NCBI GenBank assembly: GCA_030374765.1
Contig: JARGXX010000027.1
Location: forward strand, 1,148,109-1,212,108
DNA length: 64,000 nt
DNA from: Agarophyton chilense
Lineage: Eukaryota > Rhodophyta > Florideophyceae > Gracilariales > Gracilariaceae
Direction of reading: 5' to 3'
This document shows positions 1 through 64,000 of this stretch, piece by piece (position 1 is the first letter of the stretch; every line of letters starts with the position of its first letter). Made by a program: the position numbers and the translations under genes. Under the pieces are notes generated by a model that was not told the origin of the DNA, did no database searches, and saw only the letters and a program-made list of their open reading frames with translations.

Positions 1-1430
1 CAATCGCTAAATATGCTGCCAGTATTGTCATCCCCAACGCGATAATATGCGCAGCGGAGGAAGTAGAAAGGGCACGAAACGAGGCCTCCAGAATCCAGAC
101 CGGTTGCGCGAAATCCTCACCCATACAGAAGTTGAGAAGTTTATTGGACCAACCAAGTTTGTACAATATTGCAGTGTCTCAAGCGGCAAGACTCTACGAA
201 AAAGCGAAACGATGTTTTAAGGATAGTTTATCACCGATCGCTCTGGCTGTGAAGAAAGAGTCGTTAACTCCCATTCGAAAATCAAGAAGTGCTTTCAAAA
301 AGGCAGCCGAACATCAACTGGCTACTTGCGGGCTACTTATGCTACCAAGAGAACCATTGCCTGTACCGATCGTGATTCACAATTCCGAAAGTATTTGCTT
401 TCACTACACCAGCTGCACAAAGAAAGATAATATCGATTTTCAACGTCTGAAAGCTTTAAGTATGCTACGAAGCTTGCGGAAAGCAGACTGTGAAATATGG
501 AGCGATGGTTCTGTTGGGCGCCCAAATTGGCTTGAAATCAATAAACCATTACGAGCAGCTGTCGAATGGAATGAGGGATGGTACACAGGGTATATAGAAT
601 ACTTACGGAAAAGTGGTAACTACTCAAAAACAGTACAGAACTTTTACAAGAAACACGGAAGGTTACCGGATATTTCGATTCATTAAGACGACGGGTTCGT
701 TATGGCCTATTCTATATCTGAAAACCACCGAAATCTTGTTGATGCAGATGGACACGAACTAAGCTGGAAAACTCTAGAAATTACTGAAGTAGGAGGGAGT
801 TCGTTTGCAATTTGGTGGAACGATGATAAAGAACCGCAAAAAGGAATGCTCCCGGCAGGAGTTGAAACGTGCTCCTTTTTTACTGAGATAAAGGCTTTGA
901 AAAAAGCGTTGCAAGTTGTTCTGATACGCGTTAGGGAGGGATGGATTGGAAATATAAGAATTGTTACCGACTCTCACAGCATATTGAATAATCTCAAAGG
1001 AGTTGCCCGACATCAATCGTATTCTCTACAGCAAGTATCTATCAGCCTTTCTGAAATTGGAAAGTACTGTACCGTTGATATGGTTTGGATTCCAAGCCAT
1101 TGTGGTATCCCTCGAAATGATATGGGGGATAACCTAGCAAAAGAAGCTCTGAATATTTCTATGCAAGATCAAGTCGCCGTTCCAGTTGATTTTGCGGATG
1201 TGAAGAGAAGAGTCATAAAGAAGGAAAAGAAGTCCCCATTAATAGAAAACATTCCAGAAGGACTGGAAAACATTGTTTCTCTACGAGAGGCAAACGTCGC
1301 TTTATCGCAACTTGTAGTTGGTCACACACCGTGCTTGCATCCATTGGGGTCGTACTTACAGAAGAAAAGGCTCTATTGTACCTGTAGGCCGGGGGTGCTC
1401 AATGATGTAGATCATTATGTCTTAAGATGA
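1..1430 (+). pseudogene. Non-LTR retrotransposon ORF2 C-terminal part (post-RT region and RNase H), cut by window edge
   Basis: The frame is open from base 3 and runs past the left edge, so this is the 3' part of a larger gene. One in-frame TAA (684-686) interrupts it and the same frame resumes. RNase HI residues can be followed: Asp in SDGSV near 505, Glu in ETCSFFTE near 875, Asp in VTDSHS near 970, and His/Asp in PSHCGIPRNDMGDNLA near 1095-1135. The tail ends in a Cys/His cluster (YCTCRPG...DVDH), as is common after RNase H in LINE-type elements. About 95 residues separate the first Asp motif from the GGSSFAIWW strand, which normally follows closely, so the domain carries an insertion or a lineage-specific expansion. 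The family role is to copy element RNA and degrade it in hybrids. The copy is probably dead. The element clade cannot be named without the reverse transcriptase, which lies outside the window. Confidence 0.75.
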
Positions 1431-2071
1431 CCGTCGAGAACTATTTCAAGAAGAATATGTTTGCCCCCTGTGCAAGAACGTCAAGGCCTAGCGGTAGACG
1501 AAATCATCAAGAAGTGGCCAGAAAAAAGTGAGGGAACGTTTTTTTGACAAAGAACGCTCTGCACTACGTAGGAATTAGACAAGTGTGCCCGTAAAGAGAG
1601 AGAGAGAGAGTCTTTTAAGTTATTCAATGAAATATCGCTGTCAAATTTCTGCTCACTCGCGAGACTTCTACTGGCTTTCGGGGTTTGCAGAATTAGCTCT
1701 AAGTCCTGATCCGGTGTTCTCTAAAACTGGAAAATATGAAAGTCCGTATCTTTTCTCTTCATTCACACTTTTCACCTGTTATACGAGGCGGTTTATCTGC
1801 TCTTTCTGCTCCTCTCCTCCGGACGACATCTGCCCTCCATTCTCTGTTGGACGGGAGCACCATTTTCGTCTTTCCACACTATCTCCTGAGTGCAGCGATC
1901 TTCTCAAACCGATATCTCGCGCAGGTACCATTTTGCATAGGTCTTGTTCATCTCTGATATATCCTCGAGTACGTGTTTACACAAGTTATATGCATTGATC
2001 TGGATGCTTTCCCTTCGATTCTATTTGTTCATTCTAACATTCTGCTTCACTTCGCTTCTGTCAGGAACATC
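1431..2071. other. Intergenic stretch with an AG microsatellite
   Basis: No convincing gene. A short (AG)n run lies at about 1595-1610. The stretch 1620-1990 is pyrimidine-rich and holds only weak open frames that look like chance. Confidence 0.5.
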
Positions 2072-3505
2072 ATGAGTGTCAGGAATCCGAACCACTTCAC
2101 AGCTGATAGCGCCTTGAACTCGGAAATGCAAAGGAGCGTCTCGCTCCAGGTGTCACAGCGAAATGGATTCGGCCCTGTGGCAGAGGAGCCGGGAAAAAAG
2201 GCAGTACTGGCTGTTCAATCGAATACAACCGAAGGTAACATTCTTCCGCGTAACTCTGTTCGCATACCGAACGCATCGGACTGGAGAAAGATGAAAGCTA
2301 ACGACCGGCCAAGGGTTCCTACAGGTACTGTGGTCTCTGCTTGCGCAGTGTTCAAACGCCTGTATTAGAAGCAAATGGGGCGGAGCATAGAGTTGTTTGA
2401 CTCGAGCTTTCCTATGTACTTGGAAATGGCAAACAGGATCAAGGACGATATCCGTCTATATCTGTACCAGAAGCTGCACCTGGAGCGTGGATTTGACACG
2501 TACAAATCTGTCAGAATGGAGGTCTCGTCACATATTTAGGCTTTGAAGAGGAAGCTGGAAGACACTTACCCGGTTTTGAGTGCGGCTCAGAGCGGGTGGG
2601 TCTCGAATGAATTCATCAAGGAAGCCATGCAACGGGACAAGAAGGCTTTGGCGGAGGCAGCCAAGAAAAAGGTGGCCATGGAAAAGAAGAAAGCTGCCAA
2701 TGAGACCGAGCAGAACGAAGTCAATGATAAGGATGTAATGCGTACTTTGAGGGCCGCTTATAAGTATGAAAACCCCACGGATATTGCAGACACGTCACAA
2801 GGTGCAATGCCTACCCCAAACATCTGTACTCCTGGAAGGAGAAATGGTAGAGAAGGGAGCACTCAAAGAAGAGGCACTGTTGTTGCACATGAACAGGAGA
2901 TGGCCAACCTTCTTCGTAATGTTCAGGTAAGAATTGAGGGAAAGGGGGCAAGGGGGAGAAGGCAAGAGTGTCGCATTTGTGGACAGAAAAGGGTTTCACA
3001 GCTATCCACTGTGGGAAGGAGTCGGAAGTGCGCTCGACAAGAGGTGCTATTGCCACCCACACTTGTCGAATATTCGGAAGAGGACGCCCAAGACTCTCAT
3101 GAGCGCAAAGTCGTGCGAGCGGAGAAGCAGCCTAGGAAAGATCCCGTTCACCATCGCAATTCCAAGGAAGCAGGATCTTCCTCCGAAATTTCGAATATGT
3201 CTGCGGAGAATGACGACGATGAAGAGGAAAGCAGTGAAGGAGATGTTTCCGATTCTGAAGGAGAAACTCTCTATCAAGAAAGAGGTCCGCGACTTTTTTC
3301 AAGCCAGGATATTGAGGCGTCTGACTGGGATGGGGAGGACGGCTTCTATTGGCGACAGAGGGAGAGGAAGTTCAGGTGCCGAAAGCAGAAGTTCTCAAAC
3401 ACCGCGCGGAAAAGAGCGGCGAGGAAAGTGTCCAATCAAGGGTCGAAGAAAGAAGCTAAGAGAACGTTCAAGACTCCTCGCCGTTCCGATAGCTTTGGGG
3501 TGTGA
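2072..3505 (+). pseudogene. Unrecognised gene with Lys/Glu-rich coiled-coil-like centre and acidic tail, two in-frame TAG stops
   Basis: Starting at the ATG at 2072 one frame reads to a TGA at 3503-3505, broken only by TAG at 2366-2368 and 2537-2539. The readable segments before, between and after the stops look protein-like, so I treat them as one gene. The segment after the second stop is rich in Lys, Glu and Ala (about 2620-2740), suggesting a helical coiled coil. A later part is strongly acidic (Asp/Glu/Ser near 3200-3260) and then basic. A good splice donor (CAG/GTAAGA) at about 2925 and another at 3527 suggest the true 3' end is spliced, which could explain why two frames overlap between 2934 and 3530. 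I do not recognise the family. It could be an ORF1-like protein of the neighbouring retroelement or a host nuclear protein. Confidence 0.45.
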
Positions 3506-3526
3506 TGTAGGCGATCTTTTTGCCAG

Positions 3527-3604
3527 GTAAGTATATCTCTTTCACTTTCTGTTGTGCACTTCTTTCTCTACACTAACAATGTTAACATATCTGGATTGAT
3601 GTAG
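3527..3604 (+). other. Probable GT-AG intron
   Basis: A near-perfect donor (AG/GTAAGTAT) at 3527 is followed 78 bases later by a TAG acceptor at 3602-3604, with a plausible branch site (CTAAC) near 3573. Its size and signals fit a short spliceosomal intron ending the gene to its left. It is predicted from sequence only. If real, the coding end of that gene shifts frame and lies past 3605. Confidence 0.45.
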
Positions 3605-4274
3605 TCTCTCTCAAGCATTTTATTGCTGGCGTCCAACGTGCCTTCTTCCCAGGATCACATAGAAGTTCTAACATGTAAATCCCATATTCTGGTTTGCTTG
3701 CGTACATCTAGTGTCGCGCTTTGGGTGTTCATGGGTCCCTTTTGTGAGTTTGGGGCCATGCTCGTGGCCTTCAAGGTCATGATTTGTGCTTTGTGCATGA
3801 CATTATCTGTTCTTGACCCAGGCGTGATCTACCATAGAATAGATTTTGTACTACAATGGCAACAATTAAAGCCTCTACAGAACATATGCCAGCTGCCTCA
3901 CGGTGAGCTTTTGAACATTGTCGGTACTATTCTCGAACAGTTACGGTACTACCTTGGTAGTGCTCGAGGATTTACTTCGAACACTACTTGGCCACATCTT
4001 CATACATTTTTGTAGATACTACAAAGGCTGATAATGTACAGAAAAACTACTAAAGTAGCTCGACATATGTCCAAAGAAGGGCCTTTGTTGCCCACTTTTC
4101 GGACCTACTATGCCATGCTGTATATGGCCATTTCCTGGACATTTTTAACGGCATTTTTGTGCTTAAGTTTCGGCCATGTTCTGGCAGATCTCGGGACATG
4201 AAAATGTGAAGTTTTTGGATGGGTTTTCGGCCATTTTTAGGGCATTCTTGGTACTGGCAGATGTTTTACAGGGG
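3605..4274. other. Unassigned stretch
   Basis: A 130-codon open frame (3623-4015, +) starts just after the predicted intron. It is Leu/Cys-rich, resembles no family I know, and may be chance or the last exon. The part after 4070 is non-coding and contains several copies of a CGGCCAT-like word that recurs in the fold-back repeat at 5155-5418. Confidence 0.35.
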
Positions 4275-4847
4275 AAGGTGAACAGTGCAACTGCATAAAG
4301 AAGTTCGAGCGTTGGAAACAATACAGCTTGAGAAGGAGTGATGGCCTGAGTAAATATTATTGCTCGTTCGGATATCCGGTTGCGGAATCCATAGAGAGCG
4401 ACAAAAAAGACATGATACCCATGTTGTCTCCTTTACTTGCAGTCGGAGCTCATCTCTGGTACCTTATATACTTTGTACGAGGGTGAGTTTTCAAATCATA
4501 CATAAATAATACCCAGTGGTTAGCCACTTAGCTAATCCACTGTACGGGTATGGTTCCTACTGGACTGATAGCTATAAAGGGCAGTAAAGCCTGAAACGTG
4601 GAGCGCCAAAACAGGTGTCCTTTCCAATATGTCATTCCTCTAAAAAGTATCCCAAATGCGTGCTCGCCGTGGCAAGCCACTCGACCAGTGCCAACACGTG
4701 TTCCCCTAATCTATCCTGCCTCTAGGCACCAAATGCAGGGCGCCGTTTTATATCACCAAACTGAGCAAAACTTTCACTTATGAGTTATACGCGCAACCTT
4801 GCGATAAAATAATCCCATCGATTTATCCAACTTTGTAGAATAATACA
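4275..4847 (+). mobile_element. Degenerate solo LTR, family B, 5' part missing
   Basis: The sequence aligns by eye with the family B LTRs at 9343-10058 (reverse) and 19206-19881 (same strand). Shared words include GGTGAACAGTGCAACTG at the left end, ACCCATGTTGTCTCCTTTAC, AATAATACCCAGTGG, and the terminal GTAGAATAATACA. The first ~60 bases of the LTR are absent and no target duplication is visible. It is much more diverged than the other two copies, so it is an older insertion. No internal region adjoins it. Confidence 0.75.
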
Positions 4848-5154
4848 TTGGCTCTATACTTGTGCGCTTCTGAAAGTACTCACACATCCCACAGGGTAGC
4901 CTGCGCAGCATATGACCTGTCTATATTTTTTACTCCAACAAGAGTCTCACCGACACTATCATCTTCTCGTTGAACAAACAGTTTACGGATTCCCATTTGA
5001 GTATTGGTATTCTTTCTGTCTTTCTTATTTCTTATTTTCGTTTATTCTACCTCCAGTATCGTATTTTCCTGTCGTCCTTTTTTGGTGAAAGTATATTTTC
5101 TCTAATGGCAACGGACTCCCAACATCTTGTCGTTACAATCGACGAAACCTTCAA

Positions 5155-5418
5155 ACATCGAATATGGCCCAAATATGGCCGAAATGTGGACGAAATATGG
5201 GCGTATAGGTCGAGAATCTATGAGAATGTATAACTAATAAAGATGAGAATCTTTCCCTTTTCAGAAACAGTCCGAAAAACGGCCGAAAATGGCCGAAATA
5301 TAACCGTTAAACTCAACAAGATATGCTTACCATCACTAATTATATGTTCTCGTAGACTATCGCCCTTAACGCCCACATTTCGTCCACATTCCAGCTATAT
5401 TTGGCCCATATTCGATGT
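5155..5418. repeat. Fold-back (MITE-like) inverted repeat
   Basis: The left arm (about 5155-5237) and right arm (about 5334-5418) are imperfect reverse complements over some 80 bases, separated by a loop of about 95 bases. Both arms contain ATATGGCCC-, GTGGACGAAAT- and GGGCG-type words in mirrored order. No coding capacity. This is the structure of a fold-back or MITE-like element. I could not identify a clean target duplication. Confidence 0.6.
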
Positions 5419-8400
5419 TCGTAGGGGTCTCCTCTACTGAAGACTCTTGGTTTCATCGTTGAGTTTCCCACACGTTGATGATACCGCTTCGTTTGTACTC
5501 TCTTCGATTATACTGAAGTTGAACATCTGACTTACACTTCGTCTTAGTTGTGTTCAGCTGGAGAAACTCATGTTGATGATTTACCATTTTGAGGGGAAAA
5601 CAAGAAAATCTACGTGAAGGCTTTGGCTTGCGGCAAAGCACCGTAGGGATCATGGTGACCTGAGGCCAATTCGGCATGGGGTGAAACTTTCTGATAAATC
5701 CGGGAGACAGTACTATAGTTCCGAGCATCTGCGATGACGTGACATAAACGCGCAGGGTCTTGTTCTGTCTAGCTTAGAGCATCCGCACGTTCGAATCCTG
5801 TCCATGACGCAGTGGTTTGTATTTTTGTATAGACAAATCAGTGATTTTCCCAAAGTGTTGTCATGTCAAAGATTGGTTTTGTATCATAGCTTCAATCTTG
5901 CTGTAGTCTGCTACTTAAAAGAGCGTTTGATACAGAACCACAAACTCAAACTTTTCGTACAACTTTGGAAACCATTGAATATGTGAGTCGTCTCTGTGGT
6001 GGAAAGGATAGAAAATCCAAACCAGGGTTATGTTTTATATGATAGTATTTGCCACATTGTAAGTCTCTCCCTATAAATTTTGAGAGAGGTTCACGTCCTG
6101 GTATTTTTCTTTTGCATCACATTAGAGTGTGTTGAAAGTGAACTAAAATTGTCGCTGTGGAAGACCGGATCATATGTAGCATGAGCATGGTTACAGCTTG
6201 CGGGATTTATTTTCAGATGAACCTGCTGCACTGCATAAAGTGAGGAACTTTCGTTTTTGTGGAATTTTTTCACAGAATTCGCGATGGGATTATTGTTGTT
6301 CACGGTCGAAAGCGTAAAGAAAGGCCATTTATATCCTATGTAACTTGCCCAGATGTGATCACTGGAAACACAATTTGATACCTTCTGGGCTTATATAAGC
6401 CCACTTACAAGTTACTAAATCACATTTCCATACAAATTGTGTTTCAAAAACATATCCTTTTCACTGAAATTTCGATACTTGGCTTTTTGACTACGGTATA
6501 TCTAGAAAAACCAATACAAACACAATTTGTGTTCAAAATACTGTTTCATGGACATATCGCATATTGTATCATATTATCTGTAACGCACGTTCACTAGTTT
6601 ATTTTCGCCCATCAAGCCTGAATGATAGACACACATAGTCGTGGCATTCATTCAATAAAAACTTCTTATGAAATAGAGCATGTTTTATCTCGACAATCCT
6701 GAATACAGTTTATAAATTGAAAAAGTCTACTAAATTGACTTCCTTGAGCAAATGCACCCTGTCGAGCACTTCACAGACTCTTTCCTATCGTAAATATCAG
6801 TAGAGAGTGTCACCCGTTCAAATACAGTTATATTTACACTATTAAACCACTGCTTTATAAAATTTTAATTGTGCATTAATGAAATATCCTACTGAAAAAT
6901 ACAATCTACCTTTTACATGCGGTATGAAAAGTGTAATGAATAATTTTCCAACACTTTCTCATACTGTTTAAATGTCCATTTAGTTTCAACAATACCGTGT
7001 CCGTCTTTTTTTTCTTTTGCTATTTCATCCAAACCATAACTAAGAGCCAACCAGAGTATTTCGGTTAAACGATCTTTTTTTTTTGCAAACATAATGCTTC
7101 TAAAAATTTACGCAATCTGTTTCATCAAAATTTAATTTGTTTTCGTCAGATAAAATATCTCTGTGCCATCATGAATTCAAAAAATATTTTCCATTTCCCC
7201 TAACTACTTCCATAGTCTTATGATGTTCGTTCAGAAAAAAGTTTTTATTCATTTTTGAATGATTGAACAAATTTTGACGATTTATTTCCAGCCATATCAA
7301 GGATCGTAAAAAGTTTAACTTAAGATTTGTTAAAACTTTTTTGAAAGACGGGATGTTGTTACCTAGCTGGCGTTTTATACCACCTTCTGTTAATTTTTAG
7401 GACAAAAAGGCCGACCTGTAAAACGCTTAATTCTCTAAGTAAAAAGCTTTTGAGGGAGTTTATAAATTTGTTGAGCCGCGTTTTAATTCTCGAGCAATAC
7501 CCTTTAAAATCATTTTCTTATAATCTAAGCAAATGATTGGCACCTGTTTGTGGCGTTATAAAGGTTGTCCACGAGCCATAATAGGGTTCTTTTTAATATG
7601 AAGAATATCTCTTTGAAACACTGTTTTGGACTTCGATGTCAGCGATGCTTGGCCCATAACTTGTTGACATGCGATCTTTTGGAATGAGATATAATTATTC
7701 CAATATATACTTCTTCTTCTTCTTGATCTTCTTAAACCATCACAACCACATAATTAGGTCAATAGTTACTAGGGGTCATGTTCCTTGGCTTTCCGTTTGA
7801 AACTCCAGATGTATAACGTTTTTCGAGTCTTCCTATTTCTGCGATAGACAAAAGCAGGCGTACAAAATCTTTACAAGGATTCTAAAAAAGGGATAATAAC
7901 CAAAAAGTATGCTTTCACACAATACCTAAAGCTGGCTTTTTACGGGAAATGCTACTTGACACCACTTGCGACAGTTTTCCGTTCAGTGCTAGATCCCAGA
8001 TCGCCATTAAAGTCTTAACGACCACAACAGGCTGTTCACTTTATGCAAGCTTTCTAGACAGACCCAGCATTGTTCCCACACAGAAACTCTCCCGTCCACG
8101 CCGAGAGCGCCTCAACCGGTACAGTGGGCAGCCATGGGGTGCTCCAACCAGCAGCCAAAGCCTTACTGGTTCCTTGTACAGCGGAAAACTCCTCACAGAT
8201 TTTTATAATGAATGGGGTTTTCTTCCAAGGATATTTGCCTCACTAGACTTCAGATGGCATAGGCCTCATTTTTTGATAAATTTAAAGAGCTATAAGCCAA
8301 AAAAGTAATGTTTCTGAGATTCCAGTCTTGGTTAAGGTCGTTTGAGAAAGAACAAGAAGACATCAGAACTTCTATTAAAAAGATCTAGAATCTCCAAAGT

Positions 8401-8820
8401 CGAGCTGAAACGCATTAAAAATCGATAGTTAGTACTATGTATTCTTGGATTATCCTGATCGCTACTAGCAGCATTTAAAGCAGCACATTAAACAAGAAAA
8501 ATGGAATAATTATGATTGTTTTCCTTAATGCACCATTACGTCTTTCGACGCCAGCGATGTAAGAGAAAGTGCAGACCCTGCTGGAACTCCATACACTTGT
8601 GTTCCAGTAATGCTGGAACACTGTATGTGTTACGGGGTGCATCCGAAAACGCCCCTTTTCCCAGGATCCCAAGAGAAAATACCGACACGGAGGCAGGAGA
8701 AAGCCTTTGCGCTTCCCTGTAACCGTTCTCGAATTTTTCAGAGCCATGCAGATGGTGAGCAAATTGCTTAAGCTGGCCACGCCTCTGCTTGGATGCAATT
8801 ACCCTTTCCGATAAATCCCA
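5419..8820. other. Long AT-rich non-coding region
   Basis: No recognisable gene. It contains an 18-bp perfect palindrome at 6386-6403 (TGGGCTTAT and its mirror), several direct and inverted copies of AACACAATTTG between 6365 and 6540, and poly-T tracts near 7010 and 7075. Open frames at 7949-8308 (+) and 8475-8841 (-) have no family resemblance. I cannot support them as genes. Confidence 0.5.
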
Positions 8821-10459
8821 ATGTCGGTGTTTCTGAAACACAGAAGCATTGGAAAAAGACTACCTATATGGCATAACCTTGAGCGAACAAACATGAAGAT
8901 TAAGGCAATGAAGACTACACAAGAAACTGGTGTGAGCGGTGAACACTCCTTTTACAAAAAGGACCAAAGCAGCAGTGACAACGAAATTTTTCCTCCAACA
9001 CCAGCATTTCGAAATCCGACTGCTTTAAAACTAATAGTTCCAAATACACCAAGTTCGAAACCGGCTAGGAACCGAAAAGGAACATGGAACTACAGTGAGG
9101 AAGATGTAGATGTTCTCCTGGACTACGTCTAACTCCACGAACCAACGGGTGCAAATCAATGGGCTCGAGTGTGTAAGGACTGTAACCCATATGGTCGAAA
9201 AAATTACAGACCTTAGCGTCAGCAAGAGAGTGTAAAAACAAAGTTTGATAAAATGACCTACGTTAAGAAGAATACCGGAGATCCGACCTTTCCACCCCAG
9301 ATTCGCCGTGCGAAGCAAATTCAAGATCACATACTTTCTAAGTGCAGTATTCTACTATGTCGGGGAATCCGATAGGTTGGTTTTTCGCGAAGTCGCGGTT
9401 GGAACTCATGAGTGAGTGTTATCATTAGCATTGTGATATGAAGCGGCATCCCGCATAGGATGCCTAGAGGCATAATGTCTTAGTGGAACACCTGGCGTCA
9501 TGGGTCGAGTGGCTTACCACGGCGCGCGCATAGTTGTGACCCTTCTTAGGGGAATGCCATATTGGAAACGGCGCATGTAGTGGCGATCCACGTGGAGGGC
9601 TTTACTACCCTTTGTAGCTAGACGTCCATTAGAGACCATACCCATACAGTGGTTTGGCGAAGTGGCTGACCACTGGGTATTATTTATATGTTAATTTGGG
9701 CACTCACCCTGGTACACAGTGTATAGTGTACCAGAGGTGAGCGCCGACCCCAAGTAAAGGAGACAACATGGGCATCATGACCATTCTGTTCCTCGCTTAT
9801 GATTCCTTAACCGGAGATCCGGACGAGCTATAATAGATAGTCAGCCTCCAACCACATCACGAGCCGTCTCGTACCTACGTTCCATCAACGTTTTACAGTT
9901 GCACTGTTCACCCTCGCTGGCGAGTAGTGGCCTTACACCCCATTTCCAGCTCGCTGGTGTTGTAGCTCTACCACCCCTTTTCCTTCGCCGCAAGCAATCA
10001 ATCGCCAGTCCGAACGCTGTCGCAGGTGTCTGCTCTCTCCGTTAGAGCGGATACTACACTAAGATGATTTCAGTTACCCATAATAGCAATTTGGATTCTG
10101 AAATCACGGTTCCATTCAAAAATGTAAAGGACAACTCTAAATTTGACAAGAAGAAGCGTAGCACGGAAGCACACGAAAACATGGATGACATTCGACCATC
10201 GCCACGAAAAAAACGACCTCTCACAAACCCACGTCCTCCATTTTCAAAGCGCTTCGAAATTGAATTAATGGAAAGCATAACGAAAATGGCCAAGTATATG
10301 GCAGACCTTGCAAATGAACAACTACGAAGAGAGAATCGAGAAGTCTCTGCACTACGTGATCTAGAAGTACTGGTGTCCCAATCAATCGAAAAGGCAATCA
10401 AACGTGTCCTTGGATCCAAGAAGCACACTAGTGACTGTCGTGATGATGCCCAGCAGTAG
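8821..10459 (+). pseudogene. SANT/Myb-like (DUF6818-like) protein gene, disrupted by stops and a solo LTR
   Basis: The first part (8821-9342) encodes a tryptophan-containing helix-turn-helix region: WNYSEEDVDVLLDYV, then NQWARV, KTKFDKM and TGDPTFPP followed by RRAKQI. That order is typical of the Myb/SANT-like DUF6818 family, known from oomycetes and other eukaryotes and often linked to transposons. Stops interrupt it at 9130-9132 (TAA) and 9214-9216 (TAG). A solo LTR is inserted at 9343-10058. Skipping it and one copy of the target duplication puts the frame back in register with 10064-10459, which encodes a basic stretch and then a helical, probably coiled-coil, tail. About 305 residues originally. 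Likely a DNA-binding protein once, now inactive. The family assignment rests on motif order, not a search. Confidence 0.6.
9343..10058 (-). mobile_element. Solo LTR, family B, with 5-bp target duplication CTAAG
   Basis: On the minus strand it begins TGTAGTATCC and ends with a terminal CA, and it is flanked by perfect CTAAG repeats at 9338-9342 and 10059-10063. It matches the LTR at 19206-19881 in reverse orientation over nearly its whole length. There is no internal region, so it is a solo LTR left by LTR-LTR recombination. It sits inside the reading frame of the DUF6818-like gene. Confidence 0.9.
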
Positions 10460-11964
10460 TAGCGCCTTGGTCATATGTATGTACCACATCTGTACTTGGC
10501 ATCCCCTCTAATCGATGCTTTTTTTAATTTTTACGTATGCTACTTGTTCGTGAATGATATTCGTGTTGACCGATTCAAAGCACTGATGTCTTCTCGCCAT
10601 ATCTCTGACCCTTTCCCCCCGTCCCCAAATTCTTCTGCTTCACGTGAGCGTGATGCTGCCGTCCATAAAAAACAGCATGAAAATCAATGACTACCATACG
10701 ATTTGAGCCCCGTTTGGCATCCCCGTCACACACGCTAAAGCACCACGTGAATACCGGCCTTTAATTTTTGCATGTCTTCCTTTTCCAAGCAAATCTCAGA
10801 GTTTGTCATGCGGCACGCTGCCTCTGACCACCTAGTAATATTTACAGCGAGAGTGCATATGGGCATGAATTTGACTGGCAATTTGCAATTTACGCCCCAG
10901 AGAAGCAACAATTCGGTTAAGCATCATGTCGGTAACCGTTAACGGATGAAATTTGATTGTATCTCACGTTTCTGGTGCGATAATTCACAAGGTGGAACGC
11001 CACACTAAGCAGTCAACTACGTTTGTAATGATTGGCAGGCAACCATTTCGTCAAACGAAGGAATGGTTCTTTCAGCCCTCTTACTCCTCACTACGCACTT
11101 TGTGGTTCCCTTGGATATATTCGCTGCAGGGCAAGGTCTATGGCCGCACAACCGAAAGAGGGTGGAATTGTTCCCATCTGGTTACTTTTTCGCGCTCTAA
11201 CGACTTTACCATGTGTTATTCTCGTATTTTTCACGAAGGAACTATCGCCAAGAATAGCTAAACCCGTATGTATATTACAATTTTCATTCAATGACGGCCA
11301 ATATAGTCCTGAGACGTAAGCAAGCTTGCTGTCATGCCAGCTTTCTGAAAAATTCACACAGGCGTAAATAAAATCTCCCTTGATTTTCTATACTAACAAG
11401 TTCGGAGCCTCCAAGTTTTGCGTCATCGCGTTATAGAACGCATTCTACTTGTCAAGACCTACGAAAATTGCGCAGAGAAGACGTGCACCGTCGCTGACTC
11501 CAAACACTACGTGGAGCGCGAAAGCATAAGGGCGACTGGTTTGCCGAAGATTGCAAGATTCTTCCATTTCGCTTCGTGTTGGCCACTCAATTCGGAACTC
11601 AAGATTAATGGGATCACATCTCACGGTCCAAAGCAAGTCCAAAGAGAAATTCAACCATTTCGATAACGAAGACGGTGTTATGCTAAATATAGGGCACAAT
11701 GTGTTGTCAACATCTCTGCTTTTCATGTACTAGAGCGCCAATTCTAGAAGATCTTCGAAGTGGAGGAATGCTCTTCGCCCTCCTGCGCTAGGCGTCCTAC
11801 AAAAGGGAAAGCCTTTTCAAATGTTAGGCATCGTCATTTCAAACAACTTTACCATCTTGGAGAAGAACAATGAACGAAGAAAGTTTGTGGTTACCATAAA
11901 ACCTTTTACAGTCCCGAACAGTAGGAACTTTCGCCATTACGTAGTATGAAAGCGGGGTTTCAAG
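10460..11964. other. Unassigned stretch between the DUF6818-like gene and the gypsy element
   Basis: Several short frames (for example 10953-11261 and 11418-11666, +) have no motif I recognise and no continuity with each other. I see no gene that can be supported. Confidence 0.4.
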
Positions 11965-11969
11965 ATGCC

Positions 11970-12603
11970 TGTCATATAGTGGAAGAAGATCTGACCTTTG
12001 AGGTTGTCGATATACTACGCTGACCTTGTAGGTGATGGATGGGAGGGATCATCGGCCATGCAGCTCCGGGCGAGCTACCATCTAGGTGTTCTCAGCCACG
12101 TGTAGTGTTGACATGCACGTTCTGGTTGGGTAATTGTTAGTAGTTGTAATTGTAATTATATTTATTTTAATACAGTAGTCGAGTGGCCACCAGGCACTGT
12201 AGCCAGTGCTGGCCAGGTCTCTGACACTAGGTCAGAGACCGTGCCTTGCTGGCACCTCCCGAGTGATCTGGAGATTGCAGTCCACAGCATATAGGGAACT
12301 GCACCTCCCCCATCCAAATCTGATAAAGACAGGCACCACTTTGGTCACAACTATACCTTTTGATTCATTGTTTCTCAACTACCACATAGGCTGTCCCACG
12401 CGTCGATGCCTACCGTCGTTCACCTACACGGTATAGGCTAGTTGCCCAGCCGTTTGCCCCTGCGGGTTTTCACGGTGCCCTGTTACCATCGAGGTTAATT
12501 ACGTCTACCTTCTAAAATTGAACGTCATCACGATCCCTAAGGTTGAGCGTCACTACGCTCCCGAGACTAGACAGTAGCAGACCCCAGAGGTGATTGTACG
12601 ACA
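11970..12603 (+). repeat. 5' LTR of the gypsy element
   Basis: Begins TGTCATATAGTGG and ends GTACGACA. It aligns with 23175-24687 once the 888-bp insertion there is removed. It would hold the element's promoter; I do not see a clear TATA box. Confidence 0.88.
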
Positions 12604-12622
12604 TTTTGGTCTCCCGACTTAC
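12604..12622 (+). promoter_or_regulatory. Probable primer-binding site of the gypsy element
   Basis: Directly after the 5' LTR, TTTTGGTCTCCCGACTT contains the TGG expected opposite a tRNA 3' CCA end. The tRNA was not identified. Confidence 0.55.
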
Positions 12623-12678
12623 AAAGTTTTTTAAGGTTTCGTCGTACCTTCACGGTTCACACGAGATTACGAGAAGGA

Positions 12679-14961
12679 TTGGACGCTCGTACACCTATTT
12701 GGTTTCAGGAAATCCCGCAAAGCAATACAGGATACCACTATTGGTCACCAATGGAACGAGCTAAAAGGAATACGCATGGTTCGAGCGCCCTGCCAAGCCA
12801 TAAAGATCCTAAAGGAGCACCGTCGGCTCAACCGATTCTGGAGAACCCCGAAGAGCTGCTCCGGCACCTTCGGGACAAAACCGTAAAGGTACATGGTCCG
12901 CCGCCTATGGCAACGGTACATCAAACGGAATTACCAATTGAGGTTGCAGCGGAGGAGCCATAGCCTCAGCTTGAAGAGCGAGCGAAAGCGCTCGTCACCC
13001 TCGCGGTCGAGGATGCATTAACCTTAAAGGAGAAGTCGGATACCCGGATGGTTCCGCCCTCAATCGATGTCGATGCATTTACCCGTATTGTGGTTGACCG
13101 AGCATCTCAGGAGCTGTCGGACAGGATACCCGAAATGGTGAAACAGTATCTCTTTACGGATGGTAGGGAGCATGTTTACCGCGCAGTGCAAGACATTTGG
13201 GTTTCCGAGGGATTCGCAGAATCCCGACCTACACAGGTGAACATCGCAAAACGCATACCACAAGGGTTCCAATTAAGTCATTCCACCCATTCCAAACACT
13301 TACCTACTGATAGTGAGTACCCACAAGGTTCAAAGCAAAGTCAAGAGGTCCCGGGGAAGGTAGATACTCAAGACATATACCTGCCACCAATTACTGGTTT
13401 CGTTCCAAAGGATACCCATGGAGGTGGTCCCAAGGACGATTCGTCAGACTCGTTGGATGAGGGACGGAGAAACTGAAAAGGGAAGAAGCGGAGGACGAAG
13501 ACGGGAAAGAATCGAGAGGGTGATTCAGACCCTGACTCGTCAGACTCCAGTTCCGATACGAGTTCATCGTCGGATGATGACCGTGAAGGTAAGAAGAAGA
13601 AGAAACCGTACAGGTCGACGAAGAAGTCGTTGAAAAAGAACCGAAAGGGTAAAAAGCGATACAATGAGTAGCCCGACTCTGAGTCGGACACCGATATGGA
13701 CCTGAAGCTGCACCAACCGTTGAACGATATGTTCACCAAGGGGATTGATTACAGCACTTATCGGTTGATCAACAAGTCTTCTGAATACACCCAAGAGGGT
13801 TGCTCAGAAGATTAATAAGCACCACAAGAAGCTCAGCTTCCAAATGGGTGACACAACCTTCACAGGTACGGATCCTATTGCGGTGATTGAGTTTCTACAG
13901 AAGTTCAAGCTTGCATGTGGCCAAAATGGGTTTTCCTAGGGCTCTGCTATGTGGCTATTTCAGTTTTATCTGAAAGGACCAGCATACTACTTGCTGTAGG
14001 GTAGGCTCCACGGCAATAACTTAGCGATGGATGAGGATGGCACAGAGATGTTGGAGTCATACCCAGAAGTGGTCATTTCCTTTTGTAAACACACGCCTCC
14101 GATGAGGTTGTCCAAGAGGCTTATTCGGAAGTCCTCACCTACCTTCAAAGGTCTGGGCAAACTGAATCGGAGTTTTCGCTCGCGCTGTGGAATCTGGCAA
14201 CCCGTTGTGGTAATTTGTTCACTACCTCGAAGTTAAAGTCGCTATTTGCCGACAATGTCGAAAAAGCGATCCGATCTTGGGTACGCAATTACCTGGCCAC
14301 TAATCGAAAGGTAGACTACAATGGGATGGCTCGATATTCCCAGGGCCTTGGAGATACCCTTCGGCTGGGAAAGAGACCAGCCATGCCTCCAACCTCGAAG
14401 GATAAATCGAAAAGGTCGGTCTTGGAAATTGAAGGCACCACAACCTCAGAGGGTAGCTCGCACATCGAAGTAACTACAGGGACCGCTATCCACTTGGTAG
14501 CGACCGAGGCCCGGTTCTCGAAATCTTCGACGGTAGGTAACTGGTCGTCAACCCGTACACCAAACTCGGTACAATCGCAGCCCAGTGCAATGAGCTCGCA
14601 GAAGATGCCAGGAACGAGCTCCCATAACTCGCCGCCCACATCCTACGCTACTGCTCCGACCACCCAAGTTTCGAAGCCCCCCTCAATGGTAACGCGAGAC
14701 CCCCAAACTGGAGGCCTCGTTTGCTGGTTATGTCTCGCGTCAGACCATTTCGCAAACAATTGCGCTATCTTACCTCCAGGGATGAGAGACCAGTTGATTC
14801 AGGCTCGCATGCAGAATCACCAACGTTTCTATAAGTCTTCAACGCAAGCACCAAATAGGTTCCAACCCCGTAAACCGGTACAGGTCAGTACCATCGAGGA
14901 AACTCCAAACTTGGACTCAACCCCTTCCGTACAGGAGGAAAACACCGAACGGTTGGCGTAA
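12679..14961 (+). pseudogene. gag of the gypsy element
   Basis: The first in-frame ATG is at 12751, although the open frame extends upstream. Stops in one frame occur at 12961 (TAG), 13474 (TGA) and 13669 (TAG). After a one-base frame change near 13800 come TAG at 13937 and 13997, and after another near 14085 the frame stays open to TAA at 14959-14961. The product has a Ser/Asp/Lys-rich low-complexity middle (13480-13720), then a capsid-like helical part, and a CCHC zinc knuckle (CWLCLASDHFANNC, near 14720-14765), which is the nucleic-acid-binding signature of gag. The role is particle formation and RNA packaging. The gag stop overlaps the pol start (TAATG), suggesting pol was expressed by reinitiation or frame change. 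Confidence 0.85.
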
Positions 14962-17900
14962 TGGCCGAACCCAACCTGCAATCGGAAGGCCAATCGATAC
15001 CCAGAACCTTGAAGGTGGAAGAGAACACGTCACAACCAGTTCCGGTTTGTCATATGAAGTACAACAACTATAAAGTACGTTCTTCAATGTGTTTGTACGA
15101 TCGCCTTGCGGTTCAAGTCAGCTGCGTGTTGGATACAGGGGCCGGCCCAAACGTCCTGAACTCCCGCGTCATACCTGAGGCGGTACTTGGGAACTTGAGC
15201 CGACCTCCCGACAACAATCCGCTGGTGAATGCAAATGAGCGCCCATTAAACCTTCAAGGTATGCTCACCACTGTGCTGCAGCTCGGACACCTCAAGGTAA
15301 GACTGCAATTCTTTGTTGTCGACCGTCTACCAACAGACTGCCTACTAGGTACGAACTTTATTGACAGACATGTCAAAGAAATCCTTCCTGGTTCCCGTAC
15401 CGTCGCCCTACGTCACGGGGGACGAATTGCCATTTTAGGTAATACGGAAACCAAACGGGGATGGTTCGTCAAACCGAAGAGGACGATATCCACCGAAACG
15501 GTCTCCAACAAAGTGCGCATTACCAAACAGGTTCTTATCCCGCCAATGCACCAAATATTGGTACCGGTGTCATGTGGGACCCCGGGCTGCTGATACGACA
15601 AAACCATCAGAGGTAAGCACATCGAAACCTCACCTTGATGGCCAACGGGATTGTCGACAACATCCCAAATCAATCTTTTAAGGTGTATCTCAGTAACTTC
15701 AGCAGTCACGACGTGAAGTTGCCGAAAAATACCAATGTTGGCATCACACTACCGGCACTACAAGGTGTCTTCACCGTAGCTCACACTGATCTCGGCGAGA
15801 TCGCCTTCGATAAGGAAGGGGGGTGCGCAAATGCGTTCATAACCACAAAGGTATCGATAAACACAAACTAGGAATCAAAGATAACCGATAAGGCATCGGT
15901 AGACAAAGAAGAAGAACCTGACACTGAGAAGAAATGGAAAGATACAGTCCAGATCGGTGAAGATAACGGCAAACTGCGGGGCCGTATTCTCGACCTTCTG
16001 GAGGAGTTCGAAACCATGTGGTCCGTCCATCTGGGCCAAATTAAGGCCACTCATCATCGCATCGAGCTCCTCCCTGACTCGAAGCCGATTTATCAGCAAC
16101 CATACCGTGCAGGTCCGAAGGCGAGAGAAGTAGAACTCAAAGAAGTGGAGCGAATGCTCTAAGAAGGTGTAATTGAACCAGCCAGTTCAGATTGGGCTAT
16201 TCCCTTGGTTCTGGTTCAGAAGAAAGAAGATTACCGTATAATGTTCTGTGTGAACTACAGGAGGCTCAATTGCGTGACCGTCAGGGATTCGTACACGATA
16301 CCTAGAATAGATGAGTGCATCGACTCCTTGACAGATGCGCATATATTTACCACGTTGGATGCCCATTGTGGATATTGGCAGGTACCCATAGCTGAGGAAG
16401 ATCGTGACAAAACGACCTTCACGTGCCATGCAGGTTTTTGGGCTTCACGCGGATGCCTTATCGGGTTACGCAATGCTCCAGCCACCTCTCAAAGGGCGCT
16501 GGACATCATCCTCTCGAAGGTTAAGTGGAAACCCGCCTTGGTATACATCGATGATGTAATCATCGACTCCAGATCGGTAGAAGAGCATTTTGTTCACGTG
16601 CGCACCTTACTAACCCTCCTAGATGAGGCGGGGGTGACGCTGAAGCTACGCAAATGCGTGAAGTTGCGTCGAGCAACATTAGAGCCGTACAGGAGGTCAA
16701 GGTGCCACGATCCCAGACAGACGTACGGTCCTTTAAAGGTTTTTGCAACTTCTATTGTCGCTTCGTGAAAGGATTCGCGAGAGTAGCGGCTACCCTCAAC
16801 AAGAAGCACCAAAAAGGTGAACCCCAACGGTTTGAGAATCTGTCGAACGACGAAATGGATACCTTTGAGGTGTTGAAACGAGCGCTGTTGTCACCGCCAA
16901 TTTTAGCGTTACCGAAAACAGGTCTACCGTACACGCCGGATACAGATGTATCCCATGCCCAAATTGGTTGTTGTCTCTTGCAGGAGCAGCACAACGGAGA
17001 CAAATTACCTATAGGGTACTGGAGCCGCGCTATGAAGGAGGCGCAGCAGAACTACACGGTAACTGAGAAGGAATGTCTAGCAGTAGTGTGGAGCATGTTG
17101 ATGCTCCGTCTATACCTTTATGGAGAGCGCTTTACGTTGTGCACGGACCACTACTTCTTAAGGTGGATCCTCGGACTCGCAGATGCGCCTGGTAGACTTG
17201 CCCGTTGGAGGTCGAGACTTTAGGAGTTTGAATACGACGTACAGTACCGTCCAGGTATCAAGCACAACATAGCTGACGCTATGTCACGCTTAAACACCTC
17301 AGGGTTAGAGACAGAACCTGTGGACGATGATATCCCTTGCAGTTTAGTGTCATCAAACCAAAATGGTACTGGCGAACACCTAGAAGGATGTTGGGACGTA
17401 CCTGAAGAAGGTGCCTTGCGGAACACCGACATGGCAACGCAGATACTGACCCTAGAGGAAACGAACGTCATGCCCGTTACCCGAGAGGAATTTCTACGAA
17501 AACAGGCCCAAGATGCATACTGCACAACCCTGGCTGACCAAATTGGTTTCAAAGGATCACCGTTCGATGTGGACCACAATTGGTACATCGTGAGAAGGTC
17601 AACCTTGGATGGTAGCCTTCAGAAGGTGGTTCCGAAGGCGCTGCGCCCTAGAGTATTGTATCTCGCGCAATACCCGCGACTATCGGGACACCCCGGTGCC
17701 ACCATGATGTATTACACATTGAGGCAACAGTTCTATTGGCCTCAAATGGCCCATGATGTCTATACATTTGTAGGTCAATGCAAGTCTTGTGTTCCTACCC
17801 GCGGTGGTATTCGAAAGCATCGAAAGTACCTAAAGCTGTTGCCAGCAGCGGGTCCACTGGAGTTTGTTGCGATAGACCTTCTAGGACCACTTCCCAAAAC

Positions 17901-19182
17901 CAAGAATGGGTATCAGCACATTCTAGTGATCACCGACAGGTTCTCGAAGCTCACGAGAGCGATACCTTTAAAGGAGACGAAGTCAACAACGCTGTCGATC
18001 GTGTTCCTCAACAATTGGGTACACCCGTATGGTGCACCACTGTACCTACTTACCGATAATGGTTCAAACCTGGCATCGAAATTCTTCGAAGCAGTCTGTA
18101 ACCTCTTGGGTATCAAGCACTATTTCACTACTGCCTACAACCCACAGACGAACGAACAGGTCGAACACTTTAACCACACATTGGTATCAAGGCTACGACA
18201 CTATACGGAAGAGCACCAAACTGGGTGGGATGAGCTGGTGCAACCGCTCACCTACTCCTATAACCTTCAGGTACACCGGTAAACACAGACCACTCCCTTT
18301 GATTTGGTTCTTTCGCGACACCCGCCAGGTATTGTAGTGCAGGGAGATCATACCACCAGCATTGCAGCTGGCGCACTGAGACCTGTCCATGTCAAGCGGA
18401 ATACCCTCGTGAGGTTGAGGAAGGCTCTCAAACATGCAAAGAGCCGCCTCACTTCAGCCCAGAAGCGGTACAAGGCCGACTACGACCGTAGGGTAACCAA
18501 AGTGGTTTCTGTATCTTCGGGACAATATGTCTGCATAGACAACCCACCTTCAGGTAAAAAACCACGACCGGGTGATGCAGCAGACGATGAAGCTATTGAC
18601 AGATATATCAAGTCGAAGCTTCTACCTAAATCAGTGGGACCTTATAATGTATTGAACACATCAGACCACACCGTTACGGTTGACCAAGATGGAATACCGA
18701 ATACGATACCAATTGACCGTAATACGGTAGCACCTGAAAAGGTTCAACATCGCATTGATGCAGGCACCTCAGCCCGAGGGTCGAGAGCGGTAGCTCTGTG
18801 CACTCGACCCTCGGAGGACCCCATTCCAAATGAGGTAAATGATGAACTAAAACGGGATGATCCAGATTACAACCCTTTATCAGGGACGGAAATGGAACCT
18901 CACGCTGAAACAGCGGGAGCTCCCACACGCGAAGCTCCCAACTCGGAACATAGGAACCCTCGAGGTAGCGTTCCCCCGAAAGATCAGGACCAAATATCAG
19001 AGGAATTTCCCGTTGACCGTCTGGTGGGCCACAAGCGAACCTACAATGGTCTGAAGGACACTGTCAGGTGGTACGGCTGGGGGCAAGAAGGGGACACCCT
19101 CGAACCCCCAGCCACAATACCCACACACTTCCGTATCAGGTATTGGCACCGTCGCAAGGAGCCGATGCCTGTAGACGGCTAA
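14961..19182 (+). pseudogene. pol of the gypsy element: protease, RT, RNase H, integrase, chromodomain
   Basis: Domains in order are: aspartic protease (LDTGAGPNVLN near 15130); reverse transcriptase with the YIDDV active site near 16545; RNase H ending with TDHYFLRWIL near 17145; integrase with an HHCC-like zinc site (GHPGATMMY, CKSC near 17690-17790) and catalytic Asp, Asp (LLTDNGSN near 18050) and Glu (NEQVEHFN near 18155); and a chromodomain-like end (DTVRWYGWGQEGDTLEP near 19050). Interruptions are a TGA and frame change near 15591-15635, TAG at 15869, TAA at 16160, a frame change near 16670, TAG at 17221 and TAA at 18280. The first His of the integrase zinc site reads Tyr, another sign of decay. 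A chromodomain marks chromovirus-type elements, which target particular chromatin. Confidence 0.9.
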
Positions 19183-19205
19183 CCTTAGACCTCCGTGGTA
19201 CTCAG

Positions 19206-19881
19206 TGTAGTCAGTGTAGTATCCGCTCTAACGGAGAGAGCAGACACCTGCGACAGCGTTCGGACTGCCGATGGGTCGCTTGCGGCGAAGGAAAAGGGGT
19301 GGTAGAGCTACAACACCAGCGAGCTGGAAGTGGGGTGTAAGGCCACTACTCGCCAGCGAGGGTGAACAGTGCAACTGTGAAACGTTGATGGAACGTAGGT
19401 ACGAGACGGCTCGTGAAGTGGTTGGGGGCTGACTATCTATTATAGCTCGTCCGGATCTCCGGTTAAGGAATCCTAAGCGAGGAACAGAATGGTCAGGATG
19501 CCCATGTTGTCTCCTTTACTTGGGGTCGGCGCTCACCTCTGGTACACTATACACTGTGTACCAGGGTGAGTGCTCAAATAGACATATAAATAATACCCAG
19601 TGGTCAGCCACTTAGCCAAACCACTGTATGGGTATGGTCTCTAATGGACGTCTAGCTACAAAGGGTAGTAAAGCCCTCCACGTGGATCGCCACTACATGC
19701 GCCGTTGCAAGCCACTCCACTCGTGATACCACGTATTCCAACAATGTACCCTGCCTCCTGGCATCCTACGCGGTGTGCCGTTTCATATCACAAGTCTGAT
19801 GACATCACTCACTTATGAGTTCCAACCGCGACTTCGCGAAAAATCAGCCTATCGAATTCCCAGCCATAGTAGAATAGTACA
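19206..19881 (+). mobile_element. Solo LTR, family B, nested in the gypsy element
   Basis: It contains TGTAGTATCCGC at 19215, preceded by a 9-base repeat of its own first bases, and ends GTAGAATAGTACA. Flanks CTCAG and CTGAG differ by one base and may be the target duplication. It aligns with 9343-10058 in inverse orientation. It lies just after the pol stop, so it is younger than the host element. Confidence 0.75.
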
Positions 19882-20023
19882 CTGAGGCCTAAGGAAGGGG
19901 GAGAAAAGACGTCATTTTCCGCAGAAGGTGGAAGCATATGCGTGTCAGATTACCTACAACGGAGGACACGAAAGAACATCCAAATGTAACAGTAGAGGAG
20001 ACAAAAAGAGACAAAAATTTACT

Positions 20024-22315
20024 TTAAGAAGGACCTGTCGGTTTAAAAGCAATGGAATCAGGAGGACCCGTGTTATTGACCACCCAAGGAGGAAAACTTG
20101 CATAAATGCTAGGAGCCATCGACCTAGGAGGGAGCGAAGGAGCGGTAGCCCCGCCACTGGGGAGAGGAGTCGAAACAAAAAGAGGATGAACGAAAGGAAC
20201 CGCCGGAGTTGGTTGCAAAACCGCAGGGATCAAGTTAGCACCTAGAAGAGGATCCGTCAAAGAATCAGAAGGCGCAGCAGCAGAGAGGCTTGCCAGATTG
20301 GCAACCTGACGGGTGGCCAGTTGGTACAGATTCCGGAACTCACCAAGTTGGTTCAGCGCCTTCATGTATTGCGCATGGCGTGGCAGCAAACCTTCAAGGA
20401 GCGTTAATGCAGGAACCACGGAGGTAGGCCCAGCCCTCTGAAAGTTGGTGACGCAAGACTGGAGAATTCGAGCCAGCAAACCGACCACGGCCGGAGAATC
20501 CATCATAGGTTGAGGCGGAGGACGAGCAATACCCGCCAACAGAGGTCGAACCGGACGAGCAACCCGCGAGGAGCGCGGTTGAGTAGGAGTCACACCCGTA
20601 GTGATAGGCGACTTACGACCTTGAGGTAACGGCTCGGATGGGAAGGGACCAACATAACGACCAACTGGTGTCTCCACAGTACCGTGATAAGGTTCGGGGC
20701 TCCCGGGAGCTCCATAAACAGGAGGCTCCCCGAGATAATATTGGGCGTGGCGAGGCACAATCTCCTAAGTTGCGGGATCGAAAGCCTTCCAACCTTGATG
20801 GGAATCCCAATGGTAATTCTTGCTCTGCTCGAGATACGAGTCCAAGTCCTTCACGGTATAATCGGTCCTCTCCACGATGTTCTCGTAACCAAATCAGAAA
20901 TTATCCTGGGCAACCCTCGGAGGTATGAGGAAGATGCGACCTATAGGTTGAACACCATCTCGGTATATGTCAGAGTGGGGATTGCAACAATCCTAATCGA
21001 TACCGTAACGGGCGGCCTCCAGAGCCAGGATGGCAACCTACACGGTCCACTCCGAGAGGGCAATCGACCAAATGAGGTAATACCGCTCTAGGTTCCGGGA
21101 AATCTGACTCCCGAAGTACGCCAAAACCGGCGGAGTGGGCACGCTCAGAGATAACGGAACCTCATAGGACTCCCACCACTATGGTCGAAGCACGTACCAA
21201 TCGCGTCTACCCTTCGTAGGTTGTGAGAAGTACTCGACGTTATGAAACATATGCATAATGCGATTGTAAGAGTTGCGAGTGCGAACGCAACTCTCCGTCG
21301 CTGCATCCTCGCCCCACCTGCTACGGTCAGCCCAATTGATAGTAGTGAAAGGCCGATTCAGGGAAACCAAGTCAGGTGAAACCGGAAGGAAAGTTTCCGG
21401 AACAGACGGGTACTGGCACACTTGCACCACCAATCGACGGTAATAATCCAGCTCCGGTTCGATGCGCACATACTGCAAGCCGCTCAGATACATCGGCGGG
21501 ATGAAATACCTCAAATATGTATGACGCTGCAGACTCTGGTAACATTCCATTCGACCCTGACGAGGTTGAGGCTCTTGGTCCCTTTTCTTCAAGAGCAATG
21601 GAACGGAGCGGAAGCTCTCGCAGTCCCAACGGGACAAACCCAAGTAGGTATCCAATTGTGGTCTAGTGGGATCTGCCGGAAATGACGAATTCCCCACAGC
21701 CACAGGCCAATCGTGCTTCAACAGGTCACTGTGCGTCACCTGGTCGAAGTTAATACCAAAAGGTCCATACTGACTCGTCGTCCGGTTCGCCGCACCAAAC
21801 GCGATATTGTGAGCCCAATTGGTTTGTGTTGTCGGAGGAAGTCCACCACTGCGTTGGTATGGGTCAGCCGGAGTCCCAAGGGAGAACTGTGTCTCAGGGA
21901 CAAACACGCTGCGAAAACCAATGTTGGTAGGCGTTCGAGAAGTCGAGAGAGTCACCTTCTTGGTAATAACAACGCGTCCACGGCCACGCGATGGGCCGCT
22001 ACCTGACATGGTTGGGAAGGCCCGACGAACGAGGTGATGACTCGACCTCCACCGTTGCGGTGAACACCAGCGGGTATTCATCCTTCTGAAGTGGCGCCTC
22101 TTCGGTCCGTTCTGAGGAGGCGGCCAACGTATCCAACCCTTCCGGTTGTACCGACATTGACCTTTCAGGTGCAACAATTGCCATCGTACGAGCACGAGCG
22201 GTTCCAGACCTTTGAGGTATCGTGGAGCGGGACCAATCCGACATTGAAGGCATAACTGCAGGGTATCAGTCCCCTCCGAATCGCCGACTTCTTCAACCTC
22301 AATGGTAACCGGCAT
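20024..22315 (-). pseudogene. Antisense accessory reading frame between pol and the 3' LTR
   Basis: On the minus strand a single frame of about 763 codons runs from an ATG at 22313-22315 to 20024, interrupted only by four stops, all TAG (21179-21181, 21038-21040, 20993-20995, 20765-20767). Composition stays protein-like across the stops, with several Trp/Tyr-rich stretches, an Arg/Gly run near 22000, and a Pro-rich C-terminal third. I recognise no domain. Antisense frames in this position are known from some plant LTR elements. This could be such an accessory gene or a captured host gene. Confidence 0.55.
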
Positions 22316-23161
22316 CTCACGTCTCTTGAGCGCTGGTGCTGCTTATGGGGACGACCCACCCCTTCGAGGTATCGGTGACAAATCCACGATGCGGCGCGAA
22401 GTGCATCGACGTGGCACCGAATGGGTTCGAATGCGTGCGTGGAGGTGGCGCGATAATGTCATCGCATTAAGGGTGAACAGGAATGCAAAACCGGAAACAG
22501 GTCGCGCAATTCCTGACGGGGCCGCTCAAAACCAGTAAGGTCTCACAACCGGAAGCGCCCACCAAAGACCTAGACCAACACCTCAATGGTTGTATCGACG
22601 CAGGCTCAGGCGCCACAGGCACCACAAGTCAATCCTTAAAAGGTAGACGAAACTTGAAAGGTCGAGAAGCCAGGAAACCTTCACGGAAAGCCCGACAGCA
22701 CGATTACGGTCGCGACGCCGCCAATTAAGGGCGGCACTACCTGAAGGGTTCTTGAGCCGAGGGAACGACGAGCCGGGACGGCGCTGAGCAGGGACCTAGG
22801 AGGGAACTGAAGTTTGAGTAACCGGGAAAAGTTGAGATGCCAACTTGGTTAGACAGGGGGCTATGCGGAAGCAGAACCGCAAGCAAGCAGGGCCACTACC
22901 AAAAAGATGTCCACGAGCGCGCTAGTTACACTGCATCGCCCTCATGACAGTCCCTACCTGAATGGTTGTCGCTCAATTAGTGCGCCGCCGTAGTCGCTCG
23001 CCCTCCCAAACCGACACTGGCGCCGAGTTCTGAACCTCAATGGATCGCGCGTCGCGCACCGTGAGCAACCGCCAACAGAGACCACTACAATGCCCGCGCC
23101 GCTGGCGCTCACTATACCTTTATAGTTTGATTGAAGGAGACACGGGGCGTGCCTCACGGGT
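22316..23161. other. Gypsy internal non-coding stretch
   Basis: Lies between the antisense frame and the polypurine tract. Open frames are short and I recognise nothing. It may hold the promoter of the antisense frame. Confidence 0.4.
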
Positions 23162-23172
23162 AAAAAAGGGGG
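23162..23172 (+). promoter_or_regulatory. Polypurine tract of the gypsy element
   Basis: AAAAAAGGGGG lies two bases upstream of the 3' LTR, the expected place for plus-strand priming. Confidence 0.8.
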
Positions 23173-23174
23173 TC

Positions 23175-24687
23175 TGTCGTATAGTGGCTGAAGGTCTGAC
23201 CTTTGAGGTTGTCGATATACTACACTGACCTTGTAGATGATGGATGCAAGGGTTCATCGGCCATGCAGCTCCGGGCGAGCTACCATCTAGGTGTTGTCAG
23301 CCACTTGTAGTGTTGACATGTACGTTTTGGTTGATTAATTGTTAGTAGTTGTAATTGAAGGACAATGCCCTTCAAGGGGGGTTTCTTCGCAGGACTTAGA
23401 AGTTTCGCTCGCTTGAGGAATAGCTTGGGCTATGACAAGCTATACCGCTATTGCGTGCTGACGGCCTGTTAGGACCAGAAGTGCACACGGGTGGAACACG
23501 TGGACTGCACGGATGCCAACGCTCGAGTACGAGGCGTGCCACACGTGGCCCGGATTCTACCTAATGGTTAGTATTATTTAGTAATTTTTAGTATTTATTT
23601 GGCTACGCTATCGCTATTTAGTGTCTATTTTTCGAGCACGCGCCCACTTTCAGGGGCAGCGCGCCACACTACTTAGAAGGTTGAATACTGGTCCCCAGTA
23701 AAGACCCTCTTGGGAGATCCAAGGAGGGAGTCTTGGCTCTGAACTTTTCGTCTTCGGCGCGTCTTCACCGCATACTGCTTGAGCGCCCGTTGCCCGTTAG
23801 TTCATCCACCCCTCTGTCGACCAGAGTGCTACCACCACCGCGGGTTCATATTTAATCGCCGACACTTGTCGTAGTCTCGCCCTTGTATAGGGATTCGCCC
23901 CCGTTTTTCTCTTGTTCTCCTTTTTGGCTCTCGTGAATGGCCACACCACTCACCCCGCTCGTCCACCTCATACGAGTGTTTCCTCGCTCCTTTTCCGACA
24001 ATCGCCGTGGTACCGCTCCGCCTAGGATTGGTCACACCCCGGACTGTGCCGTGCTCACCTAAACACTCTAGGTATATCCCGCTGGATTGGCCTCGGTCTT
24101 ACAACCGACTTCGTCGTGCCTTTCCAGAGTGGCTCTGTTTCTGTGCTCCGCTGTATTGCGTCTCCTCCGCCTGAGGCGTGTCTCTCAAGAGAGGAAGATC
24201 CCGGGCATCTTCGTGGTGTCTCCGCTCCAAGCGTTGTTCTACAGTAATTGTAATTATACTTGTTGTATTACAGTAGTGGAGTGGCCACCTGGCACTGTAG
24301 CCAGTGTTGGCCAGCTCTCAGACACTAGGTCAGAGACCGTGCCTTGTTGGCACCTCCCGGGTGATCTGCAGAGTGCAGTTCACTGCATATGGGGAACTGC
24401 ACCTGCCCCATTCTAATTTGATAAAGACAGGTACCACTTGGGTCACAAATATACCTTTTGGTTCATTGTTTCTCAACTATCACATAGGCTTTCCCGCGCG
24501 TCGACGCCTACCATCGTTCAGGGTAGTGCCCCGCCGTTTGCCCCTGCGGGTTTTCAAGGTGCCCTGTCACCATCGAGGTTTATTACGTCTACCTTCTAAG
24601 GTTGAGCGTCATCACGCTTTCTAAGGTTGAGCGTCACTAAGCTCCCGAAACAAGACATTAGCAGACCTCAGAGGTGATTGTACGAGA
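23175..24687 (+). repeat. 3' LTR of the gypsy element, carrying an inserted solo LTR
   Basis: Begins TGTCGTATAGTGG and matches the 5' LTR up to 23355, then resumes at about 24244 after an 888-bp insertion. Ends next to the ATGCC target duplication. Confidence 0.88.
23356..24243. mobile_element. Solo LTR, family C, nested in the gypsy 3' LTR
   Basis: Starts TGAAGGACAATG and ends TTCTACA, with perfect GTAAT duplications at 23351-23355 and 24244-24248. The uninterrupted 5' LTR shows the empty site. No coding capacity. TG and CA termini occur in either reading, so its orientation is undetermined. Only this copy is seen in the window. Confidence 0.85.
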
Positions 24688-24692
24688 ATGCC

Positions 24693-26122
24693 GGAGCACA
24701 GAAATTTGCTACTTGTGGTGCATCTTTTCGGACGTTGGGAACTTCGTTCGTATTTCTTTATAAGATAGATGAGTACTGAAACGGGAACCAGGAGACAGGC
24801 TTAAAGAATTTCAGATTTTGTCAAAGTGCTGCTAACACTTTTCATGTTGTGGATAGGAGGGATTATGGTGAGCGAGGGTGGAGATGGTGGTTGGCTCTAC
24901 CATATCCTATTAAAGGGTGATAGTATCTGTTCACTTACGTGCAAGTTACTAGAAAACGCATCTGAAAATCTTGGGCGGGTACCGCTTGCCTCCCCCTAGA
25001 TTCTCAGATCTGGGACAGGAGCAAGCCTTCCTGTCCTACTTCCATTGGTCAACCGTTTCAGATTCCGGGAAAGTGGGCGTTTTTAGATGCCCCCACTGGA
25101 TCCACAGATCCGCCTCCAAATTCTCGAATCAACAGCTCGTCGCAAGGGTTTTATTTCGCGAACAATGTGGTCTAAAGGACACGAAGTGTATTTGGCGCTA
25201 TTTTTTTCAAGAGATATAAATTTGATAAGCACTCTTCCGAGGGTATTAAACCCCATACACAAAGTTATTTCTTTGGAACGGCCCTATGATTAACGCACAT
25301 AAAGCTTTTTATAGCGGACAAATACGTTCAAATCCACGTACAACTTACGATTACATTTAACCTCAAGTAGTACGTCATCGATAGCCCAAATTTCGTCTAG
25401 TATCCCTACTAAAAGGCACACCAATCACACCTAAAGCTCCGAGAGAGTGGGAAGGTAGACCCTTGTGCCATTCAGTAATGCTTGTGAACCATCCTCTCCA
25501 CACTATGCAACAATGAGCTTTGTCTCGATGTCAGAGGTCCATACGAATGTTACTGGCCCAGGAGACTACCTCGATCAAAGCAATATTCTGATACCTCCCA
25601 AACTCAAAACGGGCACGGACAAACTTCTATGGTGAGAAGCAGTCAATGAGAGGGCTGAAATCTTACTAGCATGCGCTAAAAGAGGCTACTCGAGAGCCAA
25701 AGGGGCTGCAGCAACTCTTTGAATGAGATTGCATCGGTCGCTCGAATTCTCGAAGAAAGAAAATCGTTAAGAAGACCGTTCGCACAGGAGAAGTAGTCCA
25801 TATCCTGTTATATAAAGATGAGTTCGTACACCAGATGGCAATAATGAAGAAGATTATCAGCCTAATTGCTAAAGACTCAACCCTGGATAGACTGCGCTGG
25901 ATATTTTGCCTATGTAAGGAAGTAATCTGTTTTAAACGTGGGTCAGGGGAGTTTATCGTGGCATATGTCGGACATTTTGTGGGTGCGGCACTGTCTTATC
26001 AAAACCTGACCAATTCCGACCAGGAATTCAGCGACAGCAAAAACTTTGCTACAATCCTGTTAGTGAACGCCAGCTTCTCCTCTCAGACTCTCACTAATAT
26101 CATGAACAACCTAATTGTTTGA
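24693..26122. other. Unassigned stretch left of the Copia element
   Basis: No supported gene. Weak frames at 24971-25293 and 25835-26122 (+) have no known motif. Bases 25465-25552 repeat the tail of the decayed gene at 34257-34332, so part of this stretch is a second, more broken copy of that locus. Confidence 0.4.
25465..25552 (+). repeat. Duplicate of the tail of the gene at 30971-34351
   Basis: Shares AGTAATGCTTGTGAACCATC and the following ~50 bases with 34257-34332, with scattered differences. It shows that sequence on both sides of the Copia insertion derives from related copies. Confidence 0.75.
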
Positions 26123-26127
26123 ACTAA

Positions 26128-26375
26128 TGTTAGGTCGAGTGCAAATGAGCGTAGGAGAGGCTAGTTAGGTGAAAACAAGACGATAGGAGTTGAGCACTGC
26201 TGATACAAACAGTAAGATCAGCAGTCCTTCCTCTCTACTCAACAGACGAATACGAGAGCAATTAACTACGAAGTGTATGCTCTCGTAAACAAATACAAAT
26301 ACAAAATCAAACGAAAGTCACGTAAGCAATACAAGAATAAAATGACCATGATACAAACATTCAAGTTCACTGAGA
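26128..26375 (-). repeat. 3' LTR of the Copia element
   Basis: Matches the right-hand LTR over its whole length with few differences. Lies at the 3' end because the element is on the minus strand. Confidence 0.88.
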
Positions 26376-29300
26376 TCCCCCCTCGACCGGTACGGGTGAA
26401 ACATGGAGAGCTGTTCGATGCAGTGCAAACAGTTCTCCAATCAGAGACTTCGTGAATATATTTGCTCGATTTTTCTCAGACAGAACGTGATGAATCGCTA
26501 CAAGTCCTTGATTGACAGCATCCAATACGTGATGATGCCTTAGTTCAATGTGCTTCACTTTTTGCATGCCAAATTCGGTTTTCGTCTATGCAATTGCACC
26601 AAGATTGTCCTGAAACAAAGGAATCGGGTAGTCAAGTGCAAACCCCAGTTCATTTAGAACGTTCCTGATCCAAGTGAGTTGTTTAATGCATTCCGAGATA
26701 GCATAGAACTCAGCTTCTGTTGTCGATAGGGCCGTTGATTTCTGGAGCTTCGAACTCCAAATCACAGGAACGTCACCAATAGTGATTACATGACCCCCCC
26801 CTCGATCGTCGTTTATCCAGATCACGGCCCCAATCGACATCGGACCAAGACGCGACAGAAGAATAGACGCTGTATGGTATTTCCAAGCCGTAATGCTTCG
26901 TCGCAAGCAAGTACCGTACGACTTTCTTCATGCATTGCCAATGTTCAGGTGAAGGATTAGATGCAAACTTTCCAAGCATGGACACCGCTGTAGACAAATC
27001 CGGTCGGGTGCGAGTACTTAGAAAAAGTAGCTATCCAAGAACCTCCTTGTATGACACATTCATCATAGCCGAACATTCAGAGTCACTGGGAACTGTCAAT
27101 GCGTCATACAGACAATGTGTTTGAGGAAGAGGAGCAGCGACGGGTGTTGCAGTATCCATATGACACATTTTGATGATCTTCTCAATGAGCGGCCGTTGGT
27201 GAAGCAGAATTCCTCTGTGGTTCTCATAAATAGAAACACCAAGATATAAATCAGTTCGACCGAGATCAGAAATATCATACTTAGTGCAGAGTTTTTCCTT
27301 TACCCATGTAGTCATATGAGCCGGTCCGAAAATGCTGAGATCATCCACATAGGCCAGAACGATGACCTTTCTCGTTCCAGTTCTGAATAGAAAGACACAA
27401 GGAGCAGATTGGAGCGGTTTGAAACCGATGGAGGATAGATAAGAAGAAATCTCTTCGAACCAGAGTCTCGGCGCTTCCCGAGTGCCATACAATGATTTCA
27501 CAAGCTTCACAACACGGCCATCGGCTTCACTTACGTCCTTAATTTTCGGGAGCTTAATCCAAATGGGACTCTCCGTAGGCATATTAGCATTTAAAAATGC
27601 TCCTTTCACATCAATGTGCTGACGATCCCATTTCATAGTAGTGGAGAGAATCATCATGACGCGAAATATTTCAAAGTTGAGTACCGGTGCGTAAAGACTG
27701 TCTTTATCAGAGACGGTCTGGAAATTTCCTCGTGCAACCAATCGAGCTTTGAAACGTAAGGGCTTACCGTTGTGATCTCGTTTAAGACGGAAAATAAATC
27801 CGGAAGGAATTGGCTGGCCATGGTCAGAGGTGGCATCCTCGTAGGTACCGAGATTGCGAATAGTTTCGAATTCAGTACGGATAGCGTCCTTCCAGTGGGT
27901 AGCTTCAGGAGATGAGAGAGCGTGACGTAGTGTAGGTTCATCAGATGTGCTGATTTCTTCAGGAAGTGTCCGTACTGCATTTGCAACCTCTGTCTCAAAG
28001 TCAGATGCATACCCGCCAAGGTCTGGATGGTAGGTTGACGGTTTCTCTGGATAATGAGTCAGTCCGGAGCTACTGTCACTGCGGGATAAACTGAGGGATT
28101 CAGTTTCGTCTGCATGAGACGAGAGTGAGGGGGTGATATGATTGGAACCGGGGGGAGTGTCATCGTCATCATCACTGGAAGCATAGCCTTTTGAAGGGAA
28201 ACAGGAAGAACAGTCTGATGCGGTTGGAGGTATAGGTGAAGCAGACCCATTAATGAGGGAAAGACCAGGAAACTCCTTTTCAAGAAATCTGACATGCTTG
28301 GTTATGGTAACACCGATGCTGGTTAAGATTTTGTACATGCCACCACGGATGTGTCCAAGATTGAGGCCTTCCACAAGTCGGGGTTGCATCTTCTTACGAT
28401 CTTTGGGGTTTTCCTCCACAAGGGCACGGCACCCAAAACTTCGAAGATGCTTTACATCGTGAGGAGGCTCCTGAAGTAAGTGGACAAAGGGTATGCGAGC
28501 TGTACTGCGGTGGGTGCCGACATTTTTGCAGAAAACTACATGATGAAGAGCATCTTTCCAGAAACAGAGCGGCAGATGAGCCTGTTCCAGACAGGCTCGT
28601 ATGGGTCCCATAGGGACAGCAATGTTACGTTCAGCAAGACCATTCGATGATGGTGTGTAGGCAGAAGTTGTAGTAATGACGACGCCACTGCGCTTCAAGG
28701 TCTTTTGCGCCTTGAAGAACTCTGAACCACCGTCTGAGTGAAGCGAAAGGACACGTTGGTTAGATTGGCGCTCGAACCAATTTACGTACTCCAACAGTAT
28801 ATCAGATGCTTCGGATTTGCGGAGGAGTGCGGCTGCGAATAGATACCGAGTGTATTCATCGACAATGATTATGTAGTAAACATGACCTCCTTCCGATTCA
28901 GTGCCGACAAAGGTAATGTCAGTGTGGAGTTGACCAGGTCTACCGGCGGATGATAAGGAACCCCGGAAGCTACGCCGAAATTTTCCACGAACGGACGGAA
29001 TGCAATCCATTGTTGATTTTCCAGATTTGGATAGCACATGTCTTTGAAGTAGAGTCCTGACCTCTGCCATCGTTGCAGTATGACCAAGTCGGTTGTGCCA
29101 CAGCGAAATATTCTTGGAAGTCAAGTCAATTTCTTCCACAGCTACTGTGGACGTTTTCATCGTCATTTCTTCCACAGCTACTGTAGAGGCCTTCATTGCA
29201 TCATCAGTGCTGATAATATCGGAAATACGAGCCATCATAGCCATCGTTTGGGGGGTTGAGCTAAAATTGACTGGATGTGAGGAGGAGGAGCAGTGTCCAG

Positions 29301-30540
29301 GAATGTAATATAGTCCATCAGCGTTTTTAGAAGCGCTGCCAACGATCCGCAGGTTGTCATCCAGATCAATGATGTAGGCTACCGCTGGAAGAAAGAGTAC
29401 AGAGAGATTTTTGGCAGTAAGAGCTGGGATAGAGAGCAGACTCATGGCAATATTGCTAGAAACCAGCGTGTTGCTGAGCGAAACCGTTGTGTCAGTTCCT
29501 CCATAAGACCAGGTAACGTCTCTTACACCTGTTTCTGTGGCTACGATTTCCGAGTTGTCTCCCAATGCAATTGGAACATTGCACTTATAGCTCCGATATA
29601 AATACTTTGCGGAGGATGTCAGGTGGGCAGTAGAACCAGAGTCCAACATTAAAAAGTTGTCTTCTGTGGTGCGTGCAGCCATGGCTCGGGGACGTGTGAC
29701 TGCTACGCGGTTGGTTGTTTTCCTAGAGCTTGAACCAATGTCAGTCAGTTTATCGGGCTTCTCGGTCGATTCTGTAGACTTCTGACCCGATAGCGCTGTG
29801 GTTGATTCAGTAGGGATTTTCAGTTTGTTCTTTGGGTTCAAGGGATTTAGATAACAGCGATTGGTTGTATAGTTTTCCTTGTTGCATATTCCACATTTTG
29901 GTCTGGCTGCTGCAGCTCGTTCTGAGAATTGACTTCTGAGTGTTCGCACTTCATCAAGCAGACGAATCGAAACAACATCCCAGGTGGTTTTATCAGTTAA
30001 AAGGGTTTTGATGGCAGCACAAACAGGATTAAGTTCCATTGCAGTAACCGAAGACACTAAAAGAGCAACAGTGAGCTCTTCAGGTAGTTTTTTTTCCATG
30101 GCTGTTAGTTGTTCTATGACACTGGCCATCTTGTCGATATGACAACCCATGTTTTGGTTGATGTCGGAATACCTCATGTTTATCAACTCACACATTTTGA
30201 CAATGCGGGATGCTGTTGACGTGGATGGAAAACGCTCATCCAGTCTTTTCAGCATTTTACATGGGTTTCCAATGTCACTCTGTACTACACGCAGAGCTTC
30301 ATCAGAAAGAGCAGAAACAATAAGTCCGCTTGCGTTCTTCTTACTGAACTCCCATTCGGCTTTCTTCTCTTCACCAGAGCTGAAGGGATTTCGAGCCTGA
30401 CTCAAAACTTCTCCAATGCCTTTGGCATTACATGCGGCATCAATTCGTATTCTCTAGAGCTTGTAGTCATGCTTCTCATCAAAGGGCATAATTCGAACTT
30501 TCAATCCATCAGAATCTATGGTGAGACAGAAACCGAGAGT
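26376..30540 (-). pseudogene. gag-pol polyprotein of the Copia element
   Basis: The main open stretch is 27031-30405. The frame continues upstream through a TAG at 30454-30456, in a place where Copia gag proteins usually carry Trp. Domains in order are: a gag helical region; a zinc knuckle in which the His is Tyr (CGICNKENYTTNRC, near 29860-29900); protease (LDSGSTAHLT near 29640); integrase zinc site (WHNRLGH near 29090) and catalytic Asp, Asp, Glu (HTDITF, HSDGGSEF, NGLAERN, 28650-28930); reverse transcriptase (HIDVKGAFLNA; AYVDD near 27345); and RNase H (STTEAEFYAISE near 26705). TAG at 27031-27033, a frame change at the C-run near 26795, and TAG at 26586-26588 interrupt the end. The integrase CxxC has lost its second Cys. 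Autonomous activity is very unlikely. Protein features recall the GalEa-type Copia clade reported from red algae, but this needs a tree. Confidence 0.9.
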
Positions 30541-30634
30541 ACAGTGTAGAAGATTCAAATAACCAAGACAGAAGAGAGACAATTAACAACAATAATGCTG
30601 TAAGCAAAAGAACAAATGTTACAGACTGACGTAA

Positions 30635-30649
30635 CCTGGGCCCATAACC
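30635..30649 (-). promoter_or_regulatory. Copia primer-binding site complementary to the anticodon arm of initiator tRNA-Met
   Basis: The plus strand here reads CTGGGCCCATAACC, the anticodon stem-loop (CAT anticodon) of initiator tRNA-Met. On the element's strand this is complementary to the tRNA interior instead of its 3' end, which is the half-tRNA priming mode known from Drosophila copia and relatives. Confidence 0.75.
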
Positions 30650-30897
30650 TCTCAGGTCAAGTGCAAATGAGCGTAGGAGAGGCTAGTTAGGTGAAAACAA
30701 GACGATAGGAGTTGAGGACTGCTGATACAAACAGTAAGATCAGCAGTCCTTCCTTTATACTCAACAGACGAATACGAGAGCAATAAACTACGAAGTGTAT
30801 GCTCTCGTAAACAAATACAAATACAAAATCAAACGAAAGTCACGTAAGCAATACAAGAATAAATTGACCATGATACAAACATTCAAGTTCACTGAGA
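30650..30897 (-). repeat. 5' LTR of the Copia element
   Basis: Same sequence as the left LTR. The inner end is uncertain by a few bases (AGGTC is shared, then the copies differ). Confidence 0.85.
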
Positions 30898-30970
30898 ACT
30901 AAAGGCAAATCTGTACGAGACTACTCAGTCATAACAAATTAAAAAACGTTTATGGTCGATCAAGGAAATC

Positions 30971-33900
30971 ATGACAATGACAAAGAATGACGCATTGAGT
31001 GATGACGAAAACACTGCGCTCGTGGATTCCATCATAACAGCTGAAGCCGCGCTGAAACAACATGAAAGAATGCATGAGGAAGATGATAATTGTGCATGGA
31101 TAGGTCTTCAAGACGCTATCACGGCATTAGAAGAAGCAGGTCTGGAAAAGAAAGATTTCAAGGAAGTACGTAAGAACGAATCATCAGGTCAAACCAGTAA
31201 ATCCTAGCTGAACTCTAACAAGGGAAATAGGAGAAATAAAAAGTGCAGACGAGAATCCGAAGGGGATACCAACAAAAATACTCGGAATGAAAGAGAAAAC
31301 GAGAAGAATTCCAACGCAAAGGAAGAGACCCCGAAGCAGAAGGACGAGGAGGATCCAGGCTTGATCTTTGAGACTTGCAAAGGTAATCGAGTATGAAGAG
31401 TGCCTCTTCCTTGTCCGTTCACCAGGCCCACCGTTATTAATAATCAATGTGACTGAAGAATATCAACTCAATGCAAGCGGCAGAATGACGTCGCCATTAA
31501 CGAGCGACACGGCCGACCCGAACACCACTGATTACCACCATCTTGCTGCACTTGCAAACCTTTTTAAAACAAGCAGGAAATTCCTGCTGCAGCCTTTCAG
31601 GCAGTCATAAAGGCTATTCAGACGTCGAAGGTCCGGCCAATCAGCTATTCCCTGCTCTTATCAATCACAGCATTGACTCTCAACTCTAAGTCTGCTACGG
31701 TTCGCTCTCATGCGCGCAATATTTGTATCTTATTTCTTCGCTACTTCGTCCTGCGAAGATTGAGAAATGTTATTGCAATAAACGTTGAGGATCATGGGCA
31801 GCTTGTTAAAAACATCGTTGCTCAACAGAATAAGGAATATGTCCAATGCAATCTTCCAAACTTCATCTTGGCAACAACGGAAAACGTCGCGGCCACCAAG
31901 AATCATCCGCAGCTCGAGAAAGAAGTATTGCAACTGCCTATCAATTCGACCACGCTTGAATTATTGCTTCATTGGCTTGCGCTTTTGATTTCGTCATCTC
32001 TATCCATTCAGCAGCCACAGAATGATGTCGAAAAAGTCAAACAAAACCACAGCTTTTCTGTGAAAGATATCACACCCGATGCCATAAAACTTTGGCACTG
32101 CTTAGGCGGCAGGGCGCAAGCTAAGGTTCTCAGTCTGACGACAAACCATGCGTTGCTGGCTGGACAATGCGGATATGACGTTGCAGGTGTTGCTCTTCAC
32201 ATTTGGGAGCGTGCTTTTGATCCTGGGGCTTGCTCCATAGTTCCACCATACCTCCGACAAAGCTTGTGAATCGTGGCGAATGAGGTACTTCAAGAATCCT
32301 ATGCACGACAGAGAGATGACCGGTCTCTTGATGTGCGTTCTGGGCTTTCTAGACTATGTCAAATCTCTGATTATTTGGGAATGATAGACGGTAAGACTTG
32401 GTCTGAATGTGGTATAAGGGAAGCAGCCCAACCAAATACGGATCTTGGGTTGCACCTACGATCGTTGTCCAAGTCTGGTTTGGTTCAACCTTACATTCTG
32501 GAAAGTGAGGCCGTAAAGAAAGAAGAGTGATCGGAACCGCCTCTGAAAAAGCGAAGGGTTGGGAATTTCGACGATTCCGCGAGTTTTGCTCCAGAAAGAA
32601 CGTTGGAAAGCGGAGAAAGAACGCAAAACACTGCATCGGATACCATCGATTGACCGTGAATGGACTTTTCAAGAGCGTATAGGCTCTGCCAAGCACTGAC
32701 ATCTGTGCGACAGATCCACAACGTCTTACTTTATTTGCAAACGCATGTAGTCTCACAGCGGACTCTATATGCAACATTGTTGTTGAAGGTGGCCACCATG
32801 TAGAACCGGTACGGGAATGGCTTTCATTTGCTTCCTCTCTTAGTCACATTGGCCAAGACATCATGCGCACTAGGAAGGATGGGCCCCAAAACCGACCTCT
32901 CGGGGTTCCAGCGATATTTGCTCGCGCTTGCCTCCGTCTTGGATCAGTTCTGACACAGCTGAAGTCTCTACTAGTGCAAAAGAGATCAATGGAAAATATA
33001 GACTGCACGGAATTTGTTGACACTACGAATATGGCACTGTTAAGTGTTGTGGTGAATGTTCGAAGCCTTGGTAGCGCATGTGAGGAGGATTCAGAGAACC
33101 CATACCCGGCGTCCCAGTTTGCAGAGTTGGCAATGGATGTCGTAATGGCTATTCGAGAAGAACGTATTCATACCACTGGCATATTACGCGCTTTGAAGAG
33201 GTGCTGTGAGCGCTTCCTGCATGGGATGATTAGTAGAACGTTGCGAAGAGAAATTAAATGGGTTATTCTTCGAGCAGTGTTGCAAATGAGTCGCTGCTTG
33301 AAGGCATTTCAGCCAGACTCGGCCACACGAAATTCTCACGAATATATATGTAGCTATATTTCTAATTTTAACTCCACTGAAGAACTTTCTGTTGACTGTC
33401 TGGCCGTCCTGGAGCATGTGATATGTTTCAAAGTTCAATGCAAACATCTTCATGAGTTCGGACAATGTAGATCCGAAGAAGTCATCCGTGAGGAAAGTCC
33501 TCGCCTTGACGACGAGACTTGGAAGACTTTTTACGGCCTTAAAGAAGTTAAGGGACAATATTCGAGAAGATGCTCACCTTTCTGATTTGTTCCACTGTGC
33601 AGGCGTTCTTACCATTCACTATCCCCACGCACGGGAACATGAAGCGTTAGACTTCTTCAAGAGCTTTATGGATAATACGAGCACTGCTGCCCTATCTCTC
33701 AAGATAAAGCTGTATCCTGTGCTTTTGGAACGAAGCGAGCAAGCAGTTTTGCGAGATAGTTGTGGCTTTGACACAGTTCTTATCGACGAAGATCACATGC
33801 TAGAGGTTTCCCAAGCTTTACCTGCCCGAGGCTCTGCCAGAAAGAAGAAAATGGGACATTATTCGACATTTGGTCTCGAAGTAAGTCACCGCGCCCAAAC

Positions 33901-34351
33901 ATACATGTTTTCCACAGAAGATGAACAAGTAGAATTAAGCTACCGGGCCAGATTTGGAAGCCTACTTTGTTCATCTCATCAAGTTCTTGCATCTCGGATT
34001 TTCGGACCGAGCGTCACTGGATTACTCGTGAGAGCTAGCAAAGACCTCCACCAGATCTCACTCGACGAGTCAAAGTGCATTGACGCACAAACAAGAAGCA
34101 AATTCTTTTTGGATGAGAGTGTTCGGTGCATACTATCTGCATGGAATCACATTCTCATGACTGCATCTTTAAAGTCTGACCAATTTCGGTTGCAAGCATC
34201 GTGTGCAAATACAGCGTTAAGGAAGAGGCATAGTCTTTTTGAGCGACAACAGACCCCTGTGCCAGTCAGTAATGCTTGTGAACCATCCTCTCCACACTAC
34301 GCAACGATGAACTTCGACTCGACGTCAAAAGTCCATAAGAAAACAGTATAG
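30971..34351 (+). pseudogene. Long decayed gene of unknown function
   Basis: A series of frames on one strand reads as one protein of roughly 1,000 residues: 30971-31400 (Lys/Glu/Asn-rich, TAG at 31205-31207), 31430-32570 (helical, Leu-rich, TGA at 32267 and 32528), 32600-33550 (TAG at 32680, then a long uninterrupted frame) and 33540-34351. Frame changes fall near 31390, 31590, 32600 and 33540. The product is mostly alpha-helical with many Leu and Cys residues, in the style of large repair or scaffold proteins with helical repeats, but I recognise no motif and name no family. The Copia element sits immediately upstream, so the 5' end may be lost. A short duplicate of its 3' end lies at 25465-25552. 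Confidence 0.5.
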
Positions 34352-35658
34352 TCTATGTTTCAAGTTGGCCTTCTTGGGATAGTTAGACAATAGTCTTTAC
34401 AAGGCAGTACAGAGGCATAGAATATCTTGGCGTCTGCTAGGAAGGTTGCAGTTCAGAACACCTAAAGGCTCGCGGAGACGGGCGATAGAAACGTCACTTC
34501 CAGTCAGGCGGCTTCAGTAACTCTGGGGATTCTGAAAGTGCGGTCACTTTTGTTCGAAAAACGTTACTTCTTTTCAAAAGCTGTGATAGGTGCCTCTGTG
34601 ACAGACCAAACGCAGTTCGAGAAACGTGTGAATGGTGAACTTTGGTCTGCGTGTTGTTTGGAGAGGCTCTAATACTTTGGTCGTACTGCACCAACGTGGT
34701 GAAATCCACTCGACGGATGCAAACCATGATTGTGTTTGCTCAACAGTCCTTGGGTAAAAGCACAACGACTTAACTTCGGTGCAGGCAGAGAACGGCCGCG
34801 AGTTTCCAACGATAACTGCAAAGGCGACCGCAGTTTGTCGACCGGACAGGTCGCCAAAAGTCTCGAGGCGCAGCTCGATGCAATCTACCGTCGTAGGACG
34901 GCTGACATGGGTAGATAGGGATGAACTGATGAGCGAGGTGGTAAGATGTATGGCGGTAGAAAGGGTTGAGGTGTGGAACCATGGCACATGGAACGGAGTG
35001 AAGCACGAGGAGGCTTCACGTGGCGTGCGAAGACGGCCCGTAGTCGGTCTCTTGCCCACCACGTGGAGCGAAGTTGAAGACGCGTAGCGCTGCGTGAGGC
35101 GATTTCGCTACCCTCCCCGCACGTTCATTGGCTGTTTCTAGCAAGCATGCGCACACGTGCACAGGGCACTTGCACCGATCACGTGCAGCGCGAGGCAGCA
35201 GCCGTTTGACTAGAGTTTGCCGAGCCTTGCGGCGGCGCGAAGTGAGATACTGGGCGCTCTCAGCACTTCTGCAGCTCAACAGCGGTGTGCTCTTCCACAC
35301 ATCTTCTCCTACGAGCCTCACCAGTGTGCTGGGATGCTTGGTTTACCTCTCTGCCACCTCTTTGCCTGCTTCGTGACTGTGCCCGATGTCTACCTGACAC
35401 GCGTCACAACCTCCCAGTCGACTTACTCATACCTGTACTCCACCTATTATTCTTCCATAGTCACTGTCGGAACGCCACGTAAAGTATGTTCCCCGCTCGC
35501 CAATCTCCGTCTTTGTCGCATGACCCATCCGCCGTCTGCCCCAACTACTTTATCAATCGCTGCTTTCCCCGCTCACCGTTTAGACGCCCCCACTCTACCC
35601 GTCGTTCCCCATCCCCGTCAAATGCATCTGTCGTTCATATAGCATTTCTGTGTACACC
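34352..35658. other. Intergenic region upstream of the monooxygenase gene
   Basis: Frames on both strands (for example 34574-35062, - and 34779-35087, +) overlap one another and show no motif. The last 400 bases are pyrimidine-rich and presumably include the promoter and leader of the gene at 35659. No TATA box is evident. Confidence 0.45.
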
Positions 35659-36927
35659 ATGTGCTCGTCAGCTCTACCCATCTGCATCTTCTCAACCTTC
35701 TTTGCCCTCATCGCCGCACATGGCTGTATGAATCATCCAAACCAAAGAGGCGCTCTGGCTCGTCTTCCATTCATGCCGTATTCCGTCGACGAGCGAGCCC
35801 CGAAGGACTACTGGCTACACTTTCCAGCAGGCGATAAGGCTTCCTCGCCAGGCAGTGCGCTCCGAAGTCAGGCCTATGCTGCCGGTCCACGAGGCTGGAC
35901 CCCTTACAACCCGTACAACCCTTCCTTTAACTGGAGAGCTGGCGTCTGTGGTGATAGTCTCCATGGGCCTCAGCACCATCTTCGAGGAGGACAATTCTAC
36001 CATGGTGCCCGAATCACTGCGTCGTATACGGAAGGTAGTGTTCTCGGAGTTGGTATGTCCATTGTAACCCATCACAATGGTTATGTCGAAATGCACGTTT
36101 GCGACGTTGCCAAATGTGGTGGTGAGATAAGCCGTCAATGTTTCCTCAAAGGAGCTTGTGTTCAGCTGAAACGTGCATATCATCCCGAATGTCAAAGTGG
36201 GAAAAGCCCTCATTGCGGACCCATAGACCGACGCTATCCAGGCCGTTGGTATCTACCATGTCGCTCAGGAGCCAGATGGGACGATTATCGTCCCTATTAT
36301 GCCACATTTCGTCTTCCGAAGCATTTCAATTGCAAGCATTGCGTTCTTCAATGGTACTGGGTTACTGGAAACACCTGCAATCCACCTGGAGTATTAGATT
36401 ACTTTGACGGTCAAGACCGGCCAAACTGGGGTACATGCCCTGGTCAGGGCAGTGCTCGAGGTGGAGTATCTCGCAATAAGCCACCGTGTGGTGGATACCA
36501 CTTCCCAGAAGAATACATTCAATGTGCCGACATTAAGATTGACTCTGTAGCTCGAGCACGAAGTGCACAGTTGGGAGATGGAGGCCCATCACCGTCTCCC
36601 ACGCCGGCCGCTCATCGATACATCAAAAAGCTTGTTCTTTGGACTGATGGATCAGCAACCAGGGAATTGGTTTCAGGTTCAGAGATTAATATTGGGATGT
36701 ATACTCGAATTGGGGTCCAAGCGATACCGATGGAAGGGTCTGGAGTCTCTTTCATAGAGTTCTACATGAACAACAAGAAAGTAAACGTCGTCTACGCAGC
36801 TCCTTTCTTTTTGAGAGGAAAAAACTATGGAATGTGGTTGTACAATGTTCCCATGGGGAGATTTGTCCGTTTTGCGGCAAAGGCAAACGGCGAATGGGTC
36901 ACTGTGGATGTTAAATTCTTCAAATGA
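35659..36927 (+). CDS. Secreted lytic polysaccharide monooxygenase, AA15-like, with C-terminal accessory domain
   Basis: I start at the ATG at 35659, which gives 422 residues and a classic signal peptide (residues 1-20). Cleavage after Ala20 leaves His21 as the mature N-terminus (HGCMNHP), as the copper-binding histidine brace requires. The second brace histidine is in VTHHNGYVEMHVCD (about residues 134-147). Other AA15 landmarks are AGVCGD, GGQFYHG, HFNCKHCVLQWYW followed by GNTC, and EEYIQCADI near the end of the catalytic domain. The axial residue aligned with the usual Phe appears to be Tyr. A Pro/Ser linker (GPSPSPTPA) leads to a C-terminal beta-rich domain of about 110 residues that I do not recognise and that may bind carbohydrate. 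AA15 enzymes cleave chitin or cellulose oxidatively outside the cell. The frame is intact and intronless, unlike nearly everything around it. Confidence 0.85.
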   Translation: MCSSALPICIFSTFFALIAAHGCMNHPNQRGALARLPFMPYSVDERAPKDYWLHFPAGDKASSPGSALRSQAYAAGPRGWTPYNPYNPSFNWRAGVCGDSLHGPQHHLRGGQFYHGARITASYTEGSVLGVGMSIVTHHNGYVEMHVCDVAKCGGEISRQCFLKGACVQLKRAYHPECQSGKSPHCGPIDRRYPGRWYLPCRSGARWDDYRPYYATFRLPKHFNCKHCVLQWYWVTGNTCNPPGVLDYFDGQDRPNWGTCPGQGSARGGVSRNKPPCGGYHFPEEYIQCADIKIDSVARARSAQLGDGGPSPSPTPAAHRYIKKLVLWTDGSATRELVSGSEINIGMYTRIGVQAIPMEGSGVSFIEFYMNNKKVNVVYAAPFFLRGKNYGMWLYNVPMGRFVRFAAKANGEWVTVDVKFFK

Positions 36928-39589
36928 CATTCCTCTGGGATGAAAGCTTATTTTGGATTTGTGAATTTCCTTATATATGACGGCTTGGGCGTTAGCCGTA
37001 TATTGTACATAAATGGTCAAGATGCTGGGCTTCGTGATGTCTTCGGCTTCCTAGTTGTTCTACAGTTGGTTTTTGTATGAATGTAGATTGAGACTGTTCT
37101 TCCCTGCAGATATCCACTAGCTTGAAGGTTTCTGTCAACAAACCAATCTCCCTTTGCTAATTTCTTCCTCGCAGCATTGAATAGAATTTCATTTCAAAGG
37201 CTGGATATAAAAAAAGCTTCTTTGAAAGCTGTAATCATTCCGCAAAGGAGGAGAGTTGGGACATTTCTATCAACGTTTTCAGGGCGCAGAGAAAACTTTA
37301 CTTCGAAACAAGAACTGGAAATGTAAGATATGGAAGGGCTTGAAGTGTGCAACTGACGGACCCAACGACGGCTCCACTCAGTGAAAAGGCAATAGAGTTA
37401 GTTCTGCCATTAGAATACAGAGATTAATCGGTGGGAAAGAATCAATGGGCAAGGAGAGTAATGGCGTTGAAGGAAATTTCAATTGTGACAAGGAATGTGG
37501 CAAATTCCAGTGTAGCGCGCTTTCTCCAGGAGTAGCAATCTGCTACGTCGAAGGGTGTGCTTTGGAGAGAGCCGCAAAAAAATTTGAAGTAATGAATGCC
37601 GCCTCCATTGGTGAGAATGTATAGGAAGTTTGTAGAACACATCGAAATTCAAGTGGACACTACGAAATGAAAGATGGTGTTATGAAGACAGGGAATGACA
37701 TCGTTTAGAGAGGGGTCATGAAACAAAGGAAATTCGGATGATGACAGTCTTTACGTCCAAATGTAAGTTGCAAGTCTATGACGCCGAATAGAGCGGTGAG
37801 AGTGAATATGAAAGCAGGGGTTTAGGGGTTTAGAAAGTTGGAAGGTTGAACTTTTTTTTGAAGGAGTTTTGTCGCTCAAGTGCTCTGCAGCGTCTGGCAT
37901 CCAGTAGGTTTTAATATGATATCGATGGTTAGAGTTCAGTTAAGACATTGTCTTGTGTTAGGGAGTTGCGGCTGGGAGGCATTCTGATGGCGTTGCAACT
38001 TTCGGAAACTTCTTGCAGAAGTGGGGTTGTGATTAGGTTTTGGCAGGCATTTGAAGACATCAGCCAGTGTTGGCCGTTTGAGTTGTAGAACGCGATTAAT
38101 GGAGATGACTGTAAGTTGCGGAAGAATACGTACTAACATAGAACAATCGATTGCTGGTCCGGAGATGATGGAAAGGCATGTTTCGGAGGGTTGAATTTTG
38201 GGAAGGAGATAAGGTTGGAAGTAGGAAACGAGGAGCCCGTTTCAGAACTCTTGGGAGACTGTGTTGTATATGTAGGAGATGTTTTTGTTGTTAGGTGGTG
38301 AGTGTGAAGTTGGAGTAGAGTGTTTGAAAAGGATATGAAGTGGAACGTGTGTAAGAGCATAGAATAGACGGATTGTACGCAGTTTGTTTTGAGTTGAGAG
38401 TACGGAGCGGGGTTACTGGTTTTGGTATTACTTTCAAAAAAAACATATGTTGTTTGTGGTATGTAAGTGATGATGGGAATGAGGGTAAGGGATAGTAGTT
38501 GGCACAATACTGTGGGCGGTGACGCATAGAGTGATGAAGGGAATGGGGTTTAGGGGTTTAGAGAGTGTAGCCGTTGGCACAGTACTGTGGAGGGTGGCGC
38601 ATTGGCCCCCAGGGCCTGTTCAGTAACTGCAAAGTAATGGTTATATTTCTATACATATCGGCATTTGACGCAATCAAATAGGTGGCAGGTTTATTAATTC
38701 TATGCGCCGTAGAGACAGTGTACGCAGCTTCGAATTGAGAAACCTTTGCTACCTGTAAGGCTCAACAGTAAAGCCAGATGGGGGAACAGAGAGGCTCTCG
38801 ATCATCGTTCCACTAGCCTGTTTTTGTTCTTGCCGGCCGCGAGCGAATGGTGGAAAATCTCCCAGATCTGCATAGTTCTAACTTTTTGCAAAACATTTTT
38901 GCGTAAAGTTGCCAAGCACTCTGACGCAGACGGAAGATCTACCCAATGCAAAAAGTCACGTACAACAAACTACTGTGGTGGAAGTCGAAGCACTACAATT
39001 GAAACGAGTTGATGTGGCTTCCATCGCTAAATTTATCTGCAAACAAACGCAATACAAAAAACAGATTGTGTGAAAAAACGAAACGGTTTGAACGTTAATC
39101 TGGTATCTTTTATATTATGTTTGACGGACACAGTAATGGGAGAATTCATTGAGTCCCACTTCCTCGCAAAGAAACTATTAATAGTGTGATAAAAAATGTC
39201 TCCAGGAAAGAACGTAGATCTCTTAGAATATAATTAGAGTACATCATTTGGATAGGAATATCAAAGAGTTAAAGATGGATATGATGATGGATGACGTCGA
39301 CGACAGAGTCTTCTATTTAATGAAAAAGTACAGAAGCACTCTTTCTGATCACTGGTAATCCAAAACAATCACGAAAACCCCTAAAATTGCTATTAAGCAC
39401 ATTTGTCAGCGCGTACCTTGTCACTTCCAGGAACAAATAAAAGAAAATTTTAGGATCACGTCACACGCTGGTATTTAAAAAAGTTATGGAGCTTAAGTGA
39501 GGCAATTGGCAGAACTGGCTGAAAAACATGAGTAAATACATTATATTAAAAACGAGGTGCTAAAATACTCAGTCTTTCCAAACATCAAC
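36928..39589. other. Non-coding stretch entering the telomere-like zone
   Basis: No supported gene. From about 37700 the plus strand becomes G/T-rich. Two perfect double telomere-type motifs, GGGGTTTAGGGGTTTAG, lie at 37817-37833 and 38545-38561. A GTTGGCACARTACTGTGG word occurs twice (about 38497 and 38571). Minus-strand frames here are low-complexity reflections of this composition. Confidence 0.5.
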
Positions 39590-39964
39590 TACTAGGATCC
39601 GGTTGAGTTCTATGATTTTGAATGCGTTTGGGCTGCTTACATGGTGTCATTACTCGACGCCAACCATGGAACGCTGCCCAGAATACTTGTATGTGCGGTT
39701 TTGACAGCACCTGATGAATGCAATAGAATGCGATTAAAAATTTAATAATTTGGAGAACCAGATGTATGCCAAAACGCTCCAGTGAAATGAGCCCCGTTTC
39801 ATTTTTGACCGTGTTACAATACCAAAACCATAGAACACAGCAAAATGAAGCATGTGCTTTATTTCAAAGAACTGACGATTCATATAACTCGCGTTTCATG
39901 TCTATGCTCGGCAGAAGTGCAGTAATGCCTTCAAACATGTACGTGTGAAACAAATTCTAGAATT
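39590..39964 (+). repeat. Motif array B, 3' of helicase copy 4
   Basis: Homologous over most of its length with 48385-48790, which lies in the same position 3' of copy 2. It contains the shared core TATGTGCGGTTTTGA at 39690 and degenerate GGAACGC-type motifs. Non-coding. Confidence 0.7.
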
Positions 39965-42601
39965 TATACTTACCTTTAGTAACATTTATGTCTTTTTCGT
40001 GACACATAGTAGATTCAAAGGGTATGCTTGCCATTTGTGATTCGTTTAGAAGACTATTGTCTCTGTTTCGTAAAAGATTCTGTAACAAAAATGGCCTTTT
40101 CATCTGCGATGATCTTGACAGATACTAAGCAAAATCACTGACAAGAACTAATCTAAAAGTAAGACCGAAACTCAGCCCATCCTTCTGTACTTTAAAACTT
40201 TTTGAGTAAGACGGATCGCACTTAAAACTGCCTCCAGATGTTATTTTAAGATCTCTGTCACACAATCTGTGCCTGTGTTCTTTTGAGAAGCATCTAAGTC
40301 ATCGGTTCCTTTTTCACCCACAACTTTGATTACCGTAATTTACGACTGCATCGTGTGATACATAAGAAGCAATTCATTCATGTTAAAATTATCTAATGAA
40401 AGACTCGGAAGACCGTACAATTTGACTCATTGAGTCTTCTTCATCAAACGATGTGAACTGTATTGCCCTAAAGATAGCTCCATGTGCTTTAGAGAATGCC
40501 TATACCAGACTTTCTACGTCCAGGGCATGGGTTTCGGTCTCCAATACGGTACAGCAGTGCTGCAGCTCTTCAAACTATGTCTTGTATCACCATCCTCAAC
40601 TTCTGTTGCACCAATGTTCCGAGTGTCGCAAATGTCACAGTTCTTCCATTCGCTATCCAGCAGGCACATGCCACTTTGTTCCCGGTCCATCACACCACAT
40701 ATCCAGTTGTTACGGCACAAAAAAGTGTTTTCGAGCCTTTTTTCTTTCATCTTCCGCTCTAGGTGAATAAAGTCTTCTTCGTTTTGGTTCTGCAATGTCT
40801 TTCGCTCTAGTTCAGTCCCGAAAAAGCTTGCAAGACTACTGAGGTAGAAAGTGATTTAAAAAGAGTGCCTCACATCCCTCCCTGCTCTTCCAGACTCCTG
40901 TACATGGTCCGAAAGTGACGTAGATAAACCTACATGCAAGACCAGTCCCACATTAGGGGTGTCGATTCATGCTCCAAACCACACGTGCAAACCATGAGGA
41001 CCACTGTGCTCTGAGATGAATCCGTCTTATCATTCTCAGCTTCACTTTTTGTTGTCTACAAGCTTTGTATATCTGAATCCGTCTTATCATTCTCAGCTTC
41101 ACTTTTTGTTGTCTACAAGCTTTGTATATCTGAATCCGTCGAATTTTGTCTATATTCGCCTGATAGCAAAGAACAGAGACCTTTTTCGATAGATGTTTTC
41201 TGGGGCTTCCGTTATCTAACCCTTGTTATTACTCGCGTTATGCTGGTAGAATAGCACTGAACTGCTTGGCGTCCTTCTTTCGAGTGACATAAAGCGCAAC
41301 TCGAAAAACAGGCGAGTTCTGATGATCATTGGCGTTAAGCTTAACCTGCTGAAATATCTTTTCTAACTTTTCTTCAAGAACGGAAAGCGACTTGTCGAGC
41401 ACATTTTGCTTCGCAGTTTGAAGCCTTTCGCGATCCGAACGATCTTGCGAACATGTTGAATCGCTTTCGACGTTGAAACCGGCAAAAATAAGGTTCCTGC
41501 GGACTGTTGGCATGCTGAGAACAGAGTCTTTACACAGTCTATGCTTTGTGACCAGTGAAGAGCGATCTTGTGGTGGAATAGTCGTAGTTAGTCATTTGCG
41601 TGGTAGATTTCTCGGTACTTCAAGTAGTCCATATCTCCAATCACCCCGGCTTGGTCGGAAGACCAAGATACAGTGAGATTGGCTTCGGCGATTACCACGC
41701 GGGCCAGTCTTCTCTCCGCCACGAGTTTTTGTACCAACGGCTTGATGTGTTGGTCCCAAAACGGCTAGGGAAGTAGCATTTAGAAGTCGGCAGGCTGTTC
41801 GATGTTGCCAGGTATATTCGTACTGGCATGAAGCCCATATTTTTCGGCACGGAGTCTTTTTTCCGCTACCAGTGCCACCAGCGGAACAATCATGATTGTA
41901 GTGCAGGTTGAGCGTTCCATAAAAGCTGGAAGTAGAATGCACAATGTGTTTCCCAATCCTGTGGGCATGACCACTAGAATGTTTTCACGGCGTTCCGCTA
42001 CTGCAACATTGACATTAATTTGCATCGTGGACATGAACACCGAGTGATTGCAGCTGTTCAATGTTCGAAGGTGCTCTATAAAAGTAGGGAGATGTTTTTC
42101 ATTAGTCCGACTTCCAACGTCGACGAGTTTGACACCGAAGGGAGACATGGGCTGATATGGGCCAACATCAAAGATAGCATTTCCTCTGTATTCCAAGGAA
42201 ATATCCCTTTCCAGAACAGCAGCTCTTGATTAGCTGCGGCGCCCAAAACTCTCAGAACTTGGTTTCGATATACCGACAGGAATCGTATCAAGATTTGGAT
42301 GATGCACAGATCTGCCTTCCATCTGAACTTTCTTCTCTGATGTAGGCCAGTTTAAATGCTTTTGCCTTTTTCTGGGACGATCAGACTCATCTATGTCCTT
42401 TTGTATGGCAGAATCATTCCTTCCTTTCCAGTCAAAGCCCAGGTAATTGTGCCATTGCATAAACCATCTACGATACTTGTCCAAACTAGGTTTCCGCAAA
42501 TGCATTAATTCCTCTTTAGTTCTTTCGTAAGCCCTTTCAACAGTCTCCACACTGTTGGCTGCCTGATTCTGCCCGACCGCACGGGATTTGTCACGAATCT
42601 A
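39965..42601 (-). pseudogene. Helicase copy 4: 5'-truncated recombinase-RecQ pseudogene
   Basis: It aligns along its length with copy 2 (48813-51778). Homology starts abruptly at 42601, inside the recombinase-like domain just before the AANSVETVERAYERT segment, so the whole 5' half is missing. Recognisable parts are the linker before the helicase (42230-42550), a Walker A region reading PTGLGNT near 41955 in which the catalytic Lys is lost, the DEAH region, the MPTVRRNL segment (41513), and the Cys-rich tail (to about 39980). Frame changes and stops are frequent, and a 57-bp tandem duplication lies at 41019-41132. A dead copy. Confidence 0.85.
41019..41132. repeat. 57-bp tandem duplication inside copy 4
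   Basis: Two identical 57-base units, the first starting AATCCGTCTTATC at 41019 and the second at 41076. The length is a multiple of three, but the surrounding gene is already broken. Copy 2 has a single unit at the matching place. Confidence 0.85.
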
Positions 42602-43020
42602 TAAGTATCTTCGTGACGGAATCAAATTTTTTGAGTACGTACGGGCATGTAAGGGAATCAATGGCTGCTGTCCACTACCATTGATTCCAGCGCAGAACTG
42701 GCGTATGTGCGTTTTTGAAACCTTGGTTGGATCACCTTTGATTCCAAATAAAACTATAGTTTTTTTGGCACTGTTAGCCCCGCCGATGGCGCGCTGGCTG
42801 GCCGGGCAAGAATCAAAGCTTTCTGATGTGGACATCCAAAACGATTGAATCCGATAGGTGTGTATGTTTTCACTCTTTGAATTGAGATCCTTTCGTGCGC
42901 GCAGGAATCAAAGGTTTGGTGGTACCCATTGATTCTTGCCCTCCACGAATTATCCTTACTTTCACGCGGCTTACATCTTTGAATCAATTAATAAGGCCCA
43001 GAATCAACGGTTGTGTAATG
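42602..43020 (+). repeat. Motif array C: nine GAATCAA motifs in both orientations
   Basis: Starts exactly where copy 4 ends. GAATCAA (consensus RGAATCAAWGG) occurs at 42619, 42655, 42810, 42905, 42981 and 43001 on the plus strand and at 42681, 42738 and 42929 on the minus strand. Two pairs form hairpins (42654-42688 and 42904-42936). The shared core TATGTGCGTTTTTGA is at 42704, preceded by CAGCGCAGAA. No coding capacity. Confidence 0.85.
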
Positions 43021-43379
43021 CAAGTGAAGTAGTCTGCCTTGCACTACTCCCGCACTCTTTTCAGCAACGATATGATACGCCATGCGTGGGCTACGTAGAA
43101 AGTTTTGGACCGCAATAAGGACTTCACCAGATTGTTTCACAAGCGTTTGCTGCACTAGAGTACAACTATTGTTATTTCAGAACCGAGATGAAAATAAATT
43201 GGAGAGCTTGCGAAACCTGTTCGGCCTGCAATGAACGCATCTTGAGAACCACAGCCTACGGTACTATGAAGTACAGCACCGGGGACCTGTACTCCTTTCA
43301 GCTACAATTGACAGCGAACTCCAGCGCGAGATACACCTATTCGCCTCCGAAAAAATCATCTTTAGAGTCACACGCAAGA
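43021..43379. other. Unassigned stretch
   Basis: Non-coding as far as I can see, between two motif clusters. A short frame at 43188-43382 has no recognisable content. Confidence 0.4.
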
Positions 43380-43620
43380 TAAATGGAAATAGCATATGGA
43401 AGATATACTCCTCCGCAGATTTCCTTAATGGAGTACTCATTGCTCCATTTTCAAATGGAGAATTGTGTATTCCACTTGAAATGCTCTTTTTTTAATCCAT
43501 TTCAAGGTGGAGTATTATATCCTCTGTTTCGAAACGGTGTAAATGTCTTCATTTCCAGTATTGAAATATACTATTTTCCGCTTCGAAACGGAGTACTCTG
43601 TCCTTCATTTTAAGCAGGCA
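43380..43620. repeat. Second cluster of short inverted motifs
   Basis: Words of the type TTTCRAANNGGAGTA recur in both orientations (about 43470, 43498, 43530, 43580). CTCCATTTTCAAATGGAG at about 43442 is a near-perfect hairpin, and GGAGTACTC appears twice. The organisation resembles array C with a different motif, but the TATGTGCG core was not found. Confidence 0.55.
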
Positions 43621-43869
43621 CATTTTATATCTATAGAAGTCAGGGTTGACGTTTTTCGCTTTTCTAGCATCAAGTATTTAGGTCCACTGTCTTCTTGGCT
43701 AAATCAAGCGTATTTATTGCGTGTGCTGCTCATGCATACTCGACAATGCTCCTTCCGGATAACGAATTGAAATGTACCCCACTTACAACGTTGCATTTAT
43801 GAAACGACGATCAGAACCAATCCTTATGTATCCTGAGGAATCCATATTGGTTAAAAAATGTTGCTGACG

Positions 43870-46714
43870 ATTGTTGGACCACGACAAGCCGAAAATATGG
43901 AGGTTTGGGGTGCCCGAGGATTTTCTACTCATCCATTGAGTAAAGAGCAGGTCCATATTTGGCGAGGAACCCTCTGTGCTGCTATAATTCATCTCCAGAA
44001 GTGAATTGCATCATTCTGCAGTACTGTCGTCAGTAAAAGAATCTGCAATTCGTTGTCACTTCATCTTTTCTTTTCGCCAAGGGCACCATCCTAAATCGCG
44101 AAGAATATTCAACTTACAGGAGTTGCCAAAACCCATTTCCTTAGAGTGTATTTTGTTTCCCTAACTGTAGCTCACGTCACAACAAAAGCATGTTCCAGCA
44201 GAGTTGCTAGTCTTTTTGGGGCATCTACGGCATCCGTGATCTGATGAATGGCATCGGAAGCACCTGCTGGCGTCCAAGGACACATTGCATGATCAACGAG
44301 ACGTTTGAAACTGTCTGTCGAAATAAATCACGGCAGACACAGCACTTTGAATTCACGAACCACAGATGTGCGCTGCATAATGATAGTGGACAATGATGTG
44401 GCATTGCAACTTGGTTGCGTTCAAAATCATAGAATGGCATGCTCTGCGTATCAACTGTAGTAGGAATTCGGATACCTCTGTTCTGGCTCCCGGTGTTCGT
44501 GTGATATGTCTTCCCATGAGAAAAGATTGGCGAAGGCAATTGAGTATTGAAGACAGAAGTATCTTTCTCGGAGGCATCGGCCAACATGCCTTCACAAATG
44601 TCGCAGTTTTTTGCAGTCGTATTAAACATACAGATGCCGGGGTAAATGCCATCCCTTGCAGAGTAGAGCCAGTTTTTTCTGCACACTGTACGATTTTTCA
44701 TCCACCTTTGCATTTCCAACCACTCGATGAGCTCTTTATGCGATCACTCGGAATGTGTTTCCTTGTCGACACTCTCTACGTGGTACTGAAAGTAATCAGC
44801 ATATGCTTCGGAGTAAAGAACGAGAAAAAGGCCACCATCACCATCCCGACCAGCGCGGCCCGCCTCCTTTGCATAGTCTTTGGGAGATGATGAGCCTCCA
44901 ACTTGGAGAACAAGGCTCACATTTGGAGCATCAATTCCTGCTCCAAAGTCACACAGACAGACCAGTACAACTACTTTTGCTGCATTAAACGAATCGTTCT
45001 TTCGCCGAACGTAACGAGGAGTGCACCACAGACCGTACATTCTCTCCTTAATTTCGGTACCCATTCCTCCATGGTATTGAAGCACAACCAGCTGCAGATC
45101 TAGGTTAGGACGTTCGTCATACGGTGAGGAGGATAACAGAATGTAGGAGGTACTTATCACGTCTGCATAATTCTCAATATCTTTCCTTCGCAATACGTAG
45201 ATGATTACTCGGAAGAATGGAAGGTGAGTCCCATCATGGCTGGAAACAAGAAAGTCTTGATCAGATGCCTTTTCCGGCCCCAACTTAAGGGGGAACTGCC
45301 GCACTTAAGAACACTCTCGGGACGCAGCACGGCACATAAAGCAAGGCATATCTTATATCCCATAGCGGCTGACGAAAACTAGACCACGTGGTCGTAAGAT
45401 GCGCTTCATCTACCACAACACGAGCGAGAGAGCCTGACCTGACTAAAGACGAAATGAGTTTGAGGAAACTTTCGCTTCTCAATTGTTGAGGTGTGAGAAT
45501 GTACAGGTCTTCTTTCTCTCCACGAGGAGCATGAAAGGTCGTACATGTTATCAGATCAAGGTCCATCGTCCTCTGTTCAAACTCTTTTGCCAAAGATAGC
45601 AGCGGGACGATTAGAATGGATGAAAAAACTCCGCGAGTCATGAAGATTGGGAGCAAGACACAGAGTGAATTAGCCGATCCGGTTGGCATGATAACAAATA
45701 CATTTTCCCACCTCTCTGTGACAGTGGGTGTGACATTGTATTGTGTTTGGGATTTGAAGGTTGCCAATGGGTCTGTCAATATTGATTTCAGGTTTTTCAA
45801 GAAGGACGTTACCATATTCTCATACCTGTCTGAATCATCTTCAACGAGAGAGGTTAGTGAGAATTGCCAGCCAGGTATTATAGAAGTCAACATGTTCTTG
45901 GGGCCTTTCTTCTGACCGTAGTCAAAGGCATTCTGGCTTTCGAATATCATCTTACCGTTCTGACTTCTTTGGAAAGGGATTCCATTTCAAGACGAAACAT
46001 GCCTCTCCGGCTGAGTGTTTGGAGAGCAATTGATTTTCGAAGCGTTCTTGTCAGCAGGATTACACACTGTTTGTTTCGTTCTCGCAGGCCCATCTCCATC
46101 GTTGAGGTGTAAGAGTTGAATATGCTCCTGTCCTTCTTGATTCACCAATTCTTTCTCCCTTACAACGTTGATCGAATTGAAAGGACTCTGAAGACCAAGA
46201 AGTTCGTGCCACTTGATGCAAAACTGGCGGTAGGCTTGAACGGTAAAGTGATCTAAGTCATAAAGTTCTTCTCGTGTTCTACCGTAGACTCTCTCTGCAA
46301 TTTTGACACTATGACCAGCTTGTTCGTGCCCAAGGTTCGAAGCTTTTCTTCGAATCTCTTCAACTAAACCTTTCACCTTCCCGTTGGCGACTGTAGGTAC
46401 CATTCCAACAGATTTTCCACGGTAATCGTTGAAAAGAAGGCGCAGTGTGCCGAACAAAAGCTCTTTGGAGATAATAGAGCTTCTCTGAGGTTCCTTCACT
46501 GGTACGCCGTTGGTAACAACTAAACGATTCTATAGAAAGGCTGTAGCCTGTTGTCCGTAGAACAGTCCCACCAGGGCATTTTCTACCGGTTTGATGAGCA
46601 TGATGTACGTAAGCGAAAGCTCACTGGTCTTCGTATCTGGAAGTCTCGGAACTGGACGAGTAAAACCCTTAATTGATCTCGTTTTTTGCTACTTTGTAAG
46701 TATCATAACTCTTC
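43870..46714 (-). pseudogene. Helicase copy 3: 5'-truncated recombinase-RecQ pseudogene
   Basis: Starts at the junction with the tandem unit at 46715, inside the recombinase-like domain. Recognisable parts are FNDYRGKSVGM and HEQAGHSVKIAERVY (46310-46450), a Walker A region reading PTGSANS near 45675 in which the catalytic Lys is lost, DEAH near 45410, KEAGRAGRDG near 44850, a CCHC zinc knuckle (CFRCHSSDHGCRRC, near 44220-44265), and the terminal QWMSRKSSGTPN segment. Frame changes and stops occur throughout, including TAG at 46689-46691 and 44161-44163. A dead copy and more diverged from copy 2 than copy 4 is. The role of the ancestral protein is described under copy 1. Confidence 0.85.
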
Positions 46715-48379
46715 CCTGAATATATTGGTGTTTTGGCATGCTGAAAAATCAATGAATTTTTTGATGTGTGTGTCTGAGTTGAAAACAGGGCCGGCCAGAC
46801 AAAAAATTGTAAAAATTATGCTGTGGCGCAGGTCAAGCAGCCAGACATGTATTTTGATTAAATCTACCGAATAGCAGGCCTCAGTACACTGCAAATGCAA
46901 GTCTGATCGAGACTAGAAAAACGCGATAGAAGGTGCAAAAACTGGAGGTTGTCCGAGACAAAACGGGTGTCTGAGACACCACGGGTGTGTAGGAACTTGT
47001 GACAGTTGCCATACCAAACTCATCTCTGGGCACTGTACTACACGTTGCACGGGCCTGTAACGCGGCTAAACACGTAGGAAGACGTGTGAGGGAGGATCTT
47101 AGAGAAATCCAAAGTGTACAGTTGAACATGGTGGCCGCTAGATGATCTGATCTAATTTTCGAAAAGCTTCGGATTTGGGTGTGTTTGGGAGGGGTTTTAC
47201 AATCTGAGAAAAGGTCTTTGCCGTGTGTGCGGTAGACGGCAGATGACTAGCTCGTGATTCACCGAACTGTGGACACGCACAATTAGGGCTGAGGAGAGTG
47301 TGTTGGATGTGACTGATGTGTAAGAGTGCTGAAGGGGGACCGAGTTGGACACAAAAACCGTGTGATGATTGGCGTTTTAGCATGCCGAAAAATGTTTCAA
47401 TGACTTGCAGTCCCTTGAGAAAAGAGGTGGGTTTAGGGGAAGATGCACCATTACGGGGTTTTATATTTGCAGTAAGGAAAACAATCTTCAATATAATGGT
47501 GTTTTAGTAAGCTGAAAAGGCATTGAATTCTAAACCCCTGAATATATTGGTGTTTTGGCATGCTGAAAAATCAATGAATTTTTTGATGTGTGTGTCTGAG
47601 TTGAAAACAGGGCCGGCCAGACAAAAAATTGTAAAAATTATGCTGTGGCGCAGGTCAAGCAGCCAGACATGTATTTTGATTAAATCTACCGAATAGCAGG
47701 CCTCAGTACACCGCAAATGCAAGTCTGATCGAGACTAGAAAAACGCGATAGAAGGTGTCAAAAATGGAGGTTGTCCGAGACAAAACGGGTGTCTGAGACA
47801 AAACGGGTGTCTGAGACACCACGGGTGTGTATGAACTTGTGACAGTTGCCATACCAAACTCATCTCTGGGCACTGGACTACACGTTGCACGGCCCTGTAA
47901 CGCCGCTAAACACGTAGAAAGAAGTGTGAGGGAGGATCTTAGACAAATCCAAAGTGTACAGTTGAACATGGTGGCCGCTAGATGATCTGATCTAATTTTC
48001 GAAAAGCTTCGGATTTGGGTGTGTTTGGGAGGGGTTTTACAATCTGAGAAAAGGTCTTTGCCGTGTGTGCGGTAGACGGCAGATGACGAGCTCGTGATTC
48101 ACCGAAATGTGGACACGCACAAGAAGGGCTGAGGAGAGTGTGTTGGATGTGAATGATGTGTAAGAGTGCTGAAGAGGGACCGAGTTGGACACAAAAACCT
48201 TGTGATGATTGGCGTTTTAGCATGCCGAAAAATGTTTCAATGACTTGCAGTCCGTTAAGAAGAGAGGTGGGCTTAGGGGAAGATGCACCATTACGGGGTT
48301 TTATATTTGCAGTAAGGAAAACAATCTTCAATATAATGGGGTTTTAGTAAGCTGAAAAGGCATTGAATTCTAAACCCCT
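46715..48379. repeat. Tandem dimer of a ~0.83 kb unit (S1)
   Basis: Two units (46716-47537 and 47538-48379) are nearly identical. The second carries an extra 18-bp repeat (ACGGGTGTCTGAGACAAA type, near 47790). Each unit ends CTAAACCCCT, and the left, middle and right junctions all read CCCT. Inside each unit a TGGYGTTTTRGCATGCYGAAAA word occurs about three times. The small minus-strand frames are conserved between units only because the DNA is. I do not regard them as genes. Confidence 0.9.
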
Positions 48380-48384
48380 TGACT

Positions 48385-48790
48385 CTACTACTAGGATCAG
48401 GTTGGGTTCTATGATTTTACATGCGTTTGGGCTGCTTACATGTTGTCATTGCTCTGACGCCAACCATGGAACGCAGCGCAGAATAAGTGTATGTGCGTTT
48501 TTGACAGCGCCTGATGGATGCAATGGAACGCGATTAAATTTTTAATTTTTTGGAGAACCAGTTGTATGCCAAGGCGCTTCGGTAAATTGAGCCCCGTTCC
48601 ATTGTTGATCATTTTACGATACCGAAACCATAGAACGCGGCGAAATGGAGCATGGTCTTTACTTCAAGCATCACACGGTTCATATAACTCGCATTTCATA
48701 TCTCTGATCGGTAATGGTGCAGTACTGCCCTAAAACATGTACGTGTGAAACAAATGTGGAAGTTTATACTTACGTACAGCTGCATTTACT
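48385..48790 (+). repeat. Motif array A, 3' of helicase copy 2
   Basis: CMATRGAACGC motifs lie at 48464, 48521 and 48628 (+) and 48595 (-). The shared core TATGTGCGTTTTTGA is at 48490, preceded by CAGCGCAGAA. Homologous with array B at 39590-39964. Confidence 0.8.
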
Positions 48791-48812
48791 TTCATATCTG
48801 ACTAAGCTCGTT

Positions 48813-51778
48813 TTACTCCTTCCTCATATTTGAAAACCAAACGCCAATCCTTAGAACATTGGGAGTTTCGTCGTCCGACGACGATAACCATTTCGCAAAC
48901 ACCCGGTCTTGTTCGTGAAACATAGTAGAGTCAGAACGTAAGCTTGCCACTTGTGATTCGTTGAAGAGACTGCAGTCTCTGTCGCAGAAAAGATCCTGTA
49001 CCAAACGCGCCCTTTTCATCGGCGATGATCTCCACAGAAACCAGCCAAGCTCCCTGAGAAGAACCAGTCTACAAGTAGGACCGAAACCCAGCCCATCCCT
49101 GTGTACTTTGAATCCTTTCGCGTAAGACAGACCACACTTGAAACAACCTCCAGATGGTATTGCAAGATCTTTGTCACACAAGCGGTACCTGTGATCCTTT
49201 GAGTAGCATCTGAAGCATCGTTTCCTTTTCCACCCGCAACTTTGATTACCGTGTTTCACAACTGCTTTGTGTGAAACATAGCAAGCAATGCAATCATGTT
49301 CAAATTCTCTAATGAGGGACTCGCAAGTCCCTACAACATGACTCATTGAGTCTTCTTCATGAGAAGATGTAAATTGTAGTGCCCGCCTAGAAGGTTCATA
49401 TGCTTGAGAGAAGGCGTTAACAGGACCTTCTGCTTCCAGGGCGTGGGGTTTCGGTCTCCATTTCGGCCCAGCAGGGCTGCAATTCTCCCAACTCTGTCGC
49501 TTATCACCGTCATCAAATTTTGGTGCACCATTCCTTCGAGTGTCGCAAATGTCACAATTCTCCGACTCGCTATCCAGCAAGCACATGCCACTTTGTTCCC
49601 CGTCCATGACACCATACATCCAGTTCTTTCGGGACAACAAAGTGTTTTCGAGCCATTTCTGTTCTTCCCTCCACTGCTCTAGTTTAATATAGTCTTCTTC
49701 ATTTTGGATCTGCAATGCCTTTCGCTCTAGTTCAGCCTCAAAGGAACGTGCAAGACTACTGGAGTAGACGGTGATACAAAAAGCGAGCCTTCCATCCCTC
49801 CCTGCTCTTCCAGACTCCTGTGCATGGTCCGAAAGTGACGTAGATCCACATACATGCAAGACTAGTCTCACATTAGGGGCGTCTATTCCAGCTCCAAACG
49901 CACACGTGCACACCATGAGGACCACTGTGCACTGAGATGAATCCGTCGTATCTTTTTCACCTTGACTATTTTGCTGTTTCCAAGCTTTGTATATCTGGAT
50001 CCGTTGAATCTTGTCCATGCCGGCATGATAGCAAAGAACAGAGACCTTTTTCGATAGTGGTTTCCTGGGGCTTCCGTTGTGTAAACCTTGTTCCTCCTCG
50101 TATAAGGCTGATAGAATATCACTGAGCTGCTCGGCGTCCTTCCTTCGAGTGACGTAAAGGAGAACTCGGAAAGCAGGCGAGTCCTGATGAGCACTGGCGT
50201 TAAGCCTAACTTGTTGACCTATCTCTTCTAACTTTTCTTCAAGAACGGAGAGAGTCTTCTCGAGGATCTTCTGCTTCGCACTTTGAAACCTTCCGCCCTC
50301 TGAACGATCTTGCGAACATGGTGAATCGCTTTCGACGTTGATCACGGCAAAACAAAGGTTCTTGCGGACTGTGGGCATGCTGAGAACAGAAGCTTTACGC
50401 ATTCCATGCTTTGCGACAAGGGCAGAGCGATCTCGTGGTGGAATAGTCCCAGTTAGTAAGATGCGTGGGATGTTTTTCGGTACTTCAAGTAGTCCGTATC
50501 TCAAATCACGCAGGCTTTGTCGAAAAGAAGACCAAGATGCAGTGAGATGGGCTTCGTCGATTACAACGCGGGCCAGTCTTCTCTCCGCCACAAGTTTTTG
50601 AACCAACTGCTTGAATCGTTGGTCCCGAACCTGCTCGGGAACGAGCATATAAACGTCGCCTGGCTCTCCGATGTTTCCAGGTATAGTTGTACTGGCATGA
50701 AGCCCACATTTTTCGGCACGGAGCCTAAGTTCCTCTCCCAGTGCCACCAGCGGAACAATCATGATTGTAGTAAAGGATGAGCGTTCCATAAACGCTGGAA
50801 GTAGAATGCACAAAGTCTTTCCCGATCCGGTGGACATGACCACTAGAATGTTTTCACGGCGTTCTGCTACTGCAACAGTAACATTAAATTGCATGGTGGA
50901 CTTAAACACGGAGTGATTACAGCTGTTCATTGTGCGAAGGTGCTCTAGAAAAGTAGGGAGATGATGTTCATATGTCCGAGTCCCTACATCGACGAGTTTG
51001 ACACCGAAGGGAGACATAGGCTGAGATGGGCCAATTTCAAAGATTGTATTTCCTCTGTATTCCAAAGAAATATCGCTTTCCAGAACAGCGGCTCCAGAAT
51101 AGCTTCGGCGCCCAAGACTCTGAGAACTTGGTTTCGATACATCGAAAGGAATCGTATCAAGATTTGGGTGATGCCCTGACTTGTCTTGCATCTGGACTTT
51201 GTTCTCTGATGTAGGCAAGTTTAAAGGCTTCAGCCTTTTTCTTGGACGACCAGACTCATCTGTGTCGTTTTGAAGCTCAGAAGCGTTCTTTTCTTTCCCG
51301 TGAAAGCCCAGGTATTTGTGCCATTGCATAGACCATCTACGATACTTGTCCAAACTAGGTTTTTGCAAATGGATTAATTCCTCTTTAGTTCTGGCGTAAG
51401 CCCTTTCAGCAGTTTCCACACTGTGAGCTGCCTGATTGTGCCCGACTGCACGGAACTCGTCACGAATCTGATCCATTAGATCATGAGCTTTTCCTTCACT
51501 AACGGCAGGGACCATGCCAACTGAATAATTTCTGTAGTCGTTGAAGGTTAGTTGGATGCCTTTTAGTTCAAGGTGTTTCGATACCACACCGCGTATGTAA
51601 TCATCAGTGAAAGGTTCACCCTTGTTGCAGAAGAGGATGTTCCAGTGTTCTTTTCCCAAAGAGGGCCCATATAAAGCTGAGACCATTGCAGTTTCCAATG
51701 GCCTTATTAGAACAAGATACATGAGAAGATACTCGCTTGTTTTGGAATCTGGAAAACGTGGTATGGGCTTCGAGAATC
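48813..51778 (-). pseudogene. Helicase copy 2: 5'-truncated but otherwise open recombinase-RecQ frame
   Basis: The frame is open from the junction at 51778 to the TAA at 48813-48815. The first ATG (51720-51722) would give 969 residues. It aligns with the C-terminal ~1,000 residues of copy 1: the end of the recombinase-like domain (FNDYRNYSVGM; AAHSVETAERAY), the helicase with Walker A STGSGKT (about residue 297), DEAH (387), TGT in motif III and QESGRAGRDG in motif VI, then a CCHC zinc knuckle (CFRCYSKDHRYRLC) and a second Cys/His group. Nothing inside is broken, so truncation is recent or the shortened protein is still made. It lacks the OrsD zinc fingers and the first recombinase Arg. Without a known promoter it is best treated as a truncated copy. 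Confidence 0.85.
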
Positions 51779-53497
51779 CTATATATATTACAGGTTGTAA
51801 GTGTGGGCTGGCGCTTGGTAAAACGCAGTTGTCAGTAGCGCTTGGTAATTACATACACCAAGCGCCACGCGCTGCATTCGACGTATGTGCGATTTTGACC
51901 CCCTGGATGGAAAACGTTGTGCTGGAGAGCGCGTATGACACATTGGCACGCTCAAAAAATCGTGGCTAATTGCGCTCAGGCGCTTCGTTCGGGTAACGTA
52001 GCGCGCGAATTGCCAGATGTTGGCGCGCAGCACCCATTTTCGCAATATTTGCATTTGAAAAAATCATAAATTTTAGGCGCGCTGGGCTTTCTGCCAAATC
52101 CTGCGTTTGCACATGTTTTATTGTAACATTTTTGCTGCACAACGTGGAGGCGTGCGTCGAGTGTGGCACTCAAAGGCGCTTGGTTTCAGCCACATCTCCG
52201 CTGCACAGTCGAGCTGTGTTGTAAGCTGGATAATGTGCGAAATTTTTATCAAAAGAAAGGGTTGTGTTATGCGTTTGCGCTTGGTTCTGTGGCTATTTCG
52301 TGGAGGCAGATGGCACATTGTCAGGCGTTTTGTATGTGCGTTTTTGGGGTCGTGTACGCGGCTGAAAAAAGGTGCGTTTGCGCTTGGTTCTAGGATGGTT
52401 TTCATATCCGGCAACACTGGGGGTCGATATTCGATGGTATTGCCAAGTTCAATGTAGGTTGAGTGTGGTGAGTAGTAGGTCACGCGAGTGCTGGCGCCAC
52501 ACTCTCAGCTAAAGAAGACGCGTGCAGTGCGTTTAGTGAGGTAGGGATGACGTATGCTTAACGATGACAGGTAGATTCTTATGACGTTAAGGTTTGTCCA
52601 ACAGTGGCATCGCCACTAAGTAGCTATCGGTCAGGGCCTATATATATTACAGGTTGTAAGTGTGGGCTGGCGCTTGGTAAAACGCAGTTGTCAGTAGCGC
52701 TTGGTAATTACATACACCAAGCGCCACGCGCTGCATTCGACGTATGTGCGATTTTGACCCCCTGGATGGAAAACGTTGTGCTGGAGAGCGCGTATGACAC
52801 ATTGGCACGCTCAAAAAATCGTGGCTAATTGCGCTCAGGCGCTTCGTTCGGGTAACGTAGCGCGCGAATTGCCAGATGTTGGCGCGCAGCACCCATTTTC
52901 GCAATATTTGCATTTGAAAAAATCATAAATTTTAGGCGCGCTGGGCTTTCTGCCAAATCCTGCGTTTGCACATGTTTTATTGTAACATTTTTGCTGCACA
53001 ACGTGGAGGCGTGCGTCGAGTGTGGCACTCAAAGGCGCTTGGTTTCAGCCACATCTCCGCTGCACAGTCGAGCTGTGTTGTAAGCTGGATAATGTGCGAA
53101 ATTTTTATCAAAAGAAAGGGTTGTGTTATGCGTTTGCGCTTGGTTCTGTGGCTATTTCGTGGAGGCAGATGGCACATTGTCAGGCGTTTTGTATGTGCGT
53201 TTTTGGGGTCGTGTACGCGGCTGAAAAAGGTGCGTTTGCGCTTGGTTCTAGGATGGTTTTCATATCCGGCAACACTGGGGGTCGATATTCGATGGTATTG
53301 CCAAGTTCAATGTAGGTTGAGTGTGGTGAGTAGTAGGTCACGCGAGTGCTGGCGCCACACTCTCAGCTAAAGAAGACGCGTGCAGTGCGTTTAGTGAGGT
53401 AGGGATGACGTATGCTTAACGATGACAGGTAGATTCTTATGACGTTAAGGTTTGTCCAACAGTGGCATCGCCACTAAGTAGCTATCGGTCAGGGCCT
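51778..53497. repeat. Tandem dimer of an 859-bp unit (D), with iteron-like motifs
   Basis: Units 51778-52636 and 52637-53494 are almost identical (one base lost in an A-run). Each boundary reads CCTA. In the first unit GCGCTTGGT occurs at 51811, 51838, 52176, 52277 and 52380 (+) and 51857 (-). The core TATGTGCG occurs at 51894 and 52333, and 859 bases later in the second unit. The left boundary cuts copy 2 inside its coding frame. Frames within the units mirror the DNA duplication and are not supported as genes. Confidence 0.9.
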
Positions 53498-53511
53498 ACG
53501 GGAGTTTACGT

Positions 53512-53812
53512 TTTCGTAGAGGAAACCATTGTGTACGGGCTTTTACAGGTTTCAGGGGTTTAGGGGTTTAGGGGTTTTAGGAGAAGCTTTACCTTTATGG
53601 GATTTTGAAGTTACGGAGAGGAAAACATTGTGTAGGGGTTTTAGGGGTTTTAGAGGTTCAGGGGTTCAGGGGTTCAGGGGGTTTAGGGGAAACTTTACCT
53701 TTATGGGATTTTTTATTTACGGAGAGGAAAACATTGTTTAGGGGCTGGAGGGCTTTAGGGGTTTTAGGGGAAGCTTTGCGTTTATTGGATTTTAGGGGTT
53801 TTAGGAGTCTAG
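53512..53812. repeat. Telomere-like minisatellite
   Basis: About three imperfect units containing TTACGGAGAGGAAAACATTG and CTTTACCTTTATGGGATTTT alternate with runs of TTTAGGGG, TTTTAGGGG and TTCAGGGG. The G-rich strand is the plus strand, running left to right. Degenerate interstitial telomere-type sequence. The true telomere repeat of the species is unknown to me. Confidence 0.75.
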
Positions 53813-54226
53813 AGTCGAGACGTCAAGTTCCATTATAGTACGAATGCGTGGTGAACAGATTGTTTGAGGGTGTACTCGATATCTGCGGTGGTTGGATAAA
53901 GTTCTGTGTTGAGCGACCTGCATTCGATAAGTGTACTGGGCTTTATGTGTAGGACTGATATAGAGTGTAGGTTGTTTCGTTACACTGTATTTTTGAGGCG
54001 GAGTTGGGGTATTTAGGGGCTGAGGTTGAGCTGGAGATAGAGTCGTTTGAATAACGCTTGTTGCTGGGTTGGGTGTAATGTAACGGTCGAATATGGGGTG
54101 TTTGGCGTTATACTTAAGTATAAAGAGTAGGAAATGTGGTTTTCTGTGGCAAGGAAGAGAGTTGAAAGCAAAATGGAGAAAGAAGAATGGGTGTTTATTG
54201 TACCGGGTTGGAATCTAAAATCGTGC
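53813..54226. other. G/T-rich non-coding stretch 3' of copy 1
   Basis: No gene. A minus-strand frame (54013-54288) is low-complexity and overlaps the end of copy 1. Composition resembles 37700-38600. Confidence 0.45.
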
Positions 54227-57200
54227 TTAAATGAGTGTTGTGGTTGACTTCCACCAAGCTGCAAGGCGTAGAATGTTGGGTACGGCAAAGTGGTTGTTGT
54301 GTGTTAACCAATCATGAAACATGGCGTCTATTTCAAGGTGGAGGGGTGAGGAATCTTGGGAGGATTGGGAAATGGAGTTGAACTTGGATTGCATGCGGCC
54401 GTCAAAGAGGTGGAGTGCAATTTCGGAGCGAGTTTTGGAGCATGTTCGCCACAAGACCCATGCCAGTTGATAGAGCGAAATGAAGATGCAGTGTCTTGTT
54501 CCAAAAGTGTGCGGTTGAGAATGAGTTTTGAGTCCCTTGCAGAATCCGAGATGGCAACGGTAGCAGGTTCCTTGAGGTGATTTATCGAACCTGCAGTTGC
54601 GCGATATATGGTGCGGCGAAAAGCATCTGAAGCATCGTTGACGGGAATGGGGGCATGCATGAGTGTCCGTCAAGTGCACTTGCGTTTTTTCGTGCAGCAA
54701 GCATGGCACACAGAGAGGGGCAAGTCGGCGGGAGAGCTCCTCGAAGTGTGACACGATTTGTTGCGGTGTTTTTCGTTCCAAGGTGTAAAAGAAGGTGGCA
54801 GAGTGCGACTGAGATTGAGAATGAGCGACAGTGGGCGATTGGGTCGCTGCGGATGGATGCGTGGTTGTCAGCAACGGCGATGGAGTGGAGGTGGGGGGTC
54901 GTGGTGGACGACTGGCGTGGGGTTTGGGGCTTTGTGTTGGGCCGCCGTTGGTGTTGGTGTTTTGGTTGTTTAAGGATGTTCTGTTTGATTGATTGGCACG
55001 GTTTTTTGGCGGCGTGGGCGTTTGTGGGGAAGCGCTGGGTGACGGTGAAATGGATTGGGCGTGCTGAGAGGCAGAAGGGGTAGCGGAAACGGAGCTTCGT
55101 TCCGGGGAACGGTGGGGAGGGGGAGACAGCTGCGATGCTATTGCAAATATCGCAATTAAGAACCGAAGGAGAGAAGAGACAGATGCCTGGTTCTTTTCCG
55201 TCCATGTGGAAATAGAGGGCGTTCCTTCGACAAACAGATTTGCATTCGACCCAATGCTGCGCTTCCAACCAACGCTCCGTGGAAAGTGCTTGGTTGTATA
55301 TGCGATTGGGCTCCTCAAACGCATTTGTGTTGGATGAGGACGAAGAAAGAGTTTCCGTAACGAGTTTGAAGTAGGGCTGGAAATAAATGGTGACGCAAGT
55401 GGATGGGTTTCCATCGCGGCCGGCCCTGCCGGCCTGTTGCGCGAGGTCGCAAAGACTCGCTACTCCACCAAAGTTGAAAACCAGGCGAACGTTGGGAACG
55501 TCGATGCCCGTACCAAAAGAAGAGATGCAAACCATGAAGAGAATGTGGTTGGTTGTGGGTGCGCTGGAAGAAGGCGGAGAGTTCCAAAGGGTGTGAGCCC
55601 GGCGTTTACGAACATCGGAGAGACCAGAATGGTACAGGAGAACCGTGACAGTAGTGGATTGTTTAAGGGCACCAAAAGAAGAACGCGAAGCGGCGAGAGC
55701 TTCATGGACAGCTTCGGCAGCCGGGCGTGTTAACGAGAATATAAGAACGCGAGCTAGGGTTGTGTCAGCCGACGAGTGAAGCAATCGAGCCACATGCTCT
55801 TGCATGATTGAGACGCCCAGCTGAAGCAGGTATCCAAACACATCCTGAAAGTGGCCATGAGCGGCGCGAAAGCGTGTGGCACGCGAAGTGCTGGGGGCTG
55901 AGCTTAGCTGATACACGACAAAAGAAATGTTGTTTCTTGCAGTCGAAGAAGCGTACACATGCGCGTTCGGGATATGCAGCTGCGACAGAAGAAGGGGGCG
56001 GTCGCGCGGCGGCACTGTCGCGCTTAAAAGCACGCGAGGGATCTTTGTGGGAATATGGCCGAAGCAGTTGTGGAGGTTGGCCAAGCACGGGCGAAAGTGT
56101 TGCCATAAAAGAAATAAGTGACATTCATCGATGGCAATGCGGGCGAGGCGGTCGGCGGCGATCAGTCGCGTGGTGAACTCTGTAAAAGAAGGAAGAGAAA
56201 GTCTTTCAGCGGAAAAGATGTAAATGTCGGCAAAGGAGTGCGATCCGGGAGGGGTGGGTGTACGAGAAGCACGAAGGCCGAAGAGCTGAGCGCGCAGTTC
56301 GTATTCACTGAGCAAGGCTGTGAGAGGGGTGATGAGAACGGTGGAGTATTTGCCCTTTTCCATGAAGACGGGGAGCAGAAGAGATAGTGTTTTTCCAGAT
56401 CCAGTCGGCTGGAGTAGTAGCATGTTGGACAGCCTGTTGTACACGGCCGCTGTGTTCACAAATTGTTGGTGGGACTTGAATAAAGCGGAGTCGTTGGAAA
56501 GTGCCTGTCTTAGTGCTCGGAGCATTTCTGATGTAATATGTTCGTAGGTCACAAGCGGTTGTTGTAAGAGAGAAGCTCCCCCGCGCGGTATGGCGGCTGC
56601 CATAAAAGCAGGCGGATGTGGATTGAAAGGATGAGAGGCGGCCAGGTTTAGGTTGATTTGAGAATGGGGGATCGCAGAGCGGTCAGTGGGAGGGGACGGG
56701 GTTGGCTGCGATGTATGGATGGAGCGCTTTGGTTCAGGTGTAGGTAGAACTGTGTCAGTAACCGGACGTTTTCTGTGGTGTTGTTGTTGTTGTTGTTGTT
56801 GGGTGAGGGGAGCATTAAGAAGAAGACCGAGATACTGGTGCCATTTGCTGGACCACTCGCGATATTTGGAAAGTTGAGAGTGCTGCAAACCGGATATGTC
56901 ATGTGGTGTACGAGCGTAAAGAAAAGCGGCGGTGTGCGCAGAGTGGCCCGCCTGGCCATGGGCAGTGGTCAATAGCTCTTCCAAGATGTGATCGGCTACA
57001 GAAGATGCGGTGACATTGGAAACTGTGTTGGTCATTCCCACGGTGAAGTTTCTATAGTCGTTGAAGGATATCGGGAAACCGCGTTTGCTCAAGTGAGAGC
57101 TGATTATCGAGCGGATGGTGTTTGCGGCATACGGAATTCCGCAGTTGGCGAACAGCATTTTCCAATGCATCTGGAAACAGTTTTCTCCGTGTAGGCAGCG

Positions 57201-59774
57201 GACGATATATGCTTCAAACGGACGTATCAGAGTCAAGTACATGAGCAGAAGACGGGATGTTTGGGCATCGGGAAAGCGAGCAATCGGAGTGGCGGCCCCT
57301 TTGCTGTTTCGCGTTTTCATGTACCGGCAAATGAGGACAGGCGATTTGTCGATGAGCATGAGACAACGTTGAAAGTGTTGGTCGTTGTGGATACGGTATG
57401 TCTCAATCTCTGTGCCGCGCGCAGGAGAGCCCGACGAAAGGTGTAGCGCAACCAACAGGCGTTCTTGGATTTTCTGTGCACATGAGAGCCACCTCGACAA
57501 CGCATGCGTGAACATATCGGTGCCCAAAATGTCGGTTGTGGGCAGTTGTGTGCGGGGAAAGGTACCGTTTTGCTTGCGTTGCGGAAGAAACGGAGTGTGG
57601 TCGGTGTTGGAGTTGTGGGGCATGGAAGACGTGAGACAAGTGAAAACGAAAGCCATGTTTTGTTCGATAAATGGGCGGTTGTTGAGGTTGGTAAGGAAAG
57701 AAAAGCCTGGGCTTTTGTTGAAGGAGTCGTCCTGAAGTGAGTGTAGCGCGTTTGTGAAACCGGTTGGCAGAGCGTGGCCAAGAAGCAGGTCGTTGTGAAG
57801 AGTATGTTGTATTTCTTTGTGTAGAGTTAAAACCAAAGAGCCGACTTCTGAGAGGGCGAGGTGAGTGTCACGCACTATGCCGCAGGACGGGTGAACATCA
57901 CAATTGTGGAAAGAAACGAACATTTCCTCGCGAGAGGATATGGACATTGCAAGCGTGAGTGTCTTTCTGACAAACGAAAGGGCGTTGTTGGAATCAGCGT
58001 CGATTGCCGCGTCGATGGTACGCATGCGTTCTTGAACGTGAACTGGGCGTTCGGAAGCAGGGGTGGCAGGTTGCAACAGGGGAGAAGATTTGGAGAGCAC
58101 GTGCAGTTCGTGTATGGCGCAGGCACAGATGCCATATTGAAGAGCGGCGAGGAGGTGCGTCACATCTGAGGCGGCTGCAAAACGAAAGGAGGTATTGTTG
58201 GGGTCGTGAGAAATGACCGTGTCGTAAGGCTCAGGCGTGCGGTCAGACGGCAAGGGGGCAGCGATAGGCGGGTTGGGGTCGGTGCTTATCACGCTTGCGC
58301 AAGCAATGAAGTTGCGAACGGAGAGGAGATCCAAAGAGTGGTATGGCGCTAAAGATTGAAGCAAGAAGGGCTTGAGCGCGCTATGGACCGCTGGGCCATG
58401 TTGGGTTGGAGGAAAGGGAGCGGGGAGCTCACCAGAGGAAGACATGCGAATGGCATCCAACACGGAAGTAGTGTAGCAGTACATGAGGTCTGAGTCGGGT
58501 ACGAGATGAGGGAGGTTTGCCCTTGTCCTGTGAGTAAACACAAGCAAACGGGAAATGTGTGAAGCGTAACGCTTGAGGGTTTCAGTGGAGACAGTTTTAA
58601 AAGCTGTGTCGGTGCGCTTGTTGAGGCGGTCCAAGAAAGCCAGGGAGGTCTTACTAACCAAAATGTTCACCTGAGAGAGGTAGTCGAAGATGTGGTGGGT
58701 GATGGTGCTTTCAGCGGATGTGGGCGTTGTGCCAGTTCTGGATAGTTGAGCCGCCACATCCAGATGAACATGAAGCGAGTGAAGAACGATGTCAAACTTG
58801 GAAAAGGTGATGAAAGAATTCTTCTCCGAGTGGTGACGAAGCAAAGGGTCTGATTGCGAACAAGGAGCGCCGGTGTTGAACTTTTGTAAAAAGTGGTTAA
58901 TGTGTTGAAGCGGGGGCTCGATGCCTTTGGCAGTCGTTGCCACTGGACGATGGGGTGGTTGGAGACAAACAGGCTGCGCCCGGGGGGTATCAGGCCGTGC
59001 CGCAGGCGCCTGCGGAACCTGGAAAGTTTTGGACAAGCAGCCTATGGGTTGAGCATTGGTAACGGGGAATAAACGGCGACGAACGCCGCCGTACACTGTC
59101 TGCAAGGCAATACGGCCCGACGAGACGGTACGGTCAAGGTGTGGCTGGGCAACCGCAGGCGACATATTGTGGCATTCGATCAGATGCGCTTGCAAACGAA
59201 CGGGGTCGAGGTAGCAGAATTTGCAGAGCGGGCACTGATAGCCATTGTGAATGGCAATGTGTGCCAGGGGCGTGAGGAACGTAGAGGGCCCGGACACAAA
59301 TTGAGCGTTGTGTTGGGGGCGATACTTTTGCCACACGGGGGCAACGTTAGAGTTGTTGCGCAAGGTGTGCACCTCGTGCAGGATTGCCATTGACATGGGA
59401 CTTGCAATTTCCAAAGGGATGGAGTGCTGTTTGCGCAAGTGATGTTGGATTGCGCGGGCAGACGGCAGCCCACACTGGCAGTTGACGCACAACGGAAAGA
59501 ACCCAATAGAATGAATACCCATATTCACAATGGTACCGAGTGCCATGATAAAAGAGGAAGAATCGTCGGCTGCATTTGCGTCGGTAACGGGTAAGTCGGA
59601 ATGGGGTTGAGCATGGGCGTCACGCGCCACGGGCGGAGGCGGTGGGGGGAGCAGGGGATTAGGGGGAGTGGGCGGTGAGATGTTCACCGCAGCCCTCGGT
59701 GGGCTGTGCACCGAAGAGGGGATGAACACGGGCAAGCCATGTTCGCCGGCGGAGGATAAGCTGTTTTGCGACAT
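54227..59774 (-). CDS. Helicase copy 1: full-length OrsD zinc finger / tyrosine-recombinase-like / RecQ helicase fusion, one +1 frame change
   Basis: I start at the ATG at 59772-59774; the open frame extends further but with a non-ATG start. Domains: Pro-rich leader; two C2H2-type fingers of the OrsD kind (about residues 96-117 and 181-202); a long helical region; a tyrosine-recombinase-like domain with Arg in SPARGTE (~785), NDYR (~906) and GHSAHTAAFLY (~935-950); a Gln-rich run; then a RecQ helicase with PTGSGKT (~1123), DECH (~1215), SAT and QQAGRAGRDG (~1450). The frame must change by +1 in a Pro/Ser-rich linker near the C-run at about 55110 to reach the CCHC zinc knuckle (CFRCFSPHHISRNC) and the conserved end at 54227, about 1,850 residues in all. 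Fungal telomere-linked helicases share this OrsD-middle-RecQ order. The recombinase reading is my inference. Likely acts on subtelomeric DNA or moves itself. Confidence 0.82.
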
Positions 59775-60743
59775 AACTGAACGTGTAAGAGAGAGAAGAA
59801 GACGCTTGGGAGGATTGTTTTTGAAGACGCAAAGAAAGACACACACAAACAAACACAATCGAGTTTGGGAGCATCAGCGAAATGGACGGGTTCACTGCCG
59901 ATATAGCAGTATAAGTAGTAAATAGGTGGGGCGAGGGTAATTGGAGAAAGGCGGTTTGGTGTTTTGGGGGAGGGCGCGTGTGGCTGGCTTGAGCAAATGG
60001 CATACTGTACAAGGGAACCTTCACGATACTATTTGGTATTGCAGGTCATTCATTCCCGGTGTATGACTGTGGGGTTGTGGGGAGGAGTGTGTCACAATAA
60101 AGCTCATTGGCCTCCGCCCCATTGAGGAGAGTGATTTTGTGTAAGGGGCGTGGTTTCCGTGCAGGGGGGGAGCGGGAAGGGGAAAAAGGGCAGCACAGAG
60201 AAGAGATGGGGCTGCGCGGTGGTGGAGTCGGGTTGGGGGAGGGCAGAAGTTTTCAGGGTGGGTTCGGACTTGTGTGTAAATGGACGGAGGTTTAGAACGA
60301 GCTGGCGCGCGATCGGGTGCGCCAGCGGATGTTGTGCGGCAATGTGGCAACTTGTTGTGAAGCATGACGTTTTCAGAACGGCTAACTAGTGGCGGTGGTG
60401 GCGTATCGTACACACGTATTAGTTTGAGCACAAGCGGTGCTGCACCGCGGTTGAGCTCATATATGCATATGCGACATGTTTGACCGTTGATTTTGGAAAA
60501 ATGGTGCTACATGTGACGTGGGTAGGAGGGGTGCTATGTGTTACAGTATGCGCACTGTGTAACGTTATGATGGTGTTTGGCAAAAGAAGTGAGATGTTGC
60601 GGGGCGTGGCAGTGGGGGCCGAAGAAGAAGGTTATAGGTTTTCTGTTTTTAAAACGAATGAAGGAAGAGAGTTTGCGCGTGGTTGTTCTTAGGAGAGAAG
60701 GTTTAGTTTTTAGTTGTGTTCTACTGAGAAAGAAAAGAAACAA
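59775..60743. other. Intergenic region between copy 1 and the methyltransferase gene
   Basis: Serves as the upstream region of copy 1. A dyad CTGGCGC...GCGCCAG lies at 60301-60324. GGGG runs occur at 60150-60240. No gene can be supported, and short frames on both strands have biased composition. Confidence 0.45.
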
Positions 60744-62474
60744 CTAATCTACAAGATCCACATGAAAGGTGTGTGTTTGTGGTTTTGGAACCCTGGGCCA
60801 ATGAGCGTAGTCGTTTCCATAGTCTATTAGCACTTCTTCTTCTCGCTCGATGGTTCGGGTGGCTACTATTGTGATAAGGTGGTAGTCTTGGATTCCTGAC
60901 TTTGAGTTTTTCAAAGTAGACGAAAGGCGCGCTACTACATTTGGTGTGCGAGGGTTGGGGAGTACCTTGTCCCGTAAGGCCTGAATGTCGAGGTCCTCTG
61001 GGCGGTATTGGGCATCATTGATGATTCCGCCAACACAGAACGGGGCAGGCGTGATCCACATGGAGTGGGTTCCACGGTCTCCCGGGGTGGGCAGTCTGAC
61101 AAAGTCCGGACCTGTCACTCGGATTTCCATGGAAGTGGAGTTGAAGCGCTCCACGGTGACGGCGAGCAAACCGTTGGCATACGAAGACTGTGTGGCGGAG
61201 CGTTTGGAGAGGTCGTGGTAGACGAGAGTTCCATAAAAGTAGCACACGGTGTCGCCTTCATTAAACTGGCGTGCGGCAAAGACCCCGTCTCCCGCCAAGG
61301 GGTGTCGGATGTCGGACTTTTTGGTATACACTCCATGGGCATACCCTTCTATGGCAAGTAACGTAGCCGGATCAATCTGAGTGAGAAGGCCCTGTTTCTC
61401 TCGCGGCCATTCATGCACCGGTTTAGTGCGGCAAACGGCTGCAAACTCACGGTCTTTCCACAAGTTGCAGAGAAAGGAAGCGAGCGGCGCAGGAAAAATT
61501 TGGTACTGTGGCAGACCGGGAGGCGCGGTCCAAAGGTATTTCGATCGCAGGTCCGTGTTCGGTAGTGAGCGAACTAGGCGACTGAACTTGGCGATGAGAT
61601 GGTGCGGCACTTCAATGTCGGTGCTGTTCTGTAAAACGGTTTTGATAAAGTGAACGACAGCATTGTGTTTTGCGTGAGCGTAACACACTGCGTCTTTCTC
61701 GCACCCCAAAAAGCGTCTGTGACCTGGGAGCTCCATGCACGCCAAAGCGGTGGAACCCGTTCCGGCAAATAAATCCACCACCATGTCGCCAGGCTGAGAA
61801 TAGCGGCTTATGAGTTCCTTGAGTAGAGCACGACTCTTCTGCTCCGGGCGTACTTTTTCAGTGACGGCGTTGTGATTGTTGGTGACAGAATGCAGGCGAT
61901 TCCAACGCAGGGTCTCGCCAGCGGCTAGTCCCGGCACGTTATCAATCACGTTCTTGTAAGCCGGGTAGCGAGAAGGAACGTAGTTGTAGTTGACGAGGTT
62001 TACGCGAGCCAGGTTTTCATCGTGAGTGAGCCCCGTTTTGATGCCGTGAATGGCGTACTCGGTGATGGGCAACGGCGACGTTCGCAGCCCGCGGTGGCTC
62101 CCAGTAGGATGGGAGGCGGCGCGGACGAAAACCAACGGCACAGGGTCCACCTTGAACAGCGCAGTATGGGACTCGGAAATGCTCTTGAAGCACGACAACC
62201 ACGGCCTGAACTGGCGAATGGAGCAAAAGAGAATAAAGTGGCCGCCAGGGCACATCAGCTCGCCAATAACCTGCGCCGTGCGCTTCATATCGTCTTGGGA
62301 AATGGCGTCGTGGTTGCTGTTGTGGCGGCCAGCTAAGGACCGAATGTTGTAAGGCGGGTCGGTGAGGACCAGTTGCACTGCTCCGACTGGAGATGAGGCG
62401 GTAGTTCGTTTGATAATATCCACCTGTACGAATTCTTTGAAATCGACACCGTAGAGGCGAATATGCTTTTCCAT
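60744..62474 (-). CDS. Beta-class DNA amino-methyltransferase fused to a SET domain
   Basis: 576 residues from the ATG at 62472-62474. The methyltransferase half has DPPY (39-42, catalytic motif IV), then KSRALLKELI before VVDLFAGTGST (motif I, 232-242), the IV-before-I order of beta-class N4-cytosine/N6-adenine DNA methylases. The second half is a SET domain (about 383-556): AGDGVFAARQFNEGD, GGIINDAQ in place of the usual NHS motif, and EEVLIDYGNDY near the end. SET domains methylate protein lysines, usually histones, so this protein may modify both DNA and chromatin. The frame stays open upstream of the ATG and joins, with a +1 shift, the long frame at 62480-64000, so I think both belong to one gene. 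It is on the same strand as, and upstream of, helicase copy 1. Intact otherwise, ending in TAG. Confidence 0.85.
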   Translation of the reverse strand: MEKHIRLYGVDFKEFVQVDIIKRTTASSPVGAVQLVLTDPPYNIRSLAGRHNSNHDAISQDDMKRTAQVIGELMCPGGHFILFCSIRQFRPWLSCFKSISESHTALFKVDPVPLVFVRAASHPTGSHRGLRTSPLPITEYAIHGIKTGLTHDENLARVNLVNYNYVPSRYPAYKNVIDNVPGLAAGETLRWNRLHSVTNNHNAVTEKVRPEQKSRALLKELISRYSQPGDMVVDLFAGTGSTALACMELPGHRRFLGCEKDAVCYAHAKHNAVVHFIKTVLQNSTDIEVPHHLIAKFSRLVRSLPNTDLRSKYLWTAPPGLPQYQIFPAPLASFLCNLWKDREFAAVCRTKPVHEWPREKQGLLTQIDPATLLAIEGYAHGVYTKKSDIRHPLAGDGVFAARQFNEGDTVCYFYGTLVYHDLSKRSATQSSYANGLLAVTVERFNSTSMEIRVTGPDFVRLPTPGDRGTHSMWITPAPFCVGGIINDAQYRPEDLDIQALRDKVLPNPRTPNVVARLSSTLKNSKSGIQDYHLITIVATRTIEREEEVLIDYGNDYAHWPRVPKPQTHTFHVDLVD

Positions 62475-64000
62475 TTCGTCCTCCGCCTCTTGTAGAGCGT
62501 TGAGAGTAGTAGTTTGGGTGAAGGAGTGCGGCGGGAGGACGCGAGTTTCGTTGACGTTGTAGGGAAGATTTGGGGGTTTGGGGAGGAGGTGAGGGACCAG
62601 CGGCGTTGGCGCGTTCCGACGACGACGGTAGTGGCGCTCCTGGATCAGGCGGAAGTTGCTGCTGTGACTCGTTCATAATGATGTCCACCAACTCGGCTTC
62701 TTTTTTGGCTATCTCCACGGCCGGGTTGAGGGGTTGGCCTGGAATAGGACCGACCATGGCCATTCGAATCGGGGTCCAAAGTGGCAGACCGAACGTCGTG
62801 AAGCGGTGAGGGTACACGTCGACGGTCGAGTTATACTCGAATTGCGTCAAAGATTGCCAGCGAGCGGTTTCATCCATTTCGTATAGGAAGTCGTTGAAAA
62901 GCAGGCGGTGAAGGTCGTTCAAAAATTCGGAAGCTAGCACGCGTAGATTGCGGTCAACCTCGTCGGTGTGGGACCAGGCGACGCTGTCCACTTCAGATTG
63001 GACTTTGGAAGGCTGTGCGTTCTTGGCAAATGTGGTAGTTTGCGATAAAGGGGCGTAGCCTTCGCCGCGGCGTTCGAGAGCGTGGTAGGTTAGGGTGTTG
63101 CTGTCGAACAAGATGTACGGAGCGAGCATGTGCTCCAGTGAGTCATACCCAAGATGGCGGCAGAACACATTCCAAGAGGTCACAAGCTTGTGCACGACAA
63201 ATGAAATTCGCTCGCACGTTTCGTGCTTAAAGTTTTGCAACGAAGGCAACATAGAGGTCGCGGTTGCAACGCCGGTATTGAGGCGTTGTTTCTTGGTCTG
63301 GCGCGATTTGAGTTTCTCGCGTTTGAGAGTGTAGATCATCGACAGATACAAAACCATTTCAAAACGAGATGCCTCAACGGTAGTGGAGAATCGTGAGCGA
63401 CTGTCCTTGGAAGTTTGCGACTGTGGAGGCAGAATGCGCGATTTGAGGAAGGACGACAAGAGAGCCGTTTTCGGAATGAGCAAGTCGACTTGACGGCTGG
63501 GGCGGCGCCGATTTGTAGGCGCATTGGAAGAACGAGCACTTGCACGGGTGGTACCATTACCAGCAGCAGAAGACGGTTGCTGCTCAGAAGTATTGCTTGA
63601 AGCTTGGATTTGGAGGTAGAGCTGGTACAAGTCCCTGAGACGCCGTCGTCTTTTGCTACCATCGTCGAGGTCCACACATCTGGCCATGAGGTACACCTGA
63701 GAAAAGTAGTTGTTTTTGAGGAGGCTGTGTTGTATCTCCGTGTTGTTGTACTTGCCGTGCTTTTCAGATGGCACGACCAAGGAGCAAACTTCCTCTGCAG
63801 CTGGCAGAGAGCCTCGGTTCTGAACTGCGAAGTAGACCAAGTCCAGGTACTGGAGCGCGCGGGCGTTGGGATCATCGGGGCGCATGCGGGCGTACGCGTC
63901 GCGCAGCGGCAAGAACAAACCAATGAGGACCTTCGGTGGTGACCATCTTGTAAGACGGAACTTGGAGAGATATTCGAAGTGTCGGTGGAGAAGGCTGGGG
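62475..64000 (-). CDS. N-terminal part of the methyltransferase-SET gene (or separate gene), runs off the window
   Basis: The frame is open from the right edge, so the start codon is outside the window. It encodes over 450 residues of mixed alpha-helical sequence with a Ser/Thr-rich insert (near 63530-63600) and a Pro/Ser-rich linker (about 62560-62660). Nothing matches a domain I know. The annotated frame continues to 62017 but below about 62480 it is only the shadow of the methyltransferase. Within 62480-62690 both frames are open, and moving +1 enters the methyltransferase frame with good protein-like sequence (NLPYNVNETRVLPPHSF). A one-base indel, an assembly error in the C-runs, or a programmed shift would link them. 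Confidence 0.7.

Follow-up and report, generated by a model that had tools for sequence, protein, structure and literature searches.

The right end of a 1.21-Mb contig from the red alga Agarophyton chilense carries helicase genes that lie head to tail beside telomere-like repeats, which raises the question of how such a stack could have been built. The window examined here is the whole stretch of 64,000 nucleotides (C27:1148109-1212108), whose last base is also the last base of the contig, and the genome searched for relatives comprises 79.76 Mb in 135 contigs. An initial annotation of this DNA proposed that units had been added serially to an eroding chromosome end, as is known for HeT-A and TART of Drosophila, with a recombinase-like RecQ protein in place of a reverse transcriptase.

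A stack of truncated elements

Between 39585 and 64000, seven co-oriented pieces from four element families (A to D) are stacked up to the right end of the contig (Table 1). From left (inner) to right (outer) their order is B', D, C, C, B, A, A, and the helicase genes read inward. At a minimum, the three helicase relics and one 859-bp piece lack their outer part. The tandem units described initially in the flanks are real: the two 859-bp units (51778-53498) are 99.9% identical, and the two of ~826 and 844 bp (46714-48379) are 95% identical. The second family C unit (47536-48383) has ~40-bp direct repeats (80%) near both ends and may be a short non-autonomous element.

Table 1. Positions of the stacked pieces in the window and of the parts of the family A element at the left end of contig C95
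Feature	Position	Strand	Remarks
Window: element B' (copy 4), helicase relic, 5' (distal) side cut	39585..42600	-	84-85% and 81% DNA matches to 48384-51469
Window: element D, distally cut; copy 3 gene at ~43861-46706	42601..46713	-	tblastn
Window: family C unit 1, ~826 bp	46714..47535	+	edge CCCTGAATATATT
Window: family C unit 2, ~844 bp	47536..48383	+	
Window: element B (copy 2)	48384..51777	-	cut within recombinase-like region at copy-1 residue ~854
Window: family A 859-bp unit, an A element reduced to its proximal 859 bp	51778..52636	+	edge CCTATATATATTACAGG
Window: youngest element A, cut by contig end	52637..64000	-	99.67% identity with C95 across 10849 aligned positions
Window: interstitial telomere-like array, TTTTAGGGG variants, between 859-bp unit and helicase	53537..53800	+	motif is that of terminal arrays
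Window: HEL, OrsD zinc-finger/recombinase-like/RecQ helicase gene	54227..59858	-	split near 55108; single 1880-aa frame in C95
Window: MTSET, N6/N4 DNA methyltransferase-SET gene	60744..63999	-	two overlapping frames, cut by contig end; one 1141-aa frame in C95
C95: telomere repeats	1 to ~2132		
C95: 773-bp satellite	directly inward of telomere repeats		more satellite between third gene and MTSET
C95: third gene, 1335 aa	3855-7859		read outward
C95: MTSET, 1141 aa	11632-15054		
C95: HEL, 1880 aa	15928-21567		
C95: interstitial telomere array	~22000-22320		
C95: 859-bp unit	ends at edge 23176		

Four related genes had been reported on one strand, and four helicase-type genes are indeed present on the minus strand, but the relics among them come from several families and are not copies of copy 1. 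Copy 1 is complete at 54582-59858 and has an additional C-terminal part in a different frame at 54227-55459. The reported loss of 5' ends from the three genes on the left is confirmed, as copies 2 (48813-51777), 3 (43861-46706) and 4 (39990-42600) begin at copy-1 residues ~854, ~841 and ~958, respectively, and residues 1-840 of copy 1 have no other match within the window at E 1e-3. Copies 2 and 4 form one family with 81-85% DNA identity, and copies 1, 2 and 3 belong to separate families with ~29-40% amino-acid identity. The frame of element B runs for 1011 aa from stop to stop, its first 24 aa being encoded by the adjoining 859-bp unit.

Copy 1 and the neighboring MTSET had been suggested as possibly the newest, complete unit. 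This is the youngest element of the stack, but the contig stops inside MTSET without a telomere, leaving the outermost unit incomplete. Relative to C95, copy 1 of the window also has small indels, and HEL and MTSET, each a single frame in C95, are both split.

The element on contig C95 and its proteins

The left end of C95 was traced from the telomere to the element edge, a unit of ~21.0 kb (Table 1), within which bases 22645-23149 (505) are covered only through their match to the 859-bp unit. The third gene is antisense to HEL and MTSET. At this one end examined, the outer side of the element holds only telomere, with no target remainder, no outer direct repeat and no remnant of an older unit outside the newer one.

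HEL contains OrsD, DEAD and Helicase_C domains, and its best-matching solved structures are RecQ helicases. The part of MTSET in the window encodes an N6/N4 methylase and a SET domain. For the third gene, Pfam and NCBIfam gave no match; by eye only, its C-terminal HTD...H...R residues resemble those of a 2-oxoglutarate dioxygenase. No reverse transcriptase or Gag match was obtained in HEL, MTSET or the third-gene protein. The profile scan covered these three long proteins out of all C95 frames of at least 150 aa, and a genome search with RVT_1, in which 150 of 3134 candidates were scored, is uninformative about ends. The suggestion that a recombinase-like RecQ protein takes the place of a reverse transcriptase gained no evidence in this analysis.

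A protein search with HEL gave 65 matches among 7989 scored candidates, the best being 28-29% identical over ~80%; no gracilariacean is among the matches listed, and searches of phages and viral contigs revealed no relative. Because dN/dS for HEL copies relative to C95 is 0.06-0.38 in seven comparisons (seven of the 26 other copies, two of them resting on 5-6 changes), we infer that the encoded proteins have mattered recently. Between copies 2 and 4, dN/dS is 0.53 over 829 codons.

Tyrosine recombinases have the catalytic pattern R...K...HxxR...H...Y. An alignment of seven proteins has R485, K519, R607, H643 and Y652 of HEL (numbered within 56679-58871) in every sequence and lacks the HxxR histidine. 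The spacing from H643 to Y652 is presumably that of tyrosine recombinases. Pfam, PHROGs and PDB profiles gave no match to this region, whose identity as a tyrosine recombinase is likely but unproven.

An internal element at C117:1461500-1479300 encodes a Plavaka transposase (E 1.4e-22) together with relatives of MTSET (46%) and of the third gene (42%), arranged in the same divergent order as in the end element. The end element resembles Plavaka (KDZ) giant transposons, with which it seems to have cargo in common, and differs from them in that the end-element proteins scanned have no Plavaka match. In the MTSET genome search, 33 of 70 rows are of the C117 type; these lie on both strands and most are far from contig ends, with some near them (e.g., C16:2773 and C10:928665). 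A protein search with the internal MTSET relative returned nothing at E 0.001. The long genes of the C117 element span ~14.6 kb, and its middle is palindromic.

A fixed inner edge joined to variable cut points

The inner edge of family A, CCTATATATATTACAGG, joins 16 different cut points. We regard this fixed edge as the decisive finding, which fits repeated addition to eroded ends, not random exchange, and which favors the serial addition put forward initially by analogy with HeT-A and TART. Twenty family-A edges were taken with ~260 bp of inner flank each, and 18 of the 20 flanks clearly derive from the same elements in the same orientation, with 12 distinct cut points. In window-equivalent positions, these cuts fall in HEL (55312, 55797, 57840 and 58526), in the gap between HEL and MTSET (60769), in MTSET (62204), in the interstitial array (53697), twice in the 773-bp satellite and three times in the 826-bp unit (47214, 47412 and 47536). 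Four more are located at window positions 51777 (copy 2) and 52636 (unit to unit), on C96 and on C95 (826-bp unit, ~47700). As for the remaining flanks, the one on C63 is weakly assigned, and the one at C76:4179, where the edge carries a small inversion, was left unassigned. At C76:4140-4439, a small inverted segment lies beside TATATA at one family-A edge.

On C96, a relative of copy 2 stays open for 832 bp further, through the recombinase-like region, before it meets an identical edge, so a single ancestral gene has been cut in two places (copy 2 and C96) and capped with the same terminus. Such joins bear on the possibility of a Y'-type subtelomere, in which an ancestral end block is spread by homologous recombination or break-induced replication and the relics reflect ordinary decay. 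This explanation would account for copies that are 97.8-99.985% identical to C95 over the compared stretch, for interstitial telomere repeats between units and for some identical joins on two contigs. However, homologous copying makes no new joins, whereas a single edge, sharing terminal bases with its targets, takes part in 16 distinct joins, and the joining of a fixed edge to non-homologous points contradicts spread by homologous recombination alone. We therefore consider a Y'-type origin improbable. Several joins recur on more than one contig, which implies that they are also propagated by homologous exchange, and such spread of existing ends likely occurs alongside end addition.

Of 13 scripted junctions, 12 have edge bases (CCT, CC, CCTA or CT) in common with the start of the intact sequence beyond the cut; sharing of at least 2 nt is expected by chance at 3.2% (binomial 1.5e-17). 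Among the evaluable junctions, to which C96 does not belong, 13 of 15 share 2-4 nt. The C95 junction reads GCAGG and then CCT, with 3 nt shared, and the junctions without shared bases are those on C13 and C89. The outward-strand edge YCTA of A, B and D corresponds to ...TAGR-3' on the helicase sense strand. The shared bases can be read as short pairing of the chromosome end with the end of a template, and target choice by an enzyme would give similar ones.

The first base of the edge differs at C2, C4, C103 and C13, and the terminus is therefore fixed to within one or two bases. A fixed edge, an outward telomere and short shared bases might also arise if broken chromosomes captured, by end joining, a linear extrachromosomal element with one fixed and one telomeric end. 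End joining usually trims both partners, whereas the terminus of the element is intact to within those one or two bases, and capture of this kind seems unlikely to us.

Partial units retain the same edge. All 12 partial family-A 859-bp units keep the inner edge (66 rows kept), as do 36 of 41 partial family-C 826-bp units (73 rows kept). None of the latter keeps the outer end alone, and five keep neither, one of which (C111) starts 31 bases before the edge. These searches scored 40 of 131 candidates for the 859-bp unit and 38 of 65 for the 826-bp unit. Five of 71 family-A rows were dropped (the full row of the window itself, two copy-2 rows from C96 and C68, and two 66-bp rows from C63 and C76), along with three of 76 family-C rows (the own full row and helicase rows on C80 and C135). 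On C17, whole and cut units of A alternate with those of C, and on C28 the two families are adjacent. Formation of a satellite by unequal exchange was considered and rejected because nearly every partial unit retains the one edge; tandem units that are whole are uninformative on this point, as the query itself begins at the edge.

A box, CGTATGTGCGNTTTTGA, is situated 101-104 bp from the edges of elements A, B and D. In the window it has seven matches at up to three mismatches, compared to 0.56 expected, all on one strand, with five at edges (A twice, B, B' and D) and the other two being internal repeats of unit A. The proximal edge of B' lies at 39585 (TCAACTACTAGG), where its DNA match to 48384-51469 also begins, and the box follows at +103. 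For element D the proximal edge is at ~42599 (TCTATAAG) with the box at 42702, ~101-103 bp away, and D matches B in DNA at the same offset from the edge. Because the box is common to A, B and D despite helicases that are ~29-40% identical, it supports the view that these edges are homologous termini. Oligo(A/T) at the inner junction is absent from edges CCTATATATATT, CCCTGAATATATT and TCTACTACTAGG. RNA folding of the four termini yielded z values of -2.2 (A), -2.6 (D), 0.1 (B) and 0.7 (C), and no shared fold is claimed.

Placement and orientation in the genome

The genome search with HEL scored 27 of 291 candidates, and each of these 27 copies either lies no farther than 66 kb from a contig end or belongs to a contig shorter than 60 kb (C32 and C76). 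On contigs longer than 90 kb, 25 of 25 copies have their 5' end outward, at 23 contig ends; the copy on C92 and one of those on C103 are 65 kb and 50 kb from the end, respectively. The telomere array beside HEL is present in C95 and in the window, and its flank is common to other copies.

The family-A edge has 145 genome matches at up to two mismatches (76 forward, 69 reverse), and its reversed control has none. From the 100 matches listed, 85 were assignable and 15 were not, with lower-bound lengths taken from other matches for C1, C12, C22, C31, C68, C93, C97 and C99. These 85 lie on contigs longer than 90 kb and involve 32 contig ends; without exception they are directed toward the closer end of their contig, and the farthest edge with a measurable distance is 89 kb from its end. 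A scatter over random sites in random orientation is thus not seen. Similarly, the T-form of the box (B and B' type) has 16 exact genome matches in 13 contigs, with none for the control; 15 of the 15 judged point to the nearer contig end, and the remaining match is on C111. The exceptions are one internal MTSET copy of the terminal type (C4:1098956) and two third-gene copies, one without its inner part (C68:61287) and one without both sides (C117:1585863).

Uniform orientation is difficult to reconcile with Crypton-like, site-specific insertion by the recombinase-like domain at YCT sites in older elements, after which all sequence farther out would have been lost. The R, K, R, H, Y pattern conserved in seven sequences and the short YCT match at the joins would be natural features of such a process. 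However, YCT occurs on both strands and predicts mixed orientation, whereas 85 of 85 edges agree; moreover, C95, the one end examined, has no outer remainder, and the domain drew no match from Pfam, PHROGs or PDB profiles. Insertion of this type is accordingly a poor candidate. An assembly artefact might be suspected because the window lies at a contig end without a telomere and its copy contains small indels, but some joins recur on separate contigs, the orientation is uniform and the edge is nearly exact, making this explanation extremely improbable.

The telomere motif has 2354 genome matches, with none for the reversed control. The G-rich repeats at 53537-53800 deserve the name telomere-like that they were first given, since their motif also ends contigs C95, C76 and C6, and arrays stand at the very ends of C1, C12 and C21 among the matches listed. 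The proposed location at chromosome ends holds insofar as the assignable edges all face the nearer contig end, but of the contig ends printed (C27 and 20 others), two of 21 (C76 and C95) finish in telomere repeats, so the term chromosome end is presumptive for most. Uncapped contig ends, which finish in an element or in other sequence, are probably assembly breaks.

On C6 (C6:1116227-1123376), the telomere array starts directly inside HEL at ~codon 131. On C21 (C21:609051-679044), the terminal telomere array is preceded by a row of six partial third-gene copies, which was perhaps amplified via the flanking 773-bp repeat.

A proposed model of end addition

The explanation that we hold to be probable is that these are chromosome-end elements copied from one fixed terminus onto eroded chromosome ends. 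In this red alga, large elements that carry genes appear to make up the chromosome ends, with newer ones outside older ones and the older ones cut short. The rival explanations discussed above are not mutually exclusive with end addition or with each other.

In the proposed mechanism, an eroded end finishing in CCT or CC would pair with the AGG terminus of a template, which might be the element RNA or a DNA copy ending at that terminus. The paired chromosome end would then be extended outward along the template. Telomerase would then cap the new unit, which would itself erode before a further unit joined on its outer side. For opening or processing the end, the RecQ protein is the leading candidate, and the polymerase step might rely on a reverse transcriptase supplied in trans or on break-induced DNA synthesis. 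An open frame of 1158 aa on C73 encodes a telomerase RNA-binding domain. The antisense third gene is awkward for a single RNA template.

A more specific version, which we offer tentatively, is that DNA-based extension free of reverse transcriptase operates alongside telomerase. The recombinase-like RecQ protein would make or present ...TAGG-3', pairing would involve ~3 bases, and the 21-kb unit would be templated, carrying DNA- and histone-methylating cargo common to internal giant transposons.

If end addition is correct, HeT-A-like growth of chromosome ends would occur in a red alga that has a telomerase gene, by an element in which no reverse transcriptase was found. Furthermore, telomere-linked RecQ helicases, which are often regarded as passive subtelomeric genes, would be tied to a mobile element whose terminus is defined. 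Owing to the fixed edge, the proposed priming step can be tested at the level of single bases.

Comparison with known end elements

Drosophila HeT-A, TART and TAHRE resemble the red-algal elements in being head to tail and co-oriented, in mixed families at chromosome ends, with a fixed inner end, a cut outer end and the 3' ends of the main genes inward, features described in part in PMC5537684. The algal copies likewise occupy contig ends in one orientation, with telomere caps at few ends and one internal MTSET. They differ from HeT-A in having no poly(A)-type edge, in that neither Gag nor a reverse transcriptase was recognised in the C95 element, in keeping telomerase-type repeats and in a unit of ~21 kb with an antisense gene. 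Rotifer Terminons and Athena Penelope-like elements are also large multi-gene telomeric units, often 5'-truncated, with telomere repeats at the units. Terminons always contain a reverse transcriptase according to PMC5537684 (HeT-A and Terminons are also covered in PMC5408684), whereas none, Penelope-like included, was recognised in the three C95 proteins scanned.

Fungal TLH genes (Ustilago UTASa/b) and yeast Y' are alike in that numerous ends bear RecQ or helicase genes and that telomere repeats separate the units. Fusarium has truncated helicase regions and interstitial telomere repeats (PMC12857005), and Ustilago UTASb carries an OrsD domain (PMC10532341). The red-algal element differs from TLH and Y' in its discrete terminus, shared terminal bases, variable targets and cargo of methyltransferase-SET and third gene. 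FoTeRs are co-located with telomere-linked helicases and are often truncated (PMC12857005); FoTeR and MoTeR differ from the red-algal element as retrotransposons inserted in telomere repeats. Agaricus was among the close systems compared (PMC7473861), and passages of PMC9812998 on Cyanidiales subtelomeres make no mention of a helicase. Among the papers listed by literature searches on telomeres or Penelope elements in Gracilaria or red algae, none reports an element of this kind.

Other features of the window

Searches of the window with Rfam (gathering scores) and for tRNAs gave no matches. The copy-4 relic holds a perfect 57-bp duplication (2.2 copies) at 41017-41140. A Copia-type retrotransposon polyprotein of 1124 aa, identified by Pfam hits only, is encoded at 27031-30405. 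Just inside the stack, at 35650-36927, is a polysaccharide mono-oxygenase (LPMO_10) gene whose product shares 81% identity with a protein of Gracilaria domingensis and 63-64% with proteins of Gracilariopsis chorda and Agarophyton chilense.
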